The notes beneath the pieces are model-generated. The model saw nothing but the letters and a program-made list of their open reading frames with translations. It was not told the DNA's origin and searched no databases. From positions 26,411,775-26,475,774 of the forward strand of contig NC_054881.1 of the NCBI RefSeq assembly GCF_018320785.1: a stretch of 64,000 bases of DNA. Direction: 5' to 3'. The position numbers and the translations under genes were made by a program. Origin of the DNA: Cheilinus undulatus (Eukaryota; Chordata; Actinopteri; Labriformes; Labridae). Position 1 is the first letter of the stretch. Every line of letters starts with the position of its first letter. Shown in pieces: positions 1-64,000 of this stretch.

Positions 1-590
1 GGACCAAGCTCTGACACCAGTCGTACAGGGACCGAACCGCCCTTATCAGGGGGTCCGGTACCCCATATTCCCGGAGCACCCTCCACAGGATTCCCCAAGG
101 GACACGGTCGAATGCCTTCTCCAGGTCCACAAAACACATGTAGACTGGTTGGGCAAACTCCCATGCACCCTCTAGGACCCTACCGAGAGTGTAGAGCTGG
201 TCCACTGTTCCACGACCAGGACGAAAACCACATTGCTCCTCCTGGATCTGAGGATCGACTATCCGACGGACCCTCCTCTCCAGGACCCCTGAATAGACCT
301 TACCGGGGAGGCTGAGAAGTGTGATCCCCCTATAATTGGAACACACCCTCCGGTCCCCCTTCTTAAAGAGGGGGACCACCACCCCAGTCTGCCAGTCCAG
401 GGGCACTGTCCCTGATGTCCACGCAATGTTGCAAAGGCATGTCAACCAACCCTACAACATGGCGAGCTTGCTACCAAGCTGCTTCAGTAGCTCTCCTACT
501 GAAGGAGTAAACTCCATAAACTCCATAGAGAACTGCATAACACAAATCATGGCGACTGTAGACATGTCAGTACATGACTTTTGTCATTGT
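1..590 (-). mobile_element. Rex3-like (RTE clade) non-LTR retrotransposon, reverse transcriptase fragment
   Basis: Reading the minus strand from about 530 down to 1 gives reverse transcriptase sequence with LDWQTGVVVPLFKKGDRR, SNYRGITLL, EEQCGFRPGRGT and the FVDLEKAFDRVPWG block, which carries the first catalytic Asp. Positions 375-394 match the conserved site, rich in ACC repeats, that is widely used as a Rex3 primer target in teleosts. The frame stays open from 1 to about 450. A TAG at 452-454 interrupts it if the same frame continues upstream. The element runs off the left edge, so its 3' part and tail are not visible. This is a decayed or 5'-truncated copy and not a host gene. Confidence 0.85.
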
Positions 591-844
591 TGAAAAAAAA
601 CCCAACTCACTGCTGTTCTTTGTTCTTTTAACAAAGAAGTGTCATCAAGTTCTGATAAAACTGGTGCTTTAGCAGCATCCACGCTAATCTCTTCCGCCAT
701 GATTGCATCGGCTTCTTGTTGCTGCTTGCTTACATCATGATTCTGCCGTGCCCGAAAGTACCCCCCCTTGACCCTGATTGGGCCTGTCGCTTTCTAACCA
801 GGCACAAACTGTTCAGACAGGAGCTTTGCGAGATGGATTAACCA

Positions 845-1030
845 ATGAGAAACATGGAAACGGGTGTATCCATCTGCTTTGCATGGTTAGGTGGGAGGCA
901 GTTCACATCAAAACAGCAGCTCTGGGAGGCTATTCTTAAATCTTGCAAAGAAATTCCAGCGAAAACTCCAATAACTCGCAGAAGAATTGTGAATGTGATA
1001 TCAAAGAAGCGGTTCTATGTGAACATGTAA
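845..1030 (+). mobile_element. Possible C-terminal remnant of a Tc1-like transposase
   Basis: A 61-codon open stretch contains QLWEAILKSCKEIPAK and ends in VISKKRFYVNM and a stop. This resembles the last helix and C-terminus of fish Tc1-type transposases, where a LWEAI segment precedes a short basic end. No catalytic DDE residues or inverted repeats could be found around it. The match is from memory of the family and weak, and chance similarity is possible. Confidence 0.35.
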
Positions 1031-3119
1031 CTTGGCCTGTTAAGATGGTTTTGATTGAAATAGCTTTTGATTTAAGTAAATATGACCTCCTAATACTGCA
1101 AATTCAACAAATGACTGTATACAGTTCTTTACAACCTATAAAATGTTTTGAAACTCTGTTGTGCATAATAATTTGGAGCAGTGCATTTTGAGTGTTTTCA
1201 TTTAAAAAAAAAAAAAATCATTTTGGGGTTTGTTCAATGAAATTTGAATTATGCTCTAACAGTTGTTGACTTGGAAATTATACTGTCATTTGCATCGACT
1301 AGGAAAATCAGAGAAAAATATTGCAGAATAATTTTGAAGCCAGTGTTTTGTTATATTTTGGAAGCATTCATAGATCAGGTTGCCTTGTGATTTTTTTTCC
1401 ACAAAATAAGATCCCTCGAATATTTAGAGGCTTATCACAAATATGTTAGAGTTGATTTGTTTGCTTTAACCATATTTAAACTTTTTAACCATTTCAAAAT
1501 ATTTCTTATTTAACCCTGAGATGCTGCTAAAGAAATTGTTACACTGAATGTGTTCATGATCAATAGCATACATATATTACAATGAAAATACTAAACATGA
1601 TTAGAAAAATGCTTCCACTCTGTTTGCATTAATTTTTGATCAAATCTAACCTGAAATCAAAATTTAATTCATTCTTGGGGTTTCTTTCAGTGCCAGTTTA
1701 ACCCTTTACCTACTGAGGGAGCACCGGTGATCTGTTCTATATGTCTGGAGTTTTATTACCGTAACTCTGTCAAAGTTTGTCTGATTTGAAAAATTCCAAC
1801 AGTGTTGGAAAGCTAAGAATTGTGGGCATGCGTACATATATGGTTCATTATGGTACTCGCAACCATATAATGTGGGCATTCAAAACAATACACCAGAAGT
1901 TTGGAGAGACAACTATACAGATTCTCAGCACCATTACTCCTCGAAAGTTTGCTCAATTTAAAAAATTCCAATGCTGACAGAGAATCTGTCAGAGAATACT
2001 GAGAATCTGTGCTTTCCAGCAATATATGATGTGTGGTATATATATTACAGTAATGTCAAACCGCGACAAGGTCAACTTTGCAGAAGACCAGTGAGAAAGG
2101 AGAGTGAAGGAAGAGAGTAAAAAGAGAGCGAGAGTGGTGTTTTGTTTTCTAAAAATAGCGTTAGATAGTGGCATTTGTGTCTGTGTGTCTGTGTTTTATT
2201 ACACACATTTATAATGCCGGGGAGACCATCAAGAACGGTAAAACAGCCACTACGGTTCATAGAGGAGGACAGTGGTCTGAAGGATGCATCTTCTAAACTG
2301 AGGTTTAGTATAGTTCTCTTTTGCACACCCAGAGTCCTAGACTCAAAAAATGACTGGTGATTATTCTAAACATGTATAGGTTCACATTTCAAATGTCCAA
2401 TCAAAACTTCATGAGCAATAACAACATTTCTTCTCATAAAAGCCATCAAAAACAACTCTGTTTTTGTGTTTTTCTTCTAAACTGCTGGCAATTCCATATA
2501 ATGTGCAATAATCATTAACCAGATGTTGAAAAGTCAAATTCAAGTACTTCTGGGAAAAGGGACCAAAGCTCTCAGACTTAGGGCATTTCCTGACTTTTTT
2601 ACAGCCAGAATAACAAAATATGTCCAAATCGCCATTTTTAGCCACAGTAGGTAAAGTTAAGGGCAAACAACTCTGATATTTGTAATGTAAAAAATACAAA
2701 AAATATATATATATATATTTCAGATCCTTTGAGGATTATTAGCGCAGCCTTGGGTATGTTAACAATGAGCAACAACTTTGATTAATGTTCATTCATTTTT
2801 TTGTTTTTAGTTTTTAGTAAATTTTGACATGCCAGTGTTTATGACCAAAAATGGATGCAATAAATAAAAAACTATAAAATACTTCAAATTTTAAACATGT
2901 CTTGTATAATCAAGATGAGACCTGATCTCAAGTATCATTTTTTATAAATGTAACCTTCTCAATGCCAGTTTAAGTGCAAAATACCCTGATGTTTGTTATT
3001 GAGAAAACCCAAAAAATGAAATATTTTTCATTTGCTACATGCAAATTGGATTTGCTTGAATGGTATTATCACAGCCTTGAGTGTGAGCAATGACTTTAAT
3101 ATTATGCGTTGTCGTTGCT

Positions 3120-3158
<39 letters not shown>

Positions 3159-3540
3159 AACAATAGTGCCGCTACAGGAAACCAGGAAAAAGCATTTAAT
3201 TCCCCCTCATGCCAAATATGGGGAAATGGCTGAGATTTCGTGATAAACAGGACAAACTGCAAAGCTGCAGCAAAGAGTCCAGAATGAATGTCTAATATAA
3301 GAAAATCGTGTTTTTACTGCGGTGGCAGGGGATCAAAACATGTGGTTTAAATGGGTAACACTGAGGCATTTTTGGTCATGATAGAGCGTATTATTGACTC
3401 GTCACAGGGTGTGAGATTAAAATTTCGAAATTCTATCTTATCCTCGGAAATTTGTGCATGAACACAGTCAAAATAATCAAAAAGCAAACAAAAATGTGAC
3501 GACATTTGATCTATTCGCCCAAGCTCCAGAGTGTATATTA
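1031..3540. other. AT-rich intergenic DNA with a poly-T tract; no gene seen
   Basis: No exon-like ORF with flanking splice sites is recognisable. The stretch contains a T run of 33 bases at 3122-3154, an AT microsatellite near 2703-2719 and two diverged copies of a short segment, near 2730-2800 and 3060-3115. The short ORFs here have no family resemblance. Confidence 0.6.
3122..3154. repeat. Poly-T (poly-A on minus strand) tract
   Basis: 33 consecutive T residues. It could be the A-tail of a retroelement inserted on the minus strand, but no element body is recognisable beside it. Confidence 0.9.
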
Positions 3541-3568
3541 GAACTAGAGCCAGCCCCAAACCAGAAAA

Positions 3569-3612
3569 ACTACAACTCCCAGATCGTGTGACGCCCCCTG
3601 TTTTCAGCCAAT
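3569..3612 (+). promoter_or_regulatory. eif4ebp2 promoter: ZNF143/SBS site plus CCAAT box
   Basis: ACTACAACTCCCAG at 3569-3582 is the core of the ZNF143 (Staf) binding element found in many vertebrate TATA-less promoters. A TGACG half-site follows at about 3589-3593, and CCAAT lies at 3608-3612. The cluster sits about 180 bases upstream of the eif4ebp2 start codon with no TATA box, as expected for a housekeeping-type promoter. The transcription start is not determined. Confidence 0.6.
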
Positions 3613-3789
3613 CACAGCCCTCCGTTCCATGTGGTGTTTTTGAAGGAAGTCGTAGGGTTGTTTTGGATGTGCTCAGAGCACGTGGAGGCTCGAGGTACCT
3701 TTGTGGACCTCTGACTGTAGTTACTGGGTGTCCAGCCACACTTTAAGTTCCCCGCTGGTTCCACTGAGCCACCAGTAGTGTTGTTAGAG

Positions 3790-5934
3790 ATGTCAGCGGG
3801 AGGTCAGGCCTCAAGAAGCCGGGAAATTCCAGCTGTTAGACGGGTCACTATCCACGATGCTGCCCACATGCCCCAGGACTACTCAACGACTCCCGGAGGG
3901 ACTCTGTTCAGCACTACACCAGGAGGTAACTGTCTGCGGGGTCATCGCAGAGTGCTCCGATTCACAACGAGTGTAAAATAGTTCGTCCTACGACGGTAGA
4001 AAGCACTAGTTGGATTCTTAACTCTGGAAAGTCTAGCGTTAGTAAATTGAAGGCAGACGTAAGGAGATTGAGCAAGTGACAGTAGAGTTGTTGTGGAGTT
4101 TAAAAAAAACGTAATGGACATGAGGTACTGTTGTAACCCAAAGTAGCCTGTATACACCAAAGTAGAGTAATGGAGAGGCAGTTGAGCTAAGCTATAGATT
4201 GCACATATTTTTTAGCCTTTTGAAATACATTTAATGATATCTTTTCATTGATTATGTCTTGAACCTGACTCCAGGTTTAGTCTACCGCGTTGTTGTCCCG
4301 TTAATGTTTGATAGTGTTTTTAAAGGCCGTAGACTTCCAGTGAACAGAGTTGAAGAATATTTGAACACTGCCATGTTCTGGACCTTAAGATAGAATTCCT
4401 GTTTTTCATCTAGAAGAATTTTGGGTGTTTTCTGCGGCCTTACCTTTAAAGATTCAGAAGATGATGGCCATGTTAATAGCATAATAAAAGACTTTTATGT
4501 TAAAGAGCTGAAATCTAAATAATTTTAATGATATAAAGCAGCCTTCTTGTTTCAGTGGCTGTAGCCTGTAAAATCAATGACCTTATTTTTAAATATAGAC
4601 TTGTTCACAGTCAGATCCTATTTATAGTCTTGATATTACAGCAAGCTGTTGTTGAGCTGCAGCCACTTGTTGACAAGATGTAAGTTCACTGATTAAAATA
4701 AAAGTGAAATAGCTGAATTAAAGAATAAAATATGTAACACTGAATTTCGTATGGGCACACGGAAGTTCATATTCTCCCTCACCACAGTCTTTATTATTCT
4801 TTTGAAAAGAAAAAAAAAACTAAATAAAAATTATTTGTATGGATGTATACTATATGTGCTGAAAGAAACTAATCAACAAAATTGGCATAAACAAGGATAT
4901 AATAATAAAGACAGCCAGTAAGTTGTAAAACCAGTGTCCTTTATATTACTGACACAATTAAAAACTTGACTTTTTAATTGACAAAAATTTTCTCTCTGCA
5001 GTGATGAGAATGGTGACACACAGTGCACATGTCAGTTTCAGCTGATACTGTGTCCTGTAACATCACCAGATGGGACACATTTTCACAGATAAAACAGAAT
5101 GAGGTCAGAGTAGGTGTGCGTAAGTCACTGATAGGGACTAGAAAAAAATAAATAGGCCATTGGTCATGGGCATGCATGGACATGACTAAAGTTAAGTCAG
5201 TTTCAAGAAAACTACTGTAAGACTCCTCTAATGGAGAAAAAGTATGTAGTTCTGTAAGACGCTGCAGATGTTTTTATTTATTTTATTTTATTGTATTACA
5301 AATTACTCTTTTCGCTGTAAGAAATTCTATTTAATATTTTTTTCATTTAAGGTGTTTTATGTTAAGAGATGGCTGATTTTTTATTTTATTTCAAAAAGAA
5401 AAAATTTTGAGGCTCAAACATAGCTTATAGACTTCTTGTTTAAGTAATGAGACACATCACCTGCTTTAGAGAAGAGAAGCCAAACTGTTGTCCATAAAAT
5501 GTAATGCAGGATTCAAACACCCCTGCTGCTATTGATTACCTGACTGTTTGGCTTTGTGAAATATAAACAAAGGTAAATTTTCTTTTTGCAGGTACTAGAA
5601 TAATCTATGACAGGAAGTTCCTCCTGCAATGTCGAACATCTCCTCTGACTCGCACGCCTCCAAAACTGCCAGACATCCCAGGAGTCACCAGGCCCCTGAA
5701 ACCAGACTCCTCCAGCAGCACGAACCAGCCTGAACAAACACCCGGCAATAACACCATCCACGACTTGCACATGGAGGACATTGCAGGTGAGCATTTTTGT
5801 AAAATAAGATCATGAGAGTTGTTCTGCAAAGCTCTGTTTACATTTTTAATATTTCTTACTGTAATGCAATTTTTTTTTCTGTTTTTGTTTTTTTGTCTTT
5901 TACAGAAGACGCCCAGTTTGAAATGGACATCTAA
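3790..5934 (+). CDS. eif4ebp2: Eukaryotic translation initiation factor 4E-binding protein 2 (three coding exons)
   Basis: Coding exons 3790-3925, 5592-5786 and 5906-5934 join in phase 1 at both introns and give 119 residues, close to the usual 120. Hypophosphorylated 4E-BPs bind eIF4E and block cap-dependent initiation; mTORC1 phosphorylation releases them. Visible signatures are the two TTPGG phosphorylation sites (Thr34 and Thr43), the eIF4E-binding motif YDRKFLL (residues 51-57) and the C-terminal TOS motif FEMDI that recruits raptor. The N-terminal RAIP motif of 4E-BP1 is REIP here. The start at 3790 (MSAGG) is the only ATG that fits; no ATG lies between it and the preceding in-frame sequence. 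The [11 protein letters not shown] segment and the neighbouring nodal gene favour paralogue 2 over 1 or 3. A candidate poly(A) signal, ATTAAA, lies at 6201-6206. Confidence 0.92.
3926..5591 (+). other. eif4ebp2 intron 1
   Basis: Starts GTAACT after the codon for the second TTPGG and ends TTTTTGCAG before the exon encoding TRIIYDRKF. It is AT-rich with no recognisable embedded gene. The short minus-strand ORFs inside it show no family signature. Confidence 0.75.
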
Positions 5935-6266
5935 AGAGTCAGCCACAAGGATAAAACAATATATTGTAACTTTTTAATGTTTACTAGGACAAGAAAATTG
6001 AGCTGAAATAAGAAGCCTAGTCTTACTTAGCTTTATAATCCACTTTCAGATGTGTTCTGAAAAGATGATTGCATTTTTTGTAATGCTCACTAAGTGTTAA
6101 TATAAACTCTTATAAAACAACAGTATCTGATGCTAAATGTTTCTTACTTTGAAGTGCTCTTGACTTTGAATGAACATGACATTTGGAAAGTCTTTTACAA
6201 ATTAAACTATTTTTAGGTTATGTGCTTCTATTATTTGATGCCTCAAACATGTCTCTTCAGTGTTAT

Positions 6267-7232
6267 ACAAACTCCAATTCCATGTCCCCGGTTGGGACAT
6301 GATTTAAAATGTGAATAAAAACAGAATACAGTGCTTTGCAAATCCTTTTCAGTATATATTCAATTAAATAAAACACAAAAGAAAGATACTTGATGTTTAA
6401 ACAGATAAACTTTGGGGTTTTTTATGTACACACATTCTGAATTTCATGACTGTTGCACGTTAAATTAAAGATGGGACAGGAGTATGCTTACCACTGTGTT
6501 GCATCATTTTCAAACCACACTCTGGAAGCATCTAGGGACTGAAGACACTTCTTGTTGAAGTATAGAAAGTGGAATCCTTTACTATTCTTTCTATGTTTAC
6601 ATCTGAAGTTCCTCAACAGTGAGTTTTTTGTTTAGTGTTTTTGTTGCTTCATGATGTTTCTCACATTTTTAGTGGGTGACAGGTCTGGACTGTATGCAAA
6701 CCTGTCTAGTATTTGCACTCTTTTACTGCAAAGCTATGATGTTTGAATTTGTGCAGAATGTGGCCCGGCATATTCTTGCAGTATTATTATAGTTAGCTAA
6801 AACTGACAAAATTACTGAAACTGAAATTCTCAATTCATTTGATTTAACTGCAATCAAAACTAAAATCAAGACTTTACAACAAAACAGACCGTAACTAAAG
6901 CTGTCTTTGTTAGCTTGTCTGTCAGCTCTGTTTATACCTACATCATACACAGTATACTCACCTGTTCAATTTAATTAAATACCTGTGAAATGTCCTTGGT
7001 GTTTTATGAACATTCCGCAACTTTCCCAGTCTTTTCTTAACCTTGTCCCATTTTTTCTGGAACGTGTTTGTGAAATGTAAAGGCCTTAAATACAGAATGT
7101 GTGTATACATAGACTTGGAACATTTAATAACTTCTCACTGTGCTGTGTTTGGTTAAATATAGGTTAAAAGAGGGATTTGTCTGTTTACTGGACCCTGTTT
7201 TGATACATTTTACAAAATGTCCCAACTATCCC
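6267..7232. mobile_element. Degraded DNA transposon with long imperfect inverted termini
   Basis: The left terminus (from ACAAACTCCAATTCCATG at 6267) and the right terminus (ending near ATGTCCCAACTATCC at 7232) are imperfect inverted repeats for roughly 90 bases. Both contain TTGGGACA, AAAATGT, a CAGA..ACAG block, CAAATCC and an ATATT(C/T)AA stretch. This terminal sequence belongs to a very common teleost DNA-transposon family, where it is usually followed by TTGCAAATCC. The interior has no intact transposase. It lies directly downstream of eif4ebp2. Confidence 0.75.
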
Positions 7233-8857
7233 ATCTTTTTCAACAATTAAACCACTGAAATCTTTAACCTGTATTGTGATAGCCCTAGAAAGGCCAAAGA
7301 TTTGGGGAAATGTTACATTATTACTTTTGCAGTATTTATTTCTGCAACCACTAGAGGTCGGCAAACTCAGGATAACAGACATGTTGCCCCCCTTTCTTTG
7401 GGCTACACTGAATTGTTAACAAGAGGTAGATCTCGTACACATCAACATTAAAATACAACAAACAGCACTTCCTTTTAGAGTATGTTATTTATGTCCTATG
7501 GTCACCTTCCTTTTAGCTCCATTCTTGCCTTAACCAAACATATTAAAAAACTCCTAAATGTTATGTGTGCAGCCAGACTAGCAAACTTTTAACAAGGACA
7601 GTTATTTTTAAGTACATAAATGTATAAACTTAAACTGAAAACCCTGAATAGATTTGGAACAGTATATAGACTGATGTTAAATTCTATGGTGTTAATATGA
7701 GCTATAGAAGACTGTTCTGGGAAGTCCTGAAGAAAATCTCAGTAGGTGACTGCACTGATTTAACAAAGGGGGATCTGTCAAGCTTTTATACACTTGCAAA
7801 AGAAACAAATCAGTCTTCCATCTTTTAAATTATTTCTCTTACCTTAGCACTGTAGAACATTGCCTAAAAAGTCTTCATTAATAGCTTCACAAATGGCAAG
7901 TATGGTGAATTAGATGGGATAATTTTAGCATTAGAAGCACTTGTGTCAATTAATTTAACAATGCTCAGTTCCATATAGATCTTCACCCCTGTCTGACTGT
8001 GGTTAGAGCACAGTGACTCTGAAAATTCAATCCTTTATGGATATGTATTTGGTCATTTATTGTATTTTATCCCAAAAACCCCGTTTGTGGACGGAGGTCT
8101 GCTTTTCACTATCACTGCCTGCGTTTATGATCTCTGCTCATATTTAACCTTTAAAATAAGTGACTGGAAATACAGAAAAGGTTCATTTGAACTCATGCAG
8201 TATTGGAATAAAAAACAACTAAAACATTTTGTTCATGATTAAAAATAATTTATTGTCTTACTGTACATAGCATAAATACAAATGGGTAGACATCTTGATA
8301 AAGTTAAAGCGCTTCCAAAATTGACATTTGCTTTTGTCATTTTCAGTGATATCAAAAAGAAATATGACTTAAGAGTAAAAGAAAGAGTTTTTCCATAGTC
8401 CATCCTGTGTAGAGCTGTTTTCCTGACTCCTCTATAGTGCTTCAGTTAAGAACCATGCTGTCCTTTTGTCTGGATCTTGTTTCATCTTGACTTGATCAAT
8501 ACAATACTGTAATCAGTCCTCGTGATCTTGAATGATGGCTCTTACACTTACAATTGAATGCATTACTTAGTTCACTGGAACTTATTCCAAAGTACCAACA
8601 ATTCAAATACTCTGGTTTTAGATTCTTAATTCAGAGAGCTGTGTTGTTGATCAAATCAGTTTCTTTCTTTCATGTCCTGCAATGCAGCATAAGCCTCTTT
8701 CCCAGTGTCAAACTGGAAATCCTTGTAAAGTGCCTGTGGACGTTCATCCACTTTGTGCCCCTGAGCAGCTTGTGTCTTTAGCTTACTACTTTTGACCAAT
8801 GGCCCGGTGGCTTCAGTCTTTTTTGGTCTTTCACCAAGAGGTTTGAGTCTGTATTTC
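7233..8857. other. Intergenic DNA and 3' UTR of the nodal-related gene
   Basis: No coding features recognised. On the minus strand AATAAA (plus TTTATT at 8249-8254) is a candidate poly(A) signal for the nodal-related gene and would give a 3' UTR of roughly 600 bases. The rest is AT-rich unique-looking sequence. Confidence 0.5.
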
Positions 8858-10592
8858 TCAGTGACAGCCGCATTCTTCCACCACCATGTTCTCATGATGC
8901 CTCATGACCATCTTCCCGTTCTCGTAGTATAGCATTGAGAGTGGTGCCAGGCGTGTTGGCACACAGGACAGACATGGTACCTTGTTTGGGTGGTGGAGTT
9001 TCAGTAAGCTCTGGAGAAGAGAAAAATGATTGATCAGAACACTTATCTTCAAACAAGACTGAATGCATTCATAAAGATTACTGTTCATGGAAGAAAAGGA
9101 CTTTTTCAAAAATCCAGCCTTACCTGCATATAAGCATGGTTGGTTGGAGTGAAGGTCTCATCCACCGGTGTAGGACAGCTTCCCTCACAGCGATAAGCAT
9201 TGTACCGTTTGGGATAGACAATCCAGTCGGTCCAGCCAAGCTTCTCAAAGTCCACCCACATGTCCACCTTCCTGCAGAGATGACCCTTCTTCTCCTCATC
9301 TGCTGGCTTGCTGCCAGAAACAGTTCCAACAGCTCTCTGTTTCTGCTGCTGCTTATGGTGGTGCCTCTTCGCCCTGCGTCTGCCCCTCCTGGAACCAGAG
9401 CTAAGCGTTGCTCGCTCCCTGTCCATGCTGACATACTTGGAGTGCTCTGCTGTGCGGATGAGCGTTGGCATTCGCTGAGTGTTGGGGTTCTGCCTTGAGA
9501 AGACCACCATCATCACACGGTCGGCTGTGGGGTGTTGGACTCCCTCCTCCTTCTCCACTTCAGCTTCCTCCTCCATCCTCTGTGTGGTGTCTCCCTGGTG
9601 CCAGCCACGCAGCATCTCTGTCATGTTGAAAACCTTCCATGAGGAGGGGGACTCCATCGTGCTGGGATGAGCTCTCAGGCGGCCCAGGAACAGTCTGTTC
9701 TTGGGGCAGTGAATACCAGAGCATCCATCCCTCTGAGAGTGGTAGATGTCCACTGAAGCCTGTGAGGACTCTGTGAAGGCGGGCAGGCGGATACGAAGTT
9801 CAGCTAGTTGGACATGGTCAGTTGCAGACATGGAAGAGATGTCAAAGGTAATGGACCACCTGTTTCCAATCTGCTGGCAGCCTGAAAGATAGAGAAAAGA
9901 AAACTGTTAACATTCATATTTCCCAGCAAGTCTAATGTAATGTGATAACTAAAAACTCCAAACACTATTTACAAAATGGGAGTTGTGCACATAATTAACT
10001 ACATTATTCAAGTTTTTTGATTAGATACAACGGCAAATGATGAAATTAAGTGGATTGGAAATTAGCATATCCACATTTTATGTGTCAAAGGAAACCAAAG
10101 AAACTTTGTTACATTTTGCTTGAATTACATGCTTTGGCATTTACCTAAATATGCAGTTGTATTATTAATTAAAACTACGTATTTATGCTAAATTAAATAT
10201 AGCTCGTGTGTTGTATGCCATAAAACGAGAGTCATTATGCCAGCCCCATTTAAAAATTAGAGGAATTTTTGTAATGTTAAATACTCACTTTTGGCTAAAA
10301 GGCTGATCACAGAGTCGGAGTCGTGCAGGCCAGTGCTGTCCTCAGCCTTGGTGTGTTTCACGCTGGCAGCAGTGGTCCTAGCCCGGTCCTCGGTCAGCAT
10401 GGTCCGGTAGAGCTGCATCATGTAGAGGGGCAGCCTGCTAGCATGCTGCCGGTGCTCGGTGCGCCTGAATCCAACGCTTGATCCATGGTGCTGTGCGTCA
10501 TGGTGCACCCCAGGTAAAGGCTGTGCAGTAAGTCCCAGAACTAAATCCACAAGAAGAAGCGCAAAAGAGAAATCCACTGCTAGTCTCTTCAT
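8858..10592 (-). CDS. nodal: Nodal-related TGF-beta superfamily ligand (three exons)
   Basis: Exons 10592-10289, 9881-9124 and 9010-8858 (minus) join in phases 1 and 0 and give 404 residues. The protein is a secreted morphogen that signals through activin receptors with an EGF-CFC co-receptor to Smad2/3, specifying mesendoderm and left-right axis. The start [10 protein letters not shown] at 10592 opens a signal peptide (LALLLVDL-like core) just below a TATA box; the in-frame TTG upstream is not a start. The prodomain is followed by a basic furin site, RGRRRAKR, ending near residue 274, then a mature domain of about 130 residues. That domain has seven cysteines, [44 protein letters not shown] and the terminal VVEECGCH. 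The three-exon structure and the eif4ebp2 neighbour fit NODAL orthology. Sequence alone does not let me choose between fish ndr1 (squint) and ndr2 (cyclops). Confidence 0.92.
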
Positions 10593-10662
10593 GATTCCCA
10601 ATAGTGGTGCTGTCTCTCCAACAGGTAGATTCCAAATGCCCCAGGTGAGATGCGGAGCCTTA

Positions 10663-10670
10663 CTTTTATA
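10663..10670 (-). promoter_or_regulatory. TATA box of the nodal-related gene
   Basis: TATAAAAG on the minus strand lies about 70 bases upstream of the start codon. This predicts transcription start near 10640 and a 5' UTR of about 45 to 50 bases. Confidence 0.7.
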
Positions 10671-12819
10671 AGCACAACCTCTCCCCTGACGTTCTTTGAA
10701 GAGATCTGTCAGATGGTTGAGGGGTGTGTGTGATCCACGGCAGCGCTCAAAGGCTGGATTGTGATGAGGTCGTAGTGTATCGAAACCAATTGGTCTTTGT
10801 AGTGACAGAGGTGTGAAATCTGTAAATGCCCATCACTCTGATTGTTGTTGTTTTGTATATTAGAGATCCCTTTGATAAGACGCCCTGACAATAATATTAG
10901 TTAAGGAGATTATGAGCTGTAGAACCGCGCTGTGATTAATGGGGAAACAACGTGGGAGTTAATCAGAAATCACTTTCTGTTGCGGAGGTCGTGATCTTTT
11001 GGGAAAAAATATGGAGGGAAGGGGGCATCTTAAGGTCAATCCTAATGCAGCTTCAGTGATAAAAAAAAATGTTTAATGTTTTGATTAGTTTTGTTGACCC
11101 TGATTTTTTTATATTATCATATTGTATGATTAGAAAAAATTGGACATAAAGCGTTTACTGTACAAGTCTAATATATTGGGGCTTTTATGTGATATAAATT
11201 ATGAGAACAGTAATAATCATTAAAAAAAATATGACTTTGGGATCATCTTTTTCTCCAAAAACATTGCACCGAGGGCTTGTATTCTTAAAAAAAACTTGAG
11301 TAAAAACATATTTTAAATGTTTAAAACTTCTTACTTATTTAAAAGGGAAAAATTACAAGACGACATGATCAACAGAGAAAGCAACGTTTTAGGTAATTTC
11401 CTCCTCCACAACTCAAATTTTTCATAAAAAACTGAAGTCAGAAGTAGTGGATTGTTATTGACTGATATGCAAATATGTTTTTGATGATTTGTTGGAAAAA
11501 ACGGTTTTGGAAAACGTATTGTAGCATCATCTGAGTCACTTGTGATAGCTACCTAAAGGTGGCTAGCTACATTAAAGGAACATTAGTAGCTTAAAGGCCA
11601 GCTCATCGTTACCTATTCATAATTCAAACTGAACACGTGGCTTCAAAAGAAACAACAAGCAGCTGTTGTTAAACAACAAAGCTTTGATTCTCTTTGATGA
11701 GCACGAGGTGTGAAAGGGATAAAAAACATAAGAAAAAAGTTCCACTAGTTTGAAGTTAGTTTTGGTCTTTTGATTTTCTTTTATCTCTCAACATCATACA
11801 AACATTTGGCGAAATTGCGCACGCTTTTATTTTCGATGAAATTGTAACAGTACAGATTTTATTTATCTATTTTATGAATGGATTAAAAGTAGTTGTATCA
11901 TATGTTCCTTACATTTACATGGACCCTATAGACAGTAACCTGGCGCATAGGCCGTGTCTCTTGACTGTTTCAACTGTTACTTCACAAGAGATGCTTTTGA
12001 GATATATTTCTTCATAAGAAAATAATTGAAACGTTTAAAATCAACTTGGCAGAGGCAAAAATAATCTTTTAATAAATTAGTAGTCTGAATTTTGGACACG
12101 TTAAAATGAGGAAAGAAAAGGCTATTTGAGAATAAGCTCAAGCTGTCCCGCGCGTAAAAGCAAAAGCCTGTCCAAAAACACGTGGCATTACGGTCTGATC
12201 TTAGTCAAATCAACAGTGTTAGACATCTGAGGTGAAAGAGACAAGAATGTGCAGCATAACTATATCATCAGCAGGCTATTTGTACAGCATTCATTGTACT
12301 GATGTATAGAGTTTATGTATTGTTTCTTTTGTGGTTCTGTATTTTGTCTTTTAATTCTGTAAACTACTGTGCCATTATGCTGTTAAAAGTTGTACACTTA
12401 TGAACTGTTAACTCAAAGTCACAACTAGGACAAGAGTTTGAAATGAGAAATCGCTATCACTATGAAGCACATCAGCCTTATGCTCTGTAATGAAACTGTT
12501 AAACTACAACGTCCCTTTAAAATGAAATAAATTCAATGCAATTCAAGCAATAGGTAATGTAAGTGCATGATATCTATAAAAATATTTATTTTATAGGTGT
12601 TCACAGTCAAGCGAACGACATTTTAACAAACAATAACAACATCTATGTGTAAGATCTGTTTTTTTTTTTAAATCTGTATTAGCTATTTTATTTTATTTTT
12701 CAATTTAGTAACGGAAGTTGAACGGTCTTTGGTAGCACGCGCACCTGCAGCGTTGGAAACTAATTAAAGCATTTCCTTTCAGGTGAAGCAGCTTCTCCCG
12801 ATGAGCTGAGCGGGCCGAC
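10671..12819. other. Divergent intergenic region between nodal and lrp13
   Basis: About 2.2 kb separates the two head-to-head genes. It is AT-rich and lacks recognisable exons or transposons. Regulatory DNA for both genes is expected here, but I cannot assign individual sites with confidence. The lrp13 side shows no clear TATA box near 12750-12790. Confidence 0.5.
12801..12809 (+). promoter_or_regulatory. Minimal upstream ORF (Met-Ser-stop) before the lrp13 start
   Basis: ATG AGC TGA ends ten bases before the proposed lrp13 ATG at 12820. If the transcript starts upstream of 12801, this two-codon uORF would be translated first and could make lrp13 initiation depend on reinitiation or leaky scanning. 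The 5' end of the transcript is not known from sequence. Confidence 0.45.
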
Positions 12820-12877
12820 ATGGACCTTTGTCCGTTGATTTTTTTCTTTTTGCTAGCAAGTCTGGCTTCTTCCCGAG
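12820..12877 (+). other. lrp13: lrp13 exon 1: signal peptide
   Basis: Encodes [20 protein letters not shown], a short start followed by a strongly hydrophobic core and small residues, typical of a cleaved signal peptide. The donor G|GTAAAA leaves phase 1, which matches exon 2 exactly. No other hydrophobic ATG-led exon with this phase was seen upstream of exon 2. Confidence 0.75.
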
Positions 12878-15800
12878 GTAAAAATGTTGAGTTACCTTGT
12901 CTTATCTACGATTTTATGTGAAATAATGTAAACGAGTCTGTAAACGTAGCCCAGTGTAACACTGCAAAACATGTTATGGAGGTTTGACTTGTCTTCCCTT
13001 TTTAAAATTTCAACATGAAAAGACAAAATGGCGTTCATTCCTTTACTAAATATGGTCAAAGTTGTAAAGCTTTGTGAAATTTTAATGTTAGTGAATTATT
13101 ACTGTGAAAGTTAAAACGAAATTAATACAAACGTTTAGCCCACTGCTTTTACTCATATACAAGTTTAAAACTGGTTAGACACGTTAAAACGAGTCGAGCT
13201 AAATAAATTTTATGCAAGGATGCAGATGGATCTGTTTTGGCTTACCTTTGATATTATTCTGTCCAAGTACTTCTGCTTGTCCTCTCTGGACTAAGTGTGA
13301 CCTCTTATTACGATTTTGAAGAGTTAAAGTTTTCCGCACATATCTCAAGCATTTTTTTCTGGACCAAACTGCCGTTTGGAAAAACTATTTAAGGAGTACG
13401 GCCAACAATTAAGCACTGGTTAAATAAATTGAATTTTATCTTAATTTTTTAAAATAAATGTAACCAATCTTTAATTTTAATTTATCAGCATTCTGAACAT
13501 TTACAAGTATAGTGTCTTAAATCTCCAGTCATAGGAGGAAAAAAAAACTTGAAACTGATTTTGCCACTGTTAATATATGTGACAAATTGAACTCCAGATT
13601 GTGGCTGCTAAATGGCTCAATACACTTTTTCAAACATTGCCCAGCTCCAAGTTATTGTGGGACTCCATCTTGCATAGCCTCCCTTGAAAAAAAATCTCAG
13701 ATTAAGATGAGAGAGTGTCATGTATTTGCAGCAATTCCTCTCAGATTTTCATAATGTTTGCACAAGTCTCTAAAGTTCAGTGTTGACAAGAGGTACCAGA
13801 CCCAGAGCTACTATGTGTGCTTTCTTCACCTTGAATTTGGTTTAAATGGGGTGTGTGGTATTAAAGAAGACCTCTGATTTGTCTATCCAGTCTTTGACCT
13901 TGACTTCTTTGGTGGCAGGCCTTTTAAACTTTGATCATCCATCTGTCTCTTTGTGCTTTTGCAGGTCAGAATTTTGGATGCAACCAAGGCCAGTGGCAGT
14001 GTGATGATGGCAGCTGCATCCCTGATATCTGGAGATGTGATGGAGAGGGAGACTGTTTGGATGGATCTGATGAAATGGATTGCACAGGTGGGAAATTCAT
14101 TCCATTGTGCAAAAAAGATAGACTATGCTGCCATGTCACACCATGTTTTTTTCAAGTCAGTCTGAAAAGTCTGAAAGTTAAGCAGATATAAAGTGTTGTA
14201 GAATTACAAGCTAATATGTGTTCTTTTTACTTTCAAGAAAGACTGTTGACTTATGAAAGGACAAAAGCAAAAAAGTTGTAACAAGATGAAAGAACTGTAG
14301 TTTTAACAGTTTGAAGGCTACTTTCAACACATGACATTATCTTAAGGCAGGCCTTGAAAGGAAAATTACAGTAGATTGAAAGAAAATTAGAAAGACAATT
14401 CTTGTCATGATGCTTATATGTACCTTGTGCTTTCTTATCACATGCATGGTTTGATTTGTCCCCCAGCACAGGCAGGCTCTCCTGAATGTCCACCTGGTCA
14501 GTTCCCTTGTCTGGACTCTGTCGGCTGTGTTGATTCGTCGGCTCGCTGTGACGGAAAAATTCAATGTCCTACTGGCTCTGATGAGGAGAACTGTAAAGTT
14601 CCTGAGGCCTGCTTGGAGACTGACTGGACCTGTCGAAACAACATCTGTATCCCCAAAGAGCTGCACTGCAATGGACAGAATGACTGCCTGGATAACTCTG
14701 ATGAGGACAACTGTGGTGAGAAAGATGAAGTTTGAAGTTTAAATCCTGTGCCACTGGAAATAATTGTTAGCCCTTTAAATACAGTAGAATAACCTGTAGT
14801 TTCTTTATTTAAATACATTTATTAAAAATCTCCTTTTGCTCTTTATTTTTTGTGGTATCAATCCTAGCAACATACAGCTTTGGTTGGTCCATGCCAAAAC
14901 TATTTGCCTTTCTAAATACTACTAGGGCTAAGACTTTTAAAATGGTCTTTATTTTGCTGTACTACTTACACATTTATAAAATAAAGTTTTTATTGTTTTT
15001 TTTTTAGAGTAATCATACACTTTTTTGTCCTTTTGTTATTTTCAACAGGCTTCAGAAGAAATAGAAAATAGTCCTACCTATTTCACTGTAGGTAGCTTGA
15101 ATACAGAATATAAAATGCATAATAATAATCCTAAAAGAACTCTGAGAGTGACCATTGCTTTTACCACACAATCTTGTTATGCAAATAAGATGGTTAAGTA
15201 AGATGCCCAGGTTCTTAGAGGCAGAATAAAAAATATACTGTAAGAGTTGTATCTATTTTCTTTCAGGTCTGTGCAGTGAGGATGACATAATGTGCCCTGG
15301 TGGGGCATGTCTGCCTGCTGAACAAAGGTGTGATGGGACAATTCAATGCTCAGATGGCAATGATGAGCCCATAACCTGCGGTAATTGTTTCACAGCTCAC
15401 AATGATTGCAATTGATGCAATACATTTGCTAACTTTTTAAATGTCATTTTGGGGATTTTGCCTTCATGGGATAGGATAGGAAATGGGGAAGACATGCACC
15501 ATACACGTGCCAGGATTGTGAATTGATCCTGGGACCAGTGCACTAAAGACCAGCCTCATTATATGGGAACCTACCCATTGAGCTAAACTGACTAATCTTT
15601 TTGTCATGTCATGCTTTTTCTGTCTGAATTGATGTGATGTGATATGCTGAAATATCTCTGCTGATTGTACTACTATAATACTGACTCATAGTGTACCCTC
15701 TGTAGGTCGCATTTGCTCAAAGAACAATGGAGGCTGTAGTCATGTGTGTGTTGACGAAGTCTGGGGAGCTCTGTGTGCCTGTCCTGATGGATTTAAGCTC

Positions 15801-18800
15801 TCTGCTAATGGAGCAGTCTGTGAAGGTATGTGGGGTCCAATGGAAGTCATACTGTTTGTTTTCCTCCTGCAAAAGTGACATCACAAGCACTGAGGACCCA
15901 TCACACAAAAATGTCCATAATAAACAACAATGACTCTTTCATAAGGATCATATTGAGTTTTTGTTCAGTGGAGTTTTGGATGCACAGATCATGATTATGA
16001 CGCTTGAAGCCCTCTCTCCCCTCAGATTTAGATGAATGTGCCCAACAGTTCCCTCCCTGTATGCATCACTGCACTAACACCATTGGATCCTTTTATTGCC
16101 ACTGCAGAGACGGCTTCAAACTGAACGGAAACTCTACATGTGTAGCATCAGGTAATAGGACAAGCCTTTCATCTTTAACCCACTGAATACTTGCCTGTTT
16201 TAAGTACCATCCATTCAGTACAAACTTCGCTGCCATGGACTCTGATAATAAGCAGATTTTGACCTGTAGACTAGTGTAACAGTATAAATACAATGCAAAT
16301 AAGAAAGCTGTCAGATTAATAGCATTTAGTTTCACCCTCGGAAAAGATCAAACTCATCAATAAATGTTATGAAGTGCTTTTGGATAAAAGATAATTGGCA
16401 TGTTCATGGGCTACTTTGATGTTGCACAGCTGAAGACAAAGAACAAAACAAAGTTCATAAAGATCAAAAAGACTTTGTAGTACAAGCAACAGGAGGGTTG
16501 CATTAAAAAAATCCCCAAATGCCATTTTAAAGGGATGATTATATTGCAGATACTCTTAGGATTCAAAAATATTGTTAAGTTATTTAGGTTTTGTTTATTT
16601 TCCAGATATGGTGAGTGGTATTAACTGGTAGTCAGACAAACCCAAATCGAAATATTCCCATTAAGTGTACTTTCTCTTTCTGAATTTGTCCAGGTAATTC
16701 TGCCAGATTACTAACATTACAGAGGAAATCTATTGGGCTGCTGCATGTTGAGTCTCAACAGTTTGAAGTTATCCAGGCAGCAGTGCTTGATGCAGTGGCC
16801 TTAACTTATGATGTTGCCCAAGGCTGGTACTATTGGGCTGACAACCAAGGCAGCATTTACAAAAGTGATGGACAGAAAAAGTCAACTATCTATACTGGTG
16901 AGTGGACAATTTTTTAAAATCAAAATTTGATTTATTGATGTAGCTGGATGTTTATATTATTTTTCTGTTTTTAAACTATATCAGAACATTTTATAATAGT
17001 GCAGTATTGGAGAAAAGAAAACCTCACAGGGAATGGCAAACAACTTTTACATCCACTACATTCATACTTTTACCCATGACACTAGGCTTTTCTTGTTTTG
17101 ATCATTAGTGTTGGTCTGGGAAGTTAACAAAAGTTTTTTTTCACAGATATCTAAAGATTTACTCGATTTTTTGTTCTCTGGAGCTGAAAGGGCTCATTTA
17201 AGAGGGGTATTGCCTCTTTTCTGTGCTTTTTTGGACTTTTCATTCTGTACATGTAAAGTTTATTCTGTATGTGCCTCCACCTAACTTGGGCAGTTTACAA
17301 TGTCAAATGTTACAATGCCATTTGGCAGGCACTCTGTCCAAAGCAACGTACATCTGAGCGCAAGAACAGCTTAAGCAAAGATCTAAACAAGGGGAAACAT
17401 TAGTAAGTACCACAAAGTACTTCAAATCCAATCAGACGCAGGTGCTGCCATGCAGTGCTAGAGGCATCATTACAATCAATGAAAATGAAATTGTCTTCAG
17501 CAAACAGTGACCTAAGTACCACGTACTGGGTCATTCACAAAAAGCTGGGTGCAAAACCTCAGACGTAGAGCCTGGAAGTGCGAGCAAACAGTAGTTGGTA
17601 GACTCATTTAACCACTGGGGACAATGGTGGAGAAGAGTCTAGCTGAGTGCATAGTGTTCTCTAAAGAGCTGGGTCTTCAGTTTTCTCTTAAAAGTAGAAC
17701 AGGACTCTGCACATTGAAGGAGTTGGGTAATTCATTCCTCCATCAAAGGACAACAGAGGAGAAGAGTCAAGTAATTGGAGGCCAGCATAGAGAGATGAAC
17801 AGTGGAGTGACATGTACTGTCTTGGGCTGGTTGAAGACCAGACATGCTGCTGCGTTTTGGATCATGTGCAGCGGTCTAAATGTGCATGCAGGGATGCCTG
17901 CTAGTAATGAGTTGCAGTAGTCATATCACAATATTACAAAAAACTGTTTGAAGAGCCTTGTTACATGCTCAGTCAGGTAAGTTCTGATCCTCTTGATGTT
18001 ATAGAGGGTGAATCCTAAGTTTCTTAGATTAAATTCCAATATAGGGACCATTTTTAAAAGATAATGGCCATTTCTGAACAAAAAAATCTCGCTTTATTTT
18101 ATTTTTTTATAGGGGAACCTGGAATCAAGAGTCTAGCTTCTGATTGGCTGAATGGAAACCTATTCTGGACAAATCAGAAGACAGAATCAATCTACATGCA
18201 GGCATCTGATGGGGAAAGTTACACCTCTGTGTTGAGAAAAGGCATCAGGCCATCAGAGTTGGTGCTTTTACCTGTAGAGAGGTAGGTGAGACTTTTTGAA
18301 ATAAAGGATTTGCATAAATTGCAGATTATCTTGAGTAAATGGAAAGGAATACAAGCCCAGATATGCCTAGTTTTATATTAAGCTGTCTTAGTTTCTATAG
18401 TTTGACCACATAAAAATCATCCATGACTATTTGAATAGTAATTACTACTAACCAAAAAGACATGAATGCACACTTGGTTGTCGCAATTCAAATTCTCTAT
18501 TTTTTGACTCTCAGCTCAATGTTTTGGATCAATGCTGGCCTTGGAGACAGAGTAACTATAGAGAAATCATGGATGGATGGGTCAGGAGGAAGCTCTCTGA
18601 TTGTTCTCACTGCTCAGTCTCCCCACAGCCTCACTGCTGACGTGGCTGCCAGGAGGCTGTACTGGATCAGCGACTTCAAGAAGGTGATTCAGGAATAAAG
18701 CAAAGGCAGTAAACTTCTAAGTGATGTAGGGTATCATTTAAGGTGTAGAAATAAACAAGCCAATTAAAAAAAGAAAATAATACCATAATTGTACAATTAG

Positions 18801-21800
18801 TTATGATGCTCTCTATCTGGTTGGATTAATTTGACTGTAAGATTTAACTGAAGTAATGTCATTTATAGTCAATAGAGACGGTGAAGGTGGATGGGACAGG
18901 CCGTTATTCCTTCACAGGACTCTTCAACAAGAGGCCTGCTCTTAGTCTGGCTGTTTTTGAAAGCTCCTTTTACTGGGTGGATGACAAAGGACTCTGGAAG
19001 GTTCCACAGAAACAACCAAGCCAGAAAAAACTCATCTGGAAAGCTGCACTGCCATTATTAGCCATTTACCATGAGCTACAGCAGCCCCAAGGTACCTGAT
19101 AGGACAAGTTTATTTGCAATACAACCTTTCTTCTTAGTTTGTTCTAAGAACCTCCACCAATAACAGAAATCATGGCCCAATCCCATTATCACCCTGGAGC
19201 TTCATCAATAAATGCTCTTATGCTTAACTGATGTCAGTCACGCTGTGTGTCATGAGAAGAACTCTAACCCAAAAGTGAGGAAAGCCATGAATGTTAAACC
19301 AATTAGGACATTTGACTGAAAACAAAAACAACTCTAGGAAAGTGTAAAAGTTGTGATTGGTATTTGGCGTACATTTGGAAATGTAAAATATCCATTTACA
19401 TTTATTTTTATGTAAGAACTAATATTATTAAAAAGTGCACATTTTGCATTATTTCAATGTAGTTTGTTTACAGACCACTGTTTTTAGTACCATCACTGCA
19501 GATGTCTTTCATTTTCAGGTTCTTCTGCATGTACCAAGACTCCATGTCAACTCTGCCAGCTAACTAAAGGCAACCCAATGGGATTCACCTGCGCTTGTCC
19601 AAACTCTAAAGTGCTACTACTGGATGGGGCATGTGAATGTAGGTTAAGCATTGTTTTAATTTGCTTGTGCTACAAATATTTTCCCAGTTGGTAAGAGGTA
19701 ATATGTAGTCTCTGGAAGATGAAGTGTGAGGATTAAAGCATTGTCTACCTTTTATGGTCTATTAGGAATTTTAGTCATTTAAAAAAAAATCCTGTATACA
19801 AACTTGATATGTCATCTTGTAAAATGTCTCTTTGTTGCACTTTTTACTTTGCAAATTTGGAATTACCATCTTCTAAAGCATGAGATCAAGATTAAATTGT
19901 GCTCATCCTTTTCTTGTTTTACAGATCCTAGGTTTGTTTATGCTAGCATTAACAGCATCAACATGTTGGAGTTCAGAGATACTGAGTCCGCTATAACCCA
20001 GCTGTTTTCCTCTGATGATGGCATCCTTTCTTTTGATGTGGACTGGTACAGAGACTGGCTTTACTGGGTTAATAAAACTGGGCATATCCAACGTACCAGT
20101 TTAACCCAGGTCAAGACAGAGGTGGTCCAAACCCCTTTGCCAGGTCAGCACTTTGAGTTTTCAGTGACTTGTGCAGATATAGATAACTCCTATTGTAGTC
20201 CTGAGAAACTGAGAAATTAATATTTACCATATCATCAGTAAGTTAATTGACAGAAAATCAAATGCAAATTTTGCTAATAGATAATGTGCTTATCTTTTTG
20301 CTCAAAACTCTCACTACTTTGCTTCTTCTTAATTCAGTTTGTCTGATAAAAGTGGACCAGAGAAAAGGGAACACTTATTGGGTGTCATGTGACCAAAAAA
20401 GAATTGGCACCATCACATCTGACAATCGCTACCCCCAGCAGCTCTACCATACAACAATGAGCATCCGTGATCTGTATCTGGACTGGCTCAGGGGTGGCCT
20501 TCTGTGGCTTGAAGATGATCAGATCCTAAGCATGAGCATGATGGGAGGCAAAGCCAAAGAGGTGCTGCACCTAACACCCAGAGGAGTCAGAGGGAATATT
20601 GTCTTTGACCTCAGGGCCAGTAGTTTGCTGTGGAACTCAAAAAGCGCAGGTATGCCTCATCTGAGAGTGAGTAAGTATTATTGGTCATATGTTTAAAGCT
20701 CACAAAGTATAACCAATAAGTTACTAGTTAAATTTATAAGCAGAGGAGTGTAAATTTTGGCTGCGATTTTTAAATTGTGTTTTTGTCTTAGTCTTTAGAT
20801 TAAATGCCGTTTGGTTGCAGTTACATTTTAGTCATCTTTACTCTTGAAAGTTTTAGTCTTGAAAAACAAACATTTTAGTCCTGTATTGGTAAATAAAGGT
20901 TCTTTCATTTTAGTCTTTGTTTTTAATCAAAACAATTATTTTCTTTGAACTAAGTTTATTAGCTACACACTACATTTAATTTAGATATATAATATTCATA
21001 TCAAGGGTATATTTTATCTAGTCTTAGTCCTGTAATCCTCACGGAAAAAAAAGTTAGCCTACTAACATTTTACTCATAGTTTTAGTCGACAAAATTAGCA
21101 CTAATATATACTATTAGTGTATTAGAAATTTCAGTGTACACAATCACACATTTTTATTTGTAGAGAGTTGCTTGAAAGACCAGTGGTTCAAATTGTGGCC
21201 TAACATTGTAAAGTAGTTTTACTCATGTCATTTTCTCATAAACCCATTGGTCTACAACTGGTTGGTTCTTTGGGTTAGCTTAATCTTAATGGGATAGGTT
21301 TCTTTTTACAGTATTTGGCCATAGGCAAGCCATTTAGATGTGTTTTACTGCAACCAACTGCCCTTGAATAAACAGTTAAGGTTAAAGGCATACAGTGGAA
21401 TGTTGGCACTATAGGACAAGTAATGCTTTAAGTACACTTTAAAAATGCCTTATTTCACTTCATCCAGACTGATCATTAAACAGTTAAATTTGTTGTAATC
21501 CCGAGGCAATAATAGCATTTGAAGTGTTTTTTTTTTTGTTTTTTTTTTCAAAGTTATGGGTCTTCTATAAAGAATACCCTTGCTCTTGTGCCTTGTCAAG
21601 TTATATTTTTTACCATCCCAATTTTGCAACTGAATTTTGAATGAGTTGTCTCTTAACTTTCTTCAGGTCTGACAACATTAAGTTTGGTTCACGAAAGAAG
21701 CCACCAAGCTGGTAGAAGGTGGAACATTTCAGGCTCAGTTATAGCTGCTTTTGAGCCCTTCCTGTTGTCACGTTCTGATGATGTCATTTCTCTTTGGGAT

Positions 21801-24800
21801 CGGCGTGATGGAAGCCCCATCAAAGACATAACTGTCGGAGGACCTGTATTCAGTGTAATTGCTGCACTAGATGACATTGGTAGAGGTAAGGTAAACTTAA
21901 ACTGAATAACTCTATTGTTGTGTTGTTTTGGTCCTTTGTTGGTAATTAGATCTTTATGGGTGATGGAAGTTTTTAGTTGAGGAAATGTAAGCTACAGGGT
22001 TTTATTCTGATATACTTTTTCATAATTATTCTATAAATATTCTTACTTTCCATAGTGCCTGATACTCCGTTATGCAGTGAACCCTCGGTGCTGTGTCGAC
22101 ATACATCAATTTGTCTTGCACAAAGCCAGCTGTGTGATGGAAAGAAGGACTGTCCTGATGGAGACGATGAAGACTTTTGTGTGACCACGTGTGCATCTAA
22201 AGGTAAAGAATCAATCAAAAATTGTATGTGCTATTCCTTCAGTTTACCATCTTTTAATTTCCAGTCTGTCTCTACCAATCTTAGAGGATTTCAAGTGCAA
22301 GGACCAAAGAAGTTGTGTCCCAAGAAATCTTGTGTGTGATGGTCGTTCTCATTGTCGGGATGGCTCTGATGAATTTGACTGTCCAACTGTAGCCTTAGTT
22401 GCAGCTCGCACAAACCTGCTTAAATGTCGCACAGGCTCAAAGCTGTGTCAGGATGGCACTGAGTGTGTTTTATACAGCCATGTGTGTGATGGGGAAAATG
22501 ACTGTCAGGATGGATCCGATGAACAGGGATGTGGTGAGTTTCCTTTGTTTAATCTTCCAGAAAAAATACAGTGACATTAGGAATTATAGCTTTATTCCTT
22601 TAATGTTTTAAAATGATCATTTTAAGTTAGCATTTCAGCATTTTGGATTATGTAATGTTTAGAAATTTTTACCATCCTTATTTGGTGGCAACTGTGTGTT
22701 TAAGATGCCAAAGAACAGATCATGACACCATCAAACAAGATGCCTCCTGCTACCAAACCTCCTCTTCCAGCTGTACCAGCTTGCAGCAGCCCTTCAGTGC
22801 TTTGTCCCCGTTCTTCAGTTCACATCTGCATTCCTCCAAGTCAGTTTTGTGACGGTCACAGAGACTGCCCTGATGGTTTTGATGAACAGAACTGTGTGAA
22901 AAGATGTCCCTCAAAAAGTGAGCCTAAATTTAGAGTTTATGTTCTCCTTATTCATATTGCTTGTTTCTGGCCTCAAATAACAAAGTCATATTATCCTATC
23001 AAAAGTTAAATTTGTTTCCCCTTTTGTCCATTTAGATGACTTTCGCTGTAAAGACCGCCGCAGTTGCATATCCAGGAGTCTGGTGTGTGACGGGCGCTCT
23101 CATTGCAATGATGGCTCTGATGAGCTCAACTGTCCAGGTGTAGCTTCTCCTGCATCCCGAGCAATTGGTTTAAAGTGCCGCATGGGCTCAAAGCCATGCA
23201 ACGATGGCACGGAGTGTGTTCTCCTCAGTCACGTTTGTGATGGAGAAAGGGACTGCCGGGATGGATCAGATGAACTACAATGTGGCGAGTATTTAATATT
23301 TGACATTACTATAGTTTTTAATCATAAATTCAGTATTTTTAACCAGCAATTAACTTTTCAGACATGGTTCCTACAGTTCTTGCAGAAACTGTCCACTCAA
23401 ATGATCCTCCTGCAACAACTGAGCTCATTACACAGCATCCCACCCAGCCACCCTGCATCAGTCCTTCAGTTCTGTGTCCAGGTTCTTCTTTGTGCATCAA
23501 ACCAATACAGTATTGTGATGGAAAAAGAGACTGCCCTGATGGATCTGATGAAAACTGTCTGAGAAAATGCCCCTCCAGGTGTAAGTGGGAAAATTGCGGA
23601 CTTGTTAAGAACTTATACTCCTCTGATCTTAGACACCCCTCATATCAATCAATCACTCATTGTGTATGTGTAGTGCCTATTCATAACCAAAGTTATCACA
23701 AGACGCTTTACAAAGAGGGCAGGTCTAGACCAAACTCTCTGATGTAGCTTTTTATAAGAAAGACCAGTGCTAAAGACTGTAAGCTCCTCACCTCTAGCAG
23801 TATTTAGCCCCATTATAGTGGCAAGAAAAAACCTAACAGGCAGAATTTTGAGCAGAACCAGATGCATGTTGACAGCCATCTGCCAAAGCTGTGCTAGGAT
23901 GGGAGAAAAGCAGAAGGAGGAGAGGGACAGGAGAAAAAAAATGTTGGCAGTTGCTTTGCACTATGATTAATATTTTCTGCCTGCCTCCTCAGCTGACTTT
24001 CTCTGCAAGGACCATCGGAGCTGTGTTTCAAAGAAAATGGTATGTGATGGCCGCTTTCATTGCAATGATGGCTCAGATGAGCTCAACTGTCCAGGCGTAC
24101 CTTCTCCTGCAGCTCAGGTGAATAGCTTGAGATGTCGCATGGGCTCAAAGCCATGTAATGATGGCACAGAGTGTGTTCTCTTCAGCCATGTGTGTGATGG
24201 TGAGAGGGACTGCAGGGATGGATCAGACGAACAAGGATGCGGTAAGTTTATGTTTAAAAAAAAATTGCCAATTTTTGGATGTTTAATATGAAAATTAACC
24301 TTCCAACGGGCTTTTCCTGATGATTTTATCAATACTGATACTAAAATTCTTGCAGAAAATCTTCCCCTGTACAAGTCACCTACAACTGTCAACCCCCCTT
24401 CTGAGCCCCCAACTCAGCCCACCTGCATCAGTCCTTCAGTTTGGTGTCCAGGTTCATCTTTATGTATTAGGCAAACACAGTTTTGTGATGGAAAAAGGGA
24501 TTGTCCTGATGGATATGATGAGAACTGTCTGAGAAAATGCCCTTCCAGGTGTAAGTAGGCAGATCATGGGCTGGCTGAGAAAATGTACTCCTAAATGTAG
24601 ACACACCTCGTGTGACTGCGGTTGCTTTGCACTATGGTTAATATTTTCTACCTGCTTCCTCAGCTGACTTTCTCTGCAAGGACCGTCGGAGCTGTGTTTC
24701 AAAAAAAGTGGTTTGTGATGGCCGCTCTCACTGCAATGATGGCTCAGATGAGCTCAACTGTCCAGGTGTAGCTTCTCCTGCAGCTCAGGCGAATAGCTTG

Positions 24801-27800
24801 AGATGTCGCATGGGCTCAAAGCCATGTAATGATGGCACAGAGTGTGTTCTCTTCAGCCACGTGTGTGACGGAGAGAGGGACTGCCAGGATGAATCAGATG
24901 AACAGGGATGCGGTGAGTTTCATTTAAAGTTTGCAATTGCAAATGTTTTTGTGATTATTTGCCTTTATCCTGCTGCTTTCATATGAAACATTAACTATTC
25001 AAAATTGAATGTTGTTGAGTTTTGATTCTGCCACTAAAAATCCTTGCAGAAAATCTATCCTTGATTAAGTCATCTGCAACTGTCAAGCCCCCAACCCTGC
25101 CATCCTGCACCAGTCCTTCAGTTCAGTGTCTAGGTTCCTCTTTATGTATTAAGCCAGCACAGTTTTGTGATGGAAGAAGAGACTGTCCTGATGGATCTGA
25201 TGAGAACTGTGTGAAGAGATGTCCTGACAGGAGTAAGTCAAAAATATGTTTTGTTTTCTCTGCTTAACATGTCCACAGTGAGAATTAAGTTGATTTTAAA
25301 ATGTAGTGGATATAAAAACTTGACATCTTTATTGCTTGTTCAGTTAACATAAAGAACTCAAAAACTTTTATGCCAGTCAGATTGTGATTTTCCACTCTAT
25401 AGCTGATTTCCGATGCAGAGACCGGCGGAGCTGTGTCTCAAAGAAACTGGTCTGTGACGGTCGCTCTCATTGCCATGATGGCTCGGATGAGTTAAACTGT
25501 CCAAGCGTTGCTACTGCTGCTCTACAGGCAAATGCTCTGAAGTGTCGCATGGGCTCCAGGCTGTGCAGAGATGGTACAGAATGTGTACTTTTCAGTCACA
25601 TCTGTGATGGAGAAAGAGACTGCAGGGATGGATCAGATGAAGAAGGATGTGGTGAGTTTGTGTGAAAATGTTACTTCTGAAAAGTTTTTTAGCATTTGAA
25701 AGTGAATGGTAGATGAGGCCAATAAGATGAGATATTCCTTTATTAGTCCCACAAGGGGAGATTCCCAAATTTACAGCAGCAAAAAGTGGTGCAGACAAGG
25801 CAGGTCATTGGCAACAGTAAGACAATAGAAACAGAGGACAAAAGTAGTGTACGCTAGGGGTGGCAGGAAAAATCGATACAGCATAGTATCACGATATTTT
25901 GTCTGGTGATATATCGTATCGTCTCATCCACCAAGTATCGATTTTTTTCAAATTAATTGCTTATATGAGCTCAAGTCTATGATAATGGAAAAATAAAATT
26001 AATAGATTGTACAATTGTTTGTGAGGTCGGTAAAAGTGACGGTCATAGAGAAGGAGAAAGTTAGCACAACGAACATGGCAGCACCAGAGGAAGGACATTA
26101 GAAATGCAAGCAAGGTATGAATGAGATGGACATGACACATGAGGTTTGCAAGAAGTGCTACATGAAAATAGAATACTGCAGAAATATGACAAAAACGAGG
26201 GCAAGACTAATGCTAAATCAGCTAAACTGTTGAAAAAAATTGTATTAATTGCAATATATCGCAATATATGGTATCGCAATACTTACTGTATTGCAAAATA
26301 TTAAAAATCGCAATAATATCGAATCATGACCCAAGTATTTGGATACTATTGTATCATGGGGCCACTAGTGATTCCCACCCCTAGTGTACACAAGAGCATG
26401 CAATTAAAACAATAAAAAAATACAAAATATGGAATATAAAAAGTCAACTTACAAAATATAAATAGTATTTGCAAGCTGCTGTGTACAGGTTGGATATATT
26501 ACAGACTGGATATGGTGGAGATATTTATGCATACACATATACACAGTATGCCTTTGAAGGATTAAAGGATGTTTTATATGATTTATGTGAAATGCCTTTT
26601 GGCAGAATGGGTTTAATCAGTTGAGTCAAAGGCACTGTTTCTGTTTAAGTTTCTTTGCAACTGACTAAAATACATGTTTGTTTGTTTTTTACACAATAAG
26701 AAAAAGAACTTTTCCTAACTAACTTTTGTCACTTTTTAGATGCTAGAGAGATGGTGGCCTCCACTAATTCAGAAAATCTCAGTTTATATGAAGCCTCCTC
26801 ACTTGTCACAGAACCTCCCACCCAGCCACCCTGCACCAGTCCTTCAGTTTTGTGTCCAGGTTCTTCTGTGTGCATCAAACCAACACAGTTTTGTGATGGA
26901 AAAAGAGACTGCCCTGATGGTTCTGATGAGAACTGTCTGAGAAAATGTCCCTCCAGGTGTAAGTATGCATAGGCTGGTTGAGAAAAAGTACCCCTCTGAT
27001 CTTAGCCACACCATAATGTTTTCTACCTGCCTTCTCAGCTGATTTTCTCTGCAAGGACCGTCGGAGCTGTGTTTCAAAGAAACTTGTGTGTGATGGCCGT
27101 TCTCATTGCAATGATGGCTCAGATGAGTTCAACTGTCCAGGCATAGCTTCCTCTGCAGCTCAAGCAAATAACTTAAAGTGTCGCGTGGGAGCAAGGCCAT
27201 GTAATGATGGCACAGAGTGTGTTCTCTTCAGCCATGTGTGTGATGGAGAGAAGGACTGTATGGATGGTTCTGATGAACAAGGATGCCCAGAAACCTGCAA
27301 GAAAGGTTGGTTCATTCAAACTTTTGGACTTGCAATTCATTAATGCATTAATTATTCCCTTAACTGTAACTCATTTAGACAGGCTACCCATCTTATCAAA
27401 TTACTGTTCAAGCACTAGTTCACTAAGCAAACCAAAAAATCTACTGAAAATTAGGTGTGCATATCACCTAGTGGTCATTCCTGCATGCCATTCCCCAATC
27501 TCTTGCTGATGTTTCTGGCTCTATTCACTTTCCTATATTTTTTTAATCAAGGCATATAAAGCCCCAAAATGTATCTCAAAACAATTTTAAAAAAGGCCAT
27601 TTCACAAATTATTTAACATTATGGATACGTTGAAAGGTTTGAAAGTTCGCTTTTGTGTTATGTCTGTATTTAACAGGCGAGTTCCAGTGTTCCCATGGAA
27701 AGATGTGTATCCCTGCAGCCCTGGTATGTGATGGTAAGTCGCAGTGTCGGGACCAGTCTGATGAACTGAACTGCAGGCAGCAAACCAAAAGCTGCGAGTT

Positions 27801-30416
27801 TCACTGTGCAGACGGAAAACGTTGCATCCCAAAGAAGCTCTTGTGCGATGGAGAGAGAGACTGTTTGGATGGTACAGATGAGCTTGGCTGCAGTAAGTCT
27901 TAAACCTGCAAGTTCAATGTCAATTAGGTTGTTTTTACTTTAAAAGTTCAAAAGCTGTGACATTTAAGCAGTGCAGCGAGTATCTTTAAGTGTAGTAATA
28001 GTGGTGGCAGCCAAATGACAAAAGTCAGGTGGATTCATTCAAAATATTCCTTTCCAGATCCTCTCACTGCTTCAGCTACAGATTCTCCTGCTGTCACATT
28101 TGCATCAACATGCATCGCTCCATCAGTTATCTGTCCAGGTTCATCTCTGTGCATTTCTCAAAATCAGCTGTGTGATGGAAAAAACAACTGCCCTGATGGA
28201 TTTGATGAAAATAATTGTATCCGCCGATGTAAAAACCGTGGTAAGTATGAGAGCAGCTATTACAACGAAGAAAAAGTGCTGTAATTTGTTTGTGGTAAAT
28301 TACATCAGACACATTTTGGATGACTTGGAGACTTAATGCAAATGATTTATCACATTTTTAAGATGATTACATAAGTATATTTTCTTCCTCCCTTTGATTG
28401 CTGCATTTACTTATTTTTTTCATTTTAGGTGACTTCTTGTGCAGTGACAGGAGGGCCTGTGTCCCAAGGAAAGAAGTGTGTGATGGTCGATCCCACTGTC
28501 CTGATGGCTCAGATGAGAGAAACTGTAGATCAGCTGATCCAATAGCTCCCTGTAAGCCAACAAGAAATGTAAAGTAAAACAGTGATGTGTAATAGCAGTA
28601 GCTAATCTTATCAGAACATTTTATTATCATATAAAAATAAACTGGCCATCTTGAAACCCTGCAACAGTGCATACACCCCAGAAAACACTGAACACGGTCA
28701 CATCAACCCTTTTTTACCCTGAAACCTGCCCAGTGACCCATTTAGACACAGCTTGTCAAACGCTTTATCCCATTGAATCTAGCATTCAGACTAGTCTGGC
28801 TTATCATGTGGTCGTAAATCTATGGAAACAATCCCAGACTTGACTGTTGCACTAAGTATTTAGGCTGGATGTCTCTAGATTCCACTGAAGCATAACTCTC
28901 TCTGCCAAGACTCCAGTGTGCTCAGTGCTGGATCAGTGCCACTGAAGTGCCGCAAAGGATCCAAGCCTTGTAAAGATGGCCTGGAGTGTGTTCTTTACAG
29001 TCATGTGTGTGATGGAGAGAGAGACTGCAAAGATGGATCAGATGAAGAGGGATGTGCAGCCCAGTGCAAAGCAGGTTTGTTTTGTCCTGTACACAGGTAA
29101 GAAGCTTATATAATGCAACAGTTATATCTTACAGTTGATATGTTACAGCAATGCATGGGTTGAACATGCAGTTGTTTAGCTTCCAAATAATTATCAGAAT
29201 ATTTGGTTCGATGCACATGGCTGTTCCTGCTGTCAAATAAGTGAATATATGGTTAATAAAAAATTAAGGCTAAAGAGTCTTTTTGTCTTCACCAGATGAG
29301 TTCAAGTGTGCTCATGGGAGTAGATGCATTTCAAGTGACAAGGTGTGTGATGGACAGAATGACTGTCAGGACCGATCAGATGAATTAGACTGTTCAACTC
29401 TGATGGAAGGCTGCCATCACCGCTGTGATAACAACACCCGCTGTATACCAGAGACCTTCTTGTGTGATGGAGAAAGGGACTGTGCTGATGGGTCAGATGA
29501 GGAAAAATGTGGTAAGGGATTTCGATAATTGATATTACAGAAGATGCATATAAAACATGACAAGATGCTGCACGTCTGTCCTTTTCTTTCATCTAGCTTT
29601 GGTGGCCTGTTCAATTAACCAGTTTCGCTGTGCTAGTGGTCAGTGTGTGTTAGAGGCTATGAGATGTGATGGTTATCCTGACTGCCGTGATCGTTCTGAT
29701 GAGGTTGATTGCACCAGACCCCCACGCTGTCCAGTGCAGCTCCGATGTCCAAACAGCCATGAGTGCCTGCAGAAAGAGTGGCTCTGTGATGGTGAGAATG
29801 ACTGCAAAGATGGATCAGATGAGAAGGTAAAAAAAAAAAAAAAAAACACAACTGGTCATGAGTTTTGTTATTGACAAGTGTGACTTACTCAGAGCATTTT
29901 GAATAAACCAAAGTGAATGCATTTGAATTTTTTAAGATAAAGTTTGAAACTTGGTCTCAATTGTATCCAGAACTGCGTGCCAGCACCGGCCAAGTGCAGA
30001 GAGTACCAGTGGCAGTGTGGAGACAGCAGTCAGTGCATCCCTCTGTCCTGGAGGTGTGACGGGAAGGTGGACTGTCATAATGGCATGGATGAGGACAAAT
30101 GTGAGTAAATGGTCAAGTTTATTCTATTCTATACTTTAGGGCCTTTTTTGAACAGTTAGTTTATAGGGTAAATCCAAGGTTATCAAAAAAATATTATTTC
30201 CCAACATCCAGTCTCACCTGTTTGAGTTGCTGTGACCAATTTTAAGGATATGTGGTTCTCAAATGGTGTGGCAAGTCTAGGTATGCCTCGGGAATTTGTA
30301 CAACCATGTGTGATTACTATGACTATTCAAAGACGCTGTCCAATTTTTTGATATTTGTAAACGAAAATTTCTGAAGGATATCTGGTATTTTCTTACAGTG
30401 TTTTTGTTACACACAA

Positions 30417-30460
<44 letters not shown>

Positions 30461-30462
30461 GG

Positions 30463-30500
<38 letters not shown>

Positions 30501-33500
30501 TGATATAGCTAAAAAAGTATGCTCCAAAAATATTAATTTTAACATTAATTCAGTTGTTCTCAAATGGTGTAGCATTGTGAATTTGTGCAACCATGTGTTA
30601 TTACTACAGCTATATATCAACTGAAGATACAGTAAGGAAATTTAAAGTGGCAGTTTTCATGGATTTGAAGATGATCTGCCTTGAGACTATGGCTTGATGT
30701 TCAGTGTGCCTTGTGCAAAAAGTGTTTTAAAATTACTGATTTAGCCTATATAAATTTGTGTATACTATGGAAAAAGGAGTGAATCATAATAAGATATTGG
30801 TACCTGCATAAATGGGTTTTGCTGGTAATACACCCATGCTGTTATCCATGGTACACTGAGCTTAAGAAGACAGGTTTCATACACTCAGCTCATTTTCTTA
30901 TTTGAGTAGATGGTCATTCTTAGGGATGCATGCTATTAACATCATGCATTCTTAGGGATGCACGATGTTGGCAGCATGACATTGGTATTGGTAGATATCA
31001 GTTTTTTTAAGTCAGTTATTATCGGCAGATATGAAAATTTCTGCTGATATTTTCGACTGATATATCCTCTGAAAACGTTTATATCAGACATAAATATTGC
31101 CTTTTGTAGGTCCAAAAAACATAAAGTGGAAACTATTGGTATCAGCTCAAATGATTTTGTAAATATCAGCATTTAAGACATCTGCAAGCATCTGGCGTTG
31201 TGTATCCTTAGTCCTTCTCCAATGAATGAGAAAATTAATCCTGATATAAGCGATGGTTCTAGTTTCAGAATTGAATTGTCCATGGAGTCGTGCTTGCTCA
31301 AGGGGTTATTTTGCCCAAATTGATGCAAATTTGTTTCTCTACTTCCACAGGCAGTCAGAAAAAATGCCCCTCTCACCTTTACCAGTGTGGCAGCGGTGAG
31401 TGTTTGGACCCCCGTCTGGTATGCAACAGCTACACCAACTGTGCTGACGGGTCAGATGAAGGCCCAGGATGTGCTAAACGCAACTGTTCCAGCTCATCTG
31501 CTCCTCAGTGTGACCACTCCTGTGTCAGCACCCCAAATGGACCGGTAAGAGGAGAACAGATGTATTCAAGGTGTCTGATCTGCCTAAAGCTGTTAGGATG
31601 GCTTGGTCTGAGAGAAGTTTATCTATAAACATGTACACAGCATTTTGATTGGAAGTTGAAGTGTATGCCTATTTCTTCCCTGCTCAAATTGACAAGTCTT
31701 TTCTTTATTTCTCAGCGATGTTACTGTGCTGCAGGTTTCGTACCACACTCTAGTGCTGTGTCCTGTGTGGACGTTGATGAATGTAATCTAATGCCCTATG
31801 TGTGCAAACACACCTGCCTAAATACCCGTGGGTCCTACATCTGTCACTGCCATCCCGGCTTCTACTTAGAGCCTGACAGCAAAAGTTGCAAGACCAAAGG
31901 TACAAAAAGTGTTCATTTATTTCACAAAATGTTCTCTGCCCTCTACCTTTATACAGGTGTATGTGTCATGGCATTTTCCTGTATAGCTCACTACTGGGCC
32001 AGAAAGACAGAAAACCTTATTGACTTGCTGTGTGTTTCCTTCACCAGATGAGCCTTTACTTCTGGCCTCAGTGCAGTCAGAGCTTTTACTTCAAGGAGTC
32101 CACAGTAGTACTTTGCGTCTACTCTCCTCTGCCAGTCGGCCAGTCTTCTCACTGGATTATCACTGGGCTCAACAGAGAGTTTACTGGCTTAGTCCAGACT
32201 ACCAGAGCATTCGCTGGGCTGACATGACAAACCCCACCAACAACAAAGGGACACTAATAAAGGGTAAAATTAAAACCATACAACTCTTTTGTTGTGTAAT
32301 ATGATTTTTCATCTGTATGGTTCTATTAATTTTAGGAGTTACCAAAACAATCAGCTAATACATGTGCGAGATTATTCACGCAACAAAAGAGATTTTAGGC
32401 TCTACTCAGACTTTGAAGTATTCAGAAGGCATGTCTTTTTTCAGGAGTGAAGTCTGATTTTATTGCGGTGGACTGGGTTGGCAAGAATCTTTACTGGGTT
32501 GATGGACTTGTGGGCCAGATTCTGGCAGTGAAGCTCAGTGACGTCACAGTAAGGTCTCAGGATTACACAGTTGTCCTGGGTGAAGATCTGGAGCAGCCAA
32601 GCTCATTGGTCCTGTTACCACAAAAAGGGTAAGGTGGTGAATTACAAGTGTGGGGAAAGTGCTTCAGAAACACATTATTGTTACTTCAAGTTTTAACCTG
32701 TATTTAATAAACTTTTACAGGTTGATGCTTTGGTCTGAGATTGGTAGCACCCCTCAGATTGAGCGTTCCGGGATGGACGGTTCCAGGAGGAAGGTGGTGG
32801 TGAGTCGAGGCTTGAGTTGGCCTGTCAGTCTGGCCTTTGACCTCCTCGACAGCAGGGTGTACTGGGCCGATGAGAAGCTACGCTGCATTGGCTCAGCTTC
32901 TCTTGATGGAGACAATGTTAAGGTAAAAAGCACATAAATTAAAACAAAACTTGTATGACCAAGTTTCAACACCGGTTGAGGAGACAGTTATGAATATTGC
33001 TGATCCATTTGACTTCTCTCATCAGATCCTCCAGTTAGCTGAAACGCCAAGCCCTTTCTCTGTGGCAGTCTTCAATGACAAAGTTTTCTGGTCCGACACA
33101 AAAAGAAGGACCATCCGATCAGCTGACAAGAATACAGGCAAAGATCAGAAGGTTCTCCTGAAAAGACCAGGGCAGCCATTTGGACTGAAAGTGAGTTTTA
33201 AATGTTTACCTATGAACATGTTATTGTTGGATATCATGATGACTATATAAAAGCTGACAGTTTCTGAACTGTCTTTTAACATCAGCATTTGACAAAACAA
33301 CTACAAGCTAAGAAATATTTGTGAAGAAAGCCTACAGCTATGATCCCTTTTCCTCTTATCCCAGGTTATGCATACCCTGTCCCAGCAAGCCATAGCTAGC
33401 CCATGTGACCAACTTCAATGCTCCCACCTCTGCCTACTGGCTCCACCGATGAGAGGCAGGTCTGGAGCAACAGTTGCAGAAGGGACGGGACCCACAGCAG

Positions 33501-36500
33501 TTTGTCGATGCCCAAAAGGCATGTTGCTTTCCAAGGACAAGATAACCTGTTCTTTGCCTATAGATTCAACTTTCATCCTGCTTTTATCTCATACCACTAC
33601 CTACCAGGTGAATATCTGAGTGTAGTTTAAAAAGCAATGAAATCTTAATGCCTTTTTCTGAAAACAGCCTCTGATGCATAGCTCTTCCTCCCAGATTTTC
33701 TTTCTCAGATTAATACATTTCTTGTAAAGCTTACCTGTGATAATATCTCTTTTGTCTCACCCTGATACTTGTTAAAGATTCATCTGCGCTCCATGCGTCG
33801 TGATGGTGTTGCTTTGAAAAAGATGCCTAATGGCAGAGATTTAGCAATGCCAGGGATACGGGAGGCCACCGGACTGGATGTGTCCATCCAGGAGCTTTCT
33901 CTTTTTGTGGCTGATGCAGCACAAGGATCTGTGGATGTGCTGAAACTGAGCAGCTCCAGACTGACATCCTCCGGACAAATCCTTAAATTGAAGGTAGATG
34001 TAAATCACCTTATGACAATAAATATCAATTTTAACAGCTGGCAAAGGTGACGTTTATTATCCAGAAGTTTTTTTTTTTACAGTATAAAGTATAAAGAGTC
34101 TGTTATTGTTTTTCTTTATTTGATTCTGGAAAGGAGAGGCTATTATGATGAAGTTTTTACCAAGAGTGAAAAGAAAAGTCCTAACGGTCCTCTACTCTCC
34201 AGTGAAAAGGTTATGCCTTGGACAGCAAACACATTCAAGTAGTCTATATTGACTTTGCAACTCCTTAAATTCAGCTGCACTGAAAGTTGTCAGTCTTGGG
34301 TGGAATTCTAACTTTGTGAACTCAACTTTATCTGCCTTTCAGGATGATTCAGTTACAGCATTGGCAGTTGACTGGGTAACCTCAAACCTCTACTGGAGCA
34401 GCACTGAGAGGCCCAACCTCCATGTGACCTCCCGCAATGAAGGCTACACTACCTCACTGCTGCAGGGATCACTTAAAGTACAGATCTGCCTCACAGATTA
34501 AACTTGTTCTTTTCACCTTCACTATCACCAGCTTTATCTCTCAAAACATTTCTTTATAACTCTGGCTATAGACTCTAATATTTCTTAATCATACAACTCT
34601 TCTTGTAAATCTAACTCCAGGTCTCTTTTGAACTCTTAGGGTACGACATCCATTGCTCTACATCCCCCCACAGGAAGACTTTGTTACACAGCAATAGTTG
34701 TGGCAGTTGGAAAGAGCCAGACGGAGGTGAACTGCATCTGGATGGATGGCCGGAACAAAGCATTGCTATGGAAGAAGTCAAGCATCCCCACCTCTTTGGT
34801 TTTTTCAAATCAAGGAACTATGATCTACTGGGCTGACACAGGTAATGTTACTATGTTCTTGTACTTGATGTCAATTATAACAAATGTTGGCTGCTCTGCC
34901 TTAGGTTATCTATTGATTAATTTTTTTTTGTTTCTTTTCTGTCTAGGTGAAGGTGTGATCAGCTCCATTGGAGTGGACGGATCAGGATATAAACAGTATA
35001 AAACAGGGCCGGGTCTGATCATTTCCTTCACATACATAGAAAACATCCTTCTCTGGGTCACTCTTGACAAAGGTAAACAAGGTTTTCAGCTCAAAAAAGT
35101 CAATCAACCCAAGATGTCTTGTTGGGAAATCTGAGATTCAGCTATTTTCTATGTCTCTCCAACAAAGTGTGCAGTCCTGCATTTTCACATTGATCTTAGC
35201 CTTCACATTTCTTTCATTTGTCTTTTTCCCCTTCAGGCAGCAGATGGCGTTAGGGACTAAAGTAACCATAAATTATTCAGTCAGCCACTTTTCTACAAGC
35301 TGCCCCATTAGACATGTTTTAACATCTTCTCCATCACACCTGCCCTGTTTCGTCCAATTTCTGCATGTTAGAAAATACCTAATAGTTTTTGTGAGTTAAT
35401 TTTCAGGTTGGTTGAATGTAAACTTCTTTTTTGTGTTTTCACTGTTTAGATATAACCAAACTGTGGTTTAGCGATGGTCTCCAGCCTAACCAGCTGTGGT
35501 TTGAGACAAAGATCAGTCTGGTGGAGGTCAAAGCCTACAGCAATGACACCCAGTCAGGTATCTATTGACAGACAAAAATGGCTCCTGTGACCCTTTTACA
35601 AGCCTATGGCTCTTTAAAAAAGATAACCATGAAGATATGATAAGACAACAATTCCTGGTTATTAGAGTGAGCATTAGAAGAGACACAAATTCAGATGCTT
35701 TGATAGCAGGTTTGGAGTAACGCTACAATTTGCAGTAAAGAGGCATACAGAGTCAGGTAAATGACTATACTTGACATAAGACATGACCGTTACAGCTCTC
35801 AAAAAGGTAACAAGTGAAAAGAATAGTGAAGTAAATAAACAGCAAACTGTGACAGTGAAAACATGATATATAAAGAGCAGACAAGTTATCCCAACAGAGG
35901 TGACACCAATAGGCATGACTTCCTGATGGCCACTAGATGGCAGGGGAGGCAGACTGAAAGGCAAAGGGTTCTTAGGAGCTATTTCAGACACAACTGTAAC
36001 ACAAATAATCCTCTGACATGGAGCAAAACTTAAACAAATATCATTCAAAGAACAGTAACTCATAATGAAGTTAAAAATAAAATCAGTTTAACCATTACAT
36101 GCAAGATGCATCCAGCCAAGTTAAAGCCTGTCAGTCATAATACTGATTTAAATTAGCCAGGCAGCGTGCTTTTCCAGTCAACTGCAAATGTAGAATGCAT
36201 CCCAGGGAGATTCTAATGAAATTGTGCAAGCAGCTTGTCAACACTGTAATCCTCCTCACATAATGCTGCATAATGTGATAATTCCTGCCCATGTTTGCAA
36301 TGCTAACCAGCAAGCTTGTAGCTTAAATTGTAAAACATGCCAAACCAGTGTTCTAGTCCTGCTTCAGGACTCTAGCAGCACAGGTATTTTTAAACTTTTT
36401 TCTCATTCTGAATGCAGGACACAGAAAATGTGCGTTATCGAACACTCCAGGCAGAATGAAAAGACTCACTTAGACTCAGTTTGAGGTGAATAGATGGCAG

Positions 36501-39500
36501 GGTGATGTGATACCTGCAGAGATGCAAGTCTTGGCAAGCTGTTGTGGAGGCTCAATGTGTTGCAGTGATTACTGTAGTGGGAAAGAGGGAGGATGAATGG
36601 AGCAAACAATCTTGGGCATTAACCCTGTTGCAGCCTTAGCATACGCAAAAGTGACGGAATAAGCAAAGTTTGTTGTCTGAATGATATGCACACCACAAGA
36701 ATACACTGAAATCCGTCACACATGACGTCTTTAAACCATTTTTTCCTGGCATGGCTCCACAAATCAAATACCAGTTCAATTACAATGACAAAGAATAATC
36801 ATTCACAATATGTGGCTTCTGTCAAAACGGCACTAAAAGGTGCTTTATGTATGGTAAACCAGCATCTAAAGAAATGTCAACTTGGGGAAAAACTGAAATT
36901 GTAGTTCATATTCTTAAATTGCATGAACAGCTTCGCTAATTCAATTTTGCAAAATTTCTTAAAGCAAAGTCGCTGTGCTGTGATCTACAATTAAGATGAG
37001 ATGTGTTTGAGTTCTTTGATCAAGACTTTTGGTACTTGAAAACTGGAGATTAAGTAGTATTACAAATTTTATGAGATAAGAGTGAGCACAAGTTATCACC
37101 AACCAAAAAAAAGTGTCACAAATACTGCAGACAGAACCAAAGAAAAAATATAAACATTAAGTCTTTCCAAAGTCTTCCATAACAATGTCTGTATTTGTTT
37201 GCTGTCATCCAGAAGCCAAGTGCTCTTTTATTTTTTAACAAAGATGGACGCACTTGGACGTACTTCACATTCCCTGGATGAAAACCAGGTTCATTTTTTC
37301 AGTCTGGCATTCGGATTGCCAAAGCAGTGCCAGATCAGATGAAGTCATATTATGCTGCCAGGAGTTCCTGATATCTGAATAAACCAGCCACAATCTGTAA
37401 ATTAATAGACTAATGAACTTTTAAGCATTATTGGAATACCCACAGTACTTTATACACAATTAAATACCAATAACAAAGGGGAACCTCAAAACTTAGGTTC
37501 TATGCATTCCTGTGTTAAAATCCTTTGGAGGCCTACAGCCATAGTGAAAGTCAATAAAGGTTCCTATAAAAATGAATATTGAATATCTGCTCATTGACTC
37601 AAAATTAAACGCTTAAAGTGTTTACATAATGTATTTGCTCAATCTCTGTGACAGTGAGGCTGTTCTTTCCTTGATTTGCATATCCTGGTTGACCTACAGG
37701 CTCCAACAATTGCTCTGACAACAACGGTGGATGTGATCACCTGTGCCTGGCCTATCCTGGAGGTCGGACATGTAAATGTGGGCGTGGCTTCTCTGCTGTC
37801 AATGCCACTTCCTGTACCCTGCTCCCAGACTGCCCCTCTGGACAAGAGTCCTGTTTTGATGGCAGCAAGTGTATCAGCAAGAGCAAGTTCTGCGACGGAC
37901 ATTTGGACTGTTCTGACGAGTCTGATGAGCAGGACTGTGAGTTCGATAAACTACACACTGAAACTAAAATACTCTAATCACTCAGCAGTCTAAAAGCAAC
38001 AGCAGACATGGCAAATGAAGGAATACAATTATACTTTTTGAAGTAGAAATGAGTATTTACATATGTCTCTGCAGTCAAAATGACTATAGTCAAAATAATT
38101 TGAGCTCATGATTGAATTTAAGCCAACAAAATCCCTTTCTGTTATTTCAAGCCCAATATTGTTTATTTGTAGAAACAGCACTTCGAGTTGTGTCAAAAAC
38201 AGTACATGAGTCACAACTTATTTTCTGTAATTATAGCATGTGGATTAGTATTTTGAATCAAGGCTCTAGAATTACCAGACATTATGAGGACTTTTATTTT
38301 CTAAACATATGGTTTACTAGATGAAGAGGTTGGAGAAAACATTTGTAAGCATAGGAAGGATCATCAAATACACCCTGGTCTACTGAACTGTACACACAAA
38401 TTAGGAAACAGCGGTTTAGGAAAGATGTGCATTATTAAGCAGTAGTTAAATTCACAAAGAAAAGAGCTCTTTAAGTAAAATTAAAGAAGTTCTATTAGGT
38501 TACACAGTTTAGGTGCACCTCAAAAATTGAAATGTCACGTTCAAGTTAATTTTATGGTCATTTAATTCAAAAGATGAGTGAGACTATCAACCTACCAATA
38601 TAATTGAGCTTCAAGCCAAAGTAAAGCAACCTGGGCTTCAGGATCAAGTATGGCTAGAAACAGTGCTACATCACTTCCTGCTCTCAAAGCCAGCTCTGTG
38701 TTTGAATGGCAGAAGATTGGGAAACATGGGTAGCGAAGCAATTGGCATATAAAAATTACAAAACGCAACGCTAATCATTACTCTGAAATGTCATTATTTT
38801 TGCATAACTCGCAAATGACAAATCTTTCTTGTTTACCTCTTTCATTTTGAAGAAAAGTTTCCACCCAGAAAGCAGTGCACAGAACCCAGATGGGTTAATC
38901 AATTGAGTGCATAAATGAACATACTAATCTGAAGCTCAGCATTTCTGCTTTGTAAATCCTTTTTTATAGGTCTTATGTAATATTTTACTATTCTGAGACA
39001 CTGGATAATTCAATCATGTGAAATGAATCTAGAATATAAACTTTTTTTCATCCAAGTATGGTTGACAAGATGAGCTTCTCCTCAATATTTATTTTTTTTT
39101 AATGCCCCTGTATTCTTTTATTTAACCTTTTTGCTTTTATATAAAATTAAACAAATTGTTCACCTTTTGGGAAATTGCTTTTCTTTCTTTCTTAGGGCTA
39201 GATTGAAAAGTTTAGGACACAGCTAGGCTTTCTTTGCAAAAACTAGCATAATATGTCTACCAGCATCTCTAAATGTCATCAATAATACATTAAATTCTTT
39301 TATTGGTATGACAACATGGTAATGTGTGGTTTAATAAATGTTATCTGCTAGATTATTCTTGTGTGCATGGTAACTTTCATTATTGATTGCCAAATTATTT
39401 ATCCCAGCTTGAATATTTTTGGCAAACAAAAGCAGTTAATTTGTAATATTGCATAATCTCTAAAATTAATGTTCTCTTTAGGTCCGAACACAAACTCAGC

Positions 39501-40543
39501 CTCTTTTGGCACTAATGGCCACCCTCTGAAGTCTTCCTCCTCACCTCACCAAAATGCTGGAAAGAACTCTGTGCTTTCAGTGAAAGGCTCTGTGTCCTGT
39601 GATGTGCAGCGCTGCAATGGTCATGGCAGCTGTGTTATCAAAGACAAAATCACTCAGTGCCAGTGTGAGGCCGGCTACAAGGGAGAGTTCTGTGAAGAGG
39701 CAGAGACCAGAAGGAGCAAAGCAGGTGTTGTTCTCGGTGTCCTCTGCCTCATTGCTGCACTGCTGGCTGCAGCCTTTATTTATGCTAAAAGGTAAAAATC
39801 TCAAGAAGGAATTTTTACTCCTGCATTCTGTTTAGGCAGACCTGGTTCGTCTCACCATAGAGTTTGAATAAGCTGCTGTTGTGTTTGGTCAGCAAAAACT
39901 TGATAGAGTCTTTGAACTTCTGTCTAATTTAAAACTATTCAGTTAATTTTAAGTTATCTACAGAAATACAATAAATTAATTGCCTTTTTAAATGTGGTTT
40001 CTACAGGAAAGGTTTCAAGTTCTTCAAAAGCAGATCTATTGAGAAGGAAACTCTGATGGCAAACATGGGCCTGCCTTGTGAACACTACGATTCAGACTCT
40101 GAGGTCAAATCATGAAAGATATTTAAAAGTATTGAATATTCCCAGTGTGTTTACAAATTGGCAAAAGGGCAGCTAAATGCAAGTTTCTAAAATAATTCAG
40201 CTATGCTGAAAATATTTGCAAATACTGTTTGGTGCTCTGCACAAAGGTTCTAAGGATCATCACACAATATTTAAACATTTGTTACCAAAAATTATACTTT
40301 GTGTTAATGCAGTGTAGCAACTATAAACCTTTGACAGCATGTTGGTGATTAAGTGAGCCAAACCTTTGTGTCTAATTATTCTTTAAACTGGGAAAATAAT
40401 TTCTACAGTTTTTATCAGCTAAAACAATTTTATATGCATTGTCATGCTTTAAGATTATCTTTTTTTTTTCTCCCCAGGAGCTGGAATCCCCAGTTGATGT
40501 GAAGAACCCCCCACTGGCCTTAAAATCACTGCATTTAAAGTAG
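12820..40543 (+). CDS. lrp13: LDL receptor-related protein 13-like giant lipoprotein receptor (49 coding exons)
   Basis: Forty-nine exons with matching phases total 9,261 coding bases, predicting about 3,086 residues. Order with approximate residues: signal peptide (1-19), four LDLa (20-181), EGF and calcium-binding EGF (182-263), YWTD propeller 1 (264-518), EGF (519-558), propeller 2 (559-808), 29 LDLa (809-2165), EGF pair (to 2251), propeller 3 (2252-2507), EGF (2508-2588), propeller 4 (2589-2850), EGF plus LDLa (2851-2929), Ser-rich linker with EGF, one transmembrane helix (about 3009-3030) and a 55-residue tail. LDLa modules bind basic patches on ligands and propellers drive acid release. 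Lrp13 is known from teleost ovary as a vitellogenin-binding receptor. The 4/29/1 LDLa arrangement excludes LDLR, VLDLR, LRP8 and LRP5/6 and does not fit LRP1 or LRP2, which are larger. The symbol is inferred from architecture and not from alignment. AATAAA at 40593-40598 is the likely poly(A) signal. Confidence 0.72.
13965..16151 (+). other. lrp13: lrp13 exons 2-6: four LDLa repeats then two EGF domains
   Basis: Exons 13965-14087 (LDLa1), 14467-14715 (LDLa2-3), 15267-15380 (LDLa4), 15706-15825 (EGF) and 16026-16151 (DLDECAQQ, calcium-binding EGF), all phase 1. Each LDLa shows six cysteines and a calcium cage of the CDGxxDCxDGSDE type; LDLa4 has the variant SDGNDEP. Exon 3 has an alternative acceptor at 14476 in the same phase, which would drop three residues (AQA). 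Confidence 0.82.
15452..15598 (-). mobile_element. tRNA-derived SINE copy in lrp13 intron 4
   Basis: On the minus strand a degenerate A box (TTTAGCTCAATGGGTAGG) is followed by a degenerate B-box-like GGATCAATTC and a GTGCATGTCTTCCCCA tail-side segment. This combination recurs in teleost tRNA-derived SINEs. It is too diverged to be a functional tRNA gene. Confidence 0.5.
16694..19091 (+). other. lrp13: lrp13 exons 7-10: YWTD beta-propeller 1
   Basis: Exons 16694-16897, 18113-18281, 18515-18683 and 18869-19091. The blades show [45 protein letters not shown] and [12 protein letters not shown], i.e. variants of the YWTD motif. Phases run 1, 2, 0, 1 and stay in frame. The propeller is bounded by a calcium-binding EGF before and an EGF after, the standard LDLR-family arrangement. 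Confidence 0.8.
17306..18010. repeat. Dispersed teleost repeat within lrp13 intron 7
   Basis: The stretch from CATTTGGCAGGCACTCTGTC through AGTTGCAGTAGTC to CAGTCAGGTAAG matches, from memory, a dispersed repeat seen in many fish genomes, usually with ATCCAAAGCGAC near its start. The 98-codon open stretch at 17624-17920 is part of this repeat and not an exon. Confidence 0.6.
19519..19638 (+). other. lrp13: lrp13 exon 11: EGF domain between propellers 1 and 2
   Basis: A 120-base phase-1 exon with six cysteines, including [17 protein letters not shown] and a final DGACE. The donor is T|GTAGGT, and the split codon completes as Tyr with exon 12. Confidence 0.78.
19925..21885 (+). other. lrp13: lrp13 exons 12-14: degenerate beta-propeller 2
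   Basis: Exons 19925-20143, 20338-20649 and 21667-21885. The blades include [46 protein letters not shown] and [11 protein letters not shown]. Several lack the canonical YWTD core, so this propeller is more diverged than 1 and 3. No EGF follows it; the next exon begins directly with LDLa repeats. Confidence 0.75.
23640..23945. repeat. Dispersed teleost repeat inserted in lrp13 intron 19
   Basis: The block has GACGCTTTACAAAGAGGGCAG, AGTGGCAAGAAAAAACCTAAC, AGCAGAACCAG and ACAGCCATCTGCC, in the order seen in a common fish interspersed repeat. The homologous introns 21 and 25 lack it, so it postdates or escaped the unit duplication. Confidence 0.6.
25730..26500. repeat. Older dispersed repeat interrupted by a hAT element in lrp13 intron 24
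   Basis: GAGATATTCCTTTATTAGTC and CCACAAGGGGAGATTCCC at about 25730-25760 resemble the terminal part of a widespread fish retroelement. The sequence on either side of the hAT insertion (before 25847 and after 26391) appears to be one interrupted repeat. The class is not certain. Confidence 0.45.
25855..26383. mobile_element. Non-autonomous hAT-type transposon with 8-bp target duplication
   Basis: The ends are TAGGGGTGG at 25855 and CCACCCCTA ending at 26383. They are flanked by GTGTACGC (25847-25854) and GTGTACAC (26384-26391), an 8-base target duplication with one mismatch. The interior has repeated ATATCG/TATCGCAATA motifs in opposite orientations near both ends. There is no transposase ORF. 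TAGGG-type termini and 8-base duplications are hallmarks of hAT elements. Confidence 0.82.
30254..30745. mobile_element. hAT-like repeat copy, related to the one at 57729, in lrp13 intron 33
   Basis: TGGTTCTCAAATGGTGTGGC at 30272 and TTGTTCTCAAATGGTGTAGC near 30553 start two similar stretches, each with a TTTGT(A/G)CAACCATGTGT segment. The right part has GGCTTGATGTTCAGTGTGCC. These blocks correspond in order to those of the 57729-58299 element. It is broken by a dinucleotide repeat. Confidence 0.55.
30421..30500. repeat. (AC)n and (AT)n microsatellite
   Basis: An AC run at 30421-30447 is followed by AT/TA runs to about 30497, interrupted by GGCTGA. It lies within lrp13 intron 33. Confidence 0.95.
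30953..31210. mobile_element. Short non-autonomous hAT-like element (TAGGGATGCACGATG terminus)
   Basis: The left end TAGGGATGCACGATG and the right end, whose reverse complement is TAAGGATACACAACG, are imperfect inverted repeats. The interior is rich in TATCGG/GATAT motifs typical of a common fish element. A second partial copy of the left terminus lies at about 30920-30930. The flanking 8-mers match only partly, so the target duplication is uncertain. Confidence 0.55.
31716..31899 (+). other. lrp13: lrp13 exon 35: rest of EGF and calcium-binding EGF
   Basis: Starts RCYCAAGF, completing the EGF begun in exon 34, then [13 protein letters not shown] opens a calcium-binding EGF with the [12 protein letters not shown] hydroxylation-type segment. 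It ends in phase 1 before propeller 3. Confidence 0.82.
32048..33190 (+). other. lrp13: lrp13 exons 36-39: YWTD beta-propeller 3
   Basis: Exons 32048-32263, 32445-32628, 32721-32922 and 33026-33190. Blades: [71 protein letters not shown] and [17 protein letters not shown]. This is the best-conserved propeller of the protein. Confidence 0.85.
33365..33607 (+). other. lrp13: lrp13 exon 40: EGF-like domain
   Basis: A phase-0 exon of 243 bases with [16 protein letters not shown] and [18 protein letters not shown]. An insertion rich in Gly and Ala ([13 protein letters not shown]) separates the two halves, and about 20 hydrophobic residues follow the last cysteine before the splice to propeller 4. 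Confidence 0.75.
33778..35557 (+). other. lrp13: lrp13 exons 41-45: degenerate beta-propeller 4
   Basis: Exons 33778-33993, 34343-34477, 34640-34841, 34947-35072 and 35450-35557. Blade motifs are [42 protein letters not shown] and TKLWFSDG. One exon has an inserted cysteine pair (LCYTA, VNCIW). The acceptor of exon 41 (CTTGTTAAAG) is weak but gives the right phase. Confidence 0.78.
37700..37936 (+). other. lrp13: lrp13 exon 46: EGF plus the last LDLa repeat
   Basis: [16 protein letters not shown] and [10 protein letters not shown] form an [20 protein letters not shown] and SDESDEQDC form an LDLa. The donor T|GTGAGT splits the final cysteine codon (T|GT). Two different downstream exons restore it. 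Confidence 0.85.
38514..38700. mobile_element. Small Tc1-like transposon remnant in lrp13 intron 46
   Basis: AGGTGCACCTCAAAAATTGA at 38514 followed by TTTAATTCAAAAGATGAGTG resembles the terminal repeat of the Tc1-like element at 51493-54528. GCAACCTGGGCTTC at about 38627-38640 resembles a segment close to its transposase C-terminus. It is heavily internally deleted. Confidence 0.45.
39482..40543 (+). other. lrp13: lrp13 exons 47-49: membrane anchor set A (linker, EGF, TM, 55-residue tail)
   Basis: Exons 39482-39791, 40007-40103 and 40478-40543. After a Ser-rich linker come [13 protein letters not shown] and [14 protein letters not shown] (EGF), a hydrophobic helix ([19 protein letters not shown]) and the tail. 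The tail starts [19 protein letters not shown], contains [13 protein letters not shown] and ends SLHLK and TAG. No FxNPxY motif is present. EKETLM resembles an acidic dileucine signal, and the Ser/Glu cluster has CK2-type sites. If the last intron is retained the tail ends EVKS at 40113-40115. Confidence 0.8.
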
Positions 40544-40592
40544 AAGCTTTGTATTATGGTGCTAAATCAAACATCTTAAGAATATTAATTGT

Positions 40593-40598
40593 AATAAA
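40593..40598 (+). terminator. Poly(A) signal after lrp13 anchor set A
   Basis: AATAAA lies 50 bases after the TAG stop of exon 49. Confidence 0.6.
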
Positions 40599-40599
40599 A

Positions 40600-43500
40600 A
40601 AGAAAAAACAATAATGTGTTTGGATTAATCTCTTCTCTTTAGATTATGATGTATTGCAAGTGAAGTTTGAGTTTGTTTAAAAGCCTACCCATTTACATCT
40701 ATTTATGACTAAATTAACATTGTCTTGTTGTGTAGCTACACATTTTGATTTGACTAGATAACTGCACATGATCTATTCACATGGTTTAAATATAATAAAT
40801 CTCATAATGGCAGAAAAATCTGTGCACATCACTGCAGACAATTAATCTTTATATTTGTCCATCTTTGCGGGTGAGAGCTATCAAGGTTTTATAGATAAAC
40901 ATTGAAAATAATTTTCAATTACATACTAATGGGCAGTAACTTATCAGTATTTTAAGTTGTAAAATTCTAATGAATTTCTTTAAAAGAGAATGTCTATATT
41001 GTTGGAGATTCTTTAATCTTGTTAAAATAAGTGCACAGCTAATGGCATATAAAAAAACTTTTTGCCTGCTTTGTTGTATTCCTGCTACACTTCAAAAACA
41101 TATTTGTCACCATCTATAATCTCTTTGTTTCTGCTGTGTCTTCACAAGAGGTAGTCTGTAGGATTTGTTTTTTTGTTGTTCAGCACCTCTTTTTGCCTCT
41201 ACAGTATCCTGTACTGTTTTTTACTGATGTCATTATGGTGGCACTGTTTCACTGTATTCATAACTGCACTGTCTGTGCTGTCTCTGCACCTAGACTGATT
41301 TTTTTTTTTGTCTTTTACTAGGGTTTGGCTCAGTATGATAAGATAGAAGTTTCTCTGCATTATTTTTACTCTCATTTTCATCAAGATTACGTATTGCTCA
41401 TCAGCATACACACCAGAATCAAACCTTAGTTTACATTTACTAACAACAGTCATTACTGCTTTCATGTTAATCTCAGTTCTCTTGTAAATTAAAACCGGTT
41501 CCTACTAAAGGCTTGCAAAATCTGTCCCTCTTGTCAATAAGTCTTAAACCAGAGACATTTTTAGGACAGCATTCATCTCATCACTTTTCTTGTTGGATCA
41601 GCATGTCAACAAAGCCCCTTTGTCTTAATCTAATTCATGTTAGAATCTCTAATATCTGTGGAAGGTATGACGCACCAAGCTCTTACCTAAGTGAGATGTG
41701 TACCTGCCAACGTGAGTGCTTCTTCAGTGAACCGAGGTCATGCATGCTTCTTTGAGTCTTCTTTGTACCGTCTTTGGCTTGAGACACTAAACATGGCATC
41801 TAAAATGCTGTTTCATTTATCTTACACAATCACTGCTAGAAGTGGCATGTCTGACTCAAATGGTATGGTATTGCTGAACACATTATAAAACTGGGTGTGG
41901 TTTTTGGTGCAGATGTGTGAAACCTTTGTTTTCCAGAACCATATCCTTATTGGGGCTTTAAATGCCTTACACTTCCTGACATCACAATTTAAAAAAAACA
42001 TTCACTGTATAGGTGGTATGCAAAACTACTATTTAACTAATAATTCCCATATTTATACACCTTAGGTTATGTCTTTAGGGTTAATTTGGGTTCAGTATCC
42101 TGCTTAAAGGTAGTTTGGCAAGATGGTAGTCGCAGCTGGGCATTTGAACTGTCAACTGGAGGATAATCTAATCTGACTGATCCACAGCTGCTCTGATAAT
42201 TTACTTTTTATCCTAAAAAATGGGTTGTTCATAATCACAGATGAGTTACATAAAGCATCTGGTCCTCCTATTATTTTTGTTCTGATTAAAGTATTTAAAA
42301 ACTTGACACTTCCATTGTCATAAAGCATTGTTGAACAGATTTATGTATGATTTACCTGCCTTAGTGGTCACACTTTATCATTGATTGCATTTTAGTTTAC
42401 TGATTATGGACCCATCATAATGCACTTAATATTTGCATAACTAAATAGTGATCATTCACTGCTCACTCTCTTGAAGGATCCAAGGTGTTCCCAGGCTGGA
42501 TTAGATAGATAATCCTACATTCATTCTCTTCTCTGCCTTCTGGTCTCCTCCCTGCTTTGTAGAAAAATCTCTTCTCCTTGGTATTGCTGCTCATTACCCT
42601 GCCAAAAAGCCTAGTAACCAGTAAGAAATGGTGAAAATCAGAATTAAAACAGACTAGGAAAAAACCAAAAACAATATTTAATGTTTTAAGTTGAAGGTGT
42701 TGAAGGGCGTTGTCTACATAATACCTCTTCTATAAACTTTCTTCTTAATGTGCTTGAAGGCTGAGTACTTTTTACTTAAAATACACACTAGGGGACAAGT
42801 AGAACAGTGGACTAGTTTACATGTTTTACATGATGACATCTAATGTCTTCCACAAACTCTGTAGACCTAGTTAACCACAAGTTAGCAACCTTTCTTGTAA
42901 TACTTGGAAAGCTTCAAAATTCACATGCGAGTAACTTTCAGGTGTATTCTACATCCCACAAAAAATGGTTAAGCTTCTGTTTACTGTTGAACTCATATAG
43001 GGCAACTAACTGGAAACTCATTATAAAAATCCCATAGACAGGAAACAGAAGTGCTATAATGCTAACACATTTCTGAGGCTCATTGCTTTACCACTCTACT
43101 GGACAAATTATAATGGGAATAACCCTGGAAGCACAGATTAATGACACAAAATCTTATTACCTTAAGAAATGTAGCTACTGTATACCCTACCTGGCTATCT
43201 ACCTACCTGACCCTTAGTGCACACTTTACCTGTGCTCCCATCTGAATAAGTAGAGACTTTTACAAGCTGAAGCTAGCTGACTGGTAGCCCAAATATGGAA
43301 GAGAAATGTGTGGGATAAAATAAGTGAAAACAGTGCTGTCCCTCTCTCCTTTACCCCACAGTCACGTTTGAACCTCCATATAAGCAAGGCAGTGAAATCT
43401 TGTTTTGGAAAGGCTACTGGCAACGTAAAGCTAACTTTTTTTTATAGCGTCCTTGGCTTTGAATCTTAAAGGGTTGAACTATGCTACAGATTGACATTGG

Positions 43501-46500
43501 AGCTTGAACTACAGCCATTACGCTACTTGCTAAATGTTGACTTCCTCATCATAATACTGTCCACCTTTTTCCCCATTTGCACCCACTTTCTAGACTTTCC
43601 TGCCTTCATACCTCTTCATAGCAGTTCCTTGGCTGACCCCTTTTTCCTGTTCCTTGGGGCCTGTATTTCAGAGCTCAGTGTTGAATTTTTGTGGCAGATT
43701 TTCTGAAGATGTTTCAGCAGCTCAACATTTAAGCACACCACTAAATTCTCTAATCCTACCTAAGGTAATATTCCCCTCAAGACTCCTGAGAAACCCAGAA
43801 TGTTTCCTGCCTGATAAGCACAACAAATGTAAGTGATTCGTGTTACACAGACACGTCAGGCATGGCTGTCTTAGTCTTGTCGGTACTTGCCTTGTCCTTC
43901 CATCCCCTGCCTGTCTGGCAAACCCACTTACAGTATGGTGTTTAGTTTAATAGTCCTAAGGGTAAGGGTGTGTTTATAAATGTACTGTTTATAATGCTAA
44001 TCCTCTGGAAAAGGGAAGTATTTGATATGGTCACATCAGTGCCGAATCATTTTTCTATTATGACTTTCGCATGTTTGTATCTGTGTCCTCTATCCTCACC
44101 CTAAGTGTGAAGTTAGATTTATTAATTGGGCCACTGCGTTAAAGGTGACCTACAAATGAAGTCAATTTTCCCACAGAACCAGATCGTTGATTGCTGTGAG
44201 TCAGTCTTAGTCATTCCTTGAGGCATAAAATTAGTGCTCTTTTTTAAAGTAGGGTTGCTTCATCACTGTCTGAAATACATGTTGTGAGCAAGACTGTGTA
44301 TATTACTCAACCCTTGAAGATGGGGTGGAGGGAGGATAAAGGGTTTTATTTGTGTGTCCTTCTGTGGAAAAAAAAGCGGGCAGGTATTCACAGGTCTCAG
44401 CTTTCTTCCTCTTCCCTCCCTTCTTTTGTTGTAGATTCCCTCAGTGAAAGAGGAACTTCACATTCTTTCAGAGACTGAGTACCTGTAATACATCACACAG
44501 ACACCTGGACGCACCTACAACACGAATATACGCTCCACAGCCAGCTTTTAACACCTTAGCTCAGCGTTCTTTGCTTTGGTGAGTAGATTTTGCTCATTTT
44601 ATCATGTTAAGATGTCGTCCTCTGTTATTACACAGTTCCAGATGCCTGCCCTAAAGCCAGAGTTTAGCACAATCTCACTGTGTTTGTAGGAAACCTGAAT
44701 GACAAGATGCTTGAAGTAAGATAACCACTGGTGCATATTTAGAAGTGAAGCGGACACACTTTAGAGCTTCAGATCATGGTCAGGGTAGTCTCTGAAATTT
44801 GGTTGTACATTTTCCCACACGTAGTTGTTGTCTACAAGGCTTTGATGCAACAATGTCTAACAGTCAACTTACACTTTTGCACTAAAGAACAAATTTCTGA
44901 AATGTAAGAATGTTTATTACTACAAAAAAACATTCTGTTGTTGTGTTCAGTATCATAAAAGACAAAAGGCATCTTGATAGTGTTTCACTCTACTTTTTTT
45001 AATAGGTTACAACTATTATGTTACTGAACATGTACACTAATCCTCAGTAAGATGGCCACTTTGTCTAATTTTTTCTCATTCAAACTCTGACGTCAACCTA
45101 TTTTTTCAATCCGCTCTGAGTCAATGTCGGTAAAAGGCTGTTGATGATGAAACACTTTAGATGCTCCTACTTCCTTGTGTTGTTCACATGTAAAGCATTA
45201 AAAGTTGACCTCATTTTGTCTCATCAGGAGTTTTTCAAACCTATAAGTTGTCTTTAACTTCACTGAACAGGTGCTGTTTTTGTTTGTGGTCATTTGTATG
45301 TCATAATTTAAAAGTAAAATGTGTTCAGGAAGAGATGCCAGAACAACAAGCAGCTCTCTGTGTGCGCACATTTTTAATAAACTATAGCTGGGGTGTTAAC
45401 ATGCAATATTTGCTTAGTGTTCTTTTTTTGTCAGTAATGTCGCTCCTGTAGAGGTTATCAAGCATATTTTTGGTGTAAACAGTGTTTATTAGGGGCTGAT
45501 AGTAAGATTCATCTAATCTCATCAAGGTGATTTCAGAATATTAATAATGTTCATGTTACAGTACATATGTTTATTGCTTTCCTTTTTGCCGTACAAAAAG
45601 TGTAACTCCAGAATCAAGTCTGGAACCTGAATATAGTACAGGCTTCACCTTCTACATCCCAGCATCCTTGTATGAGCACACTACATTTGGGTTCCTGGCA
45701 CCATTGCTCTTAATTTTGCTGTGATTAGACCTGTTAGCCTCATTGGTGGACACTCTGTCTGACATCTTGTGATCACTATGAGTGGAACATGTTTATCTGT
45801 GCCTGCTAATGTTGTAGTTTGACATGGCATGCAAATTTGAAAAGTATTATCAACAGTAACAAGTGACTACGCCACTGCATGGAAAACATCTGTATGAGGA
45901 CATCTGGGACTTTTTACTGGAGTGAAAATGAGGAAGATTTATCAACTAATAGAAGAAAGAGACAAAATTTTTGCTCTAATTTGTTAGAATTACCTTTGTT
46001 GTGTTACACAATAGTGTCTTTACTGTTATATGGTAAAATAGACCCACTGTCCTCATATGAGGAAACCTTTTTTTAACTTCTTGTTGTTGAGGTACAATGT
46101 TAAGTTATTATACTTATCAGGTCCTACTAATCCCATACAAGCAGGAGAAATCAAAAATGCATAACAAATGAAAACATGGGTCTCAGGAGGTTAAAATTCA
46201 ATTTTAGGCACTACATAATCAAATAAATTACATGCACATGTAGTCTGCGATGCAAAGTTACATGGTTGGAAAAGTCAGATGGTACATTATCTTAACCCAT
46301 AACTAAAAGTACAAACAGTTTTCTATAAGTACAGTATTTACAGCAGTCACTACATTATGTGCTTATGTGTGTGAAATAAATTCATGAGGGAAAAAAGGTG
46401 ATAAACTAAGGTTTTGCAGTAAAAAAAAAAAAAACTCATATAAGTAAAGACAGTTCTAATTATTTGGCTTGTAAACTGATCAAACTTGAGAACAGCTAGC

Positions 46501-46611
46501 TATTAACATCCATTCCCACTCAGGATGGCTCTGTGTCTTCTCTTTATCATGTTGTGTTTTAAGCTGTGGCTTCTTCTCATTCATGTGTGCCCTCTCCTTT
46601 TCTCCTTCCAG
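40600..46611. other. Intergenic or intronic region between the two lrp13 anchor sets
   Basis: No LDLa, EGF or propeller exon was recognised, so the exons at 46612 do not appear to have their own upstream receptor body here. One candidate exon with a strong pyrimidine tract begins at 44435. The rest is AT-rich with an A tract near 46422-46434. Confidence 0.5.
44435..44488 (+). other. Candidate alternative last coding exon for the lrp13 tail
   Basis: A long pyrimidine tract ending TTGTTGTAG at 44434 precedes an 18-codon phase-0 reading frame, IPSVKEELHILSETEYL plus TAA. Exon 48 ends in phase 0 at YDSDSE, so the join would be in frame and acidic like the standard tail. A GTGAGT donor follows at about 44579. 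No second line of evidence exists. Confidence 0.25.
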
Positions 46612-48429
46612 GTATCACTCCTCCCTTTATAATCCAGAATTCCTTTTCCCCTCCCTCCTCCAACATGTCCACCTATTTCCCTCCTCCTCAACCGAGAGGC
46701 ATCGATCTCAGCCTCCCCACATGTGGAGAAATTCAGTGCAATGGGCACGGCACGTGTGTGAGTCCTCCTGGTGGTGGAACTGACTTGGTGTGTGAGTGTG
46801 AGCTGGGATACCGTGGTGAATCCTGTGACGACACAGTCAACGGGGCATTAAGTTTACCCCTGACCCTGAGTGTGCTGGCTGTCATCATCGGCCTGCTGAT
46901 CGTGGCTTTCATTGTTGCCAAGATAAGGCAGAAGCAAAAGAAGAACAACAGGTAATCATACAGACAGTGGTGTCTTTTGGGATGTAGTGTTCCATGTGTT
47001 GGTCTCTCAGGAATTATAGAATTAGGATCTAGCTAGATGAGGTTAACATAAATGCTGAGAGAGTCTTAAATAGCTGGAGACACTGCACACATGGATAATC
47101 ATGACACTACAAGTCATGTCTATGGTGTCCATGGTTAGAGTCCAGGGATTAAATAGACCCACCCAAATGTTATTTTATTGCCAAATTTTATTGCTTTTAC
47201 ACATTCATCTTTCAATCACACTCACACTCATACAGCAGAAGTTGCTCATCACGCACCAAAGGCTATTCCCCATAGACTAGTTAGGGTGCATTGTCTCACC
47301 CAGTGAGATTTAAACATTTACACTATTAGGGATTCAATTGCAAAACTTTCATGCAGAGATGGCCCGCTTTATCAAACCTGCCGACTCATGCGACATTCAA
47401 AAATGAAAATAACCTACAACTATTGCCCGGTGGTTATATGCCTCAGCAAGGCATACATTTGCTGGGGAGGCTTTTGATCTCAACTGTGTACTTCCAAAAT
47501 CTCATCAGGTCACCCCTGAGTTGGTGTTAGCATTTGTGCGAAGTTTGATGAAAATCCCTCAAAGCAAATATGTTCAAAGGCAATGGATGGGCATGAGGGC
47601 TAGTGACCTTGAACCTCTGACCTACATCTTTCAAAGTGTATCAATCCAATCTTGAATCAGAGTGTATATTTGTGCAAAGTTTAAAGAAAAAGCCCACAAA
47701 GCATTCTTAAGATGTCATGCTCACTAATGAACATAAAGTTTGAAGAAAATCAATCCAACCATTTGAGATTGCATTCGCATGCAAGGGATAAATATGAGGC
47801 TAAATTACCTTGACCTTTGACCTGTGATGCTTAAGATCTTTTTTTCATGAGTCAGAGTGGACATATGCAAAGTTTGAAGAAAATCTGTCTCAGGATTCTT
47901 AAGATATCATCTCCACAAGCAAGGGAGCATGAGCATGAAGCTCAATAACCTTGACCTTTGACTAACAAAGTCCACAGTCAGTCTTGAGATATCACATTCA
48001 CAAGAATGGCCCGTTCGGATGAACAGACAGACAAACAGACTGACAGATGAACAGCCTGATCATGCTCCAGGTCCCTGGCTATCACCGGTGCAAACGCATA
48101 AAGATTTGATGTTCAGTGAAGTTGACCTTTTCCTCTCAACACTCACTGACTAAGATCACTTTCCAGGAAGTGATAAACAAAGCTGGTTTGTTTGTGCTGA
48201 AGCAAAAAAAGAACTGAATAATAATGATCAGTGCCTGACACCTGTGTAAAGAAAAGAGCATCAAAAAGCATCCTAAACATGGATTGAAGAAGATAAAAAG
48301 CATATGAGATACACAGAAAAGGATTTATTCATAATATAACTTGAGAAAATATTGACAAATTAATTGTGTTTCTTTGTCATTAACAGGAAAGTTTTGGCAG
48401 CCAGACATGGCTACAACATTGCTGTGTGA
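46612..48429 (+). CDS. Second membrane-anchor exon pair (linker, EGF, TM, short tail), probable alternative lrp13 3' end
   Basis: Exon 46612-46951 begins in phase 1 and exon 48387-48429 ends in TGA. The predicted product is a Pro/Ser-rich linker (FSPPSSNMSTYFPPPQPRG), an EGF (CGEIQCNGHGTCV, CECELGYRGESC), a hydrophobic helix (LPLTLSVLAVIIGLLIVAF) and a 24-residue basic tail ending RHGYNIAV. Intron phases (1 then 2), order and the CNGHG(S/T)CV signature match lrp13 exons 47-48. Spliced to exon 46 it also restores the split cysteine, and the total, 9,171 bases, stays in frame (3,056 residues). It has no start codon or signal peptide of its own. The alternative is that it is a relic of a tandem duplicate gene. 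The helices and tails differ enough that the duplication is old, yet both frames are intact. Confidence 0.62.
47400..48100. repeat. Dispersed repeat with internal TTGACCTTTGAC motifs, between the two set-B exons
   Basis: It contains iterated segments such as GTGCAAAGTTT(A/G)AAGAAAA, TTCTTAAGAT(A/G)TCAT and CCTTGACCTTTGA and ends in ACAGACAGACAAACAGACTG. This pattern is shared with a common teleost interspersed repeat. A perfect nuclear-receptor DR1, TGACCTTTGACCT, lies at 47811-47823, with a near copy at 47952-47964. Confidence 0.6.
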
Positions 48430-51400
48430 TATGGATCCATCTCCATTTAACCTTGGGTAGGTATTTATCAAAATGCTTTTACACAACACTAAAAGCTTAA
48501 CATGCGCACACTACAGAGAATTTTGCTCCAGTCATACTGGGGGTCAAAACCTGTATCTATTGAGCTGATCATCAGTCTGAAAGATGTACTGTTGTCTCTT
48601 TATAAATTATAAAATCAAACAAGACCGCCATCAACATATTTGAAAAAGTTCTTTACAATGATTCTTAAAGTCTCTGTGAAGTGAAACCAAAATTTTGGAT
48701 TTAGCCTGTTAGAAGTTGTTCACCTCTTAGCTTGGTTTAATTTGGGCAGGGCAAATACATGGGCCCACCATGTCACCAGCTGCAATGGGGGATTACCTAA
48801 ACCCCCCCCCCCCATGCTACAATGATGTCGAATAACCTAGCTGTTTATCTCAATACAGTCTGTTTTTTGCTGATGTCACTGCCTTCATTGAAAGTTAACA
48901 GCCATCTACATGCGTTCCTGTTCATTGTGAGTTAATTTCCCAAATCTATCAGACACAGTGGCCTTCGGGTCATTAAAAGTATCATAACAGAGAGATCTGT
49001 GCCAGAAAACATTAACTTTAATCCCCAACTTCTGCCTCTGCTCTGGGAGAGAACCAGGAGAGCCATGCTCTAGCCAGAGTTCACTGTAAGGTTAGGGGGA
49101 AGGCTAATTGCTGGAGTGTTTGTCTAACTTTCACTTGAACCAGAGGCAGCAGAAACTTTTCTATTACTCTTCAATACATGTATACAAAACTAATTCCTCT
49201 GCTTCTTGTCCAGGTAAACCATGACATTATGGCCAGCGACACCTGTGAGCTTCCTCAGCAACTTTCTGCAACAAGCCTAATATACAGTTTGTCAAATGCT
49301 TTGTGAATATTGTTTTAATTATGGCTGACCTGTAGCTACATCTCTATGAGTGATGCTGTCCTCTGAGACTCAAATACTGAACAAATGGACTGAAAAGAGG
49401 GATAACATTGACACACCTATTGTTAAAATGTTTTTTGAACCATTTTAAAATGGGGCATTAATCACTGAATCACAGAGCTCTGAAACTGTGAATTTAGACT
49501 GATGACTGATTCACAGAGATATGTTTAACCCTGGTGTTTTATTACACTGGAAATTGAGTCTTGGAGTCCTAAAAAAAGTCCTCGAGTGCACAGCAGAGAC
49601 TACACTTTTTTATTCATTTATTCATTTTGCCAACTCAACAGCATACAAAAGGGGATAAGAGTTTGTAAAATTAAATCTTACATAGAAAATGTATATAAAA
49701 ACATCACTTTGAATATGTTAAAGGTCATTAGCATTATTTGTCTATCTAAGCAATATAAGCGCATTATATCTTTAATATAGTACATTCTATACACCACTAA
49801 CTGTTTCAATGCAATGCAACTGCAATTCACATATTTTTGTATAATTTCTTGCTTTTAGTATATTTCTCCTTTTATTTATAGAACTTTTGTTAGTGTTGTG
49901 GTATAATGCTTGACAATCCAAAAACTGACTCTTTGTCACCATTCCTGAAATGATCAGACTTTTATGGACTGAATGATCCACAGAATTTGATCTAACATGA
50001 TCTTTCCTAAAATTGTACTCACTAACATGTCTTTTAAGCAAAACCTTGTTTCCAAAGATATTTCCTCATACACGACCTACATTCTGTGTAATATTTCAGA
50101 AGTTCAGTGAAATCTAGACAAAGCAAAAGTGACTGCTTTAGTTATTTTCACAGATTAAATTCATTTCTTTTCATACTGATTTATGGATAAATCTGCTTCA
50201 GAACAGTCAAAATGAAATTGGGAGAGCTGAAATAGAAACTGGATTTCATGTTGTTAGTGCACTTTGTCTAGTCATACTTAATTATGACTTCTTTTTTAAC
50301 TTGTGAGAATATTTGTTATTAAACCTATTTACTTTGTTAAAAAGCATCTGATTAGCTCCTCGTTGACAATAATCATGATTACCTGTTCTTTCAAAACAAA
50401 AGTGGTCCTTCATTTGTTATACAAAGTAGTCTGCGAATTAAGAAGTGAGCTTCCCTCAGAAAATGATGCTAATTATAATAATGATGATGATAATTATTTG
50501 GAAAGGGCGTTTCACATTAATGGTCATTACTAGAACAAGTCCAGACAATGTAAATATGCCAGATTATAATCGATGACTTATTCTTCCTTGTAGATGTTGC
50601 TTGAAAACATAACAAAACATGTGCAAGGAGACCAAATACAATCTTAAATATACACAAAGGAATAAATAAATACAATCCCACAAAAAGTCATATTACATAA
50701 ACACATTAAGAAGAATGTAGAAATTTTAAGACTAGCTAGCACATAAGATGCACCATATAATATACATCATCTACAATGCTGTTCTGTTGGGCAAGTATTG
50801 TTTGACTCTAACTTAGACTGGTCTGTTGATTTAAAAGAGTTTGTGTATTGCTAAGTTTACCGCTAGTTTACAATACTGTGCACTTTGTTTTATGCTATGT
50901 CTATGTATTTCCACACTGAGAGTTGTTTATAACAAATAATGACTTTGTTTATAGATTATAGCACTAAAAATGACTGTTTCACAAATACATCCCTGTATTG
51001 TACTGACCTAGACTTGAATGTTTCAGAAACCAACCCAGACAGGTATACGTATGTACATTTTCTCCTTACAAAGTAAATAAGTCAGAATGTAGCCAGTGCA
51101 AGGGCCTTTGTAAGAACTACGATGTTTGTTTCTTTTGTACACTTCTGACTGAATAACAATGTCTTAAAACAAACTATTGTTTATATCTACTAATTGTCAT
51201 ATACTGTATGATATCATAATGTGTAAATGTGGCATTAAACCAATGGCCAGTATATCAACACAAGGCAAGTTCCTAATGATCAATGACTTTTTGGTGACAG
51301 CTGTTGAAGGTATTACATCGTCATGTGTGTTTTTATTTTATCTTATAGATGTGCTTATCAGGTCTCAAAGAAAGCAAAACTACATGAGTTTTGAGAAAGT

Positions 51401-51492
51401 AATACAGAGAAAGTAACACAGGTTGAGAAAGTAATACAGGTTACTTGCTCATTTTTGTTCTTATATTTGTATCTTTAACTCTCCAACACGTA
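48430..51492. other. Downstream region of anchor set B; possible 3' UTR
   Basis: No coding features were seen. GTAGGT at 48457 and a CTTGTCCAG acceptor at 49214 could bound a 3' UTR intron. AATAAA sites occur, e.g. near 50661. A 12-base C run lies at 48802-48813. Confidence 0.4.
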
Positions 51493-54400
51493 CAGGTGCA
51501 TTAGAAAATAGAATATCATAAAAAGGTTCATTTTTTTCCAGTGAATTAATTCAGGGAGTGAAACTACCGTATATTCTTTTACAAAGTGAAATATTTCAAC
51601 TTTTTTGTTTTAATGCTAATGACTATGGCTTACAGATCACAAAAATAAAAAATCCACAATCTCAAAATATTAGTATATTAGAAGAGTTCAAAAGGATTTA
51701 TGATACAACAAGACTAGGTTAAAACCTAGTATATGGCTGACCGCATCTGTCTGGGATGCCTTTTGAAATGCCTGGCTGAATTGTGTGTTCTGGCAGAGTG
51801 ACTTTTTGTTGGGGTGTGTAATTGTGCTGTCCCCAATGGCTATGGGTTGAGAATGGAAGGGTCCTAATTCCTGCGCTGTTCCGAGATACGGATCATGTGG
51901 ATCAGTTCAGCAAGAAGAGCTGGCTCTTTTGGTTCCCAAATGGCTCTTCATTGGGTAGCACTTTGGCTTTGAAATTAGAAACATTTAAGTGGCAGTGAAC
52001 ACTTTTTTTTCAGCTGCACACTGGAGTATCCGACTGAACTATGATAAAACACATCATTGCTGGTATTATCTATGACATTTGACCCAAACTGATAAAAAAA
52101 TAAGCATCTTGTATTTTTTAATTAGCTCAAACCGATATCCGCTTTGAAAAATCTTTTCTGAAAAAACGTGGCTCATGTGACGTAGAATCCTGCCATCCAG
52201 TGGTGATTCTAGAGTGTGCTGGGGCCCCAAGCAAAAATTCCCAAGTGGCCCGTCTGACAAGCATTAAACATATTTATAAATAATCTGCATAAAGACCTGG
52301 TAGCTATAACTAATTTTCAACTCTTGTCCCCAGCTGAGCTTTTACATTTACAGTATGATGAATTCAGCTTCTGTTATTATAAAACCACAATACAATACAG
52401 CTAAATACAATACAATACAATACAGCAATACAGGTAATCCAGAATACAATTAGCCAAAAACAGCTACAGCTCTGGTGTGTGTTTACCACAATAGCCAGCA
52501 CTTCACCTTTGTTCTAAGATTTGATGTCTGAGATTTTGATGTCTGAGATTTTTTCTAAGATTTTTCAGTACATAATATGCTCCAAAGTTGATAGTCTTAC
52601 ATGCAGAAAGCAAGCTGTCAAAATTTAGATCTAAATTTCAAAGCATCAATAGTGTAAGAGTTAGCTAAGACACAACTTTCACTGGTTTCAGTAAAAGCTG
52701 TTGTCTGGGTTAGCTGTTTTTCCCGTCCAAATCACTCCATTACCGGTGTCCTAGTTACTTTTGTGAAATTTCAGTATTGTACCTTACAAGCATATTTACT
52801 TTCTCTCTGTCGGCTAGTTTTTGGCTAAGCTCGCAAGACAGTCGCGTGCGGGTGTGTCAGCACACAGTAGCAGCGATTTTGAGCTAACCGCTCCAATAGC
52901 AGGCCTAAACCCTTTCCCCCTTAACTATCATACTCATGCTTGAAGCAGGTCAGCAGAAGAGTGAAAACATCTTTCCCAATATGAAAAGCTCATACAGAAA
53001 CATGGTGCAGTTCTAGTAAAACGGACGCAATGCTAAAGCCATATCTGAGATTTTTCCAGAAGTGGAGGCAGCCATTAGATGGCTGTCAGCACAACTAAAC
53101 CCCGCCTATAGCACAACTTTGTATGTATGGCTCTAGTTACCACAGTGGAGGCATCCATTACCGACAGCTTTCAGTGAGCAAACCCAACTCTGTATAATAG
53201 GAGACGAAACGGTAAGCGTTTAAAGATTCGTTCACTCTGGGACCCGGTTTCAAAAAGTAACATTTATGGCCTCCCAAAACGTCGTTTCCATGTGGATTAA
53301 ACGCCAATACGGCAAAAAACGTTTGCGTATACCCCTGAATTCCTCCCCATGTGGACGGGGCCAGTCAGTCACTCAGTCAGTCAAACACAGACATAGCCAT
53401 CTATAGGGCTGACCTCAGCAGTCAGCCAAAAATGTTAACCTTCTTGAAATTATGCTCATGTATGCACTATTTATGCACTTTATTTGGTTTGAGCTCCTTT
53501 GCACAAGTTACTGCATCTATGCAACATGGCATGAAAGCAATCAGTCTGTGGCACTGCTGGGGGTGTTATGAAGAACAGGTTGCTCTGATAGCAACCCTCC
53601 AGCTTGTCTGTATTGTTCAGTCTGGTGTCTTTCATCTTTCTCTTGATGTTTCCCTAGAGGTGCTCCATGGGGTTCAGGTCACACAAGCAGGCTGGTCAGA
53701 CAAGCACAGTAACACCATAGTCAGCAAACCAGTTTCTGGTAGTTTTTGCTTCACTGTGGGTAGGTGCCTTGCTGGAAAAGGAAATCAGTATCTCCATAAA
53801 GCTTCTTCGCAGATGGAAGCATAAAGTGCTCTGAAATCATCTTGTAGATGGCTAACAGCATTGACTCTGGACTTGAAAATGTACAGTGGGCCAACAGCAA
53901 CAGATGACATGGCACTGCAAACCATCACTGACTATGGAAATTGAGAACACTGGATGTCAAACACCTTGGATTCATTACATCTCTGATCTTCCTCCAGACT
54001 CTGGGAACTTGATTTACAACTTAAATTCAAAATTTACTTTCATTTGAAAACAGGGCTTTTGGCCACTGAGCAACAGTCTAGTTCTTTTTCTCCTTAGCCA
54101 AGGGGAGATGCTTTCCATGAACACGCTTTGATAAAGCCTCTGAGAACAGTCTGAACTTTCAGCAGTGACCTTCTGTGGCTTACCCTCATTGTGGAGGGTG
54201 TCAGTGATTGTCTTTTGGACAAAAGTCATGTCAGCATGACTTCCACATGACTGCAGTTGTGCGTCCTTGAACCCTGAGTGAGAGAATGAAGGCTCAGGAA
54301 TCATTTGCAAATTGGACTTTTTCAAAATATTCCAATATTTTGAGACAGGGGATTTTAGATTTGTGTGAGCTGTAAGTCATATTCATCAAGATTTTAACAA

Positions 54401-54528
54401 AAAGAGTCTTGGAATATTTCACTTTGTACAAGATGAATATAGAATTTATTAAAGTTAAACTTTCAGAAGTTAATCACAGGGAAAAAAATTACTTTTTCAT
54501 GATATTCTAATTTTTTTAGATATACCTG
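51493..54528 (-). mobile_element. Tc1-like transposon, transposase on minus strand, broken and carrying nested insertions
   Basis: The left terminus CAGGTGCATTAGAAAATAGA at 51493 (preceded by TA) and the right terminus, whose reverse complement CAGGTATATCTAAAAAAATT starts at 54528, are inverted repeats. Each includes TAGAATATCAT. Minus-strand sequence between about 54320 and 53440 retains Tc1 transposase blocks (a DESKF-type segment near 54040, a PHSVMVW-type segment near 53930 and the GATCAACC-type C-terminus near 53570), all interrupted by stops and frameshifts. About 1.6 kb of unrelated repeat DNA lies between 51750 and 53400. Confidence 0.75.
51900..53345. repeat. Repeat-derived DNA nested in the Tc1-like element
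   Basis: Fragments resembling fish hAT-type repeats are present: GGCTCTTTTGGTTCCCAAAT near 51922, a GTGGTGATTCTAGAGTGTGC segment near 52200 and GTTTCCATGTGGATTAAACG through CCCCATGTGGACGGGGCC near 53283-53363. No coding sequence is seen. The number of separate insertions cannot be resolved by eye. Confidence 0.4.
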
Positions 54529-57500
54529 CACTTCTACGCCGCCTCCATCCATCCCCCTGAGACTGAACAGTGTCAGCCACTGAAACTGCATGCCTCCCTG
54601 GATCCAGTTCTGCTTCATTTTTAAATTCCTCTTCCTGCAACCGTTTGGTATTAACCGTGCAAGCCTGATCCTTTTTAATTGTCTCTTGGCCTGGGTATTC
54701 TTTAAAAATAGATTCACGTGTTTACTTTTAGTTTCTGTTATTAGCATGCCTACTGCTGACTGTGTGAACCAGTCACATTTACTTTATTCAATTAACAAGT
54801 TTGTTTCTTACATCCTGCTGTCATGTCAGCTCATACAGGCTTACCAAACTCATCTGTTTCCCAAAGTGGATAAAGATGAGTTTGTGGATGGAATGATTTG
54901 TCTGTGTGACCCTGCACTGATAAAGGATGTCTCTTCACATTGACTATTTAACTGACAGGTTTCTGTTTAATCCATTTAATTCTAGCCATTGTCACAATCG
55001 GTTTGTGTGTACAGTAAGCAAATAAGCTGCGTTTAATTCACCTTTGTCATATATGACTACATTGCATTGACTGCACATTCACATTTTGGGTTATACCTTT
55101 GTATTGTATGATTACCAGAATTAAAATAAAATGCATAAATAATCCCAGACAAACCAACATTTCATGTACAACCATGAATGAATGTCACAGACCTACATCC
55201 AGTGGAAGGAGGAGGTGTGTTTTTCCCTAAAGACTGATCTTTTTGAACTTCCCCCTATATATTTAAACTGTACTTTCAGCTTGAAATAAAAGGGGTGCAT
55301 TGGGAGTGCAACACAAACCTCACAGGAGCAGAAAAGCCCTGATTATTTGAGGACATAGATGGTCCTGGAAATCTTATGCTCCTTGTGTTGGAAATGAAAT
55401 GACAACTATAGATAAAACATAGACCCTCAACATTTCAACAAATGTAAAAAGTGCAAACGAGCAATGTGTGCAAATGTGGCACGTGCAAGATGACATGAGT
55501 ATACTAAAACTTTTCCCTGCACAAATTAAACAACACATTACTGAGAAATGTGTCACACTTTGCTGTAGGGGCATTTGCAAAGACATGCAGGTTTAGATAT
55601 TCTAGCAATGAGTCAATTATCGGTGCATGTGCTCTGCACAGATGATTGAATATTGATAGTCTGTTGGCAGCCATGTGCAGCTTTTATTAGATCCATTTAG
55701 AATTATTGGTTACTGTAATTTAAAAAGAGGAGCAGCAATAATGTTCAAACTTCTGGACCTTTGGCAGTGAACGAGGTTTCTTTTGAACCCTCCTGGTGAC
55801 AGGCTTGTGTCTGAGATTTGTACAAACTTGTACAACTCACTATTTGACACAAAAAGTTGTTTATGTCAATAGATTTTCAGCTTATTGCTTCAACATAACA
55901 TGATTTTAATTGTGTAAGTATTTGTAAAAGACCATACAGTTAATTATGAGACATTATCAGTACTAAGGGAAATAAAAATCCAACCCTATCTACGTACCTA
56001 TATGTATTTACTTGGGTTGTCTTTGTGAAATATTAAAATTGGGTTGATAATCCAAAACATTAAAGTGTGATAAATCTTCCAAAAAAAAAAAAAAATCAGG
56101 AATCAGAGAGGGGGCAAATACTATCACGGCACTGAACCTTCTGGGGTCCATTGCTGGGGCACTTCCAGCTCTAGTGTTTTCTAAACTCAACAAGTAGTGA
56201 GACTAACCCAACACCATGCAGGTGGTTGACATAATGTCATTGTTACCTGAGAAAATTTGTATCTATTACAACAAGGAAATGCCTGCCATGAGGGTGACAA
56301 TTTCAACACCTGTTTTCCCATTGGTGAGCAGATTTGCATTTCAATTTTTTTTTAGAGACAGGAGTTTATTAAAATCCTTGTGCTATAAACTGCTGTAAAT
56401 TTGAAGTTGGTCTTTTGTAATTTGCTTATTCATTGAAGTAGAGCATACCTTGGAATGTTCTCACAACTATCTGTATATCATATACTAAATGTGTGGGTTG
56501 TATTATAGGAGATATTACTGTAAATCAAATATCTTTAGTGCTAGGTACACTGTAGACTAAGGACATGATGGCATTCTCTGCACTGGGAGTGCTCAGTTTT
56601 AATATGAAACTAGAATTTTTGATGCTCACCATCCTGACCGTAGAAACGCCCTTCACATCAGTTGTATTGTCCAAGGTTAGCTGGAAATAGTACAGCTTTT
56701 GGATCCGCATCACCCGCTTCAATGCCATTTCTCTCAGGCCAATCAAAATCAAGAGTCAGAACATCTGGCGTCAGATGAGGCTAAGCTGCGGCAAATGCAA
56801 CAACAAGATTCTTTTACATTATTTTCAGGCTTTCTTGGAGATATTTCTTTACAGAGCTATTTAAAAATGACCTTGCATACCACTAAGGGAAGTAAAAGTC
56901 AACTTTTCAAACAAATTGTTAGGTTACTTTCCTGATCCTTCTAAAGGCAATACTTACATATGACATACAAAGCAAACCAGACCATCAAGATTTACATTTT
57001 TATGATTACTTTTGATACCTGGCACGGTTCCCACCTGATACCACCTTACATGTGATATTATGTAAACAGAAAGCTCCAGTGTTTACATTTTCCCCGCTCA
57101 CAGTGAACTCAATGTAAGCTATTTAAAAGATTTTTTACTTTAACCATGAATCAGCTGTGCATGCACAAGACCTGATCAGATAAGACTGAGCTTTGTTCAT
57201 GGGCCAACAAGATCAACATGAAAAGAAAGGCTCCTTCATTTCACTGGTGGTTCTGAACTACTTACTGCTTTGGCCTGGATTCTTTCTCAATGGCAGTGTT
57301 ATATTATTCCTGTCCTAACCACTTTGTAGATGTGCTATGGTAATTTTAATCTTTCAAAGTAAACCTCTGGGTGTTTCCACAAGGGCTGATAAAACATAGT
57401 GTATATGGATAATCTATCCTATTGATTTTTTGAGGTGAAGCATTTTGTTGATAAATACACACGATTATAAAAGACTATAGAGACTATAAATAAACTGTCA

Positions 57501-57720
57501 GCTTAAGTTACACCCTTAATACATCTCCTGCTATCCACACCCCATTTTGGAATGAAATTCTAGTAGTCATAGCTAATACTGTACGCAGCAATTGTGTCAT
57601 GTCTGAGACAAAATATCCCATACCTATTATTTATTGTCAGCGTGATCAAGAATTGAAATAGAATTTCAGACTGCACACAATAGTCACTTATCTGAAGCTA
57701 TATGGTCTATTAGAAGTCTA
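54529..57720. other. Non-coding DNA between repeats; no gene recognised
   Basis: No ORF here has a family signature with splice sites. The minus-strand open stretch at 56752-56525 (75 codons) is not recognised and lacks a convincing start. An A run lies at about 56081-56094. Confidence 0.45.
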
Positions 57721-57728
57721 GTCTAGAC

Positions 57729-58299
57729 GAATGGTTCTCAAATAGTGTGACAAGGCACTCTGGTGTGCCTTGAGCCAAGTCTTGGTGTGCTATAGCAGTT
57801 TGTACAGCCATACTTAATTACTGCAACTATACAATAACTTGAGTCAGGACCATTTTTTCAAGAAACACGTGATTTGTGGTCATAAATAGTTCTTCTTTAT
57901 TGGCAGTTGTAAATTTCACTTATTTCTGTTTTTCATATATGGCTCTTCTGGGAAGGGGGAGCTGGGGTGGAGGACAGTTGTAAAAAGTGCCTTGGAGAGG
58001 GAGCAGCATAAATAGCCAGGTCAGAGCAGTTTAAACATGGCATCTTGAGTGCCATTAACCATTAGCGTGCTTAAAAGCAAATCAGCTGACCGTCAGCTGA
58101 CGAGGGCTTGCATGAGATCAGCTGATTTCAATTATATAGCTGTGCTTGGCTCTCTGGCCTGCCTGAACTAATGTTGTATGTGGGATTTACTGGAAAATAT
58201 TTAAGATAGGCAATTTTGTATGGATATGGATTTGGTGTGCTTTGAAATTTTGGCTTGACCTTAGGTGTGCCTTGGGACAAAAAAGGTTGAAAACCACCG
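57729..58299. mobile_element. Non-autonomous hAT-like transposon with perfect 8-bp target duplication
   Basis: The 8-mer GTCTAGAC occurs at 57721-57728 and 58300-58307. The element ends are GAATGGTTCTCAA and, on the other strand, CGGTGGTTTTCAA. The interior repeats GGTGTGCCTTG-type words and has no transposase. Together these indicate hAT-superfamily insertion. A related copy lies in lrp13 intron 33. Confidence 0.82.
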
Positions 58300-58762
58300 G
58301 TCTAGACACATTAATGTCAAAGAAATGGGACTGAATGGTGGCAATCCTAGCTCACAATAAAACAGTCAGTACCAGCGTTCTAAAGAGCTTTGTGAAGTCG
58401 AAAGATTTGACTTTGTGGTGGATTTTTTTTCAATGTGAAAATAATGCCAAATCAATAACGTTCTTTTGTTTTCACATTTGTCCGTAAATATACTGTTTTT
58501 TTTCACCTGGTTGGTTTTGAAAGTGCTTCAACAAATCAAATGTTTTCCCAATTATGAGAAAATCAGCACTTTTAAAATGTGGTTACATTTTCTTAGGGTG
58601 CTTTTTGGCCTTTGTGGTTGCACACCTTTTGTACAGCAACTGGTGGCCCATGGGTCCAACTCTGACCCTCATCTCCTTCCTACAAATTCAGTCTTTGCAA
58701 TTCCCGGTTTAAATAAGGGGATCCCACTGTCTTAAACATTTACAACCAACCCTACAGTTGTG

Positions 58763-59220
58763 CCCAGCGTGCTCCAAGGCCTTTGATACTGTTGATCACT
58801 GCATCTCGTTAGACCAACTTAAAAAGCCTCTGGATTCTCACACCATGCAGCTATGTAAAAGGGTACCTCAAGGTTCAGTATGGGGCTCTCTTTTATTTAA
58901 TATTTGTATTAATGCCTGAATGGAAAAATGGTATGGAAAAAAGTCATTTTAACACAGATGACACTGTTGTTTATTATTGTGCAGTAAGCTCATTCAAGTA
59001 TTCCTCGTGCACTTGACTTAGTAAGATAAGATCAGCTGTGTCTGTCGCAACTTATTCTAAATTCAGATGAAACTGAACTCATGTTCTTTACATCTTAAAG
59101 AATGGCAGAAAGAACTTTGTCCAAAAACTGATGGCGAAGAAACTGAGTTGGTTCCTTCCCTTAAATGATTAGGGTTATTACTTGATGACGCTTCATTCAG
59201 TAGGCACATTTAGTATGCTA
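58763..59220 (+). pseudogene. L2-like LINE reverse transcriptase fragment, decayed
   Basis: The plus strand reads KAFDTVDHCISLDQL, then RVPQGSVWGSLLFNICIN, a stop, and TDDTVVYYCA (a degraded YADD box). After further stops comes LLLDDASFSRHI at about 59170-59210. The order and spacing match the RT palm of L2-clade LINEs. It has several stops and a deletion between the first two blocks. Confidence 0.8.
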
Positions 59221-59443
59221 TTGAGAAGCTGGAGGTGTTTCTGGGATTTACAAGAGAAACGAGTCAAAAAGGCCAGTCGAGACCGCTTTTTACTTGTTTG
59301 ATCATGGTGATGTATCATAAATTATGCATTTGCTTATATTCATGCAGGACGTAGGTGTCACAGTTAATTCTTATTTTCATGTTTTGCTGCAATTATGAGT
59401 AATAATTAGTCATTTTTGGTTGTTTCTGATATGTTCGAATGCC

Positions 59444-59606
59444 AGCGTGGTTCAGTGCAGCTGCCCATATACAGAGGCTATAGTTCTCAATGCACTGGTC
59501 ACAGGATTGATATTGGGTCTCGGTTCATGTCTTCCCAATAGCATTTTCATCCTCATTTCCTGTCTCTCTTTTGCTGTCCTATCAAATAAAGGCAAAAATG
59601 CCCCTC
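59444..59606 (+). mobile_element. tRNA-derived SINE copy
   Basis: A degenerate A box (GCGTGGTTCAGTG), a B-box region (CACAGGATTGATATTGGG) and a tail with TTTCCTGTCTCTCTTTTGCT and AAATAAAGGCAAAAATGCCC match the layout of a common teleost SINE. Confidence 0.55.
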
Positions 59607-59639
59607 AAAACTATACAAAAATGTTATGTTAATATTTCA

Positions 59640-61431
59640 ATATCTCAGAATCTCTAGGAAAAAAAACAAAAGAGCTTGTTACAACAATAGAGTAAAATCT
59701 ATGCATGCATGCCCCCAGTGGCTTCTGTAGTGTCACTTTTAAACATGTTTTTGTCTTGTCTCTATATTCAGACATTTAATCCCAACTAAGAGCCAAACTG
59801 CTGTGGTTGAAAATGTTTGGAAATCTGGGCTCCAGTTTCTCTTTGAGGAGGTGCTGGTGCCTCCTTAGCAAAACCAGCTAAGAACCACTGATCTAGGAAA
59901 AGGCATTTCAGTGTTTCCTAAAAAGTGTAGTAACGGTGAGTCTACTGGAAGATTTTCAAATTCCATTGTTTGCTTCCACATCTTTAGGAGTTAATGTCTT
60001 CATTACAGAAGTGTGAATGCTTTGCCCTCTTTGTCTGCAACATAAAAATAATCTTTGCTCTAGAGTGTTTCCTACTCATTGATTCACTTTTGCATTCAAC
60101 CCTGACTTGCACTGCATCATGGTCTCTGGAGGGTACAGTTTAACAACAAAAGACTTGCAAGGAGCTATAGAGCCACGTCTGTTCTCTACAGTGGGGCCTT
60201 GTTTGAGATGTTTCGCCAGTTTGAACAGTAAAGGTAATGTTGTCAGGCAAGATCTGTAATGAAACCAACCTCTCAGACCGGTAGGGCTGCATTGTCTGTA
60301 TACTTATGAGGCTCAGACTGAACAGACAAGTTGACAAAGACATTTATCGCTGTAAAATGTCACCTACATGTGTTTGAGGAGTGTCCATAATGACTTCAGT
60401 GCTTTCTCTGCCCAGGAGTGGCATGGCAGAAAACCAACATAGTCACAGCTGATGGACTGCCTGACTGCAAAAATGTTAACAAAAGGAGTTCAGATGAGGA
60501 AATGGACTCAGTCACCGCTGCTAGGAAACACAGTGCACATTTAATAGACAGCATTTATATTACAGAAAAATCAGAACAAAAGTAGCTGGAATCAGGAAGC
60601 TATTTTCAAAGACAGGGCTGTCCTAAAAGCTAAGGGGAAATATTAAAGTGCATAGAAATACAGTATTTACAAAGACTGGGGGAAAAAGGATGAATTCATT
60701 AGCAAACGTACACAGAAAATATGCAAAAAGGCTCCTTAAAGATGAGGGCTATTTACAGAGTTCAGCTTCATTTGCAGAATATAAGACAGCCACAGTAAAC
60801 TTCAATTTAACATATACCAGTTCTGCAAACAGATCCATTGATACTGCTTCTTCACTTCCTTCAACATTATTGTCCATTTCATTATGCAATACCTGCCCTG
60901 CTGTTTGCATACACCTGTAACAGATTATCATGATGTGGCAATAAATCATAACTCAGCTAAGCCTTTGATTAGTCTCATCTAGAACCTGGCCTCTGTCACT
61001 CACTCATCATTTAACACTATTAAATGTGTGTGCCTACAGCTATCACAGCAGTCACTAGGAAACACTGTAGCACTCAAAGTGAACTGATTTTGAGGCGATT
61101 CAGCTTCACTTTAGAGAGATTTCACAGTAATTTCAGTGTATTTAAAGTATTTGTACTACTGAATATTCCTAAAGCTTGCATGCCTCCAATAATCCTGCAT
61201 CAGTTAAAAGTACATTTTCGTATTTTATCTCTTAATAACTACAATACTCAATACAGAAAATAAACCGATTTACAATTGACTAGATGTTGTAAAGTCATTT
61301 TGCAATTACCATTGTTGTTTCTAGAATATTCTCCACTCTCAGTCCCTCTCTCAGATAGACGTGTCCATCTTTTAGTTGTTTTTCCTCTTATGTGTTTCTT
61401 CAGGCTGTTTCCAGATGTGATCACGTGGCTC
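59640..61431. other. Intergenic DNA and cldn23 3' flank
   Basis: No protein-coding, RNA or transposon feature was recognised, apart from AT-rich sequence immediately downstream of the claudin stop on the minus strand. Confidence 0.45.
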
Positions 61432-62256
61432 TCAGAGGTCAGCATCATAGGGTCTACCGTTGTATGAGGAGTTAGCCGACCGGGCTGCGGGGCTCTTAGC
61501 CCGGGGGAAGGACACATCATCATCCAAAGAGTCCTTGCTGTAGGGTACGCTGCTGGCGTTGCTCCTGGCCCTGTTCAGGCTCGGCACATCGACACGTCTC
61601 GGCTGCGGTTTCGGGTTGTACCGGCTGGCTGTGACCTCGTCAACACGTACTTCTCCTCTGTTCCTGCCTCCGCAGCAACGGCAGATCCCGATGAACATGA
61701 CGAATCCACCCAGAACTTCAAATATCCCGCCGATGTAGCCCAAGACGATGCAGTAGCCCACGCGCACATCAACCGTCGATGTAACCGTAGTGACGTTTGG
61801 GAGGATGTGGGTGTACCAGGCGATGGGGATGATGGTCATGACGCCCGAGAGGAAGATCAACAGTCCACCTAGGCCAGCCACTGTCCAGTTGGGCCGGTCT
61901 CTCCAGCAGCGGACCCCTGGGATGGCCACTGCCAGCCCGATCAGAGTGACGATGAGGGAGGCGACCATCAGACCTTGCGCCACCTCAATGATTTGGTTGT
62001 TAAAATACGTGGTGTCCTGCAAGTTGCACTCTTCTCTCGTGTTGGTTGAAGTAGCCCTGCAGATGTCCCAGATGCCTTGCTGGATGAACACGTCAGAAGC
62101 GGTGTTGGGAAGGCTGTGGAGGGTCCTCCAGTTTGGGGCCACAGTGGCTGTCAGGTCCAGGATCCAGCCACAGGGAGCCATGACCAGCCCGAATATGAGG
62201 ATGCCCGGGGTGCGGAGGGATAACCGGATCCACTCCTGCGCTGATCGCCTCGGCAT
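61432..62256 (-). CDS. cldn23: Claudin-23 (single-exon tight-junction protein)
   Basis: An intact intronless frame of 274 residues from ATG at 62256 in an ACCATGC context (MPRRSAQEWIRL). The open frame continues 33 codons upstream to another ATG at 62355, but that region (KTRLIYYTDPGRSN) has no claudin character. Four transmembrane segments lie at about residues 18-38, 93-113, 125-147 and 166-192. The first extracellular loop has the claudin signature W43...G-I-W 61-63...C66...C77, with GLW changed to GIW. MAPCGWILDLTATVAPNW, the CRCC palmitoylation-type cluster after helix 4, and a long basic/Ser-rich tail ending DADL fit claudin-23, whose human member ends DSDL. Claudins form paracellular barriers or pores between epithelial cells. 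Teleosts may carry more than one cldn23 copy; which one this is cannot be told. Confidence 0.9.
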   Translation of the reverse strand: MPRRSAQEWIRLSLRTPGILIFGLVMAPCGWILDLTATVAPNWRTLHSLPNTASDVFIQQGIWDICRATSTNTREECNLQDTTYFNNQIIEVAQGLMVASLIVTLIGLAVAIPGVRCWRDRPNWTVAGLGGLLIFLSGVMTIIPIAWYTHILPNVTTVTSTVDVRVGYCIVLGYIGGIFEVLGGFVMFIGICRCCGGRNRGEVRVDEVTASRYNPKPQPRRVDVPSLNRARSNASSVPYSKDSLDDDVSFPRAKSPAARSANSSYNGRPYDADL

Positions 62257-62367
62257 GGTTGCTCTGCTGTTGTTGTTGACGTGTGTGTTACTTCTCCCGG
62301 GATCCGTGTAGTAAATAAGACGAGTTTTGATAGCAACAGCTGCTCTTAAAAACAAGTCTGACTGAAA

Positions 62368-62385
62368 CCTGACAGTGGGCGGGAC
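62368..62385 (-). promoter_or_regulatory. GC box upstream of cldn23
   Basis: GTGGGCGGGACC on the plus strand at about 62375 is an Sp/KLF-type GC box about 110-120 bases upstream of the cldn23 start. No TATA box is clear. Confidence 0.35.
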
Positions 62386-62399
62386 CTCACCTGTCTGTC

Positions 62400-64000
62400 T
62401 CTAGTGCCCAAATAGGACAGGTGTGGCGCTCCGTGCGCGTTTTCACATTCACCAGCTATGGATGAGAGTTTCGACCGAGCTTTTTATCATGCAAAGGAGC
62501 CAGAGAGAGATCCAGACTTTTTGTTAGTGAGACATTAAAGCAGCATCTGCCTGCTCAGATTTCAAAATAAAAGTTTTGCTGCAACAACTGATTCAGTCAG
62601 AAATCAAAGATTGTTGTCCTCAAAGAAACATAATTAGCCCAACTGGAAGCCCTCAAATATGATCACTGTTTCAATGAAATGGTGTTTTTTAGAGAAGACT
62701 ACACAAATTTCCAATAGAAGAGCTGAAACAGATTATTTTGAAGAAAATATTGCTTAGAGGTCTGTGAACCAGTAGAAGCATGCGGCCGCTTTTGATCACT
62801 TCCATCTGTTAAAAACAAAAGAACAATGATTTAATCTCACACTAGATAAAAAAGCATGCTACTGTTTTCAAAAATTATAGCCAATTTCTTAATCAGGGGG
62901 TCAAAATTCAACTGTAAATTTCCCAGAATCAGAAGCAGATATTTAGCTGATGGTTTAATGGAAAATGCCGTTGTGGGTGTGTGAGAACTGTTTTTGGAAA
63001 GAATGTAGCTCTGCAGGAATCTAAATGCCTGTCAACCTTTGTACCTTTTCATTCTTTCTCCTTCATATGAGCATCTTTCTTCTGTTTATCTCATTTATCA
63101 TGCTTTTATCTTCTTCTAACTTCCCCTCTGCTCTTCCAGAAGCTTCTTCAAGTCAGTCATATAAACCCGTTTAAATGCATTATTCACAAATGCTAATAAG
63201 GTTTGAGGATGATTTATGGAACACTTTCAATACATTATTGTGCACAGCCCCTAAGAGAAGGGTGAGAGTGCATGGGACTACACTGCTATCACCCCCACAT
63301 GAGAGTAAGGAAGTTTCTGAAGAACTTAACAACCTGCAAACAGCTGGTGTTACCACCCAGAAACAAATTTCACTACTTAGTTCATATGTAGAAATTTTGA
63401 TCTGAACGGAAATGCATGCATTTTCCAAAACCTTAATTATATGACCATATGGAATGTTTTTGTGCAATGTCTTGAGCTTTATCCTGTTTAAATGTGTCAA
63501 ATGCATTGTGGATGTATCGGTGTTATTTTTCAAATTTAGACTACGTGGCATGTACTTGAAGCCGTTGGGATCTTTTTTTGTATTCAGAGGTTTGTTTTTT
63601 TTAGGCCGGGGCTGATCTTTCAAACACAAAGTGCAGTTGAAGAAAGTATGAGCGGCATGTCAACCAACCAACCAGACAGACCAGGCATAGTGATCCTCTG
63701 ACAGCATCACTGCTACATGCTGAGTCACCGTTGTAGTTGCACTTGTCGTGTGATCAGCTGTCATGTCTTGTCTTAATTTGTAACAGGCTTGAACATAAAA
63801 CTAAGGATTCTGCTCTCTAAAGTGCAGTAAATTCCCATACAGGTGCAGATGACACCATTTCCCTCCAGTGCTAATACTAGTAGTGAGGGAGAATGGGACA
63901 CAAACTAACACACTACTTCAAAATGTGTTTTGAGGAGCAAAATCTGACTCAATCAATACCCTAAAGCCTCAAAGGATCATAACATGTCTGTGGTGGCTTA
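62400..64000. other. Unannotated flank; nothing recognised
   Basis: No exon, RNA gene or transposon could be supported on either strand. The 149-codon minus-strand open stretch at 63629-63180 is AT-rich with no family resemblance. Confidence 0.45.

Follow-up and report, generated by a model that had tools for sequence, protein, structure and literature searches.

The window analysed here is a 64,000-nucleotide stretch of the Cheilinus undulatus genome. It lies on contig C17 (the searched genome comprises 1.17 Gb in 46 contigs) and carries, on the + strand, the gene of a very large receptor. Most exons between about 14 kb and 37.9 kb were found with a small, purpose-written gene finder, whose tiny filler exons were discarded; manual reading of the sequence supplied the exons at 16694, 18869 and 34947 and the end of that at 23036. 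Forty-four of the 45 joined exons (13965..35557) make up the receptor body, which runs in one open frame through LDLa, EGF and YWTD modules, and leads into the last shared ectodomain exon, E46 (37700..37936; the label follows the exon numbering of the original prediction). When the 45 exons are joined, E46 included, they contain no stop and encode 2,759 residues. A probable first coding exon with a signal peptide and exit phase 1 was located upstream by an interval scan, at 12820..12877, and was the sole signal-peptide candidate in 10950-13960 at the thresholds of that scan. The stop-free join and the upstream signal-peptide exon indicate that the gene body is probably intact. Products of 3,086 and 3,056 residues had been predicted earlier; these sizes were not reproduced by the present model (the 12820-12877 exon plus the 2,759-residue body), since it truncates the 5′ ends of several exons of the LDLa array.

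A pattern count gave 33 LDLa-like motifs in the open frame, E46 counted, 32 of which precede the C-terminal one, and a pattern search revealed YWTD-type motifs in the same frame. The combination of LDLa repeats, EGF modules and YWTD propellers within a single-pass protein places the product in the LDL receptor family. Pfam models were applied to E46 and to the two anchor exons, A1 and B1, the rest of the body being typed by motif pattern. E46 matched FXa_inhibition and Ldl_recept_a, both above the cut-off, and the anchor exons come next, so that a single C-terminal LDLa repeat stands between the last EGF of the body and the anchor, which is a trait of Lrp13.

Anatomy and homology of the two anchor exons

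E46 exits in phase 1, its last base being the T of a cysteine codon. Two exons downstream, A1 (39482..39791) and B1 (46612..46951), both start with GT and restore that codon (T|GT), and both end with AG, enter in phase 1, leave in phase 2 and contain no stop in that frame. The other two frames hold 2 and 5 stops in A1, and 7 and 5 in B1. Two 3′ exon sets accept the same donor in frame, as alternative terminal exons do, and phase prevents either A1 or the following exon A2 from joining B1 in frame, which makes the sets mutually exclusive. Base-level reading of the DNA thus bore out the core of the original prediction, namely that two anchor exon sets in one splice frame lie behind a single ectodomain. 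Its description of each set as linker, EGF, helix and tail, with phases 1 then 2, held for A1 and B1, whereas the tails differ from those proposed, one exon of set A having been missed and the tail exon of set B being only a fair candidate (see below).

Each anchor exon encodes a stalk, a six-cysteine EGF module (Pfam EGF_Teneurin, above cut-off in both) and a transmembrane helix, with a peak mean hydropathy of 2.85 in A1 and 3.07 in B1. B1 adds a basic juxtamembrane segment, and its frame is intact over 114 residues, counting the split codons at its ends. Codon bias was uninformative about the coding strand of B1, because two antisense frames (15.9 and 14.6, with 7 and 2 stops) scored above the sense frame (14.2). 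The gene finder, which allows a single parse, predicted the whole of B1 and cut A1 short at 39724; it called neither A2 nor B2, the tail exons.

A1 and B1 are clearly homologous, with a local alignment score (z 21.4) that none of 1,000 shuffles equalled. The EGF modules match at 17 of 30 positions (z 12.3) and the helix regions at 11 of 21 (z 7.4), and again 0 of 1,000 shuffles did as well in either case. The stalks could not be aligned above chance (z -0.1), 527 of 1,000 shuffles doing equally well. A comparison of 63 codons gave a dN of 0.53, a saturated dS (pS 0.746) and a dN/dS of 0.13. These values suggest that the two exons are old and that both are constrained, the constraint being drawn from A against B inside one genome.

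Relation to lrp13

A genome search with the EGF and helix of B1 returned B1 itself, A1 (E 2e-8) and a locus on contig C5 (C5:46341261; E 3.2e-5), the next match having an E value of 0.34. The corresponding A query returned B1 (E 5e-9), a match on C3 (E 4.9e-4) and the C5 anchor (E 9.6e-4). The C3 match (L033) is broken, with 2 stops inside. The C5 locus shows the same module order, EGF, LDLa, stalk, EGF and helix, with a single anchor whose exon likewise starts with GT, ends with AG and passes from phase 1 to phase 2. The pattern used for the window gene finds 11 LDLa-like motifs in all in the C5 gene.

Teleost Lrp13, a vitellogenin-binding ovarian receptor, resembles the window gene in its LDLa, EGF and YWTD modules and in the unusual lone C-terminal LDLa repeat before the anchor. 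The available text of PMC9935665 gives Lrp13 between 7 and 13 LDLa repeats at the N-terminus and one more (7+1 to 13+1), whereas the window gene has 32 before the C-terminal one, and two anchor sets. A second difference in setting concerns rchy1, which, in the accessible part of an eel paper, is the gene upstream of lrp13 in every species compared. Two zf-CHY matches were found in the genome, C5:46324514 and C9:29646201, and none on C17, so that the window gene lacks this neighbour. The C5 match, equated here with rchy1 by its domain alone, falls 3′ of the C5 gene, about 17 kb from the locus. The genes that flank the window receptor, as called by the gene finder, resemble nodal, claudin and tankyrase genes.

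The window gene had originally been named lrp13. The module order, the 11 LDLa-like motifs and the nearby zf-CHY match instead indicate that lrp13 proper is probably the single-anchored C5 gene, with the window gene as a paralog of it. The dual arrangement is therefore not general even within this receptor pair. Two lrp13 copies on separate chromosomes have been described in Takifugu rubripes and ascribed to the teleost genome duplication, as far as the accessible text of a newt paper goes (PMC11772764), and the Cheilinus undulatus genome similarly carries a pair of such genes, one on C5 and the other on C17. In swordfish ovary RNA, the authors found no lrp13 sequence, according to the portion of PMC6517582 at hand.

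The timing of the anchor duplication was considered from the three anchors. The dN between A and B (0.53) is lower than that from A or B to the C5 anchor (0.77 and 0.80, respectively), which would make the duplication an event of the C17 gene. Over whole exons, however, the alignment scores hardly differ (A-B 128, B-C5 125, A-C5 118), and the stalks of A and B are both similar to that of C5 (z 4.4 and 3.1) but not to one another. The duplication may predate the split between the C5 and C17 genes, three short saturated sequences being too few to decide. By eye, the A tail resembled a candidate C5 tail, but the likeness was not significant (1,294 of 2,000 shuffles did as well) and was rejected; none of the other tail pairs tested reached significance.

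Splice signals, tails and poly(A) sites

Acceptor strengths were scored with two home-made matrices, one generic and one trained on the gene. Under the generic matrix, the B1 acceptor ranks first among the 4,057 AGs of the window, and the A1 acceptor scores under those of 39 of 41 exons of the gene. Under the matrix trained on the 45 other acceptors of the gene, B1 exceeds all 45 and A1 exceeds 5. Only three of 4,011 AGs reach the B1 score under this matrix, B1 itself and that of exon A3 among them. A regulated choice of terminal exon would be expected to show such a pairing of a weak proximal acceptor, with a poly(A) signal, and a strong distal one.

In set A, the tail exon A2 (40007..40115) either runs to a stop at 40113-40115, ending DSDSEVKS, or is spliced at 40104 in phase 0, in which case it comprises 40007-40103. 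The donor at this point is very weak, scoring above only 1 of 44 donors under the gene-trained matrix. A third exon, A3, which the original prediction had missed, is probably present at 40478..40543, as judged from its acceptor and open phase. Its acceptor scores 11.04 and, under the gene-trained matrix, ranks first among the 4,011 AGs, and the exon is open in phase 0 only, the phase in which A2 exits at 40104. Both ends of the A tail, the DSDSEVKS stop and the extension into A3, may exist. The claim that set A owns an AATAAA was upheld by a sequence scan: one lies closely 3′ of A3, at 40593..40598, and is the likely poly(A) signal of the set, and another lies at 40794. The predicted A tail combines an acidic stretch (YDSDSE) with EKETLM; in terms of known motifs, the former is an acidic cluster and the latter a dileucine-like stretch.

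For set B, the exon B2 (48387..48429), which encodes KVLAARHGYNIAV followed by a stop, is only a fair candidate for the tail, the exon being short and other starts possible. Its acceptor scores 5.38; under the gene-trained matrix, 37 of 4,011 AGs, B2 included, do as well or better. Both B2 and A2 open with GAAAG. The tail predicted in this way is short and basic and ends in NIAV; were the intron after B1 retained, a stop would follow immediately beyond KKNNR. Downstream of B2, an ATTAAA is found at 48972 and the first AATAAA at 50661, 2.2 kb off. A second open frame across B2 (MATTLLC...) was considered as the start of another gene and set aside, the gene finder not having called that exon.

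Choice between the anchors

The reading that we favour, and consider reasonably probable, makes the gene a giant teleost lrp13 paralog that can end in either of two terminal exon sets. The spliceosome would join E46 either to A1, which is proximal and has a weak acceptor and a poly(A) signal of its own, or to B1, which lies 8.7 kb downstream and has a very strong acceptor. Timely recognition of A1 would let the transcript end at the poly(A) signal of set A; otherwise A1 would be bypassed and B1 used. Intron phase would separate the sets, because the frame is lost when A1 is spliced to B1. Either product would complete the last LDLa cysteine and keep the whole ligand-binding ectodomain, and the two would differ in stalk, last EGF, helix and tail. 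Such a scheme implies that both junctions are used, that the choice is kinetic and that the two tails may sort the receptor differently.

Interchangeable anchors, as first proposed, remain the best reading of the DNA, in view of the phase, the split cysteine codon, the homology, the constraint, the B1 acceptor and the lack of a relic receptor body. Neither the lrp13 identity nor the proposed separation of endocytic from non-endocytic receptors is supported. The NPxY endocytosis motif is absent from all of the predicted tails (A2, A2 plus A3, and B2) and the tail exon of set B is weak, which leaves that separation without basis.

It is unlikely that B is the main anchor and A a minor or special-tissue form. 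The far stronger acceptor of B1 would fit this arrangement, as would the helix and juxtamembrane part, where B resembles the C5 anchor more closely (z 5.6) than A does (z 1.1). However, the stalk of A is at least as near to that of C5 as the stalk of B (z 4.4 against 3.1), and A1 is proximal and intact, with an AATAAA nearby and, in A3, the best acceptor of the window under the gene-trained matrix.

It is quite improbable that B is an unused relic, left from the anchor of an earlier tandem copy or from an alternative exon that has fallen out of use, although the weakness of both B2 and the B poly(A) site would fit such a history. B1 has kept an intact frame and a top-scoring acceptor while its synonymous sites have become saturated relative to A. 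In 20,000 runs of a neutral simulation of a B1-like exon, freedom from stops and both splice sites survived together in 0.03% at one substitution per site and in 0.5% at 0.5 substitution per site. Remnants of receptor exons were also sought nearby by tblastn, with 49 queries (the 45 exons, A1, B1, the A tail and the C5 anchor) against the gaps, and none was found beyond chance; the best match (E 0.003) was matched by 7 of 30 shuffled sets.

The least probable of these alternatives has B1 in a separate short transcript, starting between set A and B1 and encoding a small EGF-transmembrane protein. B1 does hold an internal ATG, and such a transcript might pass, for instance, through an exon-like stretch at 44435-44578, whose acceptor (6.72) and donor (4.41) are fair and which matches only itself in the genome. 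This stretch, however, carries a stop in each frame, and B1 retains the GT that finishes the LDLa cysteine, for which a separate protein would have no use. No CpG island was found between 40.5 and 46.5 kb, where CpG observed/expected was at most 0.38 in 500-base steps, and no signal-peptide exon with a phase-1 donor at 40545-46560, the latter being weak evidence (0.46 expected; 32 of 50 simulations also gave none). The possibility of a separate promoter and receptor body feeding the exon at 46612, raised with the original prediction, accordingly gained nothing from the search for an island, a relic body or such an exon.

The two-anchor reading allows a more tentative extension, namely that the gene encodes an old dual-anchor receptor, kept by selection, whose alternative last exons send one giant ectodomain to two membrane fates, for instance yolk uptake in the oocyte on the one hand and a different cell type or surface on the other. 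In fish, eggs take up yolk by way of LDL receptor family members. If this were true, the swap of helix and tail on a constant ectodomain would separate sorting cleanly from ligand binding, and would offer a natural test of tail function in lrp13-type receptors, for which the present models contain no NPxY. Gene models with a single C-terminus would then miss an isoform.

In the titles and abstract openings of the open-licence literature searched, there is no such membrane-fate switch for the LDL receptor family and no report of two anchor sets for lrp13. That literature contained nothing on lrx+1 or on an LDL receptor with an alternative last exon, and titles on alternative terminal exons included nothing on the LDL receptor family among the matches listed. 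Within the superfamily, the Lr8/VLDLr splice forms lr8+ and lr8-, mentioned in the available portion of PMC9935665, are splice isoforms of an egg-yolk receptor. A structural likeness is found in Drosophila Dscam, an unrelated protein. Its exons 17.1 and 17.2 are alternatives within the transcript, whereas the window gene would swap a whole terminal set. These exons provide alternative transmembrane domains behind a common ectodomain, and the isoforms go to dendrites or axons, so that, on the accessible text of PMC2566808, such a swap can redirect a receptor.

Prokaryote and viral collections were also considered as a source of stray fish DNA and rejected. Prokaryote contigs gave one match (L028), a bacterial proline-rich stretch that matches the stalk. 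The viral contig collection gave no relative of B1; a viral sequence (L029) shows a weak match to E46, 37% over 51 residues.

Probable terminal exons of set A and the interval before set B

The segment at 40478-40543 probably constitutes an additional final exon of set A, one of the two groups of membrane-anchor exons of the receptor gene. Its acceptor received the highest score in the whole window with a matrix trained on 45 acceptors of this gene. The exon composition originally predicted for set A overlooked this probable last exon.

Between sets A and B lies an orphan exon-like stretch at 44435-44578 (acceptor score, 6.72; donor score, 4.41), which in one frame translates as IPSVKEELHILSETEYL* and matches only itself in the genome. 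It could represent an alternative tail of set A, a 5′ exon of set B, or a chance occurrence. Wording similar to CCTTGACCTTTGAC recurs at 47400-48050, in the intron 3′ of the first set B exon, and this segment looks like an old dispersed repeat.

Receptor body

The receptor is far larger than the published Lrp13 because of the LDLa exon array at 22056-29511, in which a pattern of three repeats recurs. Exon 23036-23284 seems to be closed by a GC donor (TGTG|GCGAGT, 23285-23286), whereas its sister exons carry a GT donor at the corresponding position.

Neighbouring genes and the C5 locus

The minus-strand open frame that enters from the left flank, with its end part at 1-411, resembles a reverse transcriptase. 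From their translations, we take the minus-strand neighbours at 9-10.8 kb and 61432-62300 to be a nodal-like TGF-beta gene and a claudin-like gene, respectively, and the plus-strand neighbour from 68316 onward, outside the window, to be tankyrase-like. On C5, the contig carrying the likely lrp13 proper, a minus-strand open frame of 314 aa containing repeated PDIIVPI units lies downstream of the anchor exon (C5:46334541-46335482; about 4542-5483 of L020, a stretch of that contig).
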